64,000 bases of DNA from positions 186,001-250,000 of the forward strand of contig NZ_NQKX01000003.1 in NCBI RefSeq assembly GCF_002252635.1, written 5' to 3'. Origin of the DNA: Synechococcus sp. MW101C3. GTDB lineage: Bacteria; Cyanobacteriota; Cyanobacteriia; PCC-6307; Cyanobiaceae. Every line of letters starts with the position of its first letter. Position 1 is the stretch's first letter. The translations under genes and the position numbers were made by a program. This document shows, in pieces, positions 1 through 64,000 of the stretch. The notes beneath the pieces were generated by a model. It was given only the letters and a program-made list of their open reading frames with translations. It was not told where the DNA came from and did not search any database.

Positions 1-183
1 GATGGTATCTGGCTGCGGGAAACCATCGATAAGGTTCAACGGGCCGATCGACGTCTCCAACCGGTCAGGAGTGGCCACTCCAGGTGGTATTGGCGTGGTC
101 ATCTGGAAGGTCTGAGCCGATGCAGTGGTGGCCGCATTCGCAACAAGAGCGGCAACGGCAAGTCCCAGATAGTGTTGGCTTGA
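1..183 (+). CDS. Possible 3' end of a gene cut by the window edge
   Basis: Frame 1 is open from the first base to a TGA at 181-183 and encodes about 60 Arg- and Gly-rich residues with no start codon in view. The peptide resembles a charged C-terminal tail, but I do not recognise a family. The frame contains a 14-bp perfect palindrome (GGAGTGGCCACTCC, 68-81). It may equally be non-coding DNA. About 140 bases after it (184-320) hold nothing I can identify. Confidence 0.25.
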   Translation, partial: DGIWLRETIDKVQRADRRLQPVRSGHSRWYWRGHLEGLSRCSGGRIRNKSGNGKSQIVLA

Positions 184-320
184 TGACCTCATCTCGACGA
201 CTCCGTGCACTGGGAAAGGGAATGCCAGAAGCCTATCCCAACATCTTCTGGCAAAGGATGCGGCCAAACGGCGGGCATCACCAAACCGCAAGAACTGTGA
301 GGATCCAGGCAGCCACCCTG

Positions 321-833
321 CTACAGCTGCCTGGATGAATGGTCTTGCCATACCGTTTCATACTGGCATAGCTGCGTAAACTCAGACTTCTTGCCATCAA
401 AAGAGTCGTAGAGGGCTCGATGCCTGGGAAGGCCGTACTCATCAGAACGCTTCTCATAGGTACGAACCCATTGGATCAGGTTGTCCAAGTTCTCATCTTG
501 CTCCTTTCGGGAACGAAACTTGTCCGGCTCCCAAGGTCTCGAGCGGCAGTTGGCCACACATACATCTACCCCAGGATTCAGGAAGATCAGTTCATCGCAG
601 TAGACCAATATAGGCTCAATAATGTCCGCATAGCAGCCTTCGATGATCCAGCTGGAATGCCGTAAAATCCAACACCTTACATCTTCGATACTATCTTGAA
701 GTGGCCGTCTTTCAGTGCCGCCGAGGAACGCCACCTCATCCAGCGATAGTCGAGCGGCTGGTCGCTTCGCAAGCAACAGCCTCGACAAGGTAGTCTTCCC
801 TGCTCCAGCGTTTCCCAGAAGGATCACTTTCAT
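321..833 (-). CDS. P-loop NTPase, adenylate-kinase-like fold
   Basis: A 170-residue protein opens with a Walker A motif (GNAGAGKTT, residues 7-15) after one beta strand. The strand-rich core has a WIIEGCYADI segment typical of small kinase-like AAA proteins related to adenylate or shikimate kinases and DNA-topology-modulation proteins. The substrate cannot be told. The ATG overlaps the stop of the preceding antitoxin relic (ATGA) and lies just after GTTAGCGCC, which resembles an integron core site. It is therefore probably the last cassette gene of a minus-strand array. No attC is visible after its stop, so its own recombination site may be lost. The product is presumably cytosolic. Confidence 0.75.
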   Translation of the reverse strand: MKVILLGNAGAGKTTLSRLLLAKRPAARLSLDEVAFLGGTERRPLQDSIEDVRCWILRHSSWIIEGCYADIIEPILVYCDELIFLNPGVDVCVANCRSRPWEPDKFRSRKEQDENLDNLIQWVRTYEKRSDEYGLPRHRALYDSFDGKKSEFTQLCQYETVWQDHSSRQL

Positions 834-1204
834 GGCGCTAACGCTCCATCGGGAGAACGATTGCCTTCACCTGGCCGCAGTGATCTCGGGCGTCGGCAAA
901 GAGTGATGTGGAGGCGGGCGGGTGAGTGGCATTGTTTAACAGCCGTCTCTGCTTCAACAGCAGGACTGGCATGCAGTTGAAGCCCGAGTGCCGAACCAAC
1001 CTTCAAGACAGTTCCACGTTCGGGATTACCGCTAGAGGAGAGCGCCGTATAGAGACTTTCGCGACCCAGTCCAGCTTCCCTTGCCATCTGTGTCATGCCT
1101 TTGGCACGAGCACTATCACCTAGAGAGGCTTTGCAATAGGCAGCCATGACTTCACAAATGCTGAGATGATTGGCCAGATTCCAGGCAGTGGCTGCGGTCT
1201 TCAT
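830..1204 (-). pseudogene. Decayed HI1420-type antitoxin copy
   Basis: The translation aligns along its length with the intact antitoxin at 40959-41270. Shared blocks are VMAAY, SARAKGMTQMAREAGL (IARAKGMTQIARETGL in the intact copy), RESLYTALS and VLKVGSALGL. About 16 codons between MAAY and LGD are missing, and the helix-turn-helix end is altered. After the conserved domain the frame runs through the attC arms to a stop at 830-832, so its last ~40 residues are recombination-site sequence. No toxin gene remains upstream. This looks like a solitary cassette relic left after loss of its toxin. Confidence 0.75.
851..940 (-). mobile_element. attC-like site G (integron cassette recombination site)
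   Basis: The plus strand has AACGATTGCCTTCACCTG near 856-873; the reverse complement of 915-940 reads GTTAAACAATGCCACTCACC. The arms pair with small bulges, leaving an unpaired centre of roughly 40 nt. A second core-like GTTAGCG (minus strand, 842-836) lies 9 nt beyond the inner end, directly before the ATG of the P-loop gene. The boundary may therefore be a chimera of two sites. The arms belong to the same family as the sites at 32714-32802 and 41643-41745. Confidence 0.6.
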
Positions 1205-1279
1205 CTGGGGCACAACCTCCCAGGGGCAGCATGGCCTCCAGGCCAAGGGCCCGGTGCTCCGCGCGGCTGAAAACGGTGT

Positions 1280-1897
1280 TCAGGTTAAGCCGGAGCTTGG
1301 TGAGCAACGCGGCGCCGCGGAGGTTGGCACCGCAGGCGTGGGCCTCAGCGCCGACAGCTGTCGTTGACCGTTGCGACAGGCTTGGGCCCCATCGGTGCGC
1401 TCCCGGGAAGCTCCGCCCCGCGCAAAACAGACACCACCGCGCCGAACAGTCCCGTGGTTGCCGCCAGTCGATAGGCCACAACTGCTGGGCCCCCAGAAAG
1501 GCACCCAGGGGCTGTCCGCTCAAGCACGCGCCATCGAGTGGCACCCGTTGGCCACACTGAGGTGCTCGGGTGGAATGGTGTTGAGGGTGGCGCTGTTGCT
1601 GGGCGGATGAAAGGGCACGCCGCCCACGCCCAGCAGCACCAGGGGCCACACGATGGCGGTGGTGGAGGCGTCAGGACCTAGCCAGGGCAGGCCGACCAGG
1701 CCGGTGCTGATGCTGATGCTGAGCATCCCGGCGTTGCTGAGAGTTCGCGCCCCCACCCGTTCGCCCAGGCTGCTGACCGTGAGACTCGTGGCGGGGAGGA
1801 CCAGCGATCTTGTCCTCCCTGAAGACCCTCTGCATGATTCAGTGCAGCTCGGTTGTCCTGGCCCATGGCAGTGACTACCGGAATGCCGAATCATCAA
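1280..1897 (-). pseudogene. Relic of an MFS (DHA2/EmrB-like) transporter
   Basis: The frame ending near 1520 contains LGERVGARTLSNAGML, a signature like the loop G-x-x-x-D-R-x-G-x-R, then hydrophobic helices. LLGVGGVPFHPPSNSATLNT followed by IPPEHLSVANG is typical of the eleventh-helix region of DHA2-family drug exporters. The similarity then continues in another frame (YRLAATTGLFGAVVSVLRG, about 1420-1480), so at least one frameshift is present. Both ends of the transporter are missing. I treat it as a dead fragment of about 600 bp; only the C-terminal third of a normal MFS gene is represented. Confidence 0.6.
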
Positions 1898-2590
1898 TGT
1901 CTGTTTTAACTGTTTGCAGGAGAACTTCTTCTAGGCTTTCGTTGAGGTGGGTTGGTCTCAGCCTGGCAAGCCGAGAGTTCCTGCAGTGCTGGTGATGGCT
2001 CTGGCAGGCGTATTGATGCAGAACAGGAATACACAGTGATTAGCTATAAGGTCTAGTTCTGAATCCAGAATTCCTGTTCAGCGACTTGTTGAGCGCCTAT
2101 GGAGCAGGTTGGTGTGAATCCTCACCTGACCAAGGCCAGCCAGGATATCCGCCACATTCATGGGTTGCCTGTTATCAACCATCGCAGAAGAGGGATTGCC
2201 GGTATCGGAGTTCGCATGAGGCAATCGATAACGACTTGGCTGGCCAGGGAGGCCATTCCAATGATCTGACTGATGAAGATTCCTCAGCTGCATGATCAGC
2301 AGCCTGGGCTTGCAGAAGGAGCCCAAGGCGATTGAAGCCAGCAGCTTCGCACTGCTTCTTCGCCACTCCTGAACCGTCTAACAGCACAGCCCTACGGTTG
2401 CAAGTAACCTTTGCCCCGTCACCAGCACATACAAACAGCCCGTTGCAGCGACGTGTTAGCTTGCGCTCTTTGGCGATCGCCTATTGGAACACCATCTATC
2501 ACCACACAGATATAGCTTTCTGTGATCACCATAGCGCGTCTAAGTCCTCATGTTTAGCAAATGGATTCTGCCTTCGCTCTTTAGCCAACC
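1898..2590. other. No supported gene; HIP1-bearing intergenic DNA
   Basis: Short open frames exist on both strands, but none has family motifs, a convincing start or coding-like composition. A HIP1 palindrome (GCGATCGC) lies at 2473-2480. The segment separates the transporter relic from the small membrane protein gene and is probably degraded cassette or chromosomal sequence. Confidence 0.5.
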
Positions 2591-2989
2591 ATGTCTCACG
2601 ATTGTTCATTCGTGCGATCACCTCTGATCAAAACTATTCTGTTTATCTGCCTCAGCCTACTGAGCCTGTTCATTCTGGTGCTAACCACTGGCATGATTGC
2701 TATTTGCAGTTTCTTTATTGCCAACCCTGAGCTCTATCCCGGTGATATCAGCGATCGAGCGGCAACCTATCTTGGTTTTATGGCTGTCGGAGGCTGCTTA
2801 TTGAAGTGGATCTTCGTTTGGCTGTTGGTTCGCTATCGCTGGATGGCTCGCTCAACAGGGAAGTGGTTCATCTACTGCAGCTGGGCGATCGCCTCTTTGA
2901 ATGGGGTGTTGTTGCTCATTCCCTTAGTCGCCTGGAAGAGCGCATTCTAGCCGATGTAACGTGCTTAACTATAGCACTGGAGCGATCGC
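2473..2989. repeat. Cluster of three HIP1 octamers
   Basis: GCGATCGC occurs at 2473-2480, 2885-2892 and 2982-2989. HIP1 is the highly iterated palindrome of many cyanobacterial genomes and supports a cyanobacterial origin for this segment. The density here is higher than elsewhere in the window. Confidence 0.85.
2591..2950 (+). CDS. Small integral membrane protein, unknown function
   Basis: A 119-residue protein with three predicted membrane segments at about residues 12-40, 62-84 and 94-115, separated by short polar loops; one contains DISDRAATYLG and another RYRWMARSTGKW. I recognise no family. The start at 2591 is the first ATG of the frame; no strong Shine-Dalgarno sequence is visible. 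Two HIP1 sites lie in or just after the gene. It stands alone, facing the CHAT gene cluster across an attC-like site. Confidence 0.55.
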   Translation: MSHDCSFVRSPLIKTILFICLSLLSLFILVLTTGMIAICSFFIANPELYPGDISDRAATYLGFMAVGGCLLKWIFVWLLVRYRWMARSTGKWFIYCSWAIASLNGVLLLIPLVAWKSAF

Positions 2990-3102
2990 TGAGACACCAA
3001 AGCCGTGGGACTGGAGACTTAGGCGATCACCCTCACCGATACCGTTGAAGCTCCAGGCTCTTCAACTTCCCAACCCCTCGATAACCCTATTGCGAAAGCT
3101 GG

Positions 3103-3195
3103 CTTGAACGTGCCCCTGATTGGCCGGGAAGGAGCATACGGGGGCGTCAGCAGAGAGTTGGTGGTGGCCTGACCACTCAAGGGGGCCTGTTCGAA
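3103..3195 (-). mobile_element. attC-like site F
   Basis: Plus-strand left arm: TTGAACGTGCCCCTGATTGG. The reverse complement of the right arm begins TTCGAACAGGCCCCCTTGAG. The arms pair with bulges across about 25 bp. The site is 93 bp and resembles the site at 40814-40906 along its whole length, including the loop segment AGCAGAGAGTTGGTGGTGGCC against AGCAGAGAGTTTGTGGTGGCC. No intact cassette gene precedes it on the minus strand; the interval 3196-3361 encodes at most a doubtful short peptide. Confidence 0.7.
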
Positions 3196-3361
3196 GGTGC
3201 AGCTTCTCAACAAGCCGCGTGGAAACGCTGATCGATTTTTGGAGTCGCCTTGGCCCCCTGAGTGGAAACTTCTTGCTCATTGCTCTCGCCACATACTCAA
3301 CCAGTTTGAGCATGCGCTCTACATCAAAGCAGCGCAAGGCGATCCATCCTCATGGCTCTCT

Positions 3362-6133
3362 TCACCTCGCCAGGGGCGCCGCATCGCCGATCACGATCAA
3401 CGGGGCCCAGACAAAGGGGTGCAGGCCATCCGGATCGCGCCGCAGCAGCGCCAGCTTTGCCTGCCGCATCGCTTCGGCCTTGTCCATCCCTGCCTTGAGG
3501 TTCCCGTAGAACGCCTTGGTGATCTGGGCGCTCTCCGCATCCACCGCGCTCCACAGGCTCGCCACCACTGCTCTGGCGCCGGCCCGTTCCCATACGTAGG
3601 CCAGGCCGCTCAGCCCCACGTCGTTGTCGCTGGTGATCTGAGCCGTCTGGCAAGCCCCCAGCACCAGCAGCTCGGTGTTCGACAGACCCAGCTGGGCCGC
3701 GTCGGCGATCGGGTATTGCTGGCTGTTGGCGAACAGCAGGGTGTTCGCCTTCATCCCCAGATCCGGGCAGCCCGTTGCCACGAAGCAGCCGTGGGTGCCG
3801 AGGTGCAGGATCGGATAGCGGCTCGCCTGCTGCTGAAACCGCTCCAGCGTCGCCTGTCCGCGGCGCAGATCACGGCTGCCTGGATAAGCACCCACCAGAT
3901 AGTCAGCCTCCGCTTCCGTACCCGGCAGCTCCTTGGCGGTGGGGGTGGGATTGGCCAGCACCAGGGCCCGCTGAGCGCTGCCGCCACCAGCGGGCTGGGC
4001 GGCTGGGGCGCTGTTGCGGCTCAGCCGTGTCAGGTAGTGGATCGGGTACTTCTCCAACAGGTACTGCTTCGTGCGGCCGTCGTAGAGCGTTTCCAGAGGG
4101 ATCTCCCGAAGCTTGCCGGTGGCGATCACCGCCAGCCGACTTCCCGACGGCAGCAGCCCCCGGTCCTCCAGGGGTCGGATCAACAGGTCGTACAGCTGCT
4201 GGCTCCGCTCCAGATAGGATTCCGCCTTCTCCAACTGCCGCCTGTAGGTCTCCACCAGTGCAGGGAAATCCTGCGGTAGGGGCACCGTCACCACCTGCAG
4301 ATCAGTGCGACTCAGCGCAAACAACGCCATAGTGTCGGCCCGTTTGGGTACGCCGGTGAGCGGCGCCGGCTGAATCACCACCGTGCCCGCCGGGATTCCC
4401 GCCTGCAGCCGCTGCAGATCCGCCGGCCGGGTTTCCAGCAACTCGGCAATCTCCGGGTACCGCCCGATCAAATCCTCCGCAATGAGGAATTGTGACGCCT
4501 CCTGTTCCACCAGTTGCTGCATCATCCACTGATTCGGCTCCCGCTCCAACCGCTGCCGCTTCACCAGAAGCTCCACCTGCCGCAGCTGCCACCCTTCAAG
4601 CGCCCGCTGCGCCTCAGGATTGCTCACCCGGGCCTCGATCAGCCGGCTGTAATCGGCCAGATCAGCTGTGGCGAAGAGATTGACCCAGGTGAAGGCTTTC
4701 GCTGCCATCTTCTTCTCAATCAACAGCTCCACCAAGGAGGCGGCTGCGCCTTGGCTCTGGCCAATGAAGCTCTGCCGATTGCTGCGTTGAAGGCCACGCC
4801 TGATCTCCAATTGGATCGCCAGCCCCTTTTCCAGGCTCTCAATAGCTAGATTGGGCTGCTGGCGATCCCTCTGCAAAATTGCCAGATTGATGAGAGTGAT
4901 GGCCTCACCTAGTGAGTCCTTCACTTCTCGCAAAATCACCATCGTTAACTTGTAGGCTGTAAGCGCCTGATCAAAATCGCCAAGCCCGGCAGAGATCGTG
5001 GCCATGTTGCCGAGAGTTGCTGCCTCTGATCTGCGGTCACCTATCTTGCGATTGATGACAAGCGCTTGCTGGTAGGTCTTCAACGCCGCTTGAGGATTGC
5101 CCTGAGCGCTGTAAACGTGGGCGATATTATTAAGAATGGCTGCATCTACGTCGGGGTCCTTCATCTTTTGCGGCATGTCCGCTGCCCGCTGGAGGGTATT
5201 CAGCGCCCTATCCAGGTCTTTTTGATCGCTATAGATCTTTCCGATATTGTTGAGAATGACAGCCTCTAGCCTGCTGTCGCCCCAATCCTTGGCCATCGAA
5301 AGCGCCTGGTAAAAATAGACAAGAGCCATCATTGATGAGCCTAGCTGGCCATACACATCACCGATGTTATTGACCACCTTTCGGGCTGACTCGTGGTCAT
5401 CCGTCTTGCGCAGTATCTTCAATGCTTTTTCGTAGTTCTCCAAGGCCTTCCCCAAATCACCTTGACTTCTATAGACCAAGGCTATGTTGTTGGTGGTGAC
5501 TCCTTCTCCGACAAGATCATTTTCCTGTTGACGGATTAACAGTGCCTGTTTGTAGATCTTGAGCGCTTCGTCCATATTGCCGCGAGTGCTGACTAAAAAA
5601 CCTATATCATTGAGGACAAGACCCTCTCTTTTGCGATTGTTCTCCTTGCGCATGATTTTCAGGGCTTCTTCGTAGGCGGAAAGAGCCTTCTCGTATTCAT
5701 TCAAGGAGGTATAGGCAGATCCTATGTCATGGAGTACATTTCCCACTCCCTCGGGCAAATCAAGGCTGCGATAGATTAAGAGTGCTTGCTGGTAGGACTT
5801 TAGCGCCTCTGCGAGATTACCAAGATCTTTGTAAATCCATCCCATGTATCTGTGAATACCTCCTTCTAGCTTGTAAATCCATCCCATGGGTCCGTGAATG
5901 CCTCCTTCTAGCTTGCGTTCAATCAATTCTCGTGCAATTCTCAGGGCATTCGTGTAGTTGATCAGAGCCGCCTCTCTCTCACTTTTCTCCCTCTGTCGAT
6001 TGGCCAGTTGAACCACGTCCACAAGACGTTTTGGATTCGATACCTCCGCCGCCATCACCGCCGGCACCACCAGCCCCCCCACCGGCAGCAGGCCCAGGCT
6101 GAGGGCCAGTCCAGTGGCCAGCCAGCGACCCAT
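3362..6133 (-). CDS. Exported TPR-CHAT domain protein
   Basis: A 923-residue protein. Residues 1-29 form a signal peptide (GLALSLGLLPVGG, then AVMAAE). About ten TPR units cover residues 40-440, a linker follows, and a C-terminal CHAT domain (caspase-like, clan CD) covers about 640-920. The catalytic dyad is visible as His781 in HLGTHG and Cys828 in VLGACQTA. CHAT proteases are activated by partners recognised through their repeats; the substrate here is unknown. The signal peptide points to export, unlike cytosolic CHAT defence proteases. The gene lies 19 bp after a secreted-protein gene on the same strand, probably an operon. A 42-bp tandem duplication near the N-terminus repeats 14 residues. 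Confidence 0.9.
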   Translation of the reverse strand: MGRWLATGLALSLGLLPVGGLVVPAVMAAEVSNPKRLVDVVQLANRQREKSEREAALINYTNALRIARELIERKLEGGIHGPMGWIYKLEGGIHRYMGWIYKDLGNLAEALKSYQQALLIYRSLDLPEGVGNVLHDIGSAYTSLNEYEKALSAYEEALKIMRKENNRKREGLVLNDIGFLVSTRGNMDEALKIYKQALLIRQQENDLVGEGVTTNNIALVYRSQGDLGKALENYEKALKILRKTDDHESARKVVNNIGDVYGQLGSSMMALVYFYQALSMAKDWGDSRLEAVILNNIGKIYSDQKDLDRALNTLQRAADMPQKMKDPDVDAAILNNIAHVYSAQGNPQAALKTYQQALVINRKIGDRRSEAATLGNMATISAGLGDFDQALTAYKLTMVILREVKDSLGEAITLINLAILQRDRQQPNLAIESLEKGLAIQLEIRRGLQRSNRQSFIGQSQGAAASLVELLIEKKMAAKAFTWVNLFATADLADYSRLIEARVSNPEAQRALEGWQLRQVELLVKRQRLEREPNQWMMQQLVEQEASQFLIAEDLIGRYPEIAELLETRPADLQRLQAGIPAGTVVIQPAPLTGVPKRADTMALFALSRTDLQVVTVPLPQDFPALVETYRRQLEKAESYLERSQQLYDLLIRPLEDRGLLPSGSRLAVIATGKLREIPLETLYDGRTKQYLLEKYPIHYLTRLSRNSAPAAQPAGGGSAQRALVLANPTPTAKELPGTEAEADYLVGAYPGSRDLRRGQATLERFQQQASRYPILHLGTHGCFVATGCPDLGMKANTLLFANSQQYPIADAAQLGLSNTELLVLGACQTAQITSDNDVGLSGLAYVWERAGARAVVASLWSAVDAESAQITKAFYGNLKAGMDKAEAMRQAKLALLRRDPDGLHPFVWAPLIVIGDAAPLAR
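5831..5914 (-). repeat. 42-bp tandem duplication inside the CHAT gene
   Basis: Positions 5831-5872 and 5873-5914 are two adjacent 42-nt units with about four mismatches. They encode KLEGGIHGPMGWIY and KLEGGIHRYMGWIY in tandem at the start of the TPR array. The unit is a multiple of three, so the frame is kept. It is shorter than a TPR (34 residues), so it changes the spacing of the first repeat. Confidence 0.9.
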
Positions 6134-6152
6134 CAGCTCAATCTGCTCCGCT

Positions 6153-6695
6153 TCATCGAGACCCTCCTGGGGCGCAGGCTTTGTAGGCCAAGTTCACCAA
6201 GCCGCCTGGAGCAAAGCGCATGGAATCAACCACGAGGGTGCGGAGGCTCCCGACCTGGCGCAAGTCCTTCCGCACAAGGTCCTGCAAAGCGTCGGGCTTC
6301 AGGGCAAGGGTGGAACCATCGGATTGGATCGCGAGGGCCGCGGAGGCCAGCCGCACCTCCGGTTGTGGAAGGCAATCCTTCAGGGGCTCTCCGCGCATTT
6401 CAGGATTGCGATCCTCCCTCGGCTTCACCGCCCCCTGAAAGGTGATGCTGGCCACCTGGGCCAGGGGCACCGTTCGCACACCCCCCTTCGTGAAGACCAC
6501 ATCCGTGGGTCCGACAGCGATCAGCCGCACCCCCGAATAGGATCCGCCTTTGGCCAGCCCGCGTATGGTGACGATCGGCGGCAGCTGAAGGCGCACCGGC
6601 TCTGCGGCCATGGCAGAAAGCTGGTGGGAGACGACAGAAAGAAGAGCAGTCGCAGCCGTAGCGATGGCTACGAGACATTTTCGACTTCTGCTAAG
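6153..6695 (-). CDS. Secreted protein of unknown function, partner of CHAT gene
   Basis: From the ATG at 6695 the protein has 180 residues and a clear signal peptide (KCLVAIATAATALLSVV, then SAMAAEP). The frame stays open to 6791, but that extension would put charged residues before the signal peptide. The mature part has a small beta-rich module (TDVVFTKGGVRTVPLAQVASITF) and a C-terminal region with two Cys. I recognise no family. It is the first gene of a two-gene minus-strand unit with the CHAT protease (19-bp gap), and both products appear to be exported. It may be a periplasmic cofactor of that protease; this is inference. Confidence 0.7.
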   Translation of the reverse strand, partial: LSRSRKCLVAIATAATALLSVVSHQLSAMAAEPVRLQLPPIVTIRGLAKGGSYSGVRLIAVGPTDVVFTKGGVRTVPLAQVASITFQGAVKPREDRNPEMRGEPLKDCLPQPEVRLASAALAIQSDGSTLALKPDALQDLVRKDLRQVGSLRTLVVDSMRFAPGGLVNLAYKACAPGGSR

Positions 6696-6808
6696 CATGG
6701 ATCCGCCAACTAGCATGGCCGACTGGAAAGAGCTTAAGGGCAGGCGACTGTGGGCCCGCCAACTCCACGAATCGTCATACGCCCCTCTCACCCAGCAAGA
6801 GTCTTCCC

Positions 6809-7663
6809 ATGGCCAATGAGGCAGGCAACGAGAAGCTTCCCTTCCTGGGTGGATTCGCCAGCATCCTCAGTCTGCTGGGGATCACCCTGTTCTTCTCTGG
6901 CTGGATCTATCGCTGGGCCTACTTCGCCTACTTCAATCTGGACGTCAATGCGCAGTCCTATCCCGCCCAGTCGTTCCTGATCGTTCCGATTCAGGTCTTT
7001 GTCGGCAGTGTCGCTAATTTCTTTAAAACCCTGATTGTCCTGTCGGCGCTGCCGCTGCTGATCGTCGGCACCCTTTGGTTGCTGCACCGGCTGCCGGCCC
7101 TCCTGGCGATGGCGATCCGCCGGCTGCCCTGGATCCGCTCCCTGCGGCCAATAGCGCGGCAGGCCTCAGGCCCGCAACCGGCGGTCAGGCGCTTTGGGGC
7201 CTCCCTGCTCGATGAGCTGGTGGTCGTCGGCTGGGTGCTGGTCCTGCTGTTCTGGCTGTCCCAGCACCAGGGGCAGGTCGATGCCCGCCGGGATGCCCTG
7301 GAGAGCAGCTCCACCCTCCCGGTGGTCACCTTGGTCCTGCCGCAGGCGGAGGGAGTTCTGGGTCAGGATCTGCGCTACCTCGACGACTCCACTGAGGCGA
7401 TTCCCGATCCACCGCTGGCGAACAACGTGTTCATCGGTGACCGGGTCCTCGCCCGCCAGATCCGCGACTCCAGCCTTTCCGACCCCGACAGTCAGCATGT
7501 GTGGCGGCTTCTGGCCAACGAAACCCTCGGCTGGCTCTACCTGATCCGCACGTTGCCCGACACCTCCGAACCCAGCGAACGACCGCTGGTTCTTGCGATC
7601 CCGAATGCCAAGCAGGGCCAGTCGTTGATCCTCAGCCCGGCAACACCGGAGATCAGCCCCTGA
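6809..7663 (+). CDS. Membrane protein with C-terminal soluble domain
   Basis: A 284-residue protein with hydrophobic helices at about residues 13-36, 50-92 (probably two passes) and 133-150, followed by a soluble domain of about 130 residues. I see no catalytic motif or known family. The ATG at 6809 is preceded by AGAGTCTTCCC rather than a strong ribosome site. It is transcribed divergently from the secreted-protein/CHAT unit, 113 bp from that gene's start, so the two may share a control region. Confidence 0.7.
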   Translation: MANEAGNEKLPFLGGFASILSLLGITLFFSGWIYRWAYFAYFNLDVNAQSYPAQSFLIVPIQVFVGSVANFFKTLIVLSALPLLIVGTLWLLHRLPALLAMAIRRLPWIRSLRPIARQASGPQPAVRRFGASLLDELVVVGWVLVLLFWLSQHQGQVDARRDALESSSTLPVVTLVLPQAEGVLGQDLRYLDDSTEAIPDPPLANNVFIGDRVLARQIRDSSLSDPDSQHVWRLLANETLGWLYLIRTLPDTSEPSERPLVLAIPNAKQGQSLILSPATPEISP

Positions 7664-7836
7664 TCACCCCTCCTTGCTCCGCAGCCTTCGAACGCCTCCA
7701 CTCAGCAGCGGGTATAAGTCAAAGAGTTCAGCCGCTCTTGGGTGCAACTCATTCGTGCCCCCTTCTGCTGAAGTTGATTGTTGGCTTGCCTTCCCAGAGT
7801 GGCAGAGAGTTGAGGCAATGGCTCCTGGACTTTGCT

Positions 7837-9279
7837 TCACTTGACTTCTGTCAAGCGTGGCAGCGTCCATGTTCCCTTCAAGACTGGATCCTTAGGACCA
7901 TACAAACGCGCCACGAAGAAAAAGGGACCAGCTGGCGCAGGCAGCCAATTCGAGACTTTGTCCGTTCCTGGATTCTCGCTCTGGATATAGATCTCCAGGG
8001 ATCCATCAGTTCCCAGCTTCAGGCCTGATGTGCGATCACCGATCGAATAGCGTTGAATAGGATTCTCCACAAGCAGGCGTTCCGGCAACGTGTACATCGT
8101 CACCGACCAGAACTCCGTCACCGGTGGCAGCTGGCCCGGTTCGAATCGCAGCACCCATCGCTTGCGCCCATCAAGCACTTGGCCGTCGGGCCCGGTCTGC
8201 TGGGTGGCATAGAAGGCCTCTTCACTGCTGTTGCCATAAATCCCCAGCATCGCTCCCATCGAGCGGAACGTGAGGTAATCAGACCCCAGTTGCTGTCTGC
8301 TGCCGAAGAATCCCTGGGAGCTGGTCTGTTGTTGGGCCTTGGCCTTGAGCTCCTGGCTGGCCTCGGCCACCCCTTCCTCCAGGGCGGTGCGGAGCTTCGG
8401 ATCCAGCCGGGCCGGATCAAAGGGCAGGCCGGGGCCGATGCCGATGCGGGCGAACCGGGCCCGCATCTCCCGCTCCGATGGCACGGCGGGCATGAACGGC
8501 AACAGGGCGTTGAGGTAGGTGATGAAGCCGATCCCCTCGGCCTTGGAGGCGTTCCAGGCGGGCCAGGCCACCGCTGGGGCGGGCGGTGGCGCCGGTTGGC
8601 CTGTGAAGCGCGACAGGGGCGTGAGCACGTATTGGGCCTGGATCGCCTTCAGTGCTGGGATGTCATCGGGCCCGTTCAACTGGGTGCGGGTGAGGGTGCC
8701 GACGAAGTCGGTTTCGGCGCGGAACACCTTGGTGATGCCCTTCGGCACCGTGCCCTTCCAGTGGGGACCGGCGAACAGATAGGTGCCGGCCCCGCGGCCG
8801 TTGGAACGCACGCCGGTGTAGGCGAAGTTGTGGGTGTAGAGATCGAACCACTGGTTGACGTAGTAGCGGGGTGCCGGCACTGCGGGCAGCGACAGCACGA
8901 TCGGCTCGGTCCGCAGATCCAGCCAGGCCCAGGAGTAGGGCGTGTCGTTGTTGGGGGTGACGATGTCCTTGTCGGCCGGGGTGGCGGAGCGGCTGTAGTG
9001 CCGGAAGCGGTCGAAGCCACCCACGTAGCCCGGGAACGCCTTGTTCTGGGTCTGGTTCCAGAGGGTCTGGTAGCCCTGCAGGGGGGCATAGGCGTAGAGC
9101 CAGGCCTCTTTGGCGATGGCGCGGGCTTCTGCGGGGCTGGGGGCTGGGGCCTGGCTCGCTGAGCTGGAAACTTGTGCCGAAGCCGGTGTCGCGGCCAGGG
9201 AACCCAGGGGAGTCAGCGGCAGAGCGGCGATGAGGGCGGCGATCAAGGCGACCGCTGGTCGGCTGGGGGTCGGGACCAT
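7837..9279 (-). CDS. DUF1254/DUF1214 secreted protein (copy 1)
   Basis: A 480-residue protein with a signal peptide (ALIAALIAALPLTPLGSLA, then ATPASA). The N-terminal half is DUF1254 (AYAPLQGYQTLWNQ, TPNNDTPYSWAWLDLR, YYVNQWFDLYTHNFAYTG). The C-terminal half is DUF1214 (TEFWSVTMYTLPERLLVENP, IYIQSENP, FFFVARLYGP). These proteins occur in many bacteria; their chemistry is not settled. The gene lies 56 bp downstream of a second DUF1254 gene on the same strand, so the two may be cotranscribed. The ATG at 9279 starts directly before the signal peptide. Confidence 0.88.
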   Translation of the reverse strand: MVPTPSRPAVALIAALIAALPLTPLGSLAATPASAQVSSSASQAPAPSPAEARAIAKEAWLYAYAPLQGYQTLWNQTQNKAFPGYVGGFDRFRHYSRSATPADKDIVTPNNDTPYSWAWLDLRTEPIVLSLPAVPAPRYYVNQWFDLYTHNFAYTGVRSNGRGAGTYLFAGPHWKGTVPKGITKVFRAETDFVGTLTRTQLNGPDDIPALKAIQAQYVLTPLSRFTGQPAPPPAPAVAWPAWNASKAEGIGFITYLNALLPFMPAVPSEREMRARFARIGIGPGLPFDPARLDPKLRTALEEGVAEASQELKAKAQQQTSSQGFFGSRQQLGSDYLTFRSMGAMLGIYGNSSEEAFYATQQTGPDGQVLDGRKRWVLRFEPGQLPPVTEFWSVTMYTLPERLLVENPIQRYSIGDRTSGLKLGTDGSLEIYIQSENPGTDKVSNWLPAPAGPFFFVARLYGPKDPVLKGTWTLPRLTEVK

Positions 9280-9335
9280 CGTGTTGGTGGGGAACGCTGT
9301 GGGTACGGAGGGCGGGTGTCAGGCGAAGGGTTGCC

Positions 9336-10814
9336 TCAGGGCTTGAGCGCTTCGATGTCGTTCAGCTGCCAGGCCTTGCTGAAGTAGGCCTCGGTGGGGC
9401 CGTAGAAGCGGAAGTAGGCGAACCAGCCCTTGCCCGGGGTGGTCTTGATCCAGTTGGCGGCGCCGGCCGGCCGTACCGGGCCAAAGGACACATCCAACGA
9501 GCCATCGGTGTTGGTGACAAGATCCGGCTTGCGGGAGCTGAGGTCGGCGGCACCCTGGTCGGTGATCAGCGGGCCACGGCTGAGGTTGTCGTACAGGGTG
9601 ATCGACCAGAACTGCTTCACCGGCGCGCCAGCCGGCACGCGCATCCGGTAGGTGCGGCCGCCATCAAGCCAACGTCCTCCCTTGTCTTTGGAGGCCTCCA
9701 GGTATACCTGGCCAAAGCCCACGATCCGCCCCTGCATGCCTGCTGACATGCCGATCGCCTCGTAGAACCAGGAACTGCGCTCGTCGATCTGCACGCGCCG
9801 TTTGTCCGGGGTTTCCTGATCAAGGTCGAACAACACGGCGTACTCCCATTGCTTGCCGGGGTACACCGTTGCTCCGGGGATTCGCTTGTCGTAGGCGATG
9901 GTGCGGGCCATCAGATCGCCCACCTGGGCGGCCTCCGTGAGCACCTTGGCCTGGCGGGCATCCGGTTGGAAGGGCTGGCCAGGGGTGATCCCCAGAGGAG
10001 CGAGCATCCCGAACAGCATGCGGTCGCCGGGGGCCACCGGCTCGTTGGCATAGAGCTCGCTCAGCAGGCGCCAGTAGTTCAGGTCGGCGGGCTGGGCCGA
10101 CTGCCAGGGGCGACCAGCCACCGGCACATAGGCGTTCGTGGGCGGGTTATCCCGCTGGCTCCAGCCGTAGAGCCGGTGGCGGCGCACGGTGGCTTCGGCC
10201 ACGGCCTTGTCGGGATCAAGGCCTCGGGTGGCGAACCAGATCTGATTGCTTGGGGAGCGGACGATGAGGTAGCCCGGGGCCACCGGCTCGGGACTGCCGG
10301 GGGGAAGGATCAGAAACTTGCCACCGGCACCCTTGTCGGGTCCCGTCTGGCCCATGTCGGTGATCGGCTGTTGCCAGATGTCCAGCACCCCGCCGGCGGT
10401 GAGCCCGGCGGGCACCTCGATCACCAATGGTCCCTGCTTGGCAAGGTCCCAGAAGCTGAAGGCGTAGAGGGTGGTGATGTTGGGGGTGAGCATCCCCGCC
10501 TTGTCCTTCAGGGTCTGGTAGAGCACCACATCGCCGTTGCGGGCGCCGAAGGTTTTGGCCTGGGCGTCGTAGAGCGCCTTGAAACCGACGGCCGGCAGGG
10601 CCCAGAGATAGGCCTGGGTGGCGCGCTGGAAGTCGAGCTCGTCGTAGAGCCTGGCAGCGGTGGCCTTGCTGGGGTAGCCATTCTCCAGTTGAAGAGCCCC
10701 AAACCTTGTCTGTCGGACATCAGCTGCTGCAGGCTGCTTGGCTTGCACGCCACTGAAGAAGCTGATACTGGCCAGGGAGGCGATCAGCGACTTCCGAAAG
10801 AGGTTGAGCTTCAC
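9336..10814 (-). CDS. DUF1254/DUF1214 secreted protein (copy 2)
   Basis: A 492-residue protein with an N-terminal signal (SLIASLASISFFSGVQA-KQ). DUF1254 spans about residues 40-170 (RATQAYLWALPAVGFKALY, TPNITTLYAFSFWDL). DUF1214 is at the C-terminus (RVPAGAPVKQFWSITLYDN, FAYFRFYGPTEAYF). The start is GTG. It is a diverged paralogue of the gene at 7837-9279, with only the motif frame conserved, so the duplication is old or the two were acquired separately. It is the first chromosomal gene after the cupin cassette and its attC-like site. Confidence 0.88.
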   Translation of the reverse strand: MKLNLFRKSLIASLASISFFSGVQAKQPAAADVRQTRFGALQLENGYPSKATAARLYDELDFQRATQAYLWALPAVGFKALYDAQAKTFGARNGDVVLYQTLKDKAGMLTPNITTLYAFSFWDLAKQGPLVIEVPAGLTAGGVLDIWQQPITDMGQTGPDKGAGGKFLILPPGSPEPVAPGYLIVRSPSNQIWFATRGLDPDKAVAEATVRRHRLYGWSQRDNPPTNAYVPVAGRPWQSAQPADLNYWRLLSELYANEPVAPGDRMLFGMLAPLGITPGQPFQPDARQAKVLTEAAQVGDLMARTIAYDKRIPGATVYPGKQWEYAVLFDLDQETPDKRRVQIDERSSWFYEAIGMSAGMQGRIVGFGQVYLEASKDKGGRWLDGGRTYRMRVPAGAPVKQFWSITLYDNLSRGPLITDQGAADLSSRKPDLVTNTDGSLDVSFGPVRPAGAANWIKTTPGKGWFAYFRFYGPTEAYFSKAWQLNDIEALKP

Positions 10815-10861
10815 GGAGTTGAGTCAGTGATCAACTTTAACTGCTCGTTCAGCTACGGCCC

Positions 10862-10946
10862 AGCCAACGCTCAAGATCAGTGGCGGGCAGGAGCCAAATG
10901 CGCTGACAAGGCGTCTCTGGTTTCGGCGGCTGGATCTTGGTGCTAG
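10862..10946 (-). mobile_element. attC-like site H, after the cupin cassette
   Basis: Plus-strand left arm AACGCTCAAGATCAGTGGCG; reverse complement of the right arm AGCACCAAGATCCAGCCGCC. They pair over about 17 bp with one extrahelical C (AAGATC-AG against AAGATCCAG). It begins 20 bp after the cupin stop, as expected for a cassette. The outer core (GCCTAAC-like) is decayed to CTAGCAC. Its arms share the CTCAAGATCAG / CTCCAGATCAG pattern with the site at 31700-31787. It marks the distal edge of the integrase-proximal array. Confidence 0.6.
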
Positions 10947-10965
10947 GTATCTCGCTCTTGATGAA

Positions 10966-11325
10966 CTACACCGGCTCGAAGCCCGATGCTGAAGGAGAGA
11001 CGACGGAAACAAAGACAAGTGGTTCTTGCCCGGTGTTAAGAACACCGTGGACTTCTCGGCGATGGGCTACAAGCACATCTCCCTGAGCGATGGCAATCGA
11101 CTCCCCCTTAGACCCAAGGCTGTACTCGCCGCAACCTGAAAGGATGGTCCATGTATCTTGGCCATCAGGATGCACATGAGCCGAGATATGCTGGCCAGGC
11201 TTGATATGCCAAGCAACGACCGTTGCGTCAGCCGACTCGGTGATGACTGAGCGAATGGGCTCACCGTCCGCTGGTTGTAGAAAGTCTGTGACCTTAAACA
11301 AGCGCTTCGGGCTCGTTATGGACAC
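10966..11325 (-). CDS. Small cupin-domain protein (cassette gene)
   Basis: A 119-residue single-domain cupin. The first metal-binding motif is HISAHVHPDGQDTW (G-x5-H-x-H type) and the second is around HRREVHGVLN, with the usual GDVLVAH turn between them. Such proteins bind a metal and a small ligand; this one has no second domain to suggest a substrate. The start is GTG at 11325. It lies between a remnant attC after the GNAT gene and the attC-like site at 10862-10946, and so reads as the second cassette of the integron at 10862-12400. Confidence 0.85.
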   Translation of the reverse strand: MSITSPKRLFKVTDFLQPADGEPIRSVITESADATVVAWHIKPGQHISAHVHPDGQDTWTILSGCGEYSLGSKGESIAIAQGDVLVAHRREVHGVLNTGQEPLVFVSVVSPSASGFEPV

Positions 11326-11360
11326 GATGGAATGGTGTTTGTTGGGTGGATTTTAGCAAG

Positions 11361-11385
11361 AACGGCGGGCCAGCCGTTGTTAAGC
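11361..11385 (-). mobile_element. Shrunken attC remnant after the GNAT gene
   Basis: On the minus strand GCTTAAC (fits the R'' core RYYYAAC; 11385-11379) overlaps the GNAT stop codon. It is followed by a perfect 6-bp stem AACGGC/GCCGTT (11378-11361). A full attC would have longer arms and a closing GTTRRRY core. I read this as an attC with most of its arms deleted. A simple transcription terminator is the alternative, but there is no T tract. Confidence 0.45.
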
Positions 11386-11871
11386 TGCACCGGCGAGAGA
11401 TCGTGAAAAAATCACCTTCGAGTCCCCTTCAGCATAGAAATCGGGGATACGTCCTCGCACTTCATACCCGCGCTTCAGGTAAAAGTTTCGAGCTCGCGCC
11501 AACGCTTCCTGGTCACTAGTCTCAATAACAATCACGCGCGCACCCAATGCTGCCGCATCTCGCTCGATGTTAGAAAGAATGGCTTGGCCGACACCGCCGC
11601 CATGATGACCGGGTCTTACGCCAATCCACCACACGTTCCACACCCGCTCGGAATAGGCGTCTGGAGAATAGTACGACCACCCAATGACTGGGCCGTCTTG
11701 AAACTCGCGACAAGCCACAGCAGTATGCCCCTCGGGCAGCTCCCCAGCAGCAAGGGAATCCAGAACTCCACCCAAAAGGGCTTCCGCATCCTCGGCAGTG
11801 AATAGTCCGGTGCTCACGGCTAGTCCAAGCAATACCTCTCTCTCATGCGCTTGAATGGGGCCGATGATCAC
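11380..11871 (-). CDS. GNAT-family N-acetyltransferase (first cassette)
   Basis: A 163-residue single-domain GNAT protein. The acetyl-CoA loop is visible as VRPGHHGGGVGQAIL (residues ~83-97, motif Q/R-x-x-G-x-G/A), followed by the alpha3 helix, GARVIVIETSD and ARNFYLKRGYEVRGR (motif B). The acceptor substrate is not predictable; GNATs are common integron cargo. The GTG start at 11871 lies 26 bp after a perfect core site GTTAGGC (minus strand, 11904-11898), and its stop overlaps the R'' core of a remnant attC. It is therefore the first cassette after the integrase relic. Confidence 0.87.
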   Translation of the reverse strand: MIIGPIQAHEREVLLGLAVSTGLFTAEDAEALLGGVLDSLAAGELPEGHTAVACREFQDGPVIGWSYYSPDAYSERVWNVWWIGVRPGHHGGGVGQAILSNIERDAAALGARVIVIETSDQEALARARNFYLKRGYEVRGRIPDFYAEGDSKVIFSRSLAGAA

Positions 11872-11897
11872 TTGATTGCCTCCGTTGTGGTCTTGCC

Positions 11898-11960
11898 GCC
11901 TAACGCTGATTGGGCGTACCCGGTGAAAACGCGCTGCGCCTACCCAGTGAAGCCTAAGCG
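11898..11960 (-). mobile_element. Candidate attI site
   Basis: Between the integrase relic and the first cassette lies a core site GTTAGGC (minus strand, 11904-11898; fits GTTRRRY). Two 17-bp direct repeats (TTCACCGGGTACGCCCA, minus strand 11927-11911, and TTCACTGGGTAGGCGCA, minus strand 11951-11935) match at 14 of 17 positions and are 24 bp apart. attI sites carry a single core plus integrase-binding direct repeats, which fits. A degenerate attC cannot be excluded. If it is attI, the integrase points the same way as its cassettes, the arrangement known as an inverted integrase. Confidence 0.45.
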
Positions 11961-12071
11961 AGGTAGGGATTGAAGCCAGAGCAACACAAACCCAGGGCAG
12001 GCCAAAGATCCCAGGCTCATCCTGCCAGGGGCCAAGGTTTTCGGCGGACCCGTCTAAGACAGTTCGACGCG

Positions 12072-12400
12072 TTACAGAAGGTCGGCAGGACTGCTGACGC
12101 CCAGGGGCCCGCGGTTCAGCACATGCGTGTAGATCATGGTTGTCTGCACATCCTTATTCCCCAGCAATTCCTGGATCGGCGAATGTCCTGGCCCCACTCC
12201 ACCGGAGCGTTGGGCTCCTTCCTCCCCAGCGCGTGGGGATGCGGCATCGGGCCAGCACAGCCCCTCCAGCACCCAATGTGGGTGAGGAACGCCTTCACCT
12301 CGGCGCTGGCCAGGGTGTTCACTCATGCCCACCGACTTCCTACGCCTTCGCCTTCGTCGACTGACCAACCGGATGGCACGGATGATCCCCGCAGGCATTT
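12072..12400 (-). pseudogene. intI: Integron integrase (IntI) relic
   Basis: The C-terminal segment [34 protein letters not shown] (plus strand about 12072-12175) is diagnostic of integron integrases; the Tyr of MIYTHVLN is the recombinase nucleophile. Just before it, DIR lies in another frame, so one base is missing between DIR and IQELL. A second block, [12 protein letters not shown] (12272-12310), matches the N-terminal core-binding domain and is joined almost directly to the C-terminal piece. The middle of the protein, including the catalytic Arg-Lys-His-Arg region, is deleted. The gene is certainly inactive. It has the same orientation as the GNAT and cupin cassettes that follow. Confidence 0.85.
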
Positions 12401-12526
12401 ACCGTCTTAATCGTCCATGCTGCATACATAAGCAAATCAGAAGTTTCAGTATTTCTTTATCAGGACATTCCGTTCACATGATGCTGAAATTCAGCACCAT
12501 ATGACAAGTCTTGCTGATGTTCCCTG

Positions 12527-13258
12527 TTGCGTGTTCAGCCCCTGATCCAAATCATCGACCACGAGCCTCACGTTCTTGAGGTGCTGGCCCCGTTACTGGA
12601 GCAGGTGGGCTGGCGCGTTCTTCACGCCGATGATGGACATCACGGCCAGGCCATGGCCTTGCAGCACCAGCCCCATCTGATCGTGCTCGACCTGCTGCTG
12701 CCCAAGCTGGATGGCCTCTCGGTGCTGCAGCGCCTGCGGCGCGATCGGCGCACCGCGCGGGTGCCGGTGATGGTGCTCACGGCGCTGGCCAGCAAGGAAG
12801 ACAGGCTCAAGGCCTTCAACTGCGGCGCCGACGACTACGTCCTCAAGCCCTTCGAGGTGGAGGAGGTGTTCGTGCGCATCCGATCCCTGCTGCGCCACCA
12901 GCTGGAAACGCCGCTGGCCTTGGCCACCCCGGAGATCCTGTCCTACGGGCCGCTCAGGCTCTGTCCTGAACAGCTGGAGGCGCTCTGGTTCGATCAGGTT
13001 GTTTGCCTTACCCGCAAGGAGTTTGAGCTGCTGCATTGCCTGTTGCAGCGCCACGGCCAGGCTGTGTCATGGGGGGTGATGCTCAAGGAGGTGTGGGGCT
13101 ACTCCCCTGGCGATGACATCGAGTGCATCCGCACCCATATCCGCCACCTCAGAACCAAGATCGAGCCGGATCCCGGCCGACCCCAGTTTCTGAAGACGAT
13201 CTATGGCGTGGGCTACTGCCTGGATCTTCCCCATCAACAGCGCCAAGCGATGGCCTGA
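12527..13258 (+). CDS. OmpR-type response regulator, orphan
   Basis: A 243-residue two-domain regulator. The receiver domain has Asp11, phosphoacceptor Asp55 (LIVLDLLLPK), Thr85 (VLTA) and Lys107 (VLKPF). A winged-helix DNA-binding domain follows (CLTRKEFELLHCLLQRHG, then IRTHIRHLRTKIEPD and TIYGVGYCL). An in-frame stop at 12515-12517 forces a non-ATG start; TTG at 12527 is the best choice. No histidine kinase gene is adjacent, so the partner is elsewhere. The intI relic ends its 5' side about 130 bp upstream on the other strand. Confidence 0.92.
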   Translation: MRVQPLIQIIDHEPHVLEVLAPLLEQVGWRVLHADDGHHGQAMALQHQPHLIVLDLLLPKLDGLSVLQRLRRDRRTARVPVMVLTALASKEDRLKAFNCGADDYVLKPFEVEEVFVRIRSLLRHQLETPLALATPEILSYGPLRLCPEQLEALWFDQVVCLTRKEFELLHCLLQRHGQAVSWGVMLKEVWGYSPGDDIECIRTHIRHLRTKIEPDPGRPQFLKTIYGVGYCLDLPHQQRQAMA

Positions 13259-13292
13259 GGCTCAGGGCGCTCCACTGCCGAAGGAGCGAGGT

Positions 13293-13628
13293 TCAGAGAA
13301 AGCTGCCGTTGTGTGTGGGCGCGGCCTCAGGGGTGTACGGGCTGAAGCGCATGTGGCTTCTGTTCAGCACGCCAGGCTGCACAACAGGGGCCTCGGCAGG
13401 GGCGGCAGCGGGCTTCTGCTGGTGGAGCACTTCCTCCAGCAGGAAGGCACAGAGGTTGGACATGGAACGCCCTTCCTCTTCCGAACGGTTCAGGAGTGTT
13501 TGAAACACCTGATAGCTGATGGTGATGGAGATGCGGCGTGGTTGACGTTGCATGATCCGAAGTCGCTCGCTTGTGGTAAGGGTTGGATTCGTTGCTTCTT
13601 GGCTGGAATGAGGAGTGATGGAAGTCAT
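13293..13628 (-). CDS. CopG-like ribbon-helix-helix protein
   Basis: From the ATG at 13628 the protein has about 111 residues (the frame stays open to 13661). The central segment RRISITISYQVFQTLLNRSEEEGRSMSNLCAFLLEEVL is a typical ribbon-helix-helix: a basic beta strand (RISITIS), helix 1, then the SMSNLCAFLLEE helix. The flanks are Pro/Ala-rich and low in complexity. RHH proteins are DNA-binding dimers, often small autoregulators or antitoxins. No toxin gene is next to it. It is convergent with the response regulator gene, with a gap of about 34 bp. Confidence 0.7.
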   Translation of the reverse strand: MTSITPHSSQEATNPTLTTSERLRIMQRQPRRISITISYQVFQTLLNRSEEEGRSMSNLCAFLLEEVLHQQKPAAAPAEAPVVQPGVLNRSHMRFSPYTPEAAPTHNGSFL

Positions 13629-13769
13629 GGAACGTTGCTGGTATTTCCGCGTGTGATGCACTAAGCAACACTTGAGGTGATCACTACTGCCGACATAGCG
13701 GTGTGCAGGTGATTCAACAAACCCATCGAATCAATCTGATCAGAATCCGACTACTTCAGAGACTGCCTC

Positions 13770-13802
13770 AAACGCCGGGTCCGTCTGAACGGCGTCTTTT
13801 CC
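13770..13802 (+). terminator. Rho-independent terminator-like hairpin, plus strand
   Basis: ACGCCG (13772-13777) pairs with CGGCGT (13790-13795) around a 12-nt loop and is followed by CTTTTCC. The nearest upstream plus-strand gene ends at 13258, with an opposing gene between them. It may end a small unannotated plus-strand transcript or long read-through. Confidence 0.5.
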
Positions 13803-14370
13803 ATCATCCTAGCGGGAGTTAAAAGACCTGGCTCCTGGCGCTGGACAGCGCACTGGGCAACGCGCGAGACGAATGCCCCCATCACGCAGGTCAGAACTGA
13901 CTGGATGAGTGGAGAGCGCCTTGGCCATCGCATGACCGGAGGATCCACCTGCCAAAGGCAGAATCACCTGGGCTTGCCCATTCCCATGCACTCGTCCAGA
14001 TCCCTTGCAGTCCCATGGGTCTGGACAGATTCACGGACATCGGTGCAGTAAAAAGCCGCGAGCGATGCGCTACAGACGCCTCGCTTAATCTTCAATGGAA
14101 TCCACGGCGACGAAGCAAGCCCGTTGAGCTAAGGATACACAGCAGAACTTTCAAGGACAAATCTATACAGCCGAGCCAGCTTTCATCGTTGGATGTTGAT
14201 GGCGCCGTGGATATGACGCACATCTACAGCAGCCAACAACCTGCATGTTTCCCATAGTGAAGGGAGAGATGCATTGACATGACAAGCCAAACGAATTGCT
14301 CCGGCAGCAATCCGCCCGCTCCATGGTCGCTTGCATCGCTCCTCCAACCCCAGCCCTCGCGGACCTGCTC
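13803..14370. other. No supported gene
   Basis: About 570 bp between the terminator-like hairpin and the CsbD gene. Short open frames on both strands lack motifs and convincing starts. It presumably contains the promoter of the CsbD/DUF1328 cluster, but I cannot point to a clear -10/-35 pair. Confidence 0.5.
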
Positions 14371-14556
14371 ATGAACAAGCTCCAGTTCAAAGGTGAATGG
14401 CACGAGCTCAAAGGAAAGCTCCGGCAGAAGTTTGCCGAACTCACCGATGACGACGTGGATTACGCCGAGGGCCAAGAAGAGGAGTTGCTTGGTCATCTCC
14501 AGAAGAAGCTTGGCAAGACCCAGGAAGAACTTGCCCAACTGGTAAACACACCCTGA
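14371..14556 (+). CDS. CsbD-family stress protein
   Basis: A 61-residue CsbD-like protein. It has the signature start [20 protein letters not shown], a short acidic middle ([14 protein letters not shown]) and a second helix ([20 protein letters not shown]). CsbD proteins are small, hydrophilic, general-stress proteins of unknown mechanism. The frame is open upstream to a TTG at 14296, but the family always begins at the NKLQ(W/F)KG segment, so the ATG at 14371 is chosen. The next gene starts 10 bp after its stop, and a third CsbD-like gene follows, indicating a stress operon. Confidence 0.9.
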
Positions 14557-14566
14557 AGGTCGCATC

Positions 14567-14731
14567 ATGCTGAACTATGCCATCACTTTCCTAGTCATTG
14601 CAATCATCGCCGCCGTTCTCGGCTTCGGTGGTATCGCCGGATCAGCTGCAGGCATCGCCCAGATCCTGTTCCTTGTCTTCCTCGTGCTTGCCCTGCTCTC
14701 CTTCTTCACCGGCCGGCGCAACGTGCTGTGA
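14567..14731 (+). CDS. DUF1328 small membrane protein
   Basis: A 54-residue protein, [20 protein letters not shown], then [20 protein letters not shown] and [11 protein letters not shown]. It has two membrane helices with a Gly/Ala turn, matching the DUF1328 (YtjA-like) family in length and pattern. An AAGG element lies 8 bp before the ATG. DUF1328 genes often accompany CsbD genes, as here, where it sits between two. The function is unknown; a role in envelope stress is inferred from the company it keeps. Confidence 0.88.
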
Positions 14732-14807
14732 ATACCCGCGAGAACAACGCTGTTCAGATCACATCCACCTGATCGCATCACCTCCTTTTCCCATCGTCAT
14801 CGTCACC

Positions 14808-15134
14808 ATGAATCACCAAGCTCGTTCACTGCGCCAGCTGGTTGCCGCCTGCCTTGGGCTGGCCTTCAGCCTTTTGGTGTTGATCGCCACGCCTGCCATG
14901 AGCGCTCCCGCCCATGCCTCAGATGTCTTCGTCAGCAGCACCTCCACCTTGCCGCTGGCCGCCACCACCGGCCGCATCAAAGCGGGTGCCAAGGAATTCG
15001 AGGGCAAGACCCAGGAATCCATCGGCAACGTCACTGGCAACAAGGGTGATCGTCTGGCCGGCAAGGCGAAACAGGCCGAAGCCAAGGTTCGCAATACTGT
15101 CGAAGACATCAAGGACAAGGCCGCAAGGGGCTGA
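14808..15134 (+). CDS. Exported CsbD-like protein
   Basis: From the ATG at 14808 the protein has 108 residues. Residues 1-35 are a signal peptide (LVAACLGLAFSLLVLIATPAMSA). The mature C-terminus has the CsbD pattern (IKAGAKEFEGKTQESIGNVT, GNKGDRLAGKAKQAEAKVRN). CsbD proteins are normally cytosolic; here the domain is fused to an export signal and probably works in the periplasm or outer layers. It is the third gene of the CsbD/DUF1328 cluster, 76 bp after the second. A similar exported protein is at 30218-30535. Confidence 0.8.
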   Translation: MNHQARSLRQLVAACLGLAFSLLVLIATPAMSAPAHASDVFVSSTSTLPLAATTGRIKAGAKEFEGKTQESIGNVTGNKGDRLAGKAKQAEAKVRNTVEDIKDKAARG

Positions 15135-15278
15135 CCCAGGATCAGCGCGTCGGCCTGGCATCACGCCGCATCACGCCTTTGAGGGCCAGGCCGACCTGCT
15201 GATACCGGAGGCTGTTGGTCACGTGCCCGGTGGGCAAGGCGATCATCGCTGCGCCTTTCGGGTCTGTGGCCAGACCCG

Positions 15279-16760
15279 TCAAGGGCTTGCGCGGGTGGCC
15301 ACTGTCTGCGTCTCAGCCGTGGCGATCGGGCTGCGAACGGCGAGCACGCGGCGCAGGCGCTCACGGAACCACTGCAGGGGTTGGTGAACATCAGCGTCGT
15401 CGAGCAGTCCGCGCTGGCGCAGGCAGTCTTGATAGCTGCGCAGCACGTCGCTGCGACGGGCCACCTCCTGGGCGACTGTGTCGGCGAAGTCGGGCCTGGA
15501 GGCCAGCAGGGCGCGAAAGCTGCCGCTGGGAACCACGAACAGCATCGTCTCCTGGGACGTCACCATCGACGTGGGATAGGGCACCTGGAGCAGCAGCGGC
15601 AGTTCACCGAAGAACTCACCTGCGGTGAAGGTGAACAGCTTGCGGCTCACCCGGTCCGTTTCATGGATCGCATCCACCGCGCCACTCAGCACCAGGTGGA
15701 AGGAGCGGCCCTCGTCACCCTGGTGGACCAGCACCGTGCCGGCGGGCAGCGAGCGGCGGGCGCCGCTGCCCACGAGTTCCCGCAGGCGTCGATCATCCAT
15801 GCTGCTGAAGCAGGGATGGTCGGGCAGTGACGCCCGCAAGGGGCTCCAGTCCGGGCCTGCTCCGTCCTCTTCCACCGCGCGCCTGGAGGACAGCAGCTGG
15901 ACCTGCTGTCGGGCTCCGGCCAGTTCGATGTGCCGTTCGCGCAGCCCCTGCTCGATCGCGTAGTTGAGTGAACTGCGCAGGCTGAGGCCGGCTTGGATCG
16001 CCGAGGTCCAGGCCCAGAGCTCGAACGCCATCCCCTGGCCCTGGAGGCCGTGCAGCAGCACCTTCGGCGGCGGATCGGTCAACACCGTGGGCTCGGCGAG
16101 GGCGGCATCCAGCAGCACCTCGGTCACGGCCAGCGGGTCGCTGCCATGGGCCACCGTGACCGCCACATCCACTCGCCCGTCGGGGCTCTGATAACTGAGG
16201 TTCTTCACCGGCGCGTTGGTGATGGACGAATTGGGCACCACGATCTCGGCGCCCTGGAAGGTGCGGATCACGGTGGAGCGGATCGAGATCTCGCGGATGA
16301 AGCCGGTGGTGTCGCCGAATTCAATCTGGTCGCCCACCTTCAGCTTCCCCTCCATCAGCAGGGTGAGGCCACTGGTGAGATTGCGGGTGAGCTCCTGCAG
16401 GCCGAAGCCGATCCCCACCCCCAGAGCGCCGAACACCACAGCAAGGGCGCCGATGTCGAGCCCCATCCCCTGGGCCACCACCACATACCCCAGGGCGGCC
16501 AGCCCCAGAGAAACCAGCGTGGCCACCGCCTCGCGACGGCCCTCCGGCAGGGAAAACCAGAGCAGCACGCGACCGGCCAGCAGCCGCTTCAGCTCCCGCG
16601 CCGCCAGGCTCACGGCCAGCAGCAACAGCAGCACCTGCAGAATCCAGAGCAGGGAGAAGCTCTGGCGCCCCAGCGGCAGCAACGGCGATGTGAACAGCTT
16701 CTCCAGGCGTTCGAACGTCACCGCTTGTTTCCCGCCGACCTGACCATTCAGCCAGGCCAA
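15279..16760 (-). CDS. MscS-type channel with C-terminal cyclic-nucleotide-binding domain
   Basis: A 493-residue protein. Three hydrophobic segments (about residues 35-60, 75-100 and 103-135) end in the pore-lining helix GALAVVFGALGVGIGFGLQE. The MscS beta domain follows (GDQIEFGDTTGFIREISIRS, VVPNSSITNAPVKN). A cNMP/Crp-like domain occupies about residues 315-440 (GTVLVHQGDEGRSFHLVLSG, GEFFGELPLLLQ). This is the bacterial cyclic-nucleotide-gated (bCNG) arrangement, in which a nucleotide gates an MscS-like pore. The canonical phosphate-binding Arg of the PBC is not obvious here, so the ligand is uncertain. It stands alone, convergent with the CsbD cluster. Confidence 0.9.
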   Translation of the reverse strand: MAWLNGQVGGKQAVTFERLEKLFTSPLLPLGRQSFSLLWILQVLLLLLAVSLAARELKRLLAGRVLLWFSLPEGRREAVATLVSLGLAALGYVVVAQGMGLDIGALAVVFGALGVGIGFGLQELTRNLTSGLTLLMEGKLKVGDQIEFGDTTGFIREISIRSTVIRTFQGAEIVVPNSSITNAPVKNLSYQSPDGRVDVAVTVAHGSDPLAVTEVLLDAALAEPTVLTDPPPKVLLHGLQGQGMAFELWAWTSAIQAGLSLRSSLNYAIEQGLRERHIELAGARQQVQLLSSRRAVEEDGAGPDWSPLRASLPDHPCFSSMDDRRLRELVGSGARRSLPAGTVLVHQGDEGRSFHLVLSGAVDAIHETDRVSRKLFTFTAGEFFGELPLLLQVPYPTSMVTSQETMLFVVPSGSFRALLASRPDFADTVAQEVARRSDVLRSYQDCLRQRGLLDDADVHQPLQWFRERLRRVLAVRSPIATAETQTVATRASP

Positions 16761-16869
16761 GCGGATGGCTGCGGCTCACACGAGAGCGTTTCTGTGAGGC
16801 GAGAGCCTTTCCGTGCTGCGAGAGCCATGCCATGGCTCGTGCTCTCGCCCGTGAGATCGGCGGTGACGC

Positions 16870-19470
16870 TCACTCACTCACGGCCTTGGCGCGCATCGCC
16901 GCCTCCAGGCTTTTGATCTCCTGCGGCGACAGCTTGGGCCGATCCAGCTTGATGGTGAGCTTGTCGAGGGTGCCGGTGAAGCGGAACGGCGGCTGGTAGT
17001 CGGCGTCGTTGACGCCGGTGAGGGTATCGGAGCCCACGTCAAAGCTTTCATCCCACTGCAGGATCATCGGCAGGGTTTTGGGCATGGTTCTGGTGGCCAC
17101 CACCTTGCCGTCCACCTTGAGGGTGCCTGTACCCGGGCGGCCGACGCCGCTGAAGTCGTTGAAGGCCAGCGTGCCGGCCCCCTTGCCGTCGTAGACAAAA
17201 TCGAACTCAACCTTGTGCTTGCCGGGGGAGAGCGGATCAGTGCCCTCCCACTTCAGCCGCTCCAGATCCACCATGTTCCACACCCACACCGGCTTGCCGT
17301 TCTTGAGGTAGAAGCCGTAGCCGCCGAAGCGGCCGCCGGAGGTGAGCAGCATGCCCTCGGCACCGCCGGCCGGCACCTCGATGTCGGCGGTGACGGTGTA
17401 GGAGGTGTTGAGCAGCACAGGCGAATCCCCCTGGGGCAGCCCCACCATTGGATGGGTGTACACGAACTGGTTGCGCCCAGCGGTGATGTTCGGCCGTGGC
17501 GCCACGATGCGCCCCGCCACCGAAGCATCGAGCGGGAACACCTGATACTTGCGAGCCTCGCTGATGAAGGCCTCCTTCATCTCCTTCACCTTGCCGGGGT
17601 TCTGGGCCGCCAGGTCGGTGGTCTGGCTGAAATCGTTGTTGAGGTTGTAGAGCTCCAGCGTCTGGTTGTTGAGCGGATCCGGGTTGGCCGGGCCGAAGGC
17701 GTCCCAGGGAGCGCGGTTCACCTTGGTGCTCAGCAGCCAGCCCTTGTCATAAAGCGCCCACTGGCCGAACATCTCGAAGTATTGCCGCTCGTGCCTGGAG
17801 GGCGCCTTGGCATTCTTCGCGTCGAAGGTGTAAACGAAGCTCGTACCCTCGATCGGCTTCTGGGGGATGCCATCCACCACCTCGGGCGCGTTCAACCCAG
17901 CCGCCTCAAGGATCGTGGGCACCACGTCGATCACATGCACGAACTGCTCGCGCAGGGCCCCTTTGTCCTTGATGCGCGCCGGCCACGACACCACCATGTT
18001 CTGGTTCACCCCACCGAGACGGGAAGCGTTCTGCTTGAACCAGCTGAACGGGGTGTCAAACGCCCAGCTCCAGCCTGCTGACATGTGGTTGTAGGTGAGA
18101 TCGGTGCCCCACACGTCGTAGAACTTCATCTGCACATCGACGGGCAGCTTGTTGAGGCCGTTGAAGAAGGCCACCTCGTTGGGGGTACCGAGCGGCCCGC
18201 CTTCTGCACTGGTGCCGTTATCGCCGTTGATGTAGATGATCAGCGTGTTGTCGAGCTTGCCGAGATCGTCGAACTGCTGGATCACCCGGCCGATTTCGTA
18301 GTCGCTATAGGCGGCGTAGGCGGCGAACACCTCCACCTGGCGGATGAACAGCTTCTGGGCGTCTGGGCTCAGCTGGTCCCAGGGGGTGATCACATCGGCG
18401 GGCCAGGGATCGAGCTTGGCGTCCTTGGGGATCACGCCGAGTTTCTTCTGGTTGGCGAAGATGCGCTCCCTCAGTTTCTCGTAGCCATCATCAAAGAGAT
18501 GCATGGCGTGAATTCTGTCCACCCACTCCTTGGTGGGGTGGTGGGGCGCATGGGTGGCCCCGGGGGCGTACTTGATGAACAGCGGCTTGCTGGGATTGAT
18601 CTGGTGCATCCGCGCCATGTAGTCGATGGCGTCATCGGCCATCTCTGTCACCAGGTTCCAGCTGCCGGGCTCCGCGCCCTCAAAGGGATAGATCTGGGTG
18701 GTATTGCGGAACAGGTTGGGCTGCCACTGGTTGGCGTCCCCACCCACGAAGCCGTAGAAGTATTCGAAGCCCATTCCCGTGGGCCATTGATCAAACGGCC
18801 CGCTCTGGCTGGCCTGGAAGGCGGGCACGTTGTGGTCCTTGCCGAACCAGGCGGTGGAATAGCCGTTGTCCTTGAGCAGGCGACCGATCGTGGCCTTGTC
18901 GCGCTCAATGAGGCTGTTGTAGCCGGGGAAGCCGGTGGACTGCTCCGAGATCACCCCAAACCCTGCCGAGTGGTGGTTGCGGCCGGTGATCAGCGCCGCG
19001 CGGGTGGGAGAGCACAGGGCCGTGGAGAACATGCGGTTGTACCGCAGGCCCGCCTTGGCGATGCGATCCATCGCCGGCGTGGGAATCACCCCGCCGAAGG
19101 TGCTGGGCACCCCGAATCCAGCGTCGTCCGTGAGGATCAGCAGCACGTTCGGGGCGCTCTGGGGCGGCGTGATCCGCGGCGCCCACCAGGGCTTCGATTG
19201 CTGGGCGCCGTCTTTGATCACGCCGCCGAAGGGTGGCGCTGGGGCCGGCAATTGCGTGCCGGAGATGGTGGTGGTGGCATTGGGGGCTCCCGGCGTGCCG
19301 GAGATGCGCTGGGCCAGGGCGGGCATGCCACCCAGTTGCCAGCCGGCCAGCAACAGAGCCGCTGCCACCAGAAACAGCCGGCGCGCCGCACCGGCCAGGC
19401 CATCCGCTCTGAGGAAGCGGCCCAGCCGACGGGACATCTGCAGCAGCACAGCGAACAGGCCCTTATCCAT
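16870..19470 (-). CDS. Cys-type (type I) sulfatase, exported
   Basis: An 866-residue arylsulfatase from the ATG at 19470. The N-terminus has a hydrophobic export segment (RRLFLVAAALLLAGWQLGG). The alkaline-phosphatase-like domain starts at NVLLILTDDAGFG. The modification motif is CSPTRAALITGRNHH, with Cys153 expected to become formylglycine (C-x-P-x-R). The C-terminal 250 residues add a beta-rich module. It would release sulfate from sulfate esters in the periplasm or outside. It overlaps the upstream formylglycine-generating enzyme gene by 8 bp (ATGGATAA), so translation is probably coupled. A TTG 27 bp upstream would extend it. Confidence 0.93.
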   Translation of the reverse strand: MDKGLFAVLLQMSRRLGRFLRADGLAGAARRLFLVAAALLLAGWQLGGMPALAQRISGTPGAPNATTTISGTQLPAPAPPFGGVIKDGAQQSKPWWAPRITPPQSAPNVLLILTDDAGFGVPSTFGGVIPTPAMDRIAKAGLRYNRMFSTALCSPTRAALITGRNHHSAGFGVISEQSTGFPGYNSLIERDKATIGRLLKDNGYSTAWFGKDHNVPAFQASQSGPFDQWPTGMGFEYFYGFVGGDANQWQPNLFRNTTQIYPFEGAEPGSWNLVTEMADDAIDYMARMHQINPSKPLFIKYAPGATHAPHHPTKEWVDRIHAMHLFDDGYEKLRERIFANQKKLGVIPKDAKLDPWPADVITPWDQLSPDAQKLFIRQVEVFAAYAAYSDYEIGRVIQQFDDLGKLDNTLIIYINGDNGTSAEGGPLGTPNEVAFFNGLNKLPVDVQMKFYDVWGTDLTYNHMSAGWSWAFDTPFSWFKQNASRLGGVNQNMVVSWPARIKDKGALREQFVHVIDVVPTILEAAGLNAPEVVDGIPQKPIEGTSFVYTFDAKNAKAPSRHERQYFEMFGQWALYDKGWLLSTKVNRAPWDAFGPANPDPLNNQTLELYNLNNDFSQTTDLAAQNPGKVKEMKEAFISEARKYQVFPLDASVAGRIVAPRPNITAGRNQFVYTHPMVGLPQGDSPVLLNTSYTVTADIEVPAGGAEGMLLTSGGRFGGYGFYLKNGKPVWVWNMVDLERLKWEGTDPLSPGKHKVEFDFVYDGKGAGTLAFNDFSGVGRPGTGTLKVDGKVVATRTMPKTLPMILQWDESFDVGSDTLTGVNDADYQPPFRFTGTLDKLTIKLDRPKLSPQEIKSLEAAMRAKAVSE

Positions 19471-20524
19471 GGGAGACGGGAAGCGGCGGGGAAACAAGAC
19501 GGAAGCCGATATGGGAGGTGCCGGTGTCAGGGCTTTCGGCCTCCCTGGCCGCCGGGCGGAAACGGCTGCAGAAGTTGGGGGCGCAGAGGAACGAGCCGCC
19601 CTTGATCACATGCTTGGCCACACCAGGCTCGCGCGGATCGAGGCTGGCGGCTTCATCGACCACACGGGGGTCGAGGCCGCCGTCGACGGCGGCATGGTCT
19701 GGTTGGTACCAGTCGCTGGTCCATTCCCAGACGTTGCCGATCATGTCGTACAGGCCGTAGCCATTCGCGGGGAAGCTGGCCACCGGAGCAGTACCCAGAT
19801 AGCCATCCTCGCCGGAATTGGAGAGGGGAAACTCCCCCTGCCAGGTGTTGGCCTGGCCAGGACGCCAGGTGTTCCCCCAGCTGAAGACACGATCCTTGAG
19901 GCCGCCGCGAGCAGCGAACTCCCACTGAGCTTCCGATGGAAGCGCCGCACCAGCCCAGGCGGCATAAGCCTCCGCATCTGCCACCGACACCTGCACGACG
20001 GGGTGATCGCCAAGGGTGTCGATGGAACTGCCGGGGCCCTGGGGATGGCGCCAGTCGGCGCCCGGAACCCACTCCCAGCCACTCCATTCCTGAAGCTGGG
20101 CGTGCATGGAAGGCGGCTTGAACACCACCGAACCAGGGGCGCGCTCCGCTGCAGATAGAGCCGGGAACTGCTCCGCGGGCAGCGGACCTTCGGCCTGCGT
20201 GCGGTAGCCGGTGGCGGCCACAAAGGCGGCGAAGTCGTGGTTGCTCACTTCAGTGCGGCCCAGGCAGAAGGGGCGGACCTGCACCGCGGCCTCGGATTCC
20301 TCTGGCAGGAGCCCGGCGGCCCCGATCAGGAAGCGGCCGCCGGCGATGGGCTGCATCCCGGCCGGGCAGCTGATGGCGGCCTGGGCGGGCAAAGCCCGCA
20401 ACAGGAGCAGGGCCAGGCTGAGCACCAGCACAACCACGACCAGCAAACCCTCCGAAAACGAGGCATCGGCACGGAGATAGGACAACGAGAGGTTCGCTTC
20501 AGTGGCCATGCGCTCAGGGAGCAT
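19463..20524 (-). CDS. Formylglycine-generating enzyme (SUMF1/FGE family)
   Basis: About 353 residues from the ATG at 20524; ATG at 20509 is an alternative, and TTG at 20545 would extend it. One hydrophobic N-terminal segment (LLVVVVLVLSLALLLLRALP) anchors or exports it. The FGE domain has FCLGRTEVSNHDFAAF, LPSEAQWEFAARGG, GNVWEWTSDWY and HIGFRL. Its two catalytic cysteines are in FLCAPNFCSRFRPAAR (Cys314 and Cys319), matching the C-x4-C-x-R-x-R pattern of true FGEs; many SUMF1 relatives lack them. It oxidises the sulfatase Cys to formylglycine. Overlap with the sulfatase gene marks that protein as its client. Confidence 0.93.
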   Translation of the reverse strand: MLPERMATEANLSLSYLRADASFSEGLLVVVVLVLSLALLLLRALPAQAAISCPAGMQPIAGGRFLIGAAGLLPEESEAAVQVRPFCLGRTEVSNHDFAAFVAATGYRTQAEGPLPAEQFPALSAAERAPGSVVFKPPSMHAQLQEWSGWEWVPGADWRHPQGPGSSIDTLGDHPVVQVSVADAEAYAAWAGAALPSEAQWEFAARGGLKDRVFSWGNTWRPGQANTWQGEFPLSNSGEDGYLGTAPVASFPANGYGLYDMIGNVWEWTSDWYQPDHAAVDGGLDPRVVDEAASLDPREPGVAKHVIKGGSFLCAPNFCSRFRPAAREAESPDTGTSHIGFRLVSPPLPVSHG

Positions 20525-20699
20525 TGTTCCGTAGCGAGGGATCAAATCAGGGTGTGAATGATCACATTGTTCACATGGATTCCACCCTGAGGCGCCGCAC
20601 CGATCTGAGCATGGACGCCAAACGGCAATCCTGCCGCAGAAACGCAGTCATCCCTCAGGCTGTGTGGCTCACTGCCTTTGCTCTGATACAAGGAAGGCC

Positions 20700-21218
20700 A
20701 TGCCAATCATGACCATGAATCGCCAGTTGATGATCACGTGCGTGGCCATGGGCTGCATAGCAGCCCCACAAGCAGCAGAGGCGCAGGCACAGCCCAATCC
20801 CGACCAGAACGCCGCACTCAATGCGGCCGCCAGGATGACGGAAGGGCAGCGCACTTACTTCCAGAAGAACGGAGCCTTCCGGGCCACCGTTTCCTCTATC
20901 CAGCAGGATTTCGGCATCACGCTTCCCGCCAGCTTCGACTATGCCGTGCGCACCACCACGGAAGCCGCCTATAGCTATGTGATACCCGCCCAGGGTTCAA
21001 CAGTGGGACAGCTCAATGCCTATGTGGGAGCAGCTTTTCTCACACCCAATCAGAATCCCATGATCACCACGATCATCTGCAGAAACCTTCAACCAGGCCA
21101 GATCCGTCCGGCGGATCCACAGCTCGTGCTGGGCACCTTAATGCCGAATCCCAGCGGCAGGCTTGTGCAATGCGGCGACGGCTCCATGGAAGTGCAGGCT
21201 TCGGTGGTCAACGAGTAA
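20700..21218 (+). CDS. Secreted type IV pilin-like globular protein
   Basis: A 172-residue protein from the ATG at 20700, preceded by AAGGAAGG. It has a secretory signal (LMITCVAMGCIAAPQAAEAQA) in place of a prepilin leader. The following region AALNAAARMTEGQRTYFQKN resembles the start of pilin globular domains (A-x-x-x-Q-x-x-Y-x-x-x-G). Two Cys near the end (ICRNL, VQCGDGS) could form the D-loop disulfide. It may be a pilin-like domain moved to a Sec signal. No pilus genes are adjacent. It is divergent from the FGE gene. Confidence 0.6.
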   Translation: MPIMTMNRQLMITCVAMGCIAAPQAAEAQAQPNPDQNAALNAAARMTEGQRTYFQKNGAFRATVSSIQQDFGITLPASFDYAVRTTTEAAYSYVIPAQGSTVGQLNAYVGAAFLTPNQNPMITTIICRNLQPGQIRPADPQLVLGTLMPNPSGRLVQCGDGSMEVQASVVNE

Positions 21219-21311
21219 CGCCAAACGTGCTGGCCTGCGGTGAGCGGACATTCGGTGAGCAGACATGCGGTGAGGAGGCAATCAACACCGCAAGGGCCAG
21301 CCTCGTAAGAC

Positions 21312-22373
21312 TTACGGCTTAGGGATCATCATGCCTGCGTCAACAGGAGGATAGGCGGCGCTACGGGAATGGCGCAGAACGGACGACGGCGACACACCAA
21401 AGGTGCGTTTGAAGCTGGCTGCAAAGGAGGAGAGGTGAATGAAGCCATAGCGGCGGGCAATGGTGGCCACCGTGTCTGCCGACTGGTTGTGGAGCAGCTC
21501 GCGGTGCACGGCATGCAACCGCCGCTGCTTCACCCATTGCATGGGGCTGCAGCAAAATCTGTCTTGAAACAGATACTGGAGATTGCGCACGGAATAGCAA
21601 CTACGGCGGCTGAGTTCGGTGGGCGTGATCGCGGTGTGCAGATGGGCTTCGATCCACTCCAGCAGTTCTGCAAAGATCTGATCTCCGCTGGCGTGGGGGA
21701 GAGATTGCTCAGTCCCTTGGGCGGCGGCTGGGCACAGGATGGCGGCAACCAATCGGTACACCAGATCTTCCAGCTGCGCCGCCTTGATGCCACCCACCGA
21801 CTGAAGCAATGGGGCCTCCACCAGGCGCAAGGCCAGGTGCAGGTGGTTGAGGAGATCCGCCTGCGGGGAGATGCCGCTGCCATCCACCAGCAGCGTGTTC
21901 TGGAACTGAGGCACAAAGCTGCTGGTGTTGCCAAGCTGTCCCACCAGGGCAGAGGCGGTCTCAGCCAGTCGCCGGCGGTCCAGGCAGATCATCACCTCCT
22001 CGAAGGTGTCGGTGCTGGCGGTGAAGGCGGCTCCAGGCAGGTAAGCCGCCATCGACCCACCCTGGAGCGAGAGCCGCTGCCCATCCGTGCGCACCTGAGC
22101 ATTGCCAGACAACGGCAGGATCAGGGTGGAGAAGGCACAGTCGCCGAAGCCGATTTCAATCGGTGCGTGGCGGCTGCAGGAGACCGTTGCCTCTCCCAGC
22201 TGCATCACTCCACTGCGGTGGTAGAAGCCTGAACACTGTGGACCTTCCAGGAAGCCCAGAAGTGGCATGGTCTGCGCCACACGTTCCAGCAGGGCGGCCG
22301 GGTCGTCGAGGGCCACAGCCTGCGACTCCAGCACCGTCAGAGGTGTGTGAATGCCGGAGTGCCCGCTTTGCAC
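21312..22373 (-). CDS. AraC-family transcription regulator
   Basis: The C-terminal ~100 residues are an AraC DNA-binding domain with two helix-turn-helix units (ITPTELSRRSCYSVRNLQYL; TVATIARRYGFIHLSSFAAS followed by FKRTFGVSPSSVLR). The N-terminal sensor half is unassigned. The frame is open to 22598, but the most N-terminal ~75 residues read like non-coding sequence. GTG at 22373 is a plausible start, giving 353 residues. It lies downstream of the MacAB-type operon on the same strand, about 440 bp from its last gene, and could control that exporter; this is inference. Confidence 0.8.
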   Translation of the reverse strand: MQSGHSGIHTPLTVLESQAVALDDPAALLERVAQTMPLLGFLEGPQCSGFYHRSGVMQLGEATVSCSRHAPIEIGFGDCAFSTLILPLSGNAQVRTDGQRLSLQGGSMAAYLPGAAFTASTDTFEEVMICLDRRRLAETASALVGQLGNTSSFVPQFQNTLLVDGSGISPQADLLNHLHLALRLVEAPLLQSVGGIKAAQLEDLVYRLVAAILCPAAAQGTEQSLPHASGDQIFAELLEWIEAHLHTAITPTELSRRSCYSVRNLQYLFQDRFCCSPMQWVKQRRLHAVHRELLHNQSADTVATIARRYGFIHLSSFAASFKRTFGVSPSSVLRHSRSAAYPPVDAGMMIPKP

Positions 22374-22815
22374 AGCGCACGTCAGGAGCAACCAGCAGGG
22401 ATCGTACAAGGAGCAACAGGTGATGCCTCTGGCCAAGCGTTGAGGCAGATGGCAGGCGGCAGCTGGCGTGAAGGTCAGCGCCCCGCTTGCCCATGACCCT
22501 CCCGCACGAAGTGCCGGGGCTGCCAACTGCACAGTGAAACGAGGCGAGCGGTGCAGGTGGTGGGGACCGAGCCAGCGGCTGGCACCAAATGGCCGCAAAG
22601 CTCACGTTCAAGGCGAGCTGGCGGAACTGAAGACTTCCAGAATCCAGCGTGGCGGCATCGGTGCGGACCAAAGAAATGCAGGGCGTTGGCCTCAACGCCG
22701 AACGGCGTGCTGAAGTTCGTTGTTCTGTCGTCCATGAAGGTCGTCTCCACCGATGTGCTGTCACCCTGGCTGAGATCAGTACGTGGTTGTGCGCTTGGTG
22801 GCCACTGGCCACTCA

Positions 22816-23502
22816 CTACGCAGCGTTGCGTGTTGCCTGGTCTGCAGTGATGCGGCCATCCTGAATCTGGATGATGCGTTCACTGTTCTGGGCCACGGAG
22901 GCGTCGTGCGTCACCAGCACGATCGTGAGGCCGCCGGCATGCAGCCCTGAGATCAATTCGATCACCTCCCCGCCCGTGCGTGAATCGAGTGCGCCGGTTG
23001 GTTCATCGGCCAGAAGCACCTGCGGCTGGTTCACAAGCGCGCGGGCGATCGCCACTCGCTGCTGCTGGCCGCCGGAGAGTTGATTGGGCCGGTTGGCCAG
23101 GCGATCAGCCAGCCCCACGCGCTCCAGCAGTGTTTCCGCACGCTCACGTCGCTCCAGGGGTGAATACCCTGCATAGACCATCGGCAGCATCACATTCTGC
23201 AGGGCGCTGAGGCGAGGAAGAAGATTGAATTGCTGGAACACGAAGCCGATCTGCAGGTTACGTAGATCTGTGCGGTCGTTGTCGCTGAGCTTGCTGATCG
23301 CACGGGCGTCGAAGTAGTACTCCCCCGTGCTCGGTTGCTCCAGGCAACCGAGGATGTTCATCAGTGTCGATTTGCCTGAACCGGAGGTGCCCACAATCGC
23401 TGTGTATTCACCGCGGAGCACTGTGAGGTTGATGTCATGAAGGATCGTCAGCTCCTGCTCACCCAGTTGATAGGCCTTGGAAATACTGCGAAGTTGCAGC
23501 AT
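22816..23502 (-). CDS. ABC transporter ATP-binding protein, MacB type
   Basis: A 228-residue ATPase with Walker A GTSGSGKS (~residues 38-45), Q-loop [20 protein letters not shown], signature [15 protein letters not shown], Walker [14 protein letters not shown] and H-loop VTHD. It belongs to the LolD/MacB group that powers efflux or lipoprotein transport rather than import. Its start is 3 bp from the stop of the permease gene, completing a minus-strand membrane-fusion protein, permease, ATPase operon. In canonical MacB the ATPase and permease are one polypeptide; here they are split, as is common outside Proteobacteria. Confidence 0.95.
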
Positions 23503-23505
23503 GGC

Positions 23506-24783
23506 TCAATCGCTCCGCAGGGCTGTGATCGGATCCAGCTGGGCCGCCTTGTTGGCGGGATAGGCCCCGAAGAACACACCAATCACCAGGCAGAAGGCCA
23601 GCGACCATCCCACCGCATCCAGGGCAATGCCGCTGCTCCAGCCAAACGCCGCATTGATGGCTAGTGAGGCCACCACACCCAGCAGAACACCCAGCACTCC
23701 GCCCACCAACGACAACACGGTCGACTCGATCAGGAATTGACGCAGGATGTCGCTGCAGCGCGCCCCGATGGCGCGACGAATGCCGATCTCCCTGGTGCGT
23801 TCGGTGACGGACACCAGCATGATGTTCATGATGCCGATGCCACCCACCAGCAGGGAGATGGCTGCTGATCCACCCAGCAATCCGGTGAACACATTGGCCA
23901 CGGCGTTCGAGGCATTCACCAGGTCTGCCTGGTTACGGATGGAGAAGTCGTCCACCAGAGGCGGCACGATCCGGTGCCGAAGACGCAGCAGGTTGGTGAT
24001 CTGATACTCAGCATCAGCCATGCTTTCCGCCGATCGCGCCGATACGGCAATGCTGTCAACGGACACTCCAGCCGTGGTATTGACCCCCACGATGCGCGAG
24101 GCCATCGTGGTGAGAGGGATCAGCACCTGATCATCCTGATCGCGGAAACCGGTGCTGCCCTTGAATTCCAGCGTTCCGATCACCGTGAATGTTTCCCCAC
24201 GGATGCGGATCATGCTGTTGGGGGCAGAGGCGGCCGTCAGGCCAAGGCTGTCCACCACAGTCTGGCCAAGCACAGCCACCCTGGCCGATTGATCAAGTTC
24301 AGCCGTGTTGAAGAAGCGACCGGTGAGTGGCAGAAAATCACGGACGACGACATAATCAGGCGTACTGCCCAGGATGGTGGTGTTTGTGTTGCGCTCAGCC
24401 AGCACCACCTGGCTGCGTTGGGAAAGGTTGGGGGCAACAGCGACAACAGCCCCGCACGATTCAGCGATCGCCCTGGCATCGTCCCAGATCAACGTGGTGG
24501 CGGAGCCTGCCCCAGGGGAAACCGGCCCTCGGCCCGTGGCCACACCGCTCTGTACAAAGATCAGGTTCGAGCCCAGTGATTTCAACTGGGCTTCTGTTTG
24601 CTGCTGGGCGCCACGGCCGATCGTCACCATGCTGATCACGGCACCGATGCCGATGATCACTCCCAGCATCGTGAGGGCGGAGCGCATCCGATTGGCCAGC
24701 AGCGAAGACCAGGCCATGGCGAGGCTCTCGCCCAGATCGCCGCGCTGCCGGCTGGGCCGCCGTTGCCGACCAGTGGATGCCAT
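23506..24783 (-). CDS. ABC transporter permease, MacB/FtsX type
   Basis: A 425-residue permease. One N-terminal helix (MRSALTMLGVIIGIGAVISM) is followed by a large MacB periplasmic core domain (about residues 50-290) and three C-terminal helices (LLVGGIGIMNIMLVSVTERT, VLSLVGGVLGVLLGVVASLA, AFCLVIGVFFGAYPANKAA). The cytoplasmic TREIGIRRAIGA segment is the coupling motif. The start codon overlaps the stop of the membrane-fusion gene (TGATG), so translation is probably coupled. Confidence 0.95.
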   Translation of the reverse strand: MASTGRQRRPSRQRGDLGESLAMAWSSLLANRMRSALTMLGVIIGIGAVISMVTIGRGAQQQTEAQLKSLGSNLIFVQSGVATGRGPVSPGAGSATTLIWDDARAIAESCGAVVAVAPNLSQRSQVVLAERNTNTTILGSTPDYVVVRDFLPLTGRFFNTAELDQSARVAVLGQTVVDSLGLTAASAPNSMIRIRGETFTVIGTLEFKGSTGFRDQDDQVLIPLTTMASRIVGVNTTAGVSVDSIAVSARSAESMADAEYQITNLLRLRHRIVPPLVDDFSIRNQADLVNASNAVANVFTGLLGGSAAISLLVGGIGIMNIMLVSVTERTREIGIRRAIGARCSDILRQFLIESTVLSLVGGVLGVLLGVVASLAINAAFGWSSGIALDAVGWSLAFCLVIGVFFGAYPANKAAQLDPITALRSD

Positions 24784-26078
24784 CAGCGCGGCAACCTTCC
24801 CGGGCCACGCGGCTGCTGCAGTGGCGACACGCTCGACACCGGGCGGCTGTTGGGCTGGCGTTGGCCCGGGGCCGACACATATACCCGATCGCCTTCCTTG
24901 AGGCCCTTGAGCACCTCCGTTCTGGCGCCCAACGTGGCTCCCACCGTCACCGGACGGAACACAGGCTGCTTGTCGCCCCCCAACACCATCACCCCAGAGC
25001 CACCGCTCTCGCTCACGATCGACGGGGTAGGGATCAACAGGGCGTTGGCTCGATTGCCCACCAGCACATTGGCGGTGAGGTTCATTCCTGAGCGCAGCTT
25101 GCTGGCGGCTTCCGGGCTCAGGGCAATCCGCACCTGAAAGCTGGTGACGTTGGCCTCCACAACCGCTTCTGGCGCCACCAACCTGACCGTGCCGCGAAAC
25201 AGCTCACCGGGAAACGCATCCACCTGCAGCTCCACCTGCTGGCCTGGCTGGATCTCCCCCACATCCATCTCCGCCACATTGGCCACCGCCTCCAGCTCAC
25301 TGGCCAGCGCCAGGATCGATGAAGAGGTGGCCGAGCTGGTGGCACTGGCAGAGGTGGTGGGCGTCACAAACGCCCCCACATCTGCGTACTTCTGGGTGAT
25401 CACCCCGGTGAAGGGCGCACGGATCACGGTGTCCTCCAACTGCGCCTGCACCGAAACAAGATCTCCCTGTGCCTGCAGCAGCTGTGCTTGGGCGGCTGCG
25501 ATGTCTTCACGGCGGGCGCCGGCCTGCACCAGGTTCAGCTGCGCCCGCAATGCCCCCACCCGTGCCTCACCGGCAAGAAACGCTGAGCGGCTGGCGTCGA
25601 AGGTCACGGTCGCAATCGCGCCGGAGCCATACAGCTGCTGGTTGCTGCGATAGCTGGAGCTGATCGCGATCTGATCGGCCAGCGCCGCCTGCAGATTGCG
25701 TCTGGCCGCCTCAATCTCCTGAGGTCTGTTGCCGGCTTGCAGCCTGTTCAGGTTCGCCTCTGCAGCCGCCACCACTCCCTTCGCCCGCAGCCAGGTGCCG
25801 CGAAGGTTGCTGTTGTCCATACGCGCCAGGATCTGACCAGCGCTCACCCGATCGCCCTGATCCACGGCCAGGAAGGTGACCCGACCCGGCTGCTTCGGGC
25901 TGATGTTCACCGGTGTGGTGGGTCGGATCGAGCCAGCGGCCGTGACCTTCAACACCAGATCACTGCGCTCCACGGGCGCTGTCTGCTGTGCCAGTGCGAC
26001 TTGCCTGGCCTGCGTCTGACGCTGCTGCATCAGCAGCCAACCGACCGCGGCCACACAGAGGGCGATTCCCGTTCCCAC
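24783..26078 (-). CDS. Periplasmic membrane-fusion protein, MacA/HlyD type
   Basis: A 431-residue adaptor. An N-terminal helix (IALCVAAVGWLL) is followed by the split lipoyl domain (VNISPKQPGRVTFLAVDQGD, IRAPFTGVITQKYADVGAFV), a long coiled coil (about residues 95-215; EAARRNLQAALADQ, LLQAQGDLVSVQAQLED) and the beta-barrel region. It would join the permease to an outer-membrane channel. The GTG at 26078 cuts into the membrane helix. The frame is open upstream to about 26227 and reads like a natural cytoplasmic tail (VIRRSDARHPPAPAEPEPS), but contains no ATG, so the true start may be an unusual codon further up. Confidence 0.9.
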   Translation of the reverse strand: MGTGIALCVAAVGWLLMQQRQTQARQVALAQQTAPVERSDLVLKVTAAGSIRPTTPVNISPKQPGRVTFLAVDQGDRVSAGQILARMDNSNLRGTWLRAKGVVAAAEANLNRLQAGNRPQEIEAARRNLQAALADQIAISSSYRSNQQLYGSGAIATVTFDASRSAFLAGEARVGALRAQLNLVQAGARREDIAAAQAQLLQAQGDLVSVQAQLEDTVIRAPFTGVITQKYADVGAFVTPTTSASATSSATSSSILALASELEAVANVAEMDVGEIQPGQQVELQVDAFPGELFRGTVRLVAPEAVVEANVTSFQVRIALSPEAASKLRSGMNLTANVLVGNRANALLIPTPSIVSESGGSGVMVLGGDKQPVFRPVTVGATLGARTEVLKGLKEGDRVYVSAPGQRQPNSRPVSSVSPLQQPRGPGRLPR

Positions 26079-26353
26079 GACGATCAGGGTCCGCCGCGGC
26101 GGTACGTGCGAAGCCTGGGGCCGGGAAGGCTCAGGCTCAGCAGGGGCGGGCGGGTGCCGTGCGTCGCTGCGGCGAATGACGGTCTGCAGCAGTCCGAGGG
26201 GTGTCGCGGGGATCCTGGCGGGTTCTCCTCAACCATCGTTCACCCCGATCACTGTGGGATGACCCCAGCGGGCGTATGTGTGACCGGGTGTGAGCTGCGC
26301 TGCTGGTGGGTGATGCGCTAGCGGTGCATGAACGAGTGAAAACTCCGCGTCCC

Positions 26354-26545
26354 TCAGCGTTGCAGCAGCCAGCGCAGGAACGAGAGCGTGATCAACAGAC
26401 CCACGCCCACAGTCCAGATCCAATCAGAGCGGTCGGTTAGCCGTTGCAGCCAGGTGGGCAGCGGCGTGCCGCGTTGCAGAAGCACGGTGAACAGAAGCAG
26501 CAGAGCCGTTGGGATGCCGATCGCCAGCAACAGATCGCGGAGCAT
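26354..26545 (-). CDS. Small two-helix membrane protein
   Basis: A 63-residue protein with two hydrophobic helices (LLLAIGIPTALLLLFTVLL and WIWTVGVGLLITLSFLRWLL) joined by a basic loop (LQRLTDRSD). No family is recognised. It ends about 125 bp before the open reading region of the exporter operon on the same strand, and is divergent from the 59-residue gene at 26665. Short, so coding status is likely but unproven. Confidence 0.5.
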   Translation of the reverse strand: MLRDLLLAIGIPTALLLLFTVLLQRGTPLPTWLQRLTDRSDWIWTVGVGLLITLSFLRWLLQR

Positions 26546-26664
26546 GGATCGAGGTTCGCCGCCAGCATCAACTTACCGAGGCTGGTGAGCGTTGCCGCAC
26601 CTGGTTGGCGCTGCCAGCGTGGCAACCACAGCTGCCATAGGATGGGTCAGCTGTTGCAGCACAC

Positions 26665-26844
26665 GTGAAAGAGCTTGTCGGGCCTGTACGCAGGGCTTTG
26701 ATCTATGGCCTCATCAGCTATGCCGGGCTTGTTGTGATCAACAACGCGGAGCTGGATCTGCCCAATATGTGGATCGCCTACCTGCCAATGTTCATCGGCG
26801 TGTTTGTTGCAACGCAATGGCTCGACAGGAAGTTCGGAGAGTGA
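26665..26844 (+). CDS. 59-residue membrane protein, GTG start
   Basis: The frame GTG-AAA-GAG to TGA encodes VKELVGPVRRALIYGLISYA, then GLVVINNAELDLPNMWIAYL and PMFIGVFVATQWLDRKFGE. It has a basic N-terminus, two hydrophobic helices with an acidic turn between them and a charged C-terminus, a coherent topology for a real small membrane protein. Two longer frames overlap it but look non-protein-like. No family is known to me. Confidence 0.6.
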   Translation: MKELVGPVRRALIYGLISYAGLVVINNAELDLPNMWIAYLPMFIGVFVATQWLDRKFGE

Positions 26845-27163
26845 GACGTTCAGGCATCGGCAGCGAACGTTCGCAAGTGAACTCTTGATCCTGCCTTTAC
26901 AAACGCCTCGGCACGACTGGCACTTACAAATGGCTCTAGACAAGGCAGAATCATGGTCAAGAACAGATTTCGCTGCCTTGCCACAGGTACGCCCGGCTCT
27001 TTAACCTAGATGCTTGTCGAGGAACGCACGGTGGAGGCGAGCCCGGTTTTGGGCATGGACGATTTCTGTGGAATGCGAGCGATGCCTTGCTCAATGACCG
27101 CGACCAGCAACAGCTGGAGATCATTTCATGAGATCTGCTGTGGCCATGGCACTATCCGCCCCC
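26845..27163. other. No supported gene
   Basis: About 320 bp between the small membrane protein gene and the stop of the DUF1350 gene. No open frame of substance, no hairpin with a T tract and no attC-like arms are visible. Base composition shifts here towards the AT-richer block that follows. Confidence 0.5.
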
Positions 27164-28084
27164 TCAACCTCCCGTGAGAGCTCCACAGTCTCTTGATTCA
27201 GAACATGCGCGGGAAGCTGAAGCTACTCGAGACTTTTCAAGAATAGAGAGAGTTTCATCTCGAATTCCCTGATCTGTTCTCTTGTATCCCAAGATAGATA
27301 AATGACGACCGAACAATGGCGCAGATCTACTGAGCTTTATCGGAATTAATTGGATTGGAGGCCTCATTCTATCACTCTGGATCTTGCTAATCTTGGCAAG
27401 TTGATTCAAGGTTAACTCTGCAGTGCGACTGGCCAAAGAAAGAACGGACGTAATGGAAAACAAAGCCGATGATTTGATAAGCTCTATAGTCATTGCTTGA
27501 GATGGATGGACCTTCAATACAGAATCGAAGATACTCCTCAGGAAAGGCAAAGGGATTGCTGCCTCTAGATCAGCAATAACAGGATCAACCAGGATCTGCT
27601 GCTGATCGCGTAGAGAAATAATATGGGCATCGAGCTGGCTTAGCTTATTCAAGAGTTCGTCAGCCTGCTCTGGAACTTCCAGCTTCAATGCCGAAATGAT
27701 ATTGTCCGACTTGGAGATCTCTTCGCTGTCACTAAGAAGCTCAAGCAGTGCCACATACTTACAGCCAAGACTATGGGCAATCCAGAGGTAGTCAACCGAA
27801 CAGACTGGTTCATTCTGCAGGCCATCTGCCATAAGTAGAGCTGCCACTTCCGCTCTAAGCTCAGACTGGTAACTGGCGAGGGACAGGGAAATATCCCAAT
27901 GGCGAAGGGAAAACCGGAATGGAAGAGCAACAATTCCGTAGCCAGCTTCGTAGATATCCCGAAGATAGGCGCGGTAAAACACAGTAGGGAAGGAGCCGAA
28001 GAATGCCCCGCCCAAGAAAATCACGATCGCATGGGGGTGAGCCGGAAGAGCGGCCCAGCCAAAATGGAGAGGGTGAAACTTCAT
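27164..28084 (-). CDS. DUF1350-family alpha/beta-hydrolase-like protein
   Basis: A 306-residue protein. The start resembles cyanobacterial/plastid DUF1350 proteins: AIVIFLGGAFFGSFPTVFYR, then GYGIVALPFRFSLRHWDISL. The nucleophile elbow is WIAHSLGCKY (Ser in HSLG, residue ~104), the usual DUF1350 form of G-x-S-x-G. DUF1350 proteins are hydrolase-fold proteins of unknown substrate. The C-terminal half is longer and less conserved than usual. The gene is AT-richer than its surroundings and lies 38 bp after another AT-rich gene on the same strand, so the pair may be cotranscribed and foreign in origin. Confidence 0.8.
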   Translation of the reverse strand: MKFHPLHFGWAALPAHPHAIVIFLGGAFFGSFPTVFYRAYLRDIYEAGYGIVALPFRFSLRHWDISLSLASYQSELRAEVAALLMADGLQNEPVCSVDYLWIAHSLGCKYVALLELLSDSEEISKSDNIISALKLEVPEQADELLNKLSQLDAHIISLRDQQQILVDPVIADLEAAIPLPFLRSIFDSVLKVHPSQAMTIELIKSSALFSITSVLSLASRTAELTLNQLAKISKIQSDRMRPPIQLIPIKLSRSAPLFGRHLSILGYKRTDQGIRDETLSILEKSRVASASRACSESRDCGALTGG

Positions 28085-28122
28085 GGGTAATGGCTATGCA
28101 TTTTGGCATCACTATTGATCGA

Positions 28123-28716
28123 TTAGCTACGCGTGAGGCTTATCAGTGAGCCACCATTTGCCAAAGGAAGTGCATAGGATAATTCGCCGAGAGCTGCTGT
28201 GTTGTCTAGGTTAGAGCCATCAAAGAAAGTTCCTCGGTGCTCAGCAGTCACCAGGACATCAGACGCCTGCTGCATGTTTGAGGCGCTCAGCGAGAGCTCC
28301 ACATAGCCTCTGAGCTCAAAATCAACAGCCTTTAGAACATTAGGCTTGGAAGCATCTGGCTGAACAATCAGCAGCCCCGTGTCATGTGGGTTTAGGAAAA
28401 TGCTAAACTTTGTTCTTACTACATCCCCTTTTTTAGGGCTGGGCTGATTCGCAGGTGGGGGATCTTGTGTCAACGATGCAGGACCGTTTTGACCGATAAC
28501 ATCAAATCTAGCCAGAATCTTGCTTGGATCAAGCCCTGGCGTGATCGTCACAAATGTAACCGAGAGTCCGACTCCTTTGTCGCTCAAGTTGGATACTGTA
28601 AGAAAATATCCCTGAAGAATGACTCGGGTGACTTTCCCCAACGCTGGAATTTTTTCTGTCAAGTCCTTTGGCAATTGAGGCTTAAGAAGAATCTCAAAAG
28701 TTGATAGAACAGTCAT
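28123..28716 (-). CDS. Unknown protein upstream of the DUF1350 gene
   Basis: A 197-residue soluble protein without signal peptide or membrane helix. It is rich in beta-strand-like segments (VILQGYFLTVSNLSDKGVGL, FSIFLNPHDTGLLIVQPD, ELRGYVELSLSASN). The C-terminus (DNTAALGELSYALPLANGGS) is repeat-poor. It may be a beta-sandwich protein; I recognise no family. A possible -10 element TATACT lies about 15 bp before the ATG. It shares the lower GC of the DUF1350 gene 38 bp downstream. Confidence 0.65.
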   Translation of the reverse strand: MTVLSTFEILLKPQLPKDLTEKIPALGKVTRVILQGYFLTVSNLSDKGVGLSVTFVTITPGLDPSKILARFDVIGQNGPASLTQDPPPANQPSPKKGDVVRTKFSIFLNPHDTGLLIVQPDASKPNVLKAVDFELRGYVELSLSASNMQQASDVLVTAEHRGTFFDGSNLDNTAALGELSYALPLANGGSLISLTRS

Positions 28717-29199
28717 TTTGAAATCTTGAAGTATATATCAAAATTTAGTTAATGACGATCTTCGCTTTGGGTCAATACTCCGTCACTCATCGTGATGTTG
28801 ATGTGTCGGCGATGCCAGGAAAAAGCAGTTGTGTATTGCGCGACACATTGGCCTCCCTTCATCCGTCTACCTGGAAAGTCGGGATCTCTCCATACGCCGT
28901 AATCACAATCAACATCCAGCTTGATGAGCAGCGCAGGGCAGTGCCGCACCAACTGAGCAATCAACTCACCTGCAATGACAAGCGTATGAGGAGCCGTGTC
29001 CCTGCCACGGAAACGCCAGGGCAGGGCATTTAGCATTGGCGCAAGCTAAAGAGCTGCCTGTCCAACCTTGTGAGTGTTCAGGAGAGCTGGAGCAGTCATT
29101 GGGGTCAGGCTTGGGTGGTAGCTCAGATGAGCGGCATCGATCCCAGTGCCTTCCTCTTCCACTGACGAACCAACCCAGCAGCACCCTCTCCGCCGTCCA
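28717..29199. other. Intergenic region with one weak open frame
   Basis: A minus-strand frame at 28749-29036 could encode 95 residues (TLVIAGELIAQLVRHCPALL, KLDVDCDYGVWRDPDFPG), but an equally long plus-strand frame covers the same bases and neither has recognisable motifs. It may be the remnant of a lost gene. I do not call a gene here. Confidence 0.4.
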
Positions 29200-30060
29200 T
29201 CAGGCCACGCCGTTGGCCTTGAACCAGCTCAGCAGCCGCTTCCAGCCATCCGCTGCGTCTGCCGCTCGGTAAGTGGGGCGGAAATCGGCATGGAAGCCAT
29301 GGGGAGCGTCGGGAAACACGATGATTTCGCTGCGGCTGCCGGCAGCCTTGAGGGCGGCTTGCATGCGCTCCACAGATTCCAGCGGGATGCCGTCATCCTT
29401 GCCGCCGTACAGACCCAGCACCGGCGCCTTGAGCTTGGCCGCCACATCCAGGGGATAGAAGGGCTGCTCCGGAGTGCGGGTTCCCTCCAGGCGGCCATAC
29501 CAGGCCACGCCGGCGGCGAGCTTCGGGTTGTGGGCGGCGTAGAGCCAGGTGATGCGCCCCCCCCAGCAGAAGCCGGTGATGCCGAGCTTGCTGATGTTGC
29601 CGCCGCCGCTGCTGGCTGCCCAGGCCACGCTGGCATCGAGGTCGGCCATCACCTGGGCATCCGGCACGGTGGCCACCACCGGCAGGATCGCGGCGATATC
29701 GGGCAGCTTGGTGACATCCCCCTGGCGCTCGAACAGGCTGGGGGCAATGGCCAGATAGCCCAGACGCGCCAGGCGGCGGCACACGTCCTGGAGATAGGCA
29801 TGCACCCCGAAGATCTCCTGCACCACCAGCACCACCGGCAGATTCGTGCCTGCGGCCGGCCGGGCCCGGTAGGCCGGGATGGAGCGGCCCTGCACCGGAA
29901 TCGACACGAAGCCGGCGGTAAGGCCCTCTGCAGCCGTGGTGATCGTGGACGCCGCGATCGGCCGCACCGCTGCCGCGAAGCCAGCCGCCAGAGTGCCCAG
30001 CAGCAGATCACGGCGGCGCAGGCCCTGCGGGCCGGCTGAATCCGAAGGCATCGAGGGCAT
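29200..30060 (-). CDS. Dienelactone hydrolase family protein, Tat-exported
   Basis: A 286-residue protein with a twin-arginine signal ([20 protein letters not shown]). The dienelactone hydrolase fold shows QEIFG (Glu82), the nucleophile Cys165 in TGFCWGGR, Asp222/223 in GGKDDGIP and His254 in APHGFHAD, the Cys-His-Asp triad of the family. Members hydrolyse lactones or carboxylic esters; the substrate here is not known. The Tat signal places it in the periplasm. It stands alone and diverges from the exported CsbD-like gene. Confidence 0.93.
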
Positions 30061-30217
30061 GGCGTTGTGGGTGTGGCACGGATGGGTTCATTCTGCTGCG
30101 CTCTGCTGATTACGGCTGCAACGAATAAACCCAGGCGCAACGTTGCAGGTGGTGCGCCGCTGTGATCGTGGCTAGAGGTGGGTGGTGCCAACGCACAAAA
30201 CACATGCGAGAACAGAC

Positions 30218-30535
30218 ATGAAAAGATTTATCGCCTCATTGATTTCGGCTGTGATTCTGATGACAACCCTGCTGTTCCAGTCACCCGCTATGGCCCTGGC
30301 GTCGTCATCCTCACCGGACTCAGGTGAGCGTGGCGCAGCAACGAGCCAGGTGGAGACCGTCTCTCAGCAGGGCGACGACAAGGCCCAGGACACGATCGGC
30401 TCCATCACTGGAGAAGGGGGCCAGAAGGGGAAGCAAAGCGAGGCGAAAGCCAAGGCCGCCGGTAAGACCGTGGACCGCAACACCAAGGAACTCGTTGCCA
30501 ACGACAACAAGATGGTGAACAAAGCGGTCAACTGA
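30218..30535 (+). CDS. Exported CsbD-like protein (second copy)
   Basis: A 105-residue protein from the ATG at 30218. The signal peptide is FIASLISAVILMTTLLFQSP, then AMA. The mature part has GDDKAQDTIGSITGEGGQKG and KQSEAKAKAAGKTVDRNTK, the same exported CsbD-like pattern as the protein at 14808-15134, but with a different tail. It is probably a stress-related periplasmic protein. A DUF1275 membrane gene follows 52 bp downstream on the same strand. Confidence 0.75.
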   Translation: MKRFIASLISAVILMTTLLFQSPAMALASSSSPDSGERGAATSQVETVSQQGDDKAQDTIGSITGEGGQKGKQSEAKAKAAGKTVDRNTKELVANDNKMVNKAVN

Positions 30536-30587
30536 CCCAGGCCATTCCGTTCGGCCAGGGAGCCGAGGCCACACGCAGATGTGAGGC

Positions 30588-31331
30588 ATGCCAGTTAACT
30601 ATGTGCGCGGGCTCACGGCCACGGTTCGCACAAGGCGCAGCAATACCCACCTCGGCATCGGCCTGGCGTTCGTGGCCGGCGCCACCAATGCCGGTGGGTT
30701 TCTTGCCGTGCAGCAATACACGTCCCACATGACAGGGATCGTGTCGTCGATGGCGGAGGCGGCCATTGGTGGCGACTGGTTTGTGTTGAGCACAGGCGGC
30801 GTCGCCCTGGCTGCGTTCCTCATCGGTGCCGCAACAACGGCCATCCTGGTGAATGCGGCGCGGCAGCACAATCTGAGCAGCGCCTATGCACTGCCGCTGC
30901 TGCTGGAGGCGCTGTTGCTGCTGCTGTTCGGCACGATTGGCGCTCGCCTCAATGAGATGCATGAGCTGTTCGTGCCACTCACTGTGGTGTTGCTCTGCTT
31001 CATCATGGGCCTGCAGAATGCGGTGATCACCAAGATTTCGCATGCTGAGATCCGCACCACCCATGTCACCGGGCTGGTGACGGATATCGGCATCGAAGTG
31101 GGCAAGCTGCTGCTGGTGAATCGGCCCACACACGCAGTTCAGCCGCCTGTGGTGGTAGACCGTGAACGCCTGCAGCTGCTGCTGCTGCTCTTCTCCGGCT
31201 TCTTCAGCGGGGGCGTGGTGGGCGCGGCCGGCTTTCGTGCCATCGGCTTCGCCGCCACGGTTCCTCTGGCTCTGGTGGTGGTAGCGCTGGCCTTGATCCC
31301 GGTGATCGACGACCTGCGCCGCACCGCCTAA
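30588..31331 (+). CDS. DUF1275 (YoaK-like) membrane protein
   Basis: A 247-residue integral membrane protein with about six helices. The family signature is at the start: FVAGATNAGGFLAVQQYTSH, then MTGIVSSMAEAAIGG; later FIMGLQNAVITKISHAEIRT, then THVTGLVTDIGIEVG, a family hallmark. It has some resemblance to transporters, but no substrate is known. The stop overlaps the start of the next gene (TAATG), suggesting coupled translation. Confidence 0.92.
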   Translation: MPVNYVRGLTATVRTRRSNTHLGIGLAFVAGATNAGGFLAVQQYTSHMTGIVSSMAEAAIGGDWFVLSTGGVALAAFLIGAATTAILVNAARQHNLSSAYALPLLLEALLLLLFGTIGARLNEMHELFVPLTVVLLCFIMGLQNAVITKISHAEIRTTHVTGLVTDIGIEVGKLLLVNRPTHAVQPPVVVDRERLQLLLLLFSGFFSGGVVGAAGFRAIGFAATVPLALVVVALALIPVIDDLRRTA

Positions 31332-31705
31332 TGACACCACCCCCGGGTGCCGGGCCAACGAAACAAGACAGTTTCCTAAGCCACCAGGCAAGCCCGGAAG
31401 CCACTGGCCAGCATGAAACCCCTTTCCAGCACTGGCCTGTGGCCGCCCGAAGCAAGACGCTGACGCTGGCCGGGGTGCCGGAGAACATCCTGGTGCTGGT
31501 GCCCGACCTGCACCGGGAATTCCATGGCTGGAAGAGCGGCGCCTGCAGCCCTAAAGACGTGCTGGTGTTCTTCGAAGCCGCGCGGGGGGATCTGTTCGAT
31601 CCGGTGAACTCGCGCGACATGAAACGGCTACGGGCACTGACCCACCGGCTGCAGCGGTTTGAGAGTGAGCGGGAGGGGCAGAAGGTGCGGTATCACCGGG
31701 GCTAA
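31331..31705 (+). CDS. Unknown protein truncated or ended at an attC site
   Basis: A 124-residue protein coupled to the DUF1275 gene by TAATG. The N-terminal third is low in complexity; the rest (TLTLAGVPENILVLVPDLHR, DVLVFFEAARGDLFDPVNSR, MKRLRALTHRLQRFESERE) looks like a folded small domain. I recognise no family. Its stop codon (TAA, 31703-31705) lies inside the outer core of the attC-like site at 31700-31787. The cassette array may therefore have been inserted into the 3' end of this gene and supplied a new stop. Confidence 0.6.
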   Translation: MTPPPGAGPTKQDSFLSHQASPEATGQHETPFQHWPVAARSKTLTLAGVPENILVLVPDLHREFHGWKSGACSPKDVLVFFEAARGDLFDPVNSRDMKRLRALTHRLQRFESEREGQKVRYHRG

Positions 31706-31787
31706 CGCTCCAGATCAGAAGCGGGCTGGGTTGCACCAGTATGACAAGGAAGCTTTTGCTCCCGTCTTCTGTATCTGGATGTTATAC
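31700..31787 (-). mobile_element. attC-like site C, end of the 31.7-34.6 kb array
   Basis: Plus-strand left arm GCTAACGCTCCAGATCAGAA-GCGGG; reverse complement of the right arm GTATAACATCCAGATACAGA-AGACGGG. They pair over about 20 bp with extrahelical A residues on one arm (AGATaCAGAAGaCGGG). The minus-strand cores are GTATAAC (R'') and GTTAGCC (R'). It begins 15 bp past the stop of the HEPN-candidate gene. It is the distal boundary of a three-cassette array. Confidence 0.8.
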
Positions 31788-31801
31788 GACCCCTGACTAA
31801 G

Positions 31802-32698
31802 CTAGTCATCCATAGACCTCCTAAGAAAGGCCGAGTAAGCATGTATAACTTCCTTGCTTACTTCTATCGCAGATCCTATAGAACTCTTAACTCTTTCATG
31901 TGCTTCGTCATTAAGTGTATAGTGAGCCACATCGTCTGAGTTTCTAATATTTAGAATTGGCTTTACCTTTTCCTCCCAATACCCCCCTTTTAGGCCATAC
32001 TTCTTAGAGCGGCTTTGATAGTCTCTGCGGTCGTTGGCGTTTGCTGGATCGCCAAGAAGTACAGTAATAGATTTCCATATGTGCATATATGCAGAGGTAA
32101 TCACGTAGGACTGGTGAGGGGACCCGTACGGGAGCTGAGACTGCAAAGAGTAAAGCAGCACTGCGTGCTCATGATAAAGCAAAGCCTTTGAAAGCTTTTC
32201 GTCGTCCAATCCTGAGCGATTTGCGGCTTGCAGAATTGATGTCTTTAGCTTATCGAGATCATAGAAAGTTACTCGAAGAAGTGGCAGGCTACTTGGGGTC
32301 AACTGTGAATCGACTTCTCCGTCTGGACAATCAACTTGTAAGATTTGGTACGGGAAAAGACATCCATACTCTACGCAGAGAAATCTTGATATCTCATCTA
32401 TCAATGTTACCGCCTGCCGAAGAGCGCTTTTCTTATCGCTTGCCGGAATTGAAACACGAAAGAAGTTGTCGTTCACAGACAGAACTCCAGTTCCCAGCTC
32501 ACACGTCACCGTAAGCGCATCGATTGGCTCGCGATATCTTGAGAATGCTCCGTAAGCGATTATATGACCACTTCGCATGTCAATCGCATCACTATGGCTT
32601 TCAGCGCTATTTGTTGACTTCATTACTGTCGTATCGCCGTCGGGCAGGCCAAATAGTCCGGGGTTCCCGAACTTGAAGATAATCCAGTAGTCGTTCAT
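31802..32698 (-). CDS. Cassette gene: candidate HEPN-domain protein
   Basis: A 298-residue protein, AT-richer than its surroundings. The N-terminal ~150 residues are beta-rich and unassigned. The C-terminal ~150 are helical and contain NIRNSDDVAHYTL, in which Arg252 and His259 make an R-N-x5-H arrangement like the R-x4-6-H active site of HEPN RNases. I infer a HEPN fold from this motif and the helical context; neither is proof. HEPN proteins are common in toxin and anti-phage systems. It lies between two attC-like sites, with its ATG 16 bp after the preceding core, so it is a gene cassette. Confidence 0.7.
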   Translation of the reverse strand: MNDYWIIFKFGNPGLFGLPDGDTTVMKSTNSAESHSDAIDMRSGHIIAYGAFSRYREPIDALTVTCELGTGVLSVNDNFFRVSIPASDKKSALRQAVTLIDEISRFLCVEYGCLFPYQILQVDCPDGEVDSQLTPSSLPLLRVTFYDLDKLKTSILQAANRSGLDDEKLSKALLYHEHAVLLYSLQSQLPYGSPHQSYVITSAYMHIWKSITVLLGDPANANDRRDYQSRSKKYGLKGGYWEEKVKPILNIRNSDDVAHYTLNDEAHERVKSSIGSAIEVSKEVIHAYSAFLRRSMDD

Positions 32699-32713
32699 AG
32701 ACTCAGAAAGTGC

Positions 32714-32802
32714 GTTGAACGCTTGCCATCACCTGGCCGCAACGAGACAATGCTATGGAGGGTAGCCTTGGGAGGCGGCTCAGGTGAATGGCAATGTTAG
32801 AA
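32714..32802 (-). mobile_element. attC-like site B
   Basis: Plus-strand left arm AACGCTTGCCATCACCTGGC; reverse complement of the right arm AACATTGCCATTCACCTGAG. They pair almost perfectly over 18 bp, with one extrahelical T (CCAT-CACC against CCATTCACC) and one extrahelical A. The minus-strand cores are TTCTAAC (R'') and GTTCAAC (R'). Length 89 bp. The extrahelical bases on one arm are the classic strand-selecting feature of attC sites. Confidence 0.88.
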
Positions 32803-33699
32803 GGCCGCCTGTAGTGAATATAAGTACGCATCAGGCAGCCACGACAAAGACGTAAAAAGCCAATCGCGTGTTACGGGCGAACACTTGATGGCCGCGGACA
32901 ACCATGAGGCCCCCAGGATTGAAGGATCACTCACTTCACTCCCTGTTATCAGATAATCAACGCCACTGGGAGCCTTCTTTCTGTTTGCTCGTAGCTTTAG
33001 CTTTACCTGAAGCGCACATCTACTCTTGGGGAGTAGCGTAATCCCGCACAACGATAAATCGACGCTACTGTTATTGTGGACAAAGATATCGACATCTTTA
33101 ATCATCCCTCCTCTGTAAGCCGGGACGAAGCATCCTAGTTCTTCGAATAGTTTGGCAACTAGGGTTTCGAGTTCAACACTGCTCAAGCATTCTAATGCAT
33201 GGATGACTGTACATTGGAGCGGCAACTGAACCTTCGACTTGTCGAGAATGCATTGCAATGCAGTTTTATTGCCATTATCTGAGATCTCGCGGAAAGTGCC
33301 AGATGAATAGTATCTATTTGCGTTGATACCTGCAAGAATTGCAGGAACGTCTTTGACGGGCTCACGAATTACCTCTCGAACTGGCAGAAGCTTAACGAAG
33401 CCATCGTATCCAGGTTGAACTTCTGACTTAACAAACCGGATCGGCCCAGCAGGTTCCAACACAACTACTTCTCCGCCGTATATAACTACGATAAACTTGT
33501 TTGCTGGATTCCTGCCGCATTCAAAAAACAACTGGCCTTGTTTCCTAGCTCCACCCCCTGACAAGAACTCCTCTTCATTGTCCGCAGAGCCATCAAAGTA
33601 AATGGGAATACATGGTGACCCAATCTCGCCGTTACCTGTCAGGTAGCGAGCAGCACTTCGATTGGCTGTGTCAATCTTGGCATAAATGAACTGAGTCAT
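32797..33699 (-). CDS. Cassette gene: candidate PD-(D/E)xK (Mrr-like) nuclease
   Basis: A 300-residue protein of lower GC. The C-terminal half resembles restriction-endonuclease-fold nucleases of the Mrr type: a helix with Glu176/178 (VELETLVAKLFEELGCFVPA), Asp202/204 in GGMIKDVDIFVHN, and the Q-x-K motif Gln231/Lys233 in CALQVKLK. The N-terminal ~150 residues form an unassigned domain with a beta-rich start. A nuclease that senses or cuts foreign DNA is a fair guess; the fold is inferred. The stop lies inside the R'' end of site B, and the ATG is 16 bp after the core of site A. Confidence 0.72.
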   Translation of the reverse strand: MTQFIYAKIDTANRSAARYLTGNGEIGSPCIPIYFDGSADNEEEFLSGGGARKQGQLFFECGRNPANKFIVVIYGGEVVVLEPAGPIRFVKSEVQPGYDGFVKLLPVREVIREPVKDVPAILAGINANRYYSSGTFREISDNGNKTALQCILDKSKVQLPLQCTVIHALECLSSVELETLVAKLFEELGCFVPAYRGGMIKDVDIFVHNNSSVDLSLCGITLLPKSRCALQVKLKLRANRKKAPSGVDYLITGSEVSDPSILGASWLSAAIKCSPVTRDWLFTSLSWLPDAYLYSLQAAF

Positions 33700-33715
33700 G
33701 ATGTTTTCTTGGTAC

Positions 33716-33805
33716 TTCTAACGTTGCCCCTGAGTGGCAGGCAAGAACCCGACAGCTCTGACTGGGAATCGGTGGGGGCCTGTCCACTCGAGGGGCTTGT
33801 TAGAC
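33716..33805 (-). mobile_element. attC-like site A
   Basis: Plus-strand left arm AACGTTGCCCCTGAGTGGCA; reverse complement of the right arm AACAAGCCCCTCGAGTGGAC. They pair over 18 bp with an extrahelical C (CCCCT-GAGTGG against CCCCTCGAGTGG) and an extrahelical A. The minus-strand R'' GTCTAAC fits RYYYAAC exactly; R' is GTTAGAA. Length 90 bp. Same arm family as the sites at 3103-3195 and 40814-40906. Confidence 0.88.
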
Positions 33806-33823
33806 AGCGTATTTGATATGAAT

Positions 33824-34474
33824 TCACTTCCTTCCACGGCTCTTCAAGGTATTCATAGGTCCCCTGAAGATTCTTGTGAAATCTATTAGATCAAAGGATC
33901 TGCTCCGCTCTCTCCAAAAGGCATTCCGTAGGGACTCTCTGTCCAACTTAGCTGCCGCCGAATAGCAAGCTAGCTTTTTATCGAGAAGATCGTTAAACGC
34001 CTCGATCTCTTCAAGGCTTGGCAGTTTTCTCTGAGCGAAGAACTGTTCCTGCATGTGTTGGTAAGCATGGTCTGGCTCGTCTGAAAGCACCGCGTTCACA
34101 CGATCAGACCCAAGAAGCGTAAAGACTGAAAAAGCGGTATTCTTGAGGTCACGAATTGCTTCTGGATCATTAGAGTGGTCTTTTAACAGCTTAACCCCAA
34201 ATATTGCCTTGTCTCCCTCAGCAAGCTGACTAAAGTTAATGCCATCGGCTCTCATCTGCTTAGCCAACGCGCCAAGGCTGGAGGCCAGGTCTTGAAGCTT
34301 TGAGTAATACTGGAGTCCACTAAAAAATGCCTTGTCAAACTTATTAATGTCGTCCTTCGTAAGTTCGATGGCACGATTATGCCAGTTAGACTCCCTGCTT
34401 GAGCGATGTGATGTAAGTGCCTGGATACCCGTTCCACCAAGGGCGAATAAGGCAATAATGATTGCAGGATCCAT
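33824..34474 (-). CDS. Cassette gene: membrane-anchored helical protein
   Basis: A 216-residue protein. One N-terminal membrane helix (PAIIIALFALGGTGIQAL) is followed by an almost wholly helical, charged cytoplasmic region (ELTKDDINKFDKAFFSGLQY, LPSLEEIEAFNDLLDKKLAC). I recognise no family. Its stop lies 18 bp before site A, so it is the first cassette of this array. Membrane-anchored helical proteins are frequent in abortive-infection systems, but function here is speculation. Confidence 0.65.
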   Translation of the reverse strand: MDPAIIIALFALGGTGIQALTSHRSSRESNWHNRAIELTKDDINKFDKAFFSGLQYYSKLQDLASSLGALAKQMRADGINFSQLAEGDKAIFGVKLLKDHSNDPEAIRDLKNTAFSVFTLLGSDRVNAVLSDEPDHAYQHMQEQFFAQRKLPSLEEIEAFNDLLDKKLACYSAAAKLDRESLRNAFWRERSRSFDLIDFTRIFRGPMNTLKSRGRK

Positions 34475-34582
34475 CCAGCGAGTCGTCAGTGTGATGATGA
34501 TTTGGCAGAAACCATAGTATGGAAATGTGAGTTTAGTGCGATTACCATCTGCAGAAGATATCTGGTTGTTGGTTGGCCGCCT

Positions 34583-34601
34583 GTCTAACTCTTAATTAGA
34601 C
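34583..34601 (-). mobile_element. Collapsed attC: two facing core sites without arms
   Basis: The minus strand reads GTCTAATTAAGAGTTAGAC: an R''-like GTCTAAT, five bases, then GTTAGAC, a perfect R' core (GTTRRRY). The long arms of a normal attC are absent. It lies 109 bp upstream of the first cassette gene and marks the proximal edge of the array. It may be a deletion product of an attC or an ectopic cassette insertion site. The rest of 34475-34783 holds no gene; two GGTT...AACC inverted repeats (34603-34613 and 34727-34744) are visible. Confidence 0.5.
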
Positions 34602-34783
34602 GGTTCCGCGAACCACCCCCAGCCGGTAGGTCCATTCCAGATAAGTCAACTGAGTTCACAGCGGACAGTCTCTTAAACCGTGGCACGCAAGGACACTCTA
34701 ATCAAGAACACCCACCCCAGCCGTGGTTAACGGGTCCGTGAACCACTTGTGACCACTGCTACAGCAGAGCGGAATGGCTTGAC

Positions 34784-35923
34784 TCATGCAGGATGCTCCA
34801 ACGGCAACCCCTGCGCCTTCCAGGCCCGCAGGCCGCCGTGCAGGTTGGCCACGCGTGTGAGCCCTTTCTTCAGCAGCTGTTGAGTGGCCAGGGCGGAGCG
34901 GCTGCCGGAGTGGCAGAGCAGCACCGTGGGGCGATCCGCGGGAATCTCGTCAGCTCGCGTCTGCAAGTCGGGCAGGGGAATCAGCAGGCTGCCTGGGATG
35001 CGACCGTCCGGGCCCTGCACCTCCGCTTCGGAACGCACATCCACCAGCGTCAAGGTCTGGCGGTGTTCGGCCACCCAGCCGGCCGTGAGCTCCGGCAGGC
35101 CGGCATAGCTGCGCTCAATCGGTGCCCAGTCCTCCGCTTCCTCCAGGCCACCGTCCGCGGGCCTGCCGCAGCGGAGGTTGGCCGGCAGGGCCACGGCGAT
35201 TCGGTTGGGGTGGGGAAGGTGCAGGTTCTCCATGTAGCCCACGAAGTCACGCTCGTCGGCCTCACCACCGAGCCGGGCGTTGTAGGCCTTCTCCTCGGCC
35301 ACCGAACTCACCGCCCTGCCGCTGTAATCGTGGGCCGGGTAGAGCAGGCAGTGATCGGGCAGGGAGAGGAGCTGCCCGGTGATCGAGTGGTAGAGGGTGG
35401 AGGCATCTCCCTGCTGAAAGTCGCAGCGGCCGCAGCCGCGCACCAGCAGGGCATCGCCGGTGAAGGCCAGGCTGTGGTCATCGAGCACGAAGCTGAGGCA
35501 GCCATCGGTGTGGCCGGGGGTGGCGCGCACCTCCAGGTGGCGGCCGCCGAAGCTCACCAAATCACCGTGGCGCAGGGGACGGGTCACGTTCTCAGCCCCG
35601 GCGACGGCGGCCAGAGCGATGGCGCAGCCGGTGGCCCGCTGCAGCCGCCAGCTGCCGGTGACGTGGTCGGCGTGCACGTGGGTGTCGAGGCTGGCGACCA
35701 GATCGATCCCCAGTTCGCGGATCAACGAAAGATCGCGGGGGTGCTGCTCATACACCGAATCGATCAGCACCCCCTGCCGGGAGGCCACCTCCGCCAGCAG
35801 GTAGGTGAAGGTGCCCGTCTCGGCATCAAAGAGCTGCCGCAGCAGCAGCGGCGCACCGCCGGCGGCGGCCGCCAGGGGAAAGGGAAGCCCAATCAAGGCG
35901 GTCATTGAAGACTGTTGGACCAT
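34784..35923 (-). CDS. MBL-fold hydrolase fused to rhodanese domain
   Basis: About 379 residues from the ATG at 35923 (ATG at 35905 is possible; the frame stays open to 36157 with non-protein-like sequence). The metallo-beta-lactamase domain has THVHADHVTGS (H-x-H-x-D-H), TPGHTDGCLSF, FTGDALLVRGCGR and PAHDYSGRAVSS. A C-terminal rhodanese domain has the catalytic Cys in LLCHSGSRS. This order is that of ETHE1-like persulfide dioxygenase and related sulfur-handling hydrolases. A role in detoxifying persulfides is likely. It follows a methyltransferase gene on the same strand. Confidence 0.9.
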   Translation of the reverse strand: MVQQSSMTALIGLPFPLAAAAGGAPLLLRQLFDAETGTFTYLLAEVASRQGVLIDSVYEQHPRDLSLIRELGIDLVASLDTHVHADHVTGSWRLQRATGCAIALAAVAGAENVTRPLRHGDLVSFGGRHLEVRATPGHTDGCLSFVLDDHSLAFTGDALLVRGCGRCDFQQGDASTLYHSITGQLLSLPDHCLLYPAHDYSGRAVSSVAEEKAYNARLGGEADERDFVGYMENLHLPHPNRIAVALPANLRCGRPADGGLEEAEDWAPIERSYAGLPELTAGWVAEHRQTLTLVDVRSEAEVQGPDGRIPGSLLIPLPDLQTRADEIPADRPTVLLCHSGSRSALATQQLLKKGLTRVANLHGGLRAWKAQGLPLEHPA

Positions 35924-36053
35924 AAGCACAGAGGCGACAGCAGGGAACTGCTGGTGGGTAGCCGCCTGACGTGCTCCCCATAAACCGCGCCAGGGTGAAG
36001 GAGAAGGAGAGTCTTCAGCGGTACAACTGGCGGCGCAGGAGCAACCCTGCCGA

Positions 36054-36632
36054 TCAGCCCATGCGGCAGACGTCGTAGTAGTGGTTCTCTCCTTCATCCA
36101 CAAACTCACCAACAACCTGCAGGCCAGCGGCGGCAAGGGCGCGACGGTACGCCTCATCCCCGAGGGAGACGCAGTGACCGCCCATCATCGTGTCTGTCCA
36201 GGCCACCGCCTGCACAGGAGCGGTGAACAGAAAGCGGCCACCAGGCCGCAGAGCAGCAGAGACGCGACGGATCAGTGAGCGCTGCCCATCAGCTGGCAGC
36301 AGAAACAACAGGCCAACGGCCACAACTCCGTGGAATGCGTTGTTGAAGAAACTGGAATCTTCCACGGGCTCGCACGCCACCCTCCCCAGGGGAAAGCGCT
36401 GCCGAAACGCAGCCACCATGGAGGGAGAGGCATCCACGGCTGACACATTGCAGCCTTCGGCCATCAGGGCAGCAGAAATCGGCACGCCACAACCGCAGCC
36501 CAGATCAAGAACCGAAGCACCTGCCGGCAAGGCCCGGCACCAGCTGCGCACGGTGGCGGCACCAATCGAGGAGCGCTCGGCCACAAAACGGGCCGCTACG
36601 GCTTCCCAGCCATTGGATCGATCAACCTGCAC
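36054..36632 (-). CDS. SAM-dependent methyltransferase
   Basis: A 192-residue class I methyltransferase. Motif I is VLDLGCGCGVPISAAL, followed by the acidic residue of VSAVDASPSMVAAF (motif II), then ALRPGGRFLFTAPVQ (post-I/motif III region). No extra domain suggests a substrate. It ends about 130 bp before the MBL-rhodanese gene on the same strand and may be cotranscribed. Confidence 0.88.
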   Translation of the reverse strand: MQVDRSNGWEAVAARFVAERSSIGAATVRSWCRALPAGASVLDLGCGCGVPISAALMAEGCNVSAVDASPSMVAAFRQRFPLGRVACEPVEDSSFFNNAFHGVVAVGLLFLLPADGQRSLIRRVSAALRPGGRFLFTAPVQAVAWTDTMMGGHCVSLGDEAYRRALAAAGLQVVGEFVDEGENHYYDVCRMG

Positions 36633-36699
36633 CCACCGCCTCCGCTGACAATGGCCTGGCCCCGTCCATCCTCAGCCAACGGCGATCAGGACGAACGCT

Positions 36700-36815
36700 G
36701 CCCCTACTCCACAACAAACGCAGGCTTCACCTGATCGATACAGCGGCTGTCGGCTGCGGCAGGCATCAACCAGGCACGAACAGCGCCCATGGCCGACACC
36801 CAGGAAGGTGAATAC
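36700..36815 (-). pseudogene. Duplicate fragment of the S33 hydrolase 3' end
   Basis: Positions 36700-36753 match 38407-38460 at 53 of 54 bases; these encode the last residues of the hydrolase (DSRCIDQVKPAFVVE, stop). Beyond it, 36773-36815 resembles hydrolase sequence near 38534-38577, where GVGHG and the ALF-PG segment are recognisable with a one-base deletion. About 60 bp between the two blocks is missing. It is a decayed second copy of the gene's end, on the far side of the TTC38-like gene. The remainder of 36816-37087 shows no gene. Confidence 0.8.
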
Positions 36816-37087
36816 CTAGGCGATTGTGATGGTCTTCGGTGTGCTTACCCACCAGGTTGTTCCTGCTTGCAGCTGAGCGTGTCGCTGCTGAGAGGGTATG
36901 GATGGCCTGCCGCCCTTGGGGATTGGGTCCTCGGTAGAGACGGAAGCGAGCAGAGGGCCGGTCCGTTCCTGCTGGCCGCGCTGCCGCTGAGTGCCGTTGG
37001 ACACATCTCCAGCGGCTCGGTTTGTTGTTCAGCAGCCGCCTAGGATCGGCCTGGCTAGCGATCGACCAGTTCGGGACGATTGGACGC

Positions 37088-38401
37088 ATGGGCACGACAC
37101 AACGCGGGCTCGACGTCAGCACCGACGACGTAGGCGCCATCGCCGCCATCGACACCTTCACCGACCGCCTCTGCGGTCTTGACCTCGGTGCCGAGAGCGT
37201 GCTCGACGCCGCCGCCACGTTCGCCGACGTGGCCAGCCTGCAGCTCGGCGCAGCGATGGTCGGGCTCTACGGCCAGACCACTGAGGCCTCCGCGCTGGCC
37301 GCCGGCCACCTCGCTCGGCTGACAACGCTCGAATCCGCGCTGAACGAACGGGAGGCCGCCACGCTTGCGGCGCTGCGGCGGTGGGACAGCGGCGATTTCC
37401 TGCTCGCGGTCGAGCGGCTTGAGGCGCTGGTTACACGCTGGCCCACCGATCTACTGGCGGTCAAGGCCCTCGAGTTCCTTTACTACTTGCTCGGCCAGCA
37501 GCACATGGGGCCACGGTTCCTCGACCAGATCGAGCGCATCGCCGAACCCAATCGCGACGACCCGGACTTCCTGGCCGTGTGGTCCTTCGCCACCGAACTC
37601 GCCGGCAACGCCGAGGCCGCAGCTCAGCTGGCTGAGCAGGCCCTCGCCCTTGACGCTCACACCCCATGGGCTCAACACACACTCGCCCACGTGTTCATCA
37701 CCCACGGCGACCCGCCCGGCGCCATCGACCGCCTGGCCGGCTTCCTCCCCGTCTGGCAAACCAGCAGCAGGCTCATCTACTGCCACAACGCCTGGCATCT
37801 GGCGGTCGCGCATCTCGACCAGCTCGACCGTGACGGCGCCGACGCCGTGTTCCGCGACCACATCTGGGGCCTCACCCCTGACAGCCCCGGCGAGCAGATC
37901 GACGCCATCTCCTACCTGTGGCGCGCCGAGATGGCCGGCGCGACCGTGCCCGACGCGACCTGGGCCGACGTGGCCGACCACGTGGAGGCCAGGGTTCACG
38001 AGTGCGTGTTCCCGTTCCTGAGCGCCCATCACGGCTACGCGCTGGCCCGCGCCGGGTGCGGCGATGCTCTGGCGAGGCTGCGGGAGTCTGTGCAGGCCCG
38101 CACCGACCGCGGTGACGGCGAGTCGACGCGGGTCTGGCAACCGGTCGGACAGGCGGTGGTCGAGGCCTGCATCGCCCACGGCGCCGGTGACTACGCCACC
38201 AGCGCGGCGCTGCTTGATCCCGTGGTGCCGGCCGTGACCGCCATCGGCGGAAGCGACGCCCAGGACGATCTGTTCCGCCTCGCGTACCTCACCGCCCTCG
38301 CCGGCGCCGACCGCCACGCTGAAGCGCGCCGCTACTGGGAGCTGATGACAGCCTTCAAGACCCCGTCGCCCCTGGATCTCCAGCTCCGGGCGCAGGTCTG
38401 A
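37088..38401 (+). CDS. TTC38-like tetratricopeptide-repeat protein
   Basis: A 437-residue all-helical protein resembling TPR protein 38 (TTC38) relatives. It has AVERLEALVTRWPTDLLAVK, TPWAQHTLAHVFITHGDPPG, and the hallmark CHNAWHLAVAHLDQLDRDGA. The biochemical role of the family is unknown. It starts at ATG 37088; the frame is open upstream to 37022. It lies between two copies of the hydrolase 3' end and is transcribed against the flanking genes. Very high GC at third codon positions gives it a somewhat actinobacterial look. Both suggest insertion by transfer. Confidence 0.85.
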   Translation: MGTTQRGLDVSTDDVGAIAAIDTFTDRLCGLDLGAESVLDAAATFADVASLQLGAAMVGLYGQTTEASALAAGHLARLTTLESALNEREAATLAALRRWDSGDFLLAVERLEALVTRWPTDLLAVKALEFLYYLLGQQHMGPRFLDQIERIAEPNRDDPDFLAVWSFATELAGNAEAAAQLAEQALALDAHTPWAQHTLAHVFITHGDPPGAIDRLAGFLPVWQTSSRLIYCHNAWHLAVAHLDQLDRDGADAVFRDHIWGLTPDSPGEQIDAISYLWRAEMAGATVPDATWADVADHVEARVHECVFPFLSAHHGYALARAGCGDALARLRESVQARTDRGDGESTRVWQPVGQAVVEACIAHGAGDYATSAALLDPVVPAVTAIGGSDAQDDLFRLAYLTALAGADRHAEARRYWELMTAFKTPSPLDLQLRAQV

Positions 38402-38406
38402 TGGGA

Positions 38407-38460
38407 GCCCCTACTCCACAACAAACGCAGGCTTCACCTGATCGACACAGCGGCTGTCGG
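38407..38460 (-). repeat. 54-bp repeat at the hydrolase 3' end (second copy)
   Basis: This is the copy of the 54-bp direct repeat that lies inside the intact hydrolase gene; the partner is 36700-36753. The copies differ at one base and are in the same orientation, about 1.7 kb apart, flanking the TTC38-like gene. Confidence 0.92.
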
Positions 38461-40003
38461 GAGTGGTGGTGGGACGTGCCAGAAAATCTGCGGCGATCTG
38501 GGTGACGCAGGCTGCGGCCGGCGTGCCCCCCGGCGCGAACAGTGCCCCATGGCCCACACCCGGGAAGGTGACCACAGTGGCGGTGGTGAGATTCTTCGCC
38601 ACAGCTTCGCCGTAAGGAGCAGGCGTGACGGGGTCGTAGCTGCCATTGAGCACCAGTGTGGGGATCTGGCGGTTTCTGTAGACGAAGGGCGGCTTCTGCT
38701 CCACCTGCAGCACCTCACAAGCCCGGTTGACAGTTTCGGCTTCGCGCAGGCCGAGGGGAACCAGCTGCGGATAGGCGGGCGGCAGCACCTGGGCCGGATC
38801 CACCCGAATCGAGCGCGCCCGCGCGCAGAGAACGGTGTGATACATCTCCTTCGCGCCAGGAGGCTCCAGATCGGAGAGCGCCTCAGCCACCCAGGCGAAG
38901 TTGCCCTGGCTGGCCGCTTTGATGAATCGGGGCAAAGAACTGCCGCGGGTGGACTCACCGGAATAGGGCCGCGCCAGATAGGGAACCATGGCCGTCACGA
39001 AGGCATTGCCATCGAGCTTGGTGACGAATGGCTGCTTGCTGGAGGGGATGGTCAGCGTGAGGGGCAGCGGCTTGCGGTTGAGCTCATCAACGATGGCGAG
39101 AAACGTCTGCTCAAGCCTGGGATAGGCGGCGTTGCAGGCGGGATTCTGGGCGCAGGCCTGGAACACGTTCCGCAGGGCGTAGCTGAACGTGTGGCTGGAG
39201 GCCAGATTGAAATCCACATCAGGCCGCACCACGCCATCAAGGATCACGCTGCGGAGCTTGGCCTTGTGCTGATCCGCCTGGGCGATCACATATTGCCCCA
39301 GCAAGGTGCCATAGGAAACGCCGTAGTAGTTGAACTGCGGGTAGCGCAGCGTCTCCACCACCGTATAGATATCGGCGGCATTTTCACGGGTGTTGAAGGC
39401 ACTGGGGTTGATGCCCTGGGCCTTGAGGCGCTGATTGCAGGCCTGGATCCAGCTGGCATCGGTATAGGGGATCTGCCCCTTCGCCACCGCAATGTTGTGC
39501 GCATGGTGCTCAGGGCAGAAGAGGAAGGGTTTGGCAAAGCGCGTGCCGCGCTCCTCCACAAAGATCAGATCACGGCCCTTCAACAACGCCGGGAGTTCCG
39601 GAAACTTCGGCAGGCCACCATTGACGATGTCACCGATGGTGGAATCCCCCGGGCCGCCCTGTTCCACCACCAAGGGATCAGCAGCAGGGGCACGGCCGCT
39701 GCTGCGGGTGCGCACCACACCGAGCTGGATCGTGCGCCCATGGGGTTGCGCGTGCAGTTCAGGGACGGTGACGTAGCCACAATCCGACTGGGAGGCGATC
39801 GCGGGAGGCACGTCAAAGGTTGTGCAGTCGACACGGGCCCATGCCGCGCCAAACCGGGCTCGATCGGCAGCGGCATGGCTCACCCCACCATTGCCGGCGG
39901 CCACACACGCCACGGCAAAGAGCGTGAAGGGGCCGACACGAGACAATGCCCGCTGCGCCAGGCGAACGGTGCGTGCTGGAGGGCGGGAAGGAGGAAGCTG
40001 CAT
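38411..40003 (-). CDS. Exported alpha/beta hydrolase, S33 tripeptidyl-aminopeptidase-like
   Basis: A 530-residue protein from the ATG at 40003 (TTG at 40033 would extend it). It has a signal peptide (GPFTLFAVACVAAGNGGVSHA). The hydrolase core has VVEQGGPGDS (oxyanion loop), nucleophile Ser230 in YYGVSYGTLLG, Asp457 in NGSYDPVTP and His485 in GVGHGALF. The C-terminal part is the TAP-like domain. Related enzymes remove N-terminal residues from peptides or cleave esters. It follows a lipoprotein gene by about 44 bp on the same strand. Its 3' end is duplicated 1.7 kb away. Confidence 0.9.
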   Translation of the reverse strand: MQLPPSRPPARTVRLAQRALSRVGPFTLFAVACVAAGNGGVSHAAADRARFGAAWARVDCTTFDVPPAIASQSDCGYVTVPELHAQPHGRTIQLGVVRTRSSGRAPAADPLVVEQGGPGDSTIGDIVNGGLPKFPELPALLKGRDLIFVEERGTRFAKPFLFCPEHHAHNIAVAKGQIPYTDASWIQACNQRLKAQGINPSAFNTRENAADIYTVVETLRYPQFNYYGVSYGTLLGQYVIAQADQHKAKLRSVILDGVVRPDVDFNLASSHTFSYALRNVFQACAQNPACNAAYPRLEQTFLAIVDELNRKPLPLTLTIPSSKQPFVTKLDGNAFVTAMVPYLARPYSGESTRGSSLPRFIKAASQGNFAWVAEALSDLEPPGAKEMYHTVLCARARSIRVDPAQVLPPAYPQLVPLGLREAETVNRACEVLQVEQKPPFVYRNRQIPTLVLNGSYDPVTPAPYGEAVAKNLTTATVVTFPGVGHGALFAPGGTPAAACVTQIAADFLARPTTTPDSRCVDQVKPAFVVE

Positions 40004-40047
40004 CGGGGCCAACGTTCTGCTGAATTCAAGCAAAGAACCGTTGTGAA

Positions 40048-40593
40048 TCAGTAGTTGGTGCTCACTCTCACCATCACTGTGTGCTGCTGAGGATCAAGCA
40101 CGGCGAGCATGAAGTCGTTCACGTCCGTGTCGAGCGTGTCTCGCACGGTCTTGGGCGCGTGCAGGATGTTGGTGCCTGCGGTTCTGATCTGGTACCAACC
40201 GATGGGCGGATGGGGAGGCATCGTCTGACGGAACTGCCCCAGCAGCTGCTGATCAGTGGAGTTGCCCACGCCCCCCGCCGCTCGGGCCCTACGAATACCG
40301 GCGAGGTGCGCCAAGGTCGTCTCAGGAATCGGCAGAGGTTGCCACTGGCTGGTGGCCTTCAGCCGGCGCGTCAACGCGTCGAAGTCGCCCTCGCTGAGCC
40401 CAAATACCATCGTGATCTTGAGCCCTTCGCGCCCAAACCAGCCCGCCTCCGCCGGCGACACCTGAGCCATCAACACTCTGGCCGCCGCTGGAATGCCGTA
40501 CTGGCGGCGAATCACCTGCTCGTCTGTCTCAGGCGCCATGCAGCCCGCAAGGGCGAAAGAGGAGAGCAGCACGGGGAGCAGGAGTGGCCTCAT
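40048..40593 (-). CDS. Lipoprotein of unknown function
   Basis: A 181-residue protein with a lipoprotein signal (LLLPVLLSSFALAGC; lipobox LAGC, Cys18). The mature protein is soluble, with VLMAQVSPAEAGWFGREGLK, MVFGLSEGDFDALTRRL and a C-terminal strand (HTVMVRVSTNY). No family is recognised. It ends just before the hydrolase gene and may be cotranscribed with it. Confidence 0.75.
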   Translation of the reverse strand: MRPLLLPVLLSSFALAGCMAPETDEQVIRRQYGIPAAARVLMAQVSPAEAGWFGREGLKITMVFGLSEGDFDALTRRLKATSQWQPLPIPETTLAHLAGIRRARAAGGVGNSTDQQLLGQFRQTMPPHPPIGWYQIRTAGTNILHAPKTVRDTLDTDVNDFMLAVLDPQQHTVMVRVSTNY

Positions 40594-40813
40594 GGGGTCA
40601 GATTCTGCTGGGCGGGGGGGCTCACGGGTTGCGGGGGGCAGTAGAGCGAAATGTCCACTTCAAGCACGTACCTAGGCGTTCAGTCCAAACAGCGAGGGCG
40701 TGATTTGCGTAACACGCTCCACATATACACGCGTGGGTTGATCCTGAAAGAGCTAAAGGAAGACGGGTAGCTGAAAGTCTGCTTTCCTTTATAATCGGAG
40801 GCAGTAGCCCTGA

Positions 40814-40906
40814 ATCGAACGCTGCCCATGAGTGGCAGGCAGGAAGTGTATGGAGGCGTGAGCAGAGAGTTTGTGGTGGCCTGTCCACTCGAGGGGTGTG
40901 TTCGAA
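40814..40906 (-). mobile_element. attC-like site E, after the toxin-antitoxin cassette
   Basis: Plus-strand left arm TCGAACGCTGCCCATGAGTG-GCAGGC; reverse complement of the right arm TTCGAACACACCCCTCGAGT-GGACAGGCC. They pair over about 18 bp with extrahelical C and A. The cores GTTCGAT/TTCGAAC deviate from GTTRRRY. Length 93 bp, the same as the site at 3103-3195 and alike throughout. It lies 52 bp after the antitoxin stop. No gene is supported between it and the lipoprotein start at 40593. Confidence 0.85.
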
Positions 40907-40958
40907 GAGTCGCCTCTCAACTGCCCACCTCTGCGGACTTCCGCTTCTCAAGCAGCAT

Positions 40959-41270
40959 TCATACAACCTCTGCTTCCTGCTTAACACTCGCGCTGAACTT
41001 GAGGCCTAAAGCAGCAACCACCTTGAGGATAGTATCAAAACTAGGGCTTCGATCTCCAGAAAGTGCCTTGTACAGACTTTCACGGGAGAGACCAGTCTCT
41101 CGCGCAATCTGTGTCATTCCTTTGGCACGAGCAATATCCCCAAGTGCCTTGGCGATGAAGGCAGCATCACCCTCCGACTCCTCAATGCAAGCCTCAAGAT
41201 AGGCAGCCATCTCCTCAGGGGTTTCGAGGAACTCTGCAACATCATATGGGGCTGTTGTGGTCTGCATCAT
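40959..41270 (-). CDS. HI1420-type antitoxin (HTH), cassette gene
   Basis: A 103-residue antitoxin of the family downstream of HI1419-like toxins. An N-terminal toxin-contact region (MAAYLEACIEESEGDAAFIA) is followed by a helix-turn-helix (GMTQIARETGLSRESLYKAL) and the conserved VVAALGLKFSASV end. It should neutralise the toxin and repress the operon. Its ATG overlaps the toxin stop by 4 bp (ATGA), so translation is coupled; the toxin gene comes first. A decayed copy exists at 830-1204. Confidence 0.93.
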   Translation of the reverse strand: MMQTTTAPYDVAEFLETPEEMAAYLEACIEESEGDAAFIAKALGDIARAKGMTQIARETGLSRESLYKALSGDRSPSFDTILKVVAALGLKFSASVKQEAEVV

Positions 41271-41569
41271 TCATCCTCTTTGAAGGTGTGAGCGAGGGCA
41301 ATAGCTGATTCGATATCCATTGCTTGGGTACTTTTGTCACCACCGGCAAGAAGAATGAGCAAAAACGATCCTTTCTGCTGGTAGTAGATTCTGTAACCAG
41401 GGCCATGGTCGATCCGCAACTCCGACACGCCTGCCCCTACAGGCCGGACATCACCAGGATTGCCGCCAATGAGGCGCTCAACCCTGGCCTGAACCTTCGC
41501 CTTGGCCCTCAGATCACGAAGACCCCTAAGCCATCGAGCGGACTCCTCTGTACGGCGGACTTCAAGCAC
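41267..41569 (-). CDS. HI1419-type (RelE/ParE-superfamily) toxin, cassette gene
   Basis: A 100-residue toxin of the phage-derived Gp49/HI1419 group. It has RWLRGLRDLRAKAKVQARVE, ELRIDHGPGYRIYYQQKGSF and the hallmark LLAGGDKSTQAMDIESAIALA. Members are thought to act as ribosome-dependent mRNA interferases. The GTG start at 41569 lies only about 7 bp downstream of a clear -10 box, so the mRNA is probably leaderless. The ATG seven bases earlier is in another frame. It is the first gene of a two-gene cassette between two attC-like sites. Confidence 0.93.
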   Translation of the reverse strand: MLEVRRTEESARWLRGLRDLRAKAKVQARVERLIGGNPGDVRPVGAGVSELRIDHGPGYRIYYQQKGSFLLILLAGGDKSTQAMDIESAIALAHTFKEDE

Positions 41570-41575
41570 TTCGAC

Positions 41576-41604
41576 ATTGTAGCCCCGTGGCTACGGCCCT
41601 GCAA
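41576..41604 (-). promoter_or_regulatory. Sigma70-type promoter with palindromic operator for the TA pair
   Basis: On the minus strand TTGCAG (41604-41599) and TACAAT (41581-41576) are separated by exactly 17 bp. The spacer contains an inverted repeat TAGCC-ACGG-GGCTA (41594-41581) that runs into the -10 box, a natural operator for the antitoxin helix-turn-helix. Transcription would begin near the GTG start. A promoter within a cassette lets the genes be expressed without an integron Pc promoter. Confidence 0.75.
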
Positions 41605-41642
41605 GGGCCCGGAACGCCATCCTCGAAACGAAGTCGCGATCC

Positions 41643-41745
41643 TTCGAACGCTGGCAATCACCTGCCCGCGAGAGATATTGCCTCAAGCATCCCCACATGC
41701 TAAATGGACAGGTTGGTTCGGGTCAGGTGAATTGCCTTGTTAGGC
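41643..41745 (-). mobile_element. attC-like site D
   Basis: Plus-strand left arm GAACGCTGGCAATCACCTG; reverse complement of the right arm GCCTAACAAGGCAATTCACC-TGACCCG. They pair over about 18 bp with an extrahelical T (CAAT-CACC against CAATTCACC) and an A. R'' GCCTAAC fits RYYYAAC; R' is GTTCGAA. Length 103 bp. It begins 94 bp after the stop of the glycine-rich membrane protein gene and ends 74 bp before the toxin start. Confidence 0.85.
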
Positions 41746-41839
41746 GAATCGGCAGCATGACGACTACAAGTGTTGCTCAGGGAGCATCTTTCGTAGGTGC
41801 TTAGACAGATGACAAGAGCGTTTCCCGTTGTCATCCCAC

Positions 41840-42205
41840 TCAACAAGATAGTAAACCCCAGACTGCCCCCCACCAGCGCTCTTTCTTCTCTACAATCTTT
41901 CCAATTTCGCTGGCTTCTGGGTAATGAAAGAAGCTTTCGACTGCTTTTCCTACGCCGGCCCCTGCCGCTGCCTGAACGCCTACTCCTACTCCAATTCCGG
42001 TACCAGCTGACACAATCCCAATCCCAGCAGCGATTCCGCCTGGCAGGGCTGCCGGAAGCGCAACAGCAACTGCGGCTGCGCCACCTCCAACGGCAACTGT
42101 TTGTTGATGATTCCTATGAGCCTTGGCCCCTTCCTTCGTAAGCATGACTCGATCGCCTACAACAAGCTGTTCCGAGAAGCGCATAGGTCGAACTATATTT
42201 GTCAT
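41840..42205 (-). CDS. Cassette gene: glycine-rich membrane protein
   Basis: A 121-residue protein. A soluble N-terminal segment (SEQLVVGDRVMLTKEGAKAH) is followed by a Gly/Ala-rich hydrophobic stretch (residues ~40-90; PGGIAAGIGIVSAGTGIGVG) that could form glycine-zipper helices, and an aromatic basic tail (KKERWWGAVWGLLSC). Glycine zippers occur in pore-forming toxins and envelope proteins. No family is recognised. It is followed by site D and so lies in cassette position. No attC is seen in the 298 bp separating it from the LRAT-like gene, which hold no gene. Confidence 0.55.
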   Translation of the reverse strand: MTNIVRPMRFSEQLVVGDRVMLTKEGAKAHRNHQQTVAVGGGAAAVAVALPAALPGGIAAGIGIVSAGTGIGVGVGVQAAAGAGVGKAVESFFHYPEASEIGKIVEKKERWWGAVWGLLSC

Positions 42206-42503
42206 CCTAATCTAGATGACAAAGGCGTAGGGCGGCAAGTTCATAGGGAAAGGGATGCTCGAGCCGGGCGAGACATCAAGACCAGGGTTGCCCAGGCAAG
42301 GCAATCAATATCGGCCAATACATGAACGAGAAACGGGATATGCTAAGACTTCTTTCAAGCGGGCATGGCTAAGCACTAAGCCTATTGCGTGCATCGTCAA
42401 TACCACAAGCACGTAATAATCCGCTTTATGGTAGAGAGATGATGAGTTAGTAGCGATGGAGCTCACGGGTTCTTGCGGGCATAAGCATGCACAGCATGAA
42501 CCC

Positions 42504-42953
42504 TCATAGCAACTCAGGCGCATTTAGGCGAAGATAATCCTCCAAGACTCTTTTGGCAATCTTGTGATCGCCATTTGGATCTAACCCTGCCATCCACCAG
42601 GCCAACTTGCTCTGGTAGCATCTCGGTCGATTGGTTGCAACAAGGCGAGCGAGATGCTCACAGTTCCAACCAAGAAGCGAGTACTTCCAATCTTCGAATA
42701 CAACTATGGCGTGCTTCAATCGGCCAATTGTGATTGTAGGCGAATAATGAATACCATCTACTCCAATCACATTCCGACAGCTGGTCCGCTCAAAAACTCG
42801 CAATCCTTGGCCAGTATCGAAGACGTGTGAATCAGAAATTCCAATGCCATAGTGCCAAAATGGATCTCCATGGTTCTGCCAGTTAAGTAATCTGCCGCAC
42901 CGATTACTTCCAAAATCAACACACGCATCTATGTGCCTCAATTCTGTGCTCAT
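42504..42953 (-). CDS. Cassette gene: LRAT-like (permuted papain fold) protein
   Basis: A 149-residue protein from the ATG at 42953 (GTG at 42980 is possible). The LRAT/NlpC-like motifs are an N-terminal His (FWHYGIGISDSHVFDTGQG, His34) and the catalytic Cys in LLGWNCEHLARLV (Cys98 within NCEH). LRAT-domain enzymes are thiol acyltransferases or phospholipases; bacterial ones are little studied. A perfect core GTTAGGC lies 71 bp upstream, so it is probably a cassette gene. The region is AT-richer than the flanks. Confidence 0.7.
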   Translation of the reverse strand: MSTELRHIDACVDFGSNRCGRLLNWQNHGDPFWHYGIGISDSHVFDTGQGLRVFERTSCRNVIGVDGIHYSPTITIGRLKHAIVVFEDWKYSLLGWNCEHLARLVATNRPRCYQSKLAWWMAGLDPNGDHKIAKRVLEDYLRLNAPELL

Positions 42954-43023
42954 TGAATAAAGCTGATGATTTGTCCACACAATAGCGGCTCATCCTGGCT
43001 CTATGCATCCCACCTTGGGTTTC

Positions 43024-43030
43024 GCCTAAC
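43024..43030 (-). mobile_element. Isolated integron core site GTTAGGC
   Basis: The minus strand carries GTTAGGC (fits GTTRRRY) upstream of the LRAT-like gene, but I cannot see matching attC arms in the next 110 bp. It may be the R' half of a truncated attC or an insertion target. The interval 42981-43327 contains no gene I can support; one 99-residue frame at 43001-43300 has no motifs. Confidence 0.45.
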
Positions 43031-43327
43031 TTGTTCTTCGAAAGTTCTGCAAACCACATTCTGCCATCGTGACTTTTCTGTCAAACACGCCCGGCATCTC
43101 ACCCAATCCTGAGAAACCCTAGCTGCTGCAGCGAGGCTGCAGCCCGAGCGGGTGCTCATCCCACTGTTTGCAGATCCGCAAACCACTGTCCGGCCTGAAA
43201 TGCTCTCAGCCACGGAGAGAGACTCAACGAAGAGGCGTTTGCCCATCCCCACACCCACAAGAGCCGCAATAAATCTCAGGCCGCATAAAGAGGTAAACAA
43301 CTAAGCGCTCTTTGCCACTGATCCCCA

Positions 43328-45067
43328 TCACCCAACACACGCCCCCACCTCCCCCCGAAACGCCGCAATCGCCTCAGGCAAGGTGGGGTAGAAGTGCTCA
43401 GGGCCAACCCGGTCCACGAAACCGGTTCTGCTGAGCTGTTGGTAGAGGTCCTGCTTGGTGCGGGCCATGGCGAAGACGACGCCGTTGGCCGTGAGTTCGC
43501 GCTGGAAGTCCTGGAGCACATCGGCGGCGGTGATGTCGATCTCCACGATCGCCTCGGCGTTGAGTACGAACCAGCGCACCGGCGTGGCCTCGGCCGCCAC
43601 AGCGGCCAGGGCGCGGCGGCGGAAGTCTTCCGCATTGGCGAAGCAGAGGGGGGCGTCGTAGCGGTACAGCACCAGGCCGGGGATGGTGCTGGCGCCCTCC
43701 CAGTCGTCCACGTCGTGCAGGCCGCCCAGCTGGGGCACCTGGCCCAGCACCGCGTCGTGAGGGCGCACCAACCGGGCGAACAGATCGATCACCGACAGCG
43801 CCACCGCCAGACCCACGCCCATCAGGATGTCGGTGAACAGCACACCCACGCAGGTGATCAGCGCCAGCTGGAATTCGCTGCGCTTGAAATGGCGCATCCG
43901 CTTGAGCTCGCCGATGTCGATCAGGCGCAGGGCGGCATAGATCACGATCGACCCCAACGCTGCCTGCGGGAACAATGCCAGCAGCGGCCGCAGGAACAGC
44001 AGCACCACCAGCACCACAACGAACGCCACCAGTGAGAACAGCTGCGAACGGCTGCCCAGCGATTCGCTGATCGCCGTGCGGCTGCCGCTGCTGCTCACCG
44101 GAAAGCCCTGCATCAACCCATTGCCCAGATTCACGGCCCCCAGCGCCAGCAGCTCCTGGTTCGCATCGATGCGGTAGCTGCCCCGGGCGGCGAAGGCGCG
44201 GGCGGTGAGCACGTTGTCGGAGTAGCCCACCAGGGCGATGCCCACGGCCGCCGTGAGCAGATACCGGATCTTGTCGAGCGCCAGGCCACCGGGCGGCGCC
44301 AGGTGGCTCAGCTCCGTGAAGGGCAACGCAAAGCTGGGCAGGCCGGCCGGGATCGCGCCGATCACGGCCACTCCCGCCTGATCCAGGTGGAACAGCGACA
44401 CCGCCGCCACCGCCAGCAGCACCGCCAGCAAGGGCCCGGGCGCCGAGGGGAACCGCCGCTGGATCAGCAGCAGGAAAACCAGCACCCCAATCGCCAGCAG
44501 CAACGTGGGCGGATGGATCTCGCTGCTGCGTCCAGCCAGCTCGAGCAGCTCACCCGCCAGCGACTTGGCCTTGAGCTCCAGGCCGCTGATCTTGCCGATC
44601 TGGCCGCTGATCATGATCACCGCCACCCCAGCCATGTAGCCCACCAGGATTGGCTTCGAGAGCAGATCAGCCAGAAAGCCCAGCCGCGCCCAGCCCCCCA
44701 GCACGCACACCACGCCCACCAACAGGGCCAGCAGGCTGGCGAAGCTGGCATAAGCCAGCGGATCGCCGGCGGCGATCGGGGCGATGGCGGCTGCCGTCAT
44801 CACCGCCGTGGTGGATTCGGGCCCCACCGACAGCTGCGGCGAGGAGCCGATCAGCGCATACAGCAGCATCGGCGGAAGAATCGCCCAGAGCCCGGCGATC
44901 GGCGCCACGCCGGCCAGCTCCCCGTAGGCCATGCACTGCGGCACCAGGTAGGCGGCCACGGTCACACCCGCCAGCACGTCCCCCCGCAGCCACGACGGTT
45001 GGTAGGCACGTAGACGCTTCAGGCCAGGCAACAGCGAGACGGACATTCCCTTGGCCTGCTCCACCAT
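43328..45067 (-). CDS. SulP-family anion transporter with STAS domain
   Basis: About 579 residues from the ATG at 45067, which has GGAGGAAGG just upstream; ATG at 45046 and TTG at 45082 are alternatives. The membrane domain has the SulP signature VPQCMAYGELAGVAPIAGLW and PQLSVGPESTTAVMTAAAIA, with about 12-14 helices. A STAS domain ends the protein (LVLYRYDAPLCFANAEDFRR, WFVLNAEAIVEIDITAADVL). SulP proteins carry sulfate, bicarbonate or other anions; the sequence does not decide which. In cyanobacteria one branch (BicA) takes up bicarbonate. It is divergent from a TSUP permease gene. Confidence 0.93.
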   Translation of the reverse strand: MVEQAKGMSVSLLPGLKRLRAYQPSWLRGDVLAGVTVAAYLVPQCMAYGELAGVAPIAGLWAILPPMLLYALIGSSPQLSVGPESTTAVMTAAAIAPIAAGDPLAYASFASLLALLVGVVCVLGGWARLGFLADLLSKPILVGYMAGVAVIMISGQIGKISGLELKAKSLAGELLELAGRSSEIHPPTLLLAIGVLVFLLLIQRRFPSAPGPLLAVLLAVAAVSLFHLDQAGVAVIGAIPAGLPSFALPFTELSHLAPPGGLALDKIRYLLTAAVGIALVGYSDNVLTARAFAARGSYRIDANQELLALGAVNLGNGLMQGFPVSSSGSRTAISESLGSRSQLFSLVAFVVVLVVLLFLRPLLALFPQAALGSIVIYAALRLIDIGELKRMRHFKRSEFQLALITCVGVLFTDILMGVGLAVALSVIDLFARLVRPHDAVLGQVPQLGGLHDVDDWEGASTIPGLVLYRYDAPLCFANAEDFRRRALAAVAAEATPVRWFVLNAEAIVEIDITAADVLQDFQRELTANGVVFAMARTKQDLYQQLSRTGFVDRVGPEHFYPTLPEAIAAFRGEVGACVG

Positions 45068-45081
45068 CGCCTTCCTCCACA

Positions 45082-45849
45082 ATGGCCTTCAACGCCGGAA
45101 CGGGCGCCATGGAACCCGGCGCTGTTGGGCTCACCGCGCTCGTGGGGGTGATTGCCTTTCTCTATTCCGCCGTCGGCCAAGCAGGAGCCAGCGGCTATGT
45201 GGCGGCGCTGGTGGTGGCGGGGCTGCCGGCGCAGGATCTCAAGGCCACGGCGCTGCTGCTCAACGTGGCCGTCGCCACGATCGGCACGCTGCAATTTGCC
45301 CAGGCCGGGCATCTGCGTTGGCGGCGCGTGTGGCCGTTTGCGGCCGGATCGCTGCCGCTGGCGGCCTTCGGCGGCTTTCTGCAACTGAGCGCCAGGCCCT
45401 TCGAACTTCTGGTGGGAGCGATCCTGCTGGCCTCTTCGCTGCGGTTGATCTTCAAGGCGAGCGGCAGCAGCCCAGGCCGTATCCCCACACCACCCTCTTT
45501 CGGCAGCGCGCTCGGCAGTGGTGCCGTGATCGGCCTGGTTGGTGGCCTGAGTGGCACCGGCGGTGGTGTGATCCTTTCACCGCTGATGCTGATCAAGGGC
45601 TGGGCCTCGGCACCGGAGGTGGCCGCCACCTCCATCACCTTCATCCTCTGCAACTCACTGGCCGCCCTCGGCGGTGTGCTGGTGAGCCAGCGGCACTTGC
45701 CCGCGGGGATCACGCGCCTGCTGCTCACCGTGGCGGTCGCCGGCTGGCTGGGTTCCCGGCTCGGCAGCCGCCTGCTTTCGCTGCGCGTGCTGGAGCGCTG
45801 GATGGCCGCCTTGATCGCGTTGGTGGGGTTGAAGTTGCTGGTGGGGTGA
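45082..45849 (+). CDS. TSUP-family permease (copy 1)
   Basis: A 255-residue membrane protein from the ATG at 45082 (ATG at 45109 possible), with 7-8 helices. The two TSUP/TauE repeats are visible as VGQAGASGYVAALVVAGLPA and LVGGLSGTGGGVILSPLMLI. The family exports or imports sulfite, sulfonates or other organic anions. It starts 14 bp from the start of the divergent SulP gene, so they share a short promoter region; together they suggest a sulfur-anion locus. A second TSUP gene is at 47187-47966. Confidence 0.93.
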   Translation: MAFNAGTGAMEPGAVGLTALVGVIAFLYSAVGQAGASGYVAALVVAGLPAQDLKATALLLNVAVATIGTLQFAQAGHLRWRRVWPFAAGSLPLAAFGGFLQLSARPFELLVGAILLASSLRLIFKASGSSPGRIPTPPSFGSALGSGAVIGLVGGLSGTGGGVILSPLMLIKGWASAPEVAATSITFILCNSLAALGGVLVSQRHLPAGITRLLLTVAVAGWLGSRLGSRLLSLRVLERWMAALIALVGLKLLVG

Positions 45850-45982
45850 GCGAAAGGAGCCAGGTGGGGTGATCTGCTGCATCGGCGGCTGAACCAGCCG
45901 CAGCAACGCCGCGGATCAGCCCCAGGCTTTGCCACAGCCGCTACCGATTCATACGTTGAAGGTGTACCGAAGATTGCCTGCC

Positions 45983-46453
45983 ATGCGCCGTGATACCCAG
46001 CTCTGGCTTGCAGGAAGCATCGTGGTGGCGATCGCGGTGGCCTCCGTCGTGGTGATCAACCAACGCGCCCAGATCTCCGACCAACGCGAGAGCCTTGACC
46101 AGCAGAGTCAGCTGGCTGCTGAGCTGAAGGAACGCAGCGACGAGGCCGCCCGCCTGCGTCAGCAGGAAACGAACTTTGCCTTGCAACTCAAGGCGCTGGA
46201 TGCGGAGCAGGCCAGGAACGCCGCCTCGGCGGCAGCCGATCAGGCCAGCCAGGCCGCGTCGGAGCAACGGGCACAGGAACGCCAGCGGCTGGAGGCCCAG
46301 ATCCAGGACCTCAAAGTGCAACGGGAGCGGCTGGCGCGCCAGACCACCTGCACCCAGATCCAGACGGGCCTGCGCTCAGCCGAACGGAACGGGGATGAAA
46401 GCCAGACCAAGACCCTGCAGGAGCGCTGGAACGCCACCTGCACCAGTGGCTGA
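45983..46453 (+). CDS. Membrane-anchored coiled-coil protein
   Basis: A 156-residue protein from the ATG at 45983. One N-terminal membrane helix (LWLAGSIVVAIAVASVVVIN) is followed by a long Glu/Gln/Ala-rich coiled coil (residues ~30-125; QLAAELKERSDEAARLRQQE) and a short Cys-containing tail (TTCTQIQTGLRSAERNG). The function is unknown; probably periplasmic coiled coil or scaffold. A HIP1 octamer lies at 46028-46035 within the membrane helix codons. Confidence 0.65.
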   Translation: MRRDTQLWLAGSIVVAIAVASVVVINQRAQISDQRESLDQQSQLAAELKERSDEAARLRQQETNFALQLKALDAEQARNAASAAADQASQAASEQRAQERQRLEAQIQDLKVQRERLARQTTCTQIQTGLRSAERNGDESQTKTLQERWNATCTSG

Positions 46454-46495
46454 ACTCGTCGGACCTAAGTTCCCTTCACCGCCTCCACGACGGCC

Positions 46496-47179
46496 ATGAC
46501 CCGCTTCCAGCAGTCCCTGCAGGCCCTGGGGCAGGCCCGTCAGCTGATCGCGGTGGGGCGCAGTCAGGGGGATCTCGCCAGGATCGCCGACCTGGTGGAC
46601 AGCTTCCTGGACACGCCCCAGATGGACGCCTGCATCGCCCGCTTCCGGGCCCTGCCGGGTGGGGCAGAGCTGATGGACAGCCGCTATCCCCCCCTCCAAC
46701 CCGACCTGGATCGGCTCTCGGCCCTACCGCCGGGGAGCCTCGGCCACGCCTACGCCGCCCTGATCCAGCGCCTCAATTACGACCCCTCCTTCTTCCGCCC
46801 ACGCCCGATCGACACCGAAGGCCGCTGGCTCACCCAGCGGATCGCCACCACCCACGACCTGCACCATGTGGTGAGTGGCTTCGGCACCTCACCGGCGGGC
46901 GAGAACGGGGTGCTGGCGATCACCGCCACCCAGATCGGCTTCCCCGCCTACGTGAGCCTCACCCATGCTGCCCAGATCGCCGGCTTCCGCTTCGGGCTCG
47001 ACGACTACGCCAACCTGAGCCGAGCCATCAGCCACGGCGTCACCATCGGCTTCACCGCCTCTGCCTTCGCCACCGCCCGCTGGGAGGAGGGCTGGGAGCT
47101 GCCGGTGGCGGCCTGGCGGGAGCGGCTGGGGGTCACCCTGCCAGCGGACGGTGAGCCCTACGGGCTGACCCCGCCCTGA
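46496..47179 (+). CDS. Coq4-like protein
   Basis: A 227-residue helical protein with the Coq4 metal-binding pattern [20 protein letters not shown] (H-D-x-x-H followed by a distant Glu). Coq4 takes part in ubiquinone synthesis; cyanobacteria make plastoquinone, and bacterial Coq4-like proteins have unsettled roles, sometimes in isoprenoid or carotenoid pathways. It is followed 7 bp later by a TSUP gene, so an operon is likely. Confidence 0.85.
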
Positions 47180-47186
47180 CGCTGGG

Positions 47187-47966
47187 ATGGTGAACGCACC
47201 TCTGCCCTTCGAGATTCAGGCCTTCTGGGCGGGCCTGGCAGCCGTCGCCGCCGGGGCGATCAATGCCCTGGCCGGCGGCGGCTCACTGCTGAGCTTTCCC
47301 GCCCTCACCGCCATCGGCCTGCCGGCGGTGATGGCCAACGTGACCAACACCGTGGCCCTGGTGCCGGGCTACCTGGGGGCGACCAGGGCCCAGCGCCGCG
47401 AACTCAAGGGCCAGCGCCAGCGCCTGCTCTTGCTGCTGCCGGCCGCCGCCCTCGGTGGCCTGCTGGGCGGCTGGCTGCTGCTGAAAACCGGCGAGCGCTT
47501 GTTCACCCAGCTGGTGCCGTTCCTGATCCTGTTCGCCTCGGCGTTGCTGGCGGTGCAGGAGCCCGTGCGCCGCTGGCTGCAGCGCCGCTCCGAGCGACAC
47601 GGCCGCAAGCCCTCGGAGCGATGGGCGGTGGGGCCGGTGTTCCTGGCGGCCGTCTACGGCGGCTTCTTCGGCGGCGGGCTGAGCGTGATCGTGCTGGCGG
47701 TGCTGGCCCTCAGCCTCGATGACACCCTCACCCGCCTCAACGGCCTCAAGCAGGCCGTGTCGTTCGCCGCCAACCTCACCGCCGCCGCCTTCTTCCTGTT
47801 CTCCGGTCAGGTGGCCTGGGGCCTGGCGGCGGTGATGGCGGTGGGTGCCATCGTCGGCGGTGCCCTGGGCGGCAAGGTGGCGGGCCGCGTCCCGCCGGCC
47901 ACCCTGCGGGCCATCGTCGTGGTGGTCGGAGTGGCGGTGGCGGTGGTGTATTTCGTCAGAACGTGA
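47187..47966 (+). CDS. TSUP-family permease (copy 2)
   Basis: A 259-residue membrane protein with 7-8 helices. The repeats are [20 protein letters not shown] and [20 protein letters not shown], typical of TSUP/TauE/SafE proteins. It is closer to the classical YfcA branch than the copy at 45082-45849. It shares an operon with the Coq4-like gene. The following MscS gene starts 29 bp after its stop. Confidence 0.93.
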
Positions 47967-47994
47967 GGGTGGCGGCGAGCTGCCGTGCGCCCTG

Positions 47995-49737
47995 ATGCCC
48001 AGACTGGCCGTTCCTGGGCCAGTCAGCGTGGGGCACTCCACAACTAGCCGCACCGCTGCCTTCTCTGCTGCCTTCGCTGCTGCCCTTGGCAAAGCCCTGG
48101 CCATGCTGGTGCTGCTGCTGGCCCTGGCCCAGCCGGGCCTGGCGGTGGACACGCCCAGCCCCGCCGCGCCGGCGGACAGCCAGCCGGTGGCGGGCAGCTT
48201 TCGTCTCTCCCAGGTGCGCATCCTCGGCGTGCCGGTGATCAACGTGGCGTCGTTGCGGGTGGCAGGCCCTGATCAGGCCGGCCCCGACGCCGCCGAGCGG
48301 GCGAAGGTGGTCGAAGGCAACCTCGACCTGCTCTATCGGCCTGCCCAGCCCTGCACGCCGGGGGAGCGGATCGGCGAGCTGCTGCTGGAGCGCGGCGGTG
48401 TGAACGCCCTCGAAGCCGTGTGCGACCCGGATCACCTGGGGCTGCAGGGCGCCCCGCAGGCCTTGCGCGTGGTGGTGCAACGGCAGGCCGGGGGGCTGAA
48501 CCAGCTGGCCGCCGTGGTGCCAGGCCGCGCCACGCCGTTCCCGCTGCTCACCGTCACCGCTGCCGACGCCCAGCTCAACGGCACCAGCGAGGCGGTGCTG
48601 GCGGAGCGCTGGCGCAGCCGGCTGGAGCGGCGGCTGCGCCGTGCCCGCCAGATCTACGGGAAGCAGCAGATCTCCGAGCGGATGAGCATGGCGGCGTGGG
48701 TGGTCGCCGGCCTCACGGTGGTGCTGGTGCTGGCCGTGTGGCTGTGGCGGCGCCTGCAACGCCAGTTGCCGCGGCTGCAGCGCCATCGCGTCGAGCACGC
48801 CAGCCGGCTCGCCGCTGCCCGCTTCCATCTGGCCCAGAGCCTCAGCCGGCTGCTGCTGGCGGCGGTGCTGGTGCTGGGCGTAGCGATCGGCGCCGTGCTG
48901 CTGCTGGCCTCCCCCGGCCAGGTGGCGCCAGCGATCGATGTGCTGTTTCAGCCGCTGGTGGTGCTGTTCAAAGCCCTGGCGATGCTGCTGGCGGCTGCCC
49001 TGCTGCGGGCGCTGGTGGGGTTGCTGCTGAGCCAGTGGGCCAGCAACGTGTTCGTGCCGGCGGCCTTCCAGGCGCGCCGTGAGCAGCGCTACCGCAGCCT
49101 GTTGCGCGTGCTCAGGCGCCTGGTGGATCTGGCCTGCGTGCTGGTGTTCAGCGCCTGGACGGTGATGGGCATTCCCGTGCTGCGCGATCTCTCCAGCAAT
49201 GCCCTGCTGGCCAGTGGCGCCGTGCTCGGTGCCCTCGCCCTGGTGTTCCAGGGCTTGCTGCGCGATTTCGTGGCTGGTCTGGTGCTGCTCTTCGACGACC
49301 GCTACGCCATCGGCGACACCGTGGAGATCGGCGGGCGCCTGGGCGAGGTGATCGATGTGGGGGTGCTGAGCACCGAGCTGCGCTGCCGCGACCAGCGGGT
49401 GGTGGTGGTGCCGAACAGCGGCTGTGAGCAGAGCGTGAACCACACCAAGCTGCGCTCAGGCGCCGAGCTGTCGCTGCTGCTGCCCCATGGCACCGATCTG
49501 GCCGTGGCCCTGCCCGCCATCAGCGCCGAGCTGGCCGCCTTCGCGGCCGATCCCGCCTGGAGCGCCACGCTGCTGAAGCCCCCCCAGCTGCTGGGCGTCG
49601 ATGCCATGACCGCCGATGGCCTGCAGGTCACCGCCCTGCTGATCACCGAAGCGGGCCGGCAGGGGGAGGCCCGCCGCGCCCTGCTCTCACGCCTGGTGCA
49701 GCGGCTCGAAGGCGGCGCACAAGCAGAGCCAGGCTGA
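47995..49737 (+). CDS. MscS-type mechanosensitive channel, exported N-domain
   Basis: About 580 residues from the ATG at 47995; ATG at 48103 directly before the signal-like MLVLLLALAQPGLAVD is possible. An N-terminal periplasmic domain of about 180 residues is followed by five or so helices, a pore helix (SGAVLGALALVFQGLLRDFV) and the MscS beta domain (DRYAIGDTVEIGGRLGEVID, VVVVPNSGCEQSVNHTK). It resembles the larger MscS-like channels with a periplasmic domain. It releases osmolytes under hypo-osmotic shock. Its 3' end overlaps the convergent membrane gene at 49643-50095. Confidence 0.9.
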   Translation: MPRLAVPGPVSVGHSTTSRTAAFSAAFAAALGKALAMLVLLLALAQPGLAVDTPSPAAPADSQPVAGSFRLSQVRILGVPVINVASLRVAGPDQAGPDAAERAKVVEGNLDLLYRPAQPCTPGERIGELLLERGGVNALEAVCDPDHLGLQGAPQALRVVVQRQAGGLNQLAAVVPGRATPFPLLTVTAADAQLNGTSEAVLAERWRSRLERRLRRARQIYGKQQISERMSMAAWVVAGLTVVLVLAVWLWRRLQRQLPRLQRHRVEHASRLAAARFHLAQSLSRLLLAAVLVLGVAIGAVLLLASPGQVAPAIDVLFQPLVVLFKALAMLLAAALLRALVGLLLSQWASNVFVPAAFQARREQRYRSLLRVLRRLVDLACVLVFSAWTVMGIPVLRDLSSNALLASGAVLGALALVFQGLLRDFVAGLVLLFDDRYAIGDTVEIGGRLGEVIDVGVLSTELRCRDQRVVVVPNSGCEQSVNHTKLRSGAELSLLLPHGTDLAVALPAISAELAAFAADPAWSATLLKPPQLLGVDAMTADGLQVTALLITEAGRQGEARRALLSRLVQRLEGGAQAEPG

Positions 49738-50095
49738 GGGCGAGTGCGGCAACCAGCTGGAGCAGGGGCACGCCGATCGTGACCACAGCCTGCGCCAGTC
49801 CAGGTTCAGGCGTCGAAATGGAGTGGGGCGCGCTCAAGGCCAGCAGAGCGACACCGCCAACGCCAAGCACCACGCTGGCGATCAGCAGCATCCATGCCTC
49901 ACCGTTGCGTCGCCGCACACAGGCCGCCAACACCGCCAACAGCAGATACGGAGCAACCAGCAGGGCCAGAACCGGCAGATCCATGCTCCACACGCCGCCG
50001 CTGCGTGCAGCGTGGAGAACCACGGTGGCAGCACCAGCGCAGGCGCAGACCAGAAGGGTGGCGCGCGGCGGTGGCGTGGTGTTGATGCCGTTCAA
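49643..50095 (-). CDS. Small membrane protein coupled to the LprI-like gene
   Basis: About 150 residues from a TTG at 50095 that overlaps the stop of the LprI-like gene (CCTTGAAC). Four hydrophobic helices are visible: ATLLVCACAGAATVVLHA, LPVLALLVAPYLLLAVLAAC, WMLLIASVVLGVGGVALLAL and VTIGVPLLQLVAALALSLAL. The tail is Arg/Gly/Pro-rich and lies within the 3' end of the convergent MscS gene (95-bp overlap), so its last residues may be unreal. No family is recognised. Confidence 0.55.
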   Translation of the reverse strand: MNGINTTPPPRATLLVCACAGAATVVLHAARSGGVWSMDLPVLALLVAPYLLLAVLAACVRRRNGEAWMLLIASVVLGVGGVALLALSAPHSISTPEPGLAQAVVTIGVPLLQLVAALALSLALLVRRLRAAAPGVRAGRGGPPPAGPLR

Positions 50096-50682
50096 GGTTG
50101 AACGGGCGCTGGCTGCCGCGTCGCGGGCCGAGCCTGCAACTGGCGCAGCCGTTGGCTCTGGCTGGCCTTCACACAGGCCCGCAGCTGCTCCCCTGCGCGC
50201 CAGCACTGGTCCATGGCGACCACCCATTGCTCCTGCTCGCGCAGCAGAGCCGCACGCCCGCTTGCCTGAAGCGCAGGATCCGCAAGCGCAGCACGGAACG
50301 CCTGACGAAGCTGCCGGTCGAGGGCCGTGAGTTCTGCATCCCGGCAGATCAGCACCGTGGCGGCGCTGCCCGCCACCTGGCAGCGAATCGTCTCGCCATC
50401 AAAGGAATCCGGCGGTGGCGGAATCGCCAGCGCAGCAGACGTGCCGAGGACCGCCATCAGCAGCAACAGCCCCCGCGGGAATCGCCACCGTCCCCAGGCC
50501 CAGACAGCCGGTGTCAGCAGTAGCCGGAACAGATGCGGCGACACAGGATTCAGCAGGGGGCGTGGCAACTGTGGCAGGAGAGGCTGCTGGAGAGGCTGCA
50601 GCCGAGGGTGATGCTGTGGATGGGGCAAACAGCACCAGGGGACACCACCAGGGACTTCACACGGAGAATCCCATGGGTGCAT
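50092..50682 (-). CDS. LprI-like (DUF1311) secreted protein
   Basis: The C-terminal ~100 residues are a lysozyme-inhibitor LprI-like domain: LICRDAELTALDRQLRQAFR, LLREQEQWVVAMDQCWRAGE, LRACVKASQSQRLRQLQARP, with the usual paired Cys. A hydrophobic export segment (RGLLLLMAVLGTSAALA) precedes it. The first ~55 residues are Pro/Leu/Gln-rich and probably not translated; ATG at 50457 would give a short leader, and the true start is uncertain. Such proteins protect against lysozyme or have envelope roles. Confidence 0.8.
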   Translation of the reverse strand: MHPWDSPCEVPGGVPWCCLPHPQHHPRLQPLQQPLLPQLPRPLLNPVSPHLFRLLLTPAVWAWGRWRFPRGLLLLMAVLGTSAALAIPPPPDSFDGETIRCQVAGSAATVLICRDAELTALDRQLRQAFRAALADPALQASGRAALLREQEQWVVAMDQCWRAGEQLRACVKASQSQRLRQLQARPATRQPAPVQP

Positions 50683-51092
50683 CGGCTGGGAGACACAGCT
50701 GCGAGCCGCCTGGGACCCGGCGAGCCAACGGTGCTGGGGTGTTCACATTGCAGGGGGCGGGGAGGCCTCACGGAAAAGGATCGCCGCAAGAAAAAGAGTG
50801 GTCGCAAGCCTTCACAAGGTGCATCCGGATGGCGCTGAAAACAGACGATCTCTTGATTCATGTGGATTCAGACGCATCACCAAGGCAACAATGATGGCCA
50901 AGGGCACAACAAGATTCAGCGATGCCTCCAATGAAGCAATGGCCAAGCAACAGCCGGAAGCCGCCGCAGAGATACAAACCAAAGATCACGTGCTAAAATT
51001 AACGTGTGCTAGCCACAAGCGATTCGCCGAGCAGAACGCAACTCTCTGAAACGAATTGTTGTGAATTGCTGCATTTTGAAGCACCCTTCAGC
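50683..51092. other. No supported gene
   Basis: About 410 bp upstream of a plus-strand secreted-protein gene. Short frames on both strands are overlapping and motif-free. It presumably holds the divergent promoters of the LprI-like gene and the secreted protein; AT-rich GCTAAAATTA near 50992 is the best candidate for the latter. Confidence 0.45.
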
Positions 51093-51551
51093 ATGAATAC
51101 CCTCAAGCAGATCGTCACCGCAGCGGCCGCAGCGGCCTCTTTTGGCATGGCCCTGCCGCTCGCCTCCCATGCCATTGATCCGGCCTACGCCAAGCAACTG
51201 GAGAAATCCGGGTGCACCCAGGCCACGGAGCTGAAAGGCTGCGACATCAACAAGAGCAGGGAAAAGAATACAAAAGCTGGCTTTGGTGCCGCCAGCAGCG
51301 TGGTGTCTCCCTATGCGGGCCAGTGGGTCGCGAGAAACATTGACGGTCGTACCGTTTCCAAGATCCGTATCGACGGCAAGAACAAGGTCATGGTGAACGG
51401 CATCGCTGTGAAGAGCAAGCTCAGCGATGGCGCCTTGGTCTTCACGTCAGGCATGATCACCTACACGATTCAAGGTGATCCCCGCCTCCAGCATGAGAGC
51501 AGCTGGTTCAATTCCGACGCTCGCACCACCGGCCCGATTCGCCGTCAATAG
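51093..51551 (+). CDS. Secreted protein of unknown function
   Basis: A 152-residue protein from the ATG at 51093. The signal peptide is IVTAAAAAASFGMALPLASH-A. The mature protein has two Cys close together (SGCTQATELKGCD) and a beta-rich C-terminal part (IRIDGKNKVMVNGIAVKSKL, LVFTSGMITYTIQGDPRLQH), reminiscent of small lipocalin-like or calycin-like domains. No family is recognised. It is probably periplasmic. Confidence 0.7.
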   Translation: MNTLKQIVTAAAAAASFGMALPLASHAIDPAYAKQLEKSGCTQATELKGCDINKSREKNTKAGFGAASSVVSPYAGQWVARNIDGRTVSKIRIDGKNKVMVNGIAVKSKLSDGALVFTSGMITYTIQGDPRLQHESSWFNSDARTTGPIRRQ

Positions 51552-51609
51552 ACGAAGGATTCATGCCTCGCAGTTGGAGCGCCTATCCATGCGCCAGCGC
51601 CGAAGCCAA

Positions 51610-52197
51610 TCAGAGACCCTGTTCACGGTAAAAGCGGCGGATCGCATCCTCCGCTACTTCAACCTGCGCGGCATCGCAGGTTGAGGTCTTGCTGAAACGC
51701 TTGCCGGCCTTGTTGAAGTTGACGCGGCAACCACCCTCAAACTTCACCTGATGAATGCCAAGCAACAGGGGAACGATCTCAGGGGGATTGCCCGTGGATG
51801 ACCCGCCACCGGAACTGGAAGCACCGCCTGCCGCACCTTTCGTGTAGGGGGCCGTATCCCAGAAGACAAAGATGGATTGCTTCTCCAACCGGTACACCTG
51901 GCCGCGCTTGCCATCGAGGATCTCACGCTTGGCAGGTTCGCCACGCTCATCAAAGTACGCATTGGGCATGCTCTCATTGGGCTTGAGCTCAATGGTTTGG
52001 CCGCCCTTGAGCCGAATAGAAACGAAGCCTTGCCGTTGGGAGAATGTGCACAGCCCAGAAGAGGTGGCCTTATCTTCTCCTGCAGGGAAAACGTCGCAGC
52101 GGGAATCAACAGTATCTGCCAGTGCTGGCGACGTGACCGCTAGAGCAGCAACACTCAGCAGGGATGCAGCAAAGCCATGAAGCGCTTTCACCTGCAT
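51610..52197 (-). CDS. Secreted protein of unknown function
   Basis: About 195 residues from the ATG at 52197 (ATG at 52206 possible). The signal peptide is FAASLLSVAALAVTSPALA. The mature protein has three further Cys (SRCDVF, SGLCTF, EGGCRVNF), a Gly/Ser-rich linker (ASSSGGGSSTG) and a beta-rich first half (GFVSIRLKGGQTIELKPNES). No family is recognised. It is convergent with the secreted-protein gene at 51093-51551, with a 58-bp gap. Confidence 0.7.
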   Translation of the reverse strand: MQVKALHGFAASLLSVAALAVTSPALADTVDSRCDVFPAGEDKATSSGLCTFSQRQGFVSIRLKGGQTIELKPNESMPNAYFDERGEPAKREILDGKRGQVYRLEKQSIFVFWDTAPYTKGAAGGASSSGGGSSTGNPPEIVPLLLGIHQVKFEGGCRVNFNKAGKRFSKTSTCDAAQVEVAEDAIRRFYREQGL

Positions 52198-52459
52198 AGC
52201 AATCACATCTGCAATGACTGTTTCACCATACCCGACTTATGCCTCAGAAAGACAAGCCGAAGACTGAGAAAACCTGAAGATTCAGCAGGCCACTGGCCAC
52301 AACAGACGGCCCAGAGCCAACTCTTCGGCAGTGATCAGACAGCCGATGGGTAACCAACAGGGCATCATCGACGGGCTCTGGCAGCCATTGTGCGAGGCCC
52401 CAATCGCGCACCATACGCACAAACAATCGCGCGCACCACGCCCAGCCGAACGCCGGCCC

Positions 52460-54339
52460 CTACGGACAGCGCACCATCCCGTGGCCAGCCTGGCGCCAGC
52501 TCTTGAAGCAGCTGTTCTCGGCCTCGAGCACCAGCGGGCGGAACAGATCGTTGCGCTGCCCGTCGATCAGTTGCTGCTGGTTGATCCAGGTGCCGGGGTA
52601 GGGCACCACCGTGCGGTGTCGCACGGCATCGGCGCCGGCTGCGGCCGTGAGGGTGGGCGTAGACACCACCGGCTCCGGCCCAAAGATGCCGGCGGCCGTG
52701 GAGGTGCCGACGCGGCGGCCACCGCTGACCACCCACAGCTGGCCCAGCTTGGCGGCCAGGTAGGGATGCAGATCGGCGCGACCGGTGGGGGGATCACTGA
52801 CCGCGTACAGCAGGGGGTCGATCTCCACCTTGAGGGCGGCAGGGGCACCGGCCGGGGCGGCCAGCAGGTCGGCGCGCAGGCTCTGGTAGAGCCCGGTCAC
52901 CTCCGTGACCGCCAGATCGCCCACCGTGGCCAGGCCCACCCGGCCCAGCGGCGTGGCCACCACCACCGGAGCGTCACCGGCGCTGGCCCAGGCCCGCTCG
53001 GAAGCCGTGAGGTGGGTAGCGCGGTAGCGGCCCAGGATCGTGCCGGCCGGGCCAGCCAGGGCCACGGTGTGAAACACCTGGCCGCCCTCACGCCCGGGGT
53101 AGCTGTCCACCAGATAACCGCTGCCGGCCTGAGCCCGCTGCACCAACAATTGCTCGAAGGCGCCGCCACGGCGCTCGGCCCGGCGCCGCAGCTCGGTGGC
53201 ATCCAGGCCGCTGGGCAGGGCCGAGAGCTCCGGCAGCACCAGCAGCTCGTTGGGCTGGGGCTGGCTGCTGCTCAGCAGTGAAGGGCCGCTGCTCCACTGG
53301 GCGGCGGCCAGTTGCACCGGACGGCGGCTGGCGGTGGCGGTGACATCGACCGGCGCCCGGCGCAGCGCCAGCAGGGGGTTGTAGAGCGAGGGGTGGCGTG
53401 CGGCCAGGCGCTGATCGCGCACGGCATCGGCGTCTGCCGGGGTGATCGTGGCCGAAAAAATGCCGTTCAGGCCAGGCGGCAACACCTTGGGCGGCACCAC
53501 CGGCGCTTGCACCAGCTTGCGTCCGCTGGGTGACCAGATGCTGGAGCCGCCGTTGTAATAGAGCTGGCTGCCGGTGATCGGATTGCGCTCGATGCCGCTG
53601 CGCGTGGCCCCCACCACCCACACGCCATTCAGTGCACTCATGTGCTGCACGCTGGCCACCGTGGAATGGTTCGAGCGCGCCTGGGCGGCCGGTGTGCCGG
53701 GCATCACCCGATCGGAAACGGAATGCCAGCCGATGATCTGCGCGCCCCGCAACGCCGCCAGCCTGTCGTACTGCCAGTAGGTGTCGTCGTAGCAGATGAT
53801 CAGGGCGATGCGGCCGATCGGCGTGTCAAAAACACCCACATCGGTATCCCCGGGGCCGAACAACTGCACGTCCTGGCCGTTCAGGCCATTCTTGCGGTAC
53901 TTGCCGATGATGCCCTCCGGCCCCATCAACACAGCGGTGTTGTAGAAGAGCCCGGTAGTGCTGTCTTTCTCGGCAATGCCCACACTCACATAGAGGCCCG
54001 TGCGATTGAGCACCGGCAGCAACGCCGCGGTGGCCTGCCCGGGAATGGTGTCCACAAAGGGAGCCAACTGGGCGGGGCCAGTGAAGTCGTAGCCACTGAT
54101 CGCCGTTTCGGGAAACACGGCGTAGTTCACACCTTCAGCAGCCACCCGCTCAGTGCCTGAACCAGTCGGCGGATGTTGCCGTCGCGATCCCCCCAGGCGG
54201 GGATGAAATCCACCGCCGCCACCTTGATCGGCCGGCTGCCCACCTGAGCGCTGGCCGGAACCACCACACTGCCCAGCAGGCCGGTGATCATCAGGCCGAG
54301 CGAAGCAACGGCCAGGTGCTGCAGGGGAACTGGCGTCAT
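52460..54339 (-). pseudogene. Two-domain nitrilase-like hydrolase with a frameshift
   Basis: The N-terminus (MTPVPLQHLAVASLGLMITG, signal peptide, then KVAAVDFIPAWGDRDGNIRR) lies in one frame and runs into a stop after LVQALSGWLLKV. The rest continues in the next frame: ERVAAEGVNYAVFPETAISG and onward for about 560 residues. One inserted base near 54150 would join them. The first nitrilase domain keeps its triad: Glu in VFPETAIS, Lys in GKYRKNGLNG, Cys in ALIICYDDTYW. A second, weaker nitrilase-like domain follows. The frameshift may be a sequencing error, a recent mutation or programmed; everything downstream is well preserved. Confidence 0.75.
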
Positions 54340-54460
54340 GGTCAGACACCAATGGAGGCCACGCCGAGACAGGCGCAGTGGCTCAATCATGAAAGGGCGG
54401 TGCACGCCTGAGCGTGGATGCTGTTGATTGTCAACGCAGCGCCTGAAGCACCTGGGGAGT

Positions 54461-55063
54461 TCACGTGGTGAGTGACAGCGCTGCGGCGTTCCAACAGCCC
54501 AGTGCCGGCTCACCGGCATACCGGGAGAGGATCGAAAGCGTGGCAGTGTCGAGCAGAAAATGGCTGCCATGGCTCGGTGGCAGCCCGATCCAGCGCGCCG
54601 CCAGCACCCGCAACAGATGGCCATGGGCGAACACAGCCACCTTGCCGCCATGCGCACGCACCCGCTCAATCACCCGATCAGCGCGCGCGCCGATCTGCGC
54701 CGGACTCTCGCCCTCGGGACAACCATCCCGGAACACCATCCAGCCGGGGGCCATGCACTGAATCTCAGCGGAGGTGATCCCCTCATAGTCGCCGTAATTC
54801 CATTCGCGCAGATCAGGATCAACTGTGGCGTGCTCCGCCAGGCCCGCCAACTCACAGGTGCGCCGGGCCCGCTGCAGCGGACTCACCAGCACCAGCTCCA
54901 CACCCAGAACAGCCAGCAGCGGCGCCAAAGCACGAGCTGCCCGCTCGCCATTGGCCGTCAGGGGGATGTCGGTGTTGCCGGTGTGGCGGCCCGACAGGCT
55001 CCACTCCGTTTCGCCGTGGCGGATCAGCAGCACCTCACCAGCAGACAGTGATCGTGTTGCCAT
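54461..55063 (-). CDS. Histidine phosphatase family protein
   Basis: About 200 residues from the ATG at 55063 (the frame is open to 55141). The catalytic motif is LLIRHGETEWSLSGRHTGNT, followed by VSPLQRARRTCELAGLAE and the second His in VAVFAHGHLLRVLAARW. This is the phosphoglycerate-mutase-like (branch 1) fold; members are phosphatases of sugar phosphates or other small molecules, or mutases. The acid-base Glu in LREWNYGDYEG fits a mutase or phosphatase. It follows no obvious pathway partner. Confidence 0.92.
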   Translation of the reverse strand: MATRSLSAGEVLLIRHGETEWSLSGRHTGNTDIPLTANGERAARALAPLLAVLGVELVLVSPLQRARRTCELAGLAEHATVDPDLREWNYGDYEGITSAEIQCMAPGWMVFRDGCPEGESPAQIGARADRVIERVRAHGGKVAVFAHGHLLRVLAARWIGLPPSHGSHFLLDTATLSILSRYAGEPALGCWNAAALSLTT

Positions 55064-55518
55064 GGGCGGAAGCTGCGGCCTTGGAAAGTGTTGCCTGAAG
55101 CTGGCTCGCAGGCAAGGGTGGCGAGCAGCGGCACTCTCCACATTCGATCAGGTTGCTCAACGGATGTCAGCCACTGCCCAACACAGGAAGCTCACTGCGG
55201 AGCGTGAGCACCCCGGACTCCAGCGGGCATTCAGATCAACAGCACCAACGATGGATGGATGGAAAGCACAATCGATGACGGTGCTTTTCAGCTCTTGTTT
55301 CCACAACGACGGAGTAGCCGATGACACAACTCCACGGATGGGAAAGAACATGAAATCAGCACACCGGACGCACTGATCCTGTTGTCGCTTTGCTCATCGT
55401 CACCGGGATTGTGTAGGAGCCCCTGCAGGGCTGCAGCAGATATGCGGTAAGCCAGTGCGGTGCGAGTGGCGTGGGTATGGTCTGGATGAGCGGACCAATG
55501 AAGGATGCAGGCACAGAT
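55064..55518. other. No supported gene
   Basis: About 450 bp between the divergently transcribed histidine phosphatase and glycosyltransferase genes. No coding frame has motifs. A GCCCCTGCAGGGCTGC inverted repeat (about 55420-55435) is a possible regulatory hairpin upstream of the glycosyltransferase gene. Confidence 0.45.
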
Positions 55519-56589
55519 ATGCGAATTGCCCAGATTTCAACCCTCCACGAAAGAGTTCCACCCATTGGTTACGGGGGCACCGAACGGGTGGTGCACTATC
55601 TCACCGAAGAGCTGGTGAGGCGTGGCCATGAGGTGGTGCTGTTTGCCAGTGGTGACTCCCTGACCAGCGCTCAACTCTGCCCCTGTGTGCCGAAGGCCTT
55701 GCGCCTTGGCGGCCCAATGGGGGATCCCAGCGTGCACAACATGATCCAGCTCGATCATGTGATTGAACAGCTCGACAGCTTTGATGTGCTTCATTTTCAC
55801 AATGGACACTTTCACTTCCCCATCGGTGATCTGCTGGGTGTTCCCCACTTGAGCACCATTCACGGGCCACTGCATGCACCGGAGCAGAAGATGCTCTACA
55901 ACCACTTCAATCAGGTGCCGTTGGTATCGATTTCAGAAACCCAGCGCCTGCCCGTGCCTGCTGCCAACTGGCTCGGAACCGTGTACCACGGTCTCCCCAA
56001 CGACCTCTACCGCTACGAAGCCACACCGGAGCCCTATCTGGTGTTTGTGGGCCGTATTTCACCCGAAAAACGACTGGACCGTGCCATCGCCATCGCCACG
56101 GCCGTGGGCATGCCGCTGAAGGTGGCAGCGAAGATCGATCCGGTGGATGAACCCTATTTTCAAGCTCAGATTGAACCGCTGCTGCGGAACAATTCCCTGG
56201 TGGAGCTGGTTGGAGAGGTGGATGATGCGGGCAAACAGGATCTGCTGGGAAATGCCTTCGCCTTGCTGTTTCCCATCGATTGGCCTGAGCCCTTCGGCCT
56301 TGTGATGATTGAGGCCAATGCCTGCGGCACTCCGGTGATAGCCTGGCGCAATGGATCAACACCTGAAGTGATCCGGGAAGGGGTGAATGGCTTCCTCGTG
56401 GATTCTATCGAGGAGGCCATTGCTGCGGTGCATCAGGTGGAGCAGCTGGATCGCTCGAGGGTACGCAGCCACTTCGAGGTGTGCTTCTCGGTGAGCCGCC
56501 AGGCGGAAGACTATGAACAGCTCTACCGGCACCTGATCCAAGCCCGGCGCTGCCAGAGTCCCGCTCACCGCCTGTCGGTGCATGCCTGA
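55519..56589 (+). CDS. Family 4 glycosyltransferase
   Basis: A 356-residue GT4 (GT-B fold) enzyme from the ATG at 55519. The acceptor domain opens with MRIAQISTLHERVPPIGYGG and TERVVHYLTEELVRRGHEVV. The donor domain has LVFVGRISPEKRLDRAIAIA, and the E-x7-E motif region is in WPEPFGLVMIEANACGTPVI. It uses a nucleotide sugar to extend an acceptor that the sequence does not show. Its stop overlaps the start of the glucosidase-like gene by 8 bp, so the two are translationally coupled and probably work on the same glycan or glycoside. Confidence 0.93.
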   Translation: MRIAQISTLHERVPPIGYGGTERVVHYLTEELVRRGHEVVLFASGDSLTSAQLCPCVPKALRLGGPMGDPSVHNMIQLDHVIEQLDSFDVLHFHNGHFHFPIGDLLGVPHLSTIHGPLHAPEQKMLYNHFNQVPLVSISETQRLPVPAANWLGTVYHGLPNDLYRYEATPEPYLVFVGRISPEKRLDRAIAIATAVGMPLKVAAKIDPVDEPYFQAQIEPLLRNNSLVELVGEVDDAGKQDLLGNAFALLFPIDWPEPFGLVMIEANACGTPVIAWRNGSTPEVIREGVNGFLVDSIEEAIAAVHQVEQLDRSRVRSHFEVCFSVSRQAEDYEQLYRHLIQARRCQSPAHRLSVHA

Positions 56590-58699
56590 ACCGCTCCCTC
56601 CCTTCGTTCTAAAGAACGAGGAAACCTTCGCCGTTCTGGATTCACGCGGCGAGATCTGCCCCGAACTTCAGCATGATGCCGGCATCTTCCACCGCGGCAC
56701 CCGCCACATCAGCCGGCTGCAGGTCTTGCTGTGGAACCAATCACCGATGGTGCTGAGCTCCACGGAGCTTGGCGCCATGGGCGTGATGGTGAGCCATCTC
56801 GCCAACAACGATGGCGGCAGCACCGGTTCAGCTGCGATGAGCATCCACCTGGAACGCAGCACCGTGCTCACAGCCACGGCCTGCCTGCAACAATTCAGCT
56901 TCACCAGCTATGAAGGCCGGCCGGTGAAGATGCCGCTCACCCTGCGGCTGGATGCAGACTTCCGCGACATCTTTGAGGTGCGGGGCTATCACCGGCCGCA
57001 GCGCGGCCGCACAGTGCGCCGCGGCAGCCACGGTGCTCTGGAGCTCGTCTACAGGGGCCTTGATGGGGAGGATCGGGTCACGGTGCTGCGCATGAGCGAG
57101 CCGATTGAGAACGTCAATGCCGAAGACATCGGACTGGTGCTGACACTGGAGCCCAGGCAGAGCTTCCGGCTGTTCCTGGTGCTGGACTTCCATCCCACTG
57201 CTGAAGCAATGGGTGCAGAAGATCATTACAACGCCGCGATGTCCGCCACGATTCAGCGTTTCCGCGAGGCCCGCCGCAGCGCCGCCTCTGTAGTCAGCGA
57301 CAATCCGGCCTTCAACAGTTGGTTACTGCGCTCGTTCTCAGATGTGCACCTGTTGGCCAGCCAGGTGGAAGACGGCCTCTACCCCTATGCCGGCGTGCCC
57401 TGGTTCAGCTGTCCGTTCGGTCGAGATGGCCTGATCACAGCGCGCCAGATGCTGATGGTGGAGCCGCGTCTGGCGCGGGGTGTGCTGGGCTTTCTGGCAC
57501 GGCGGCAGGCCCTGGTGGTGGATCCCGCCCACGACGAGGAACCCGGCAAGATCCTGCACGAATCGCGGCTGGGTGAAATGGCGGCGCTGGGTGAAGTGCC
57601 ATTCTCCAGTTATTACGGTGCCGTGGATTCCACACCGTTGTTTCTGATGTTAGCGGGGGATTACCTCTGCCGCAGTGGTGATCGCGATTTCATCGCTGGC
57701 CTGTTACCTGAACTGGAAGCGGCCATGGCCTGGATCCACAGGGCCGAAGCCAGCAGCAGCGACGGCTTCCTGCGCTACCTGCGCGCCGCCGCCGGCGGGT
57801 TGAGCAATCAGGGCTGGAAAGATTCAAACGATTCCATTCACCACGCCGATGGCCACCTGGCGGAGGGGTCCATTGCTCTCTGCGAGGTGCAGGCCTATGC
57901 CTATGGGGCTCGCCGCGCATTGGCCAGGATCTATCAATGCCTGGGCCGCGGCGGTGAAGCGGAAGTGCTGAGGGATGAAGCCGCTGCCTTGCGCCAACGC
58001 TTTCATACCGCTTTCTGGACGCCAGCGATTGATTCCTACGCCCTCGCTCTCGACGGCGAGAGCAGGCCTTGCATGGTGCGTGCCTCCAATGCCGGCCACT
58101 GCCTATGGACGGGCATCGCCACTCCGGAAGCAGCCGCGGCGGTGGCGAGGCACTTGATGGCCCCCACCAGCTTCAACGGCTGGGGAGTGCGCACCTTGGA
58201 TGAACGGGAGAGGCGCTACAACCCGATGAGTTATCACAACGGGTCCGTATGGCCCCATGACAACGCCCTGATCGGCATGGGTCTGGCGCACTATGGGCAC
58301 CGCTCCGAAGCACTGCGCATCCTCACCGGCCTGTTTGAAACCGCCAGTGCCGTGCCGATGTTCCGCCTGCCGGAACTGTTCTGCGGATTTCAGCGCCGTG
58401 AAGAGGAAGGGCCCACCCTCTACCCAGTGGCGTGCAGCCCCCAGGCCTGGGCCAGCGCCAGTGTGTTCGGCCTGCTGGAGGCGGTCACCGGCATGTCGAT
58501 CGAGCGTGAAGACGGCAGCAACAGGGTGCAGGTGCGCTTGCGCAACCCCTGCCTGCCGAAGGGGCTGAATCTACTGGACATCAACGGATTGCGGCTCGGG
58601 GAAGAAGAGATCAATCTGCAGTTCCACCGCAGCGAGCATGATGTGGGGGTGCTGGTGCGCAGCCGCACACCAGGCGTTGATGTGGTGATCATGAAGTGA
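56582..58699 (+). CDS. Amylo-alpha-1,6-glucosidase-like protein
   Basis: A 705-residue protein. Residues ~10-215 form the N-terminal domain of bacterial glycogen-debranching-type proteins (ETFAVLDSRGEICPELQHDA, GIFHRGTRHISRLQVLLW). The rest is a six-hairpin (alpha/alpha)6 glycosidase domain: WFSCPFGRDGLITARQMLMV, GSIALCEVQAYAYGARRALA, NPMSYHNGSVWPHDNALIGM, the last typical of GH15/GH63-like active sites. It is coupled to a GT4 gene (8-bp overlap). It might trim or turn over a glycoside made by that enzyme. The true substrate is not known. Confidence 0.9.
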   Translation: MPEPLPPFVLKNEETFAVLDSRGEICPELQHDAGIFHRGTRHISRLQVLLWNQSPMVLSSTELGAMGVMVSHLANNDGGSTGSAAMSIHLERSTVLTATACLQQFSFTSYEGRPVKMPLTLRLDADFRDIFEVRGYHRPQRGRTVRRGSHGALELVYRGLDGEDRVTVLRMSEPIENVNAEDIGLVLTLEPRQSFRLFLVLDFHPTAEAMGAEDHYNAAMSATIQRFREARRSAASVVSDNPAFNSWLLRSFSDVHLLASQVEDGLYPYAGVPWFSCPFGRDGLITARQMLMVEPRLARGVLGFLARRQALVVDPAHDEEPGKILHESRLGEMAALGEVPFSSYYGAVDSTPLFLMLAGDYLCRSGDRDFIAGLLPELEAAMAWIHRAEASSSDGFLRYLRAAAGGLSNQGWKDSNDSIHHADGHLAEGSIALCEVQAYAYGARRALARIYQCLGRGGEAEVLRDEAAALRQRFHTAFWTPAIDSYALALDGESRPCMVRASNAGHCLWTGIATPEAAAAVARHLMAPTSFNGWGVRTLDERERRYNPMSYHNGSVWPHDNALIGMGLAHYGHRSEALRILTGLFETASAVPMFRLPELFCGFQRREEEGPTLYPVACSPQAWASASVFGLLEAVTGMSIEREDGSNRVQVRLRNPCLPKGLNLLDINGLRLGEEEINLQFHRSEHDVGVLVRSRTPGVDVVIMK

Positions 58700-58859
58700 T
58701 GGGAAATGCCCGCTTGCGATGGGCATGGACATAGCTGCAGAGATGCACTGCACTCGTCCTCAATAGAGCGGCCCATCAAGGACGCCTTCAACACCAGCCG
58801 AGGCGGCATCTTCCACACCCTGAGCTGGTGTGGCGTAGGAGCCTTGGCATAATGCGCTG

Positions 58860-60020
58860 ATGGCAAGGCAGCACATCTTCAGCAGAAACTCAACCATCAG
58901 GGGTTCGGTGGCGGGGCTGGGAACAGCCCTCCTGCTGGCGGTCGGGTCAGTCTTGCCGGCAGGTGCCGTGGAGCCGGTGCTGCGGGTCGGGGTCGTGGAT
59001 GGCGCACCACCGTGCAGCTACCGCGATGCAGGCGCCTGGCGGGGTCTGGCCATCGATCTGTGGAACCGAATCGCCACCCGTGAACAATTGCCCTACGTGG
59101 TGTCGGAGTGGCCGTCCGTGCGGGAGATGTTGGAAGCCACCCGTCGGGGAAGCCTGGATGTGGCGGTGGGCTGCATCAACGTGTCGCCGGATCGCCTGGA
59201 AAGGTATCGCTTCAGTCTGCCGTTCCAGGAAGATGGTCTGGCAGTGATGGTGGTGCAGAGCCGGCTGGATCTTGGGCGCTCCTTCCTGACGGCCTTGCTG
59301 ACACCCACACTGCTGCAATTGCTGGGCGGTTATCTGCTCGCGATCGGTGTGCTGTCACTCCTGACCTGGCGCGTTGAGCACTACGGCCAGCAAGCTCAGA
59401 CGCTCAGCGACGGACACCTGCGCAGCTTCAGCAAGGTGTTCCAGATTCTTGCCACCGGGCCGGGGAGTAACACCCTGGTGAGCACGACCAGGGGCCATGG
59501 TGTCGTGCTGATGGCCTACATGGTGCGCATTGTGTCGGCGTCGTTGCTGGTGGGTTATCTCACGGTGAATGTGGCACAGGAGGTACAGGGAAGCGCCGGT
59601 GGGAGCATCCGCTCGGAAGAAGATCTGCGTGGGCTGCGGGTGGGAGTGCGGCAGGGCACTGTCAGCGAAAGCCTATTGAAAGAGCTGAATACAGGCGGCA
59701 CCGCAGCCATGATTTCAATCGTGCCACTGACCAACATTCGAGCCGGCCTGGATCTACTCGTGACCCGGCGCATTGATGCCCTGCTTGGCGACAATCTGCA
59801 GCTGAGCTACTTGCTGGTTCATTCGAAGGCGAAAGGCATTGTGCCGAGCTTGGCCCTGCAGGGGATCCGCCCGGAATCTCAGGCCTTCGCCTTTGCGCCA
59901 GGCCTGCCGGAGGCCACGGCAGAGCGCATCGATCAATCCATCAGCGAATTGAAACGCAGCGGGCTGGTGAGCAACATGCGCCAGCAAGCCACTGAGCCTG
60001 GCTCAACGCAGGGGCGATAA
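58860..60020 (+). CDS. GluR0-like receptor: bacterial solute-binding domain with channel-like insert
   Basis: A 386-residue protein with a signal peptide (to about residue 36, AGA-VEP). The periplasmic-binding fold is split into two lobes (VLRVGVVDGAPPCSYRDAGA, LRGLRVGVRQGTVSESLLKE) around a membrane insert. The insert holds M1 (~150-170), a re-entrant segment (~190-206) and M2 (~214-236). This is the layout of cyanobacterial GluR0, a K+-selective ionotropic glutamate receptor. However, the selectivity-filter position reads ILATGPGSNTLV rather than TVGYG, so potassium selectivity is doubtful. The pair of lobes looks able to bind an amino acid. Confidence 0.85.
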   Translation: MARQHIFSRNSTIRGSVAGLGTALLLAVGSVLPAGAVEPVLRVGVVDGAPPCSYRDAGAWRGLAIDLWNRIATREQLPYVVSEWPSVREMLEATRRGSLDVAVGCINVSPDRLERYRFSLPFQEDGLAVMVVQSRLDLGRSFLTALLTPTLLQLLGGYLLAIGVLSLLTWRVEHYGQQAQTLSDGHLRSFSKVFQILATGPGSNTLVSTTRGHGVVLMAYMVRIVSASLLVGYLTVNVAQEVQGSAGGSIRSEEDLRGLRVGVRQGTVSESLLKELNTGGTAAMISIVPLTNIRAGLDLLVTRRIDALLGDNLQLSYLLVHSKAKGIVPSLALQGIRPESQAFAFAPGLPEATAERIDQSISELKRSGLVSNMRQQATEPGSTQGR

Positions 60021-60035
60021 TCTGGCGCCGGCGGG

Positions 60036-60341
60036 CTATGTGTCGCGGATGCGAACTGTGCCCTTGCCTTGTAGACAAATCAACTGGTTAGGCACAACAG
60101 GGGACTGCCGCTTGTAAGTGATCAAGACCTGCCAGCTGAAGGCAAAGCCGTCAATCAGCTTCGACGCACTCTCCAGTGGCTGACACTCCAAGGCCTCGAT
60201 TGGGGCCTGGCTCCAACCCCCTGGCAAGCCGGTAACGTCTGGCAGGGGCTCGCCAGCAAGATCGATCGTTCCAGAGTTCACCTTGCTTGCCACGTGCCTC
60301 ATCCCGTGTTGCACGAACGATCCCGTATTCGTGCATGCCAT
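60036..60341 (-). CDS. Short protein of unknown function
   Basis: A 101-residue frame without signal peptide, starting MACTNTGSFVQHGMRHVASK and ending with WQVLITYKRQSPVVPNQLIC. The composition is protein-like and its C-terminal strands look foldable, but there is no family match and no clear ribosome site. It is convergent with the GluR0-like gene (15-bp gap). Confidence 0.4.
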   Translation of the reverse strand: MACTNTGSFVQHGMRHVASKVNSGTIDLAGEPLPDVTGLPGGWSQAPIEALECQPLESASKLIDGFAFSWQVLITYKRQSPVVPNQLICLQGKGTVRIRDT

Positions 60342-60487
60342 GTGGATCTCACCTATCCGTTCGTGCTGAGCTGGAGCCTGCTTGAGGTACTGACTTGTGG
60401 ATGTCTTTGATGGAAAAGGCTTGGCTCATACCATCGCCAATGTTCTTGCAGGCGCGCCATATTATTTCTACATTTGACCCCCATTCC

Positions 60488-61270
60488 ATGGCCCTTCAGT
60501 GTCCGAATTGCCGAAGTCGATCCGTTCGATTGGACAGAAGCCTTGCCGGGCGCTCTGTTTGCGCTGTCTGTGGTGTGCCGATGCGTCAAGAGCAACAAAG
60601 GCAAAACCGGCAACGGTCCCAGTCCATCCAGGCCTTGTCTGTGAAATGGAGGTGGAACGCTTCGCCGCAAACTCTCATGGCCTGGTTAGGCGTGGCTGCA
60701 TTGCTTGGATCCTATGCCTATCTGGCTTCAAACCCACGAGCACTTCACCAATGGCTCGCTCCCTACAGCCCATCCACGAGGAATTCCTGGTGGCTTCAGA
60801 CACCAGCAGATGTGGAGGTGCTGATCGGCAAAGCACAAGCCGGCGATCAGGAGATGGTTGCTCCGACTGTTCACGCCAATATCCGCGAGCTGATTGCTCG
60901 CCTTCAAGCCAAAGGAGTTCGCGTGCTGATCAGCGGCAATGTGACGGATGGTGCTGCCGGAGTCTGGGACCCAGGAGTGGCAGAAGTCAGAATCAAGCCT
61001 TCAGCAGTTGCACTGGGAAGCAACAGTCTGGTTGAGATCCTTGCCCACGAATCCGCCCATGTTGCGCAGTCCTGCAGAGCTGGTGGTCTTGGCAGAAATA
61101 GTGAACCCATGGGAATCCAGGTGTTTCCAGCAGAGAGGTTTAAAGACCAACTGAATTCACCTCTATACCGAGGCCATGTGCCCACAAAGGTCATTGAGCT
61201 TGAGGCCTTCACGGTGGGCACCAATCCGCCATGGGCCATCAAATTGCTGGATCATTACTGCAAGGGGTAA
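60488..61270 (+). CDS. Zinc-ribbon membrane protein with HExxH-type motif
   Basis: A 260-residue protein from the ATG at 60488. Residues 5-28 are a zinc ribbon (CPNC, CAVC). One membrane helix (LMAWLGVAALLGSYAYLA, ~64-80) follows, then a C-terminal domain with LVEILAHESAHVAQSCRAGG: His187, Glu188 and His191 form an H-E-x-x-H metalloprotease signature. A Cys-x-ribbon plus membrane-anchored peptidase-like domain is unusual. The family is unrecognised; proteolytic activity is inferred from the motif only. Confidence 0.75.
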   Translation: MALQCPNCRSRSVRLDRSLAGRSVCAVCGVPMRQEQQRQNRQRSQSIQALSVKWRWNASPQTLMAWLGVAALLGSYAYLASNPRALHQWLAPYSPSTRNSWWLQTPADVEVLIGKAQAGDQEMVAPTVHANIRELIARLQAKGVRVLISGNVTDGAAGVWDPGVAEVRIKPSAVALGSNSLVEILAHESAHVAQSCRAGGLGRNSEPMGIQVFPAERFKDQLNSPLYRGHVPTKVIELEAFTVGTNPPWAIKLLDHYCKG

Positions 61271-61580
61271 TGCAAAGAACTCCTTTGAAGTGATTGACCA
61301 GCAAGACGCTCCACCCCCGCCCGCCCCCTAAGCGGCAGCAATCGCCGACAGCGGCGAATGCACGACTGGAAACGATCAGCACGTAACGGGCGACCTGATT
61401 GCAACGGATGGGCAAATGGTTAGTTCCAATCCAGCGTGGCGCGGGCTTCGATGGGCAACCTCCACAGTCCATTGCCATGGTCATAGCAATGGATTGTTTT
61501 CCCAGGCCGATGTCACCTTGTTGCCAGCATGGATCCGTTCTGGCCAACGCTGCGAGGCTGGAGATTGCAGCACCACCGCC
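61271..61580. other. No supported gene
   Basis: About 310 bp upstream of the shikimate-dehydrogenase-like gene. A plus-strand frame continuous with that gene is open to 61416, but reads like non-coding sequence. No attC arms or terminator are convincing; AGCGGCAGCAATCGCCGACA lies near 61331. Confidence 0.45.
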
Positions 61581-62429
61581 ATGATCCCTCCCCAGAAGCA
61601 GATGACCGGCATGCTCGGCCACCCGGTGGCGGAGAACCCGATTGATCTGATGTTTGACGCGGTGTATGCCCACTACGGCTTGAACTGGCAGTTCTGGAAG
61701 AACGACATCGCCAACGAATTGGATCTGGCCCTGGCGGTGAAGGCGCTGGTGCCCCTCGGTTACCGCGGCGTGGGCATCACCGTGCCCTACAAGGTGGCGG
61801 TGATGCCGTTGCTTGATGCTGTCGATGCCGATGTGCAGGCCATCGGCGCCGCCAACTACCTCACGATCGAAGAGGGCCGCCTGATCGGCCACAACAACGA
61901 CGGTAAGGGAGTAGTGAAGGCGATCGAAAAGGTGGCGCCCCTGGCGGGGCAACGGGTGGTGATGCTGGGAGCCGGTGGTGCCGGTCGGGCGATGGCGGTG
62001 GAACTGGCCTGGGCTGGCGCCTCCCATCTCACCCTGGTCACGCGGCGGCAGGAGCAGGGTGAAGAGGTGGCCCACACCGTCACCCGCGCCTCCGGGGTGC
62101 CGGCGGTATGGCAGCCCTGGCAGGGAGAGGTGGCCGTGCCGGCGGGCACCACCCTGTTGATGAATGCCACCCACCTGGGTTGTGCGCCCGAGCTGGAGCC
62201 GGTTCCTGTGCAATGGGACACGGTCGATCCCGGCTGCGTGGTGGTGGATGTGATCACCAACCCCCGCATCACACCGTTCCTGGCCACAGCGCGTGGGCGG
62301 GGCTGCCCGGTGGTGGATGGCGTGGAGATGCTGGTGCAGCTCGCTATGCAGATCTTCGAGCGCTGGACCGGCCTGCCCCCGGAAGAGGAGGTATTCCAGC
62401 GAGCGGTGGCTGCTGCGCTGGGTGAGTAA
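61581..62429 (+). CDS. Shikimate-dehydrogenase-like protein (AroE/SdhL superfamily)
   Basis: A 282-residue two-domain protein. The substrate domain starts TGMLGHPVAENPIDLMFDAV; the catalytic Lys is in GITVPYKVAVMPLLD and the Asp in GHNNDGKGVV. The Rossmann domain has VVMLGAGGAGRAMAVELAWA (G-x-G-x-x-G/A) and LMNATHLGC. True AroE enzymes have Ser-x-Ser (SLSP) where this has NPID, so shikimate binding is probably altered; it may reduce quinate or another cyclohexene acid. The frame is open upstream to 61416, but the ATG at 61581 begins the domain. Confidence 0.88.
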   Translation: MIPPQKQMTGMLGHPVAENPIDLMFDAVYAHYGLNWQFWKNDIANELDLALAVKALVPLGYRGVGITVPYKVAVMPLLDAVDADVQAIGAANYLTIEEGRLIGHNNDGKGVVKAIEKVAPLAGQRVVMLGAGGAGRAMAVELAWAGASHLTLVTRRQEQGEEVAHTVTRASGVPAVWQPWQGEVAVPAGTTLLMNATHLGCAPELEPVPVQWDTVDPGCVVVDVITNPRITPFLATARGRGCPVVDGVEMLVQLAMQIFERWTGLPPEEEVFQRAVAAALGE

Positions 62430-62492
62430 GGAAGAATCCAAAAGGAAGGAGAAGAGATTCAAGCGACGCCCGAACGCAGCATCCAGTTCGCC

Positions 62493-63572
62493 TCACTCCG
62501 GCACCACAAACCCCTCAAGCCGGGTGCACAGGCCTGGACCTTCGCCGCGCGCCACCGTGGGGTCGTCGTAGGCCACCCAGGCGAGCAGATGGCCGTCGCG
62601 GCGTTGCACGTCGAGGCCTTCCGGCTTGTCGCTGCCCTGATCCGGCCGACCTGGGCGGCCATCACGGATCCACAGCAGCGGCTCCGGCTGCTCCACCGTC
62701 AGGCCAGGGGTCGGGGCGGAGTCGTTGGGGCGGAGGGCGTTGCGCCAGCGGTAGATGTAACAAGGGCCCGCCAGGGTCATGGTCGGGCCGGCCAGCACCA
62801 GCACGTCGTCACTGCCGGGCACCACGGCCAGATCCCGCACCGCCAGGCCGCTGAGCTGAAGATGGCGGCAGCGCCAGCGCTCAAGGCTGAGGGTGGGGCC
62901 GTCGCCATCGAGCCCACCCAGCCGCAGGTCAACCACCAGGGCGATGCCCCGCAACACCGGACCGCGCAACCCGACCAACACCCGATCGCCGCGGGCGGCG
63001 ATGCCTTCGATGTCGAGGCCGTTGTCCTTGCTGGGAATCATCAGAAACGGGGCGAGCCGCGGATCAGTCGCCAGAGCCGACGTGAGGGCATCGCGCGGAG
63101 CGGCCGGATCGAACGCCAAACGCTGACCTGTCACAGGCCGGCCCTCGCTATCCAGCCGCAGGCAGCCGAGCACATGGGCGTTGCGGCTCTGCTTGTCATG
63201 CAGGCCCAGCGGTTCACCCTTGTCGTCGTCGTGCTTCCGGCGCCGCAGGCTGTGGGAACCCACCAGCCAGAGCCGATCCGCATCGAGCGACAGTCCCTCG
63301 ATGTCCGATTCGCCGCTGTCTTTACCACCAGCCAGGCCAAAATCCTTGAGCTTCACCTCGCAAAGCTCGCCGTAGCGGTGCTCATCCAGGCGCTTCAGCC
63401 GGTAAAGGCTGCGGCCTTCATCTCCGCCCAGCCAGAGGATCCCATTGCAGGAGGCCAGAGCGGAGAGATTCTGCTGCAGATCTTCTGTCTTCTTGTCACC
63501 GGAAAGGCCCAGATCAAGCAGGCGCTGCTGGCTCGACTCGGCCAGGGGCAGGTCACTTTCAGAACGATGCAT
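62493..63572 (-). CDS. DUF3616-family protein
   Basis: A 359-residue protein from the ATG at 63572; TTG at 63590 would extend it. It has the beta-propeller-like repetition of DUF3616: LSALASCNGILWLGGDEGRS, ESDIEGLSLDADRLWLVGSH, LDIEGIAARGDRVLVGLRGP and DLAVVPGSDDVLVLAGPTMT. Each repeat ends in a hydrophobic strand. No catalytic residues are visible and no signal peptide is present. Found in cyanobacteria and others; function unknown. It is convergent with the shikimate-dehydrogenase-like gene. Confidence 0.9.
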   Translation of the reverse strand: MHRSESDLPLAESSQQRLLDLGLSGDKKTEDLQQNLSALASCNGILWLGGDEGRSLYRLKRLDEHRYGELCEVKLKDFGLAGGKDSGESDIEGLSLDADRLWLVGSHSLRRRKHDDDKGEPLGLHDKQSRNAHVLGCLRLDSEGRPVTGQRLAFDPAAPRDALTSALATDPRLAPFLMIPSKDNGLDIEGIAARGDRVLVGLRGPVLRGIALVVDLRLGGLDGDGPTLSLERWRCRHLQLSGLAVRDLAVVPGSDDVLVLAGPTMTLAGPCYIYRWRNALRPNDSAPTPGLTVEQPEPLLWIRDGRPGRPDQGSDKPEGLDVQRRDGHLLAWVAYDDPTVARGEGPGLCTRLEGFVVPE

Positions 63573-64000
63573 CGGTGGGGATGGAGACAACAGGCATGCC
63601 GCAGCTTTGACTCAGAGGGAAGGCGACCAGACGTTCCATGGGTGTGTCAGGCCCATGACGGCAAAAGGGCCACTTCGGTGACCTGGAGCGATCGGAATCG
63701 CCAGGGGTTGCGGGGTGCTGAGCCGTGGCAACTGACAACAGTCCTGTCCCGCGGGACCATCCACTCCAACAGGCTGCTTCCACGACGGGAACGGTGCGAA
63801 GGTAGCGCAACTGAGGAAGAAAGGACGAAGCGGTGGCAGGTCAAGACCGCCACGAAGCGAGCTCAAGCGATGGGCGATCGATACCAGCGAGGTAACAGCG
63901 CCGGATCTCCACACTGTCAGCCCCATGGGTGCCAGGGCGGGTCGTTCCCTGTCAGCAAAGGAGGGCAACGATTCGCCGGCCTGGCGCATGCAGAGACAAC
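63573..64000. other. No supported gene
   Basis: The last ~430 bp. A 125-residue minus-strand frame at 63612-63989 overlaps two others and has no motifs. The region probably includes the promoter of the DUF3616 gene and the flank of whatever lies beyond the window. Confidence 0.45.

Follow-up and report, generated by a model that had tools for sequence, protein, structure and literature searches.

The window analysed here, the whole 64,000-nucleotide stretch of contig NZ_NQKX01000003.1 of Synechococcus sp. MW101C3, carries on its minus strand one dead integron (12.4-0.9 kb) and two integrase-less platforms (43.2-40.8 and 34.8-31.7 kb). The dead integron starts with the remains of an integron integrase gene (intI; 12072-12398), in which three readable pieces have kept their order while two internal segments are missing. 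These pieces were mapped by DNA comparison with the intI genes of nine relatives and correspond to an N-terminal piece at 12312-12279, where 31 of 34 nt match locus L049, a piece of the additional domain at about 12253-12191, and the C-terminus at 12201-12075, followed by the stop codon (12074-12072). The integron integrase profile TIGR02249 matches the relic with 42.3 bits (E 5.7e-11, and E 2.9e-10 in a six-frame search of the genome), whereas the XerD and XerC profiles reach only 20.8 and 18.4 bits. Thus, a Xer or phage recombinase origin, named as the alternative in a first-pass annotation of this DNA, was ruled out. That annotation had described an IntI N-terminal fragment joined to a C-terminus with its Tyr, the catalytic middle being lost, and all of this is borne out, although it overlooked the third piece. 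Its 16 residues (12238-12191) match positions 212-227 of a relative's IntI (L030) with 87.5% identity, and we take them to belong to the IntI additional domain, a stretch present in IntI and absent from Xer. The segments with the Arg, the Lys and the HxxR motif are absent from the relic, and the histidine of LLGH is replaced by Asn (LLGNKD), while the Tyr is kept; these are the residues to which we ascribe the catalytic roles. Because two internal segments are gone and the LLGH histidine has become Asn, the gene is, judged by its sequence, a pseudogene. A clean short direct repeat was not found at the deletions of this relic and, thus, their mechanism is left unclaimed. A search for a sigma-70-like promoter in 10800-12450 returned none. 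Beside the relic lies a response regulator (window 12424-13592) with a second copy in the genome (G000:C3:30763-31491, 85% identical in amino acids), and it is this second copy that occupies the place common to loci L083 and L084. The homology of the window to these two loci begins at 12424, immediately past the intI relic.

The attI of the relic integron (11898-12074, minus strand) was placed by its position after intI and contains the R box GTTAGGC (11904-11898), 170 nt past the last intI codon. This is the core proposed in the first-pass annotation, and relatives show a similar spacing: at 6 of 13 of their loci, a GTTRRRY motif is found on the intI strand 165-180 nt past the last intI codon (about 0.016 expected per locus). 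The site is not significant with the attI models used here, and its assignment rests on position. The two direct repeats reported at this attI are present but moderate, with 10 of 12 matches and 3% of shuffles as good; among relatives, such repeats are clear in L045, L046, L052 and L037, weak in L049 and not seen in L043, L042 and L050.

Integrase, attI and cassettes share one strand, as in a reverse (co-directional) integron. This arrangement was seen correctly at first reading but is not unusual, as integrase and cassettes on one strand are the norm in this family. An attC covariance model gives 27 hits at 8 of 16 family intI loci (7 of 14 from relatives and 1 of 2 from the own genome), all downstream of intI and on the same strand, so that the seven relatives' loci with attC hits are all co-directional. 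When intI loci of cyanobacteria outside the family were scanned with flanks of up to 1.5 kb, attC hits were obtained at 3 of 16, all upstream on the opposite strand and, therefore, divergent. The classical divergent organization of intI and attC is seen at loci L007, L010 and L013, which come from non-family cyanobacteria, and both layouts therefore occur in the phylum. Moreover, family IntI and other cyanobacterial IntI separate with 100/100 support in a tree of 30 proteins.

The covariance model was built from nine attC sites, all from relatives and with no contribution from the own genome, and finds nine full-length attC in the window, with scores from 65 to 19 bits and all on the minus strand; matches below 13 bits, which occur on both strands, were taken as noise. 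A control set of 50 unrelated loci (913 kb) yielded no attC at E<=10 with default filters, under which all nine window sites are still recovered. Two pattern scans for attC in the window gave none of the sites that the covariance model did find. Comparison of the folding energies of the four single attC candidates with shuffles was uninformative for three of them (z -0.05, -0.60 and -1.02), the energy being low only for 855-940 (-2.66).

The first genes behind the attI are a GNAT acetyltransferase gene (11380-11871; PF00583, E 1.9e-9) and a cupin gene (10966-11325; PF07883, E 1.8e-12), both on the minus strand. They had been taken for two cassettes, a proposal that has to be given up. The covariance model has no hit between them and they are separated by only a 35-nt scar (11351-11385, minus strand; GCTTAAC...GCCGTT) and, therefore, they form one fused unit. 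The sister species G002 contains GNAT and cupin genes with the same scar in between, its GNAT gene being cut at the 5' end. In G002, the scar starts with GCCTAAC, which is perfectly complementary to the attI core in the window, so that this element is most likely what is left of an attC by which two cassettes were fused. The two genes appear to be under constraint, as their dN/dS values against G002 are 0.21 for GNAT (NG86, 124 codons) and 0.17 for the cupin (NG86, 118 codons). The GNAT protein is not a recognised resistance enzyme, with 24.4 bits for the AAC(6') model against a cutoff of 265. The fused unit ends in an attC (10862-10948, minus strand; 40.8 bits, E 2.8e-9; R' GTTGGCT), so that the attC-like site announced after the cupin is confirmed by a model built from relatives alone. 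The homology between the window and G002 ends at the GCGTT of this attC, beyond which the sequences diverge, as expected for a cassette boundary.

The array continues on the minus strand with a large cassette (7837-10814) bearing two DUF1254/DUF1214 genes, the first of which is 86% identical in G034 and follows an attC there at a distance of about 0.87 kb. In G034 (L196 7186-9984), both DUF1254 genes are represented by one open frame of 932 amino acids. The attC that follows (7687-7786, minus strand; 24.7 bits) has the R'' AGCCAAC, fully complementary to the R' of the attC before it. The next cassette content (3362-7663) includes both strands, with a TPR-CHAT gene (6133-3362) and an ORF (6791-6153) on the minus strand and an ORF on the plus strand (6809-7663), and leads to an attC at 3103-3195 (minus strand; 23.6 bits) whose R'' TTCGAAC again complements the preceding R' (GTTCGAA) at every position. 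Finally, the remnant of an HI1420-type antidote gene (830-1246, minus strand; PF21716, E 9.8e-16) overlaps a weak attC at 940-855 (18.9 bits, E 0.0046), in which 2 of 4 free positions complement the previous R'.

Within an array, each cassette is expected to have an R'' that pairs with the R' on its left, as these bases derive from one circle. Of the 31 neighbour pairs in the genome of MW101C3, 20 have an R'' that matches the preceding R' at every one of the four free positions; comparison of R'' with its own right-hand R' gives 5 of 31, and shuffles a mean of 2.1 and a maximum of 8 in 20000. The chain formed by the attC at 10862, 7687 and 3103 runs without a mismatch between R'' and R' and, thus, the relic array spans about 9 kb with unusually long units. 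Its cassettes, which end in attC with an R'' matching their own left boundary as integron cassettes do, reach down to at least 3103 and, more weakly, to 940-855. The non-canonical R box GTTCGAA/TTCGAAC recurs in attC of the own genome and once in G002; such boxes lie at window 7687, 3195, 41643 and 40906, at G000 C8:213010 and C4:278405, and in L189 near 1129.

A blast search with intI-plus-downstream DNA of relatives also hit the window at 34764-34719, distant from any integrase. An attI HMM, trained on the regions from intI stop to R box of nine relatives only, recovered five attI without intI in the own genome (E 5e-19 to 3e-7), each at the head of an array: two on contig C9, one at 283 kb of C4, and two in the window, at 34.8 and 43.2 kb. 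No IntI similarity was detected by blastx within 2 kb upstream of these five orphan attI. Their R box is complementary to the R'' of the first attC at 7 of 7 positions in four cases and at 6 of 7 in the fifth. A later search of the whole genome recovered six attI, with pairwise identities of 0.42-0.67. The second platform of the window consists of an orphan attI (34583-34764, minus strand; R box GTTAGAC at 34589-34583) with no intI upstream and an array (31701-33805, minus strand) with attC at 33805-33716, 32802-32714 and 31787-31701. The third platform comprises an orphan attI (43027-43195, minus strand; R box GTTAGGC) and an array (40814-41745, minus strand) with attC at 41745-41643 and 40906-40814. 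Between these two attC, at 41569-40959, lies a Gp49-like toxin gene, slightly under the Pfam cutoff, together with an HI1420 antidote gene, a pair resembling a toxin-antitoxin cassette. With at least two clustered attC and no integrase, the arrays at 33805-31701 (three attC) and 41745-40814 (two attC) have the properties of a CALIN; if this class is understood as lacking attI, which is our reading of its definition, they fall outside it, as attI is present at 34764-34583 and 43195-43027.

The attC search was extended to the whole genome and gave 37 attC at E<=10 in eight groups, the 38th being the window site at 7786-7687, from the window search. Thus, the refuting outcome named at first reading, an absence of attC covariance hits, was not obtained. 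Seven of the eight cassette arrays are headed by attI, the attI of the window relic being counted by position, and for the array on C8 the attI model recovered none. The relic had been put forward as the explanation of the scattered attC, for which it is not sufficient because six of the seven other arrays have their own attI.

The six-frame search detected no above-cutoff IntI in the genome of MW101C3, and intI relics are found on C4, on C2 and in the window. The C4 gene has its ends joined, with about 0.53 kb missing relative to the G002 gene, to which it is 97% identical over the last 170 nt compared, and its deletion shows the short direct repeat GCTGTTTCTG / GCTGATGCTG (8/10). The attI linked to it has an R box complementary to the R'' of the first attC at 7 of 7 positions. 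At the same C4 locus, G001 and G002 have open, above-cutoff intI genes, the IntI of G001 being without 14 residues and that of G002 having a different C-terminal end of a few residues, where the contig stops. The C2 relic (G000:C2:138409-138836, L038) has several stops and a partial attI (16 bits), with no attC in the contig. Therefore, attI sites are present in this genome, and an intact integrase beside one of them, as in a complete integron, is not. The first-pass picture of a decayed integron holds for the IntI relic, the attI, the cassettes and the attC; what did not survive is the supposed oddity of the layout, the rarity of such integrons and the explanation of the scattered attC by this relic alone.

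Four of the orphan loci are common to several species, namely C9 minus, C9 plus, C4 at 283 kb and the window at 34.8 kb. The C9 minus orphan attI occurs in three species, and those at C9 plus and C4 283 kb in two. The window 34.8 kb site is also present in G007, a member of another genus, with only the last 1.1 kb of 2.5 kb upstream in common and, thus, it may be a shared segment there and not the same place. A further pair, G032/G037 (L240/L243), was left out of the ortholog count, since no alignment was obtained over the 600 nt that precede attI (identity 0.435). Six pairwise comparisons could be made, with 83-96% identity over the 600 nt upstream and an alignment that extends across attI as far as the GTT; in all six, it breaks at the GTT or a few bases after. 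More than 1.2 kb of downstream sequence exists in three of them (C9 minus and C9 plus, both G000/G002, and window 34.8 kb/G007), where one 32-bp attC piece aligns and nothing else. The other three meet a contig end 52 nt (G001) or 126 nt (G002) after attI, and their differing bases are little informative. Since intI is absent at all shared orphan sites, its loss would most simply have preceded the parting of these lineages, with the cassettes changing later.

Above-cutoff IntI is found in 43 of 201 family genomes, and in 38 of 149 when the relatives plus the own genome are considered. Complete IntI genes are thus not uncommon here, contrary to the earlier remark that complete integrons are uncommon in cyanobacteria. 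When a further 54 genomes of the family were scanned for both IntI and attC, attC at E<=1e-6 were present in 10 of 12 IntI-bearing genomes (E<=1e-8) versus 1 of 42 others (Fisher p 2.9e-8). A survey attI model made from 13 attI, five of them the orphans of the own genome, was applied at E<=1e-4 with the own genome counted, and it detected attI in 51 of 201 family genomes, with 232 matches summed from the table. These sites occur in 49 of 56 genomes that match TIGR02249 at E<=1e-20, a threshold that can also take in other tyrosine recombinases, versus 2 of 145 others, and no match was obtained in 34 genomes of the same class outside the family. Inspection covered 36 attI rows, or 35 distinct sites, as one G032 site was counted under two loci. 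The orphans among them, defined by at least 1 kb of upstream sequence with no IntI in it, number 21 in a search that starts from attI and is blind to the rate of attI loss after intI. A scorable attC lies within 4 kb of 14 orphans, and the pairing is perfect in 9, three-of-four in 4 and one-of-four in 1, against a mean of 1.35 and a maximum of 7 in 20000 shuffles. Twenty further attI sites from G090, G083 and G255 comprise 15 without IntI upstream and 5 with C-terminal IntI remnants. At 12 of these 20 loci there are attC, whose 15 hits are all downstream of attI and on its strand. Remnants of IntI adjoin attI at 4 of 5 sites in G083 and 1 of 8 in G090, as well as at L241, L246, L236 and L197.

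G090, assembled as a single contig, has one full IntI and 11 attI matches. Four copies of a 2.47-kb unit, at least 99.88% identical, begin there at the GTT of four attI, one linked to intI and three orphan (L045, L252, L253 and L255). The unit starts with GTTGAAC on the left and finishes on the right with GTTCAAC, then a hairpin and then the next GTT, and because of these ends it is read as a cassette. One of its genes specifies a tyrosine recombinase whose best NCBIfam models are XerA, XerD and IntI, all below cutoff, and a second ORF is assumed to be an IS91-type transposase. Equipped in this way, the unit might spread by itself and, therefore, it is a weaker proof that IntI was at work. The recombinase occurs a fifth time in G090, at L254. 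The same unit, or the same left end, lies directly at attI in several genera (L046, L047, L231 and L243).

These parts and their order, the orphan attI shared by species with differing DNA after the GTT, and the partial loss of the C4 intI point to a dispersed chromosomal integron, consisting of one IntI gene, that on contig C4, and several attI at fixed places, each heading an array. The orphan attI probably began as ordinary integrons in which intI decayed and attI persisted; indeed, such an origin of the platforms is suggested by the IntI remnants of several sizes that adjoin attI. The integrase made from the remaining gene would then have inserted and removed cassettes at all platforms in trans, until the C4 intI lost about 0.53 kb. 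As this gene is broken in MW101C3, its set of platforms, with their arrays, would now be frozen. We assign a probability of about 0.78 to the reading that a single integrase acted in trans on many attI platforms and that its gene is now broken here. We infer both the trans action of IntI and the maintenance of attI by selection. Part of the orphan attI may simply be young relics, because C-terminal IntI remnants remain at 5 of the 20 further sites and at several others.

The main competitor is plain decay in place, where each array lost its intI alone and its attI was inactive afterwards, which corresponds to one of the published routes to a CALIN (route ii, PMC8618304, in the part of that text available). 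The graded IntI remnants beside attI listed above are what such decay would leave, and the window relic at 12.4 kb fits it as well. However, the shared orphan attI were already without intI and yet are followed by differing DNA right after the GTT, and the presence of the 2.47-kb unit at four different attI of G090 also speaks against decay in place, so we regard it as unlikely. A quite improbable alternative is that homologous recombination, among the platforms or with incoming DNA, swapped arrays at attI without IntI. The six attI of the own genome are alike enough to bring this exchange to mind, but its crossovers would scatter through attI and flank, whereas six of six breaks are at or near the GTT. 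The Xer profile scores of the relic might suggest a Xer or phage recombinase fragment with attC as chance hairpins, an idea refuted by the much higher IntI score, the IntI-only piece, the E-value of the attC behind the cupin and the zero hits in the control DNA, which leave it practically no probability. Returning to the trans-acting integrase, its extension to the picocyanobacteria as a whole is likely on comparative sequence grounds: these organisms would have a one-integrase, many-attI integron, with platforms at several fixed places of the chromosome, most of them lacking their own intI, that are loaded and reshuffled in trans.

Several elements of this picture are already published, as far as the available portions of the papers go: the co-directional layout, decayed intI genes, and CALIN, including the mobilisation of CALIN in trans and their relatively conserved positions in Xanthomonas. 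The Treponema integron carries intI, attI and cassettes on one strand, and its IntI clusters with one of Synechococcus sp. (PMC3607928); the co-directional layout has been termed reverse integron (PMC4909258), an inverted IntI subclade has been named and an attC model for Cyanobacteria exists (PMC8352920). The MW101C3 integron shares with the Treponema denticola type the same strand order and an attI past the 3' end of intI, and differs from it in its dead intI and in the further intI-less attI platforms elsewhere in the chromosome. CALIN are described as mobilisable in trans and, in Xanthomonas, as lying at relatively conserved positions (PMC12444791), which makes these arrays, likewise without nearby intI, the closest precedent in the sections of that report at hand; unlike CALIN, defined by attC alone, the arrays described here start with a recognisable attI. 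Nearly one third of the intI genes found in an earlier study were pseudogenes (PMC2426708), and decay is alike in both cases, while the survival of attI beyond intI seen here is not treated in the accessible part of that study. The delta-attI cassettes of mobile integrons (PMC12901181, as excerpted) also place attI-derived sequence distant from intI, but there the attI remnants are inside cassettes, whereas here attI heads the array. Outside class 1, attI is poorly described according to the available text of PMC9024848. Among the matches listed from the open-access literature, with subscription papers mostly outside, there was no report of attI-headed arrays without intI.

The sources proposed for integrase-less arrays are off-target insertion, loss of intI and rearrangement (PMC8618304, from the part available). 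A recognisable attI without intI offers a testable answer on this origin, because orphan attI common to several species are fixed points from which cassette turnover can be read. Moreover, the capacity of an integron does not follow from how many intI genes there are, as G090 with its single full IntI and 11 attI matches illustrates. If the proposed organization is true, many arrays of this family that could be called CALIN would be live docking platforms and not debris, and the traffic may be increased by a cassette that brings a tyrosine recombinase of its own.
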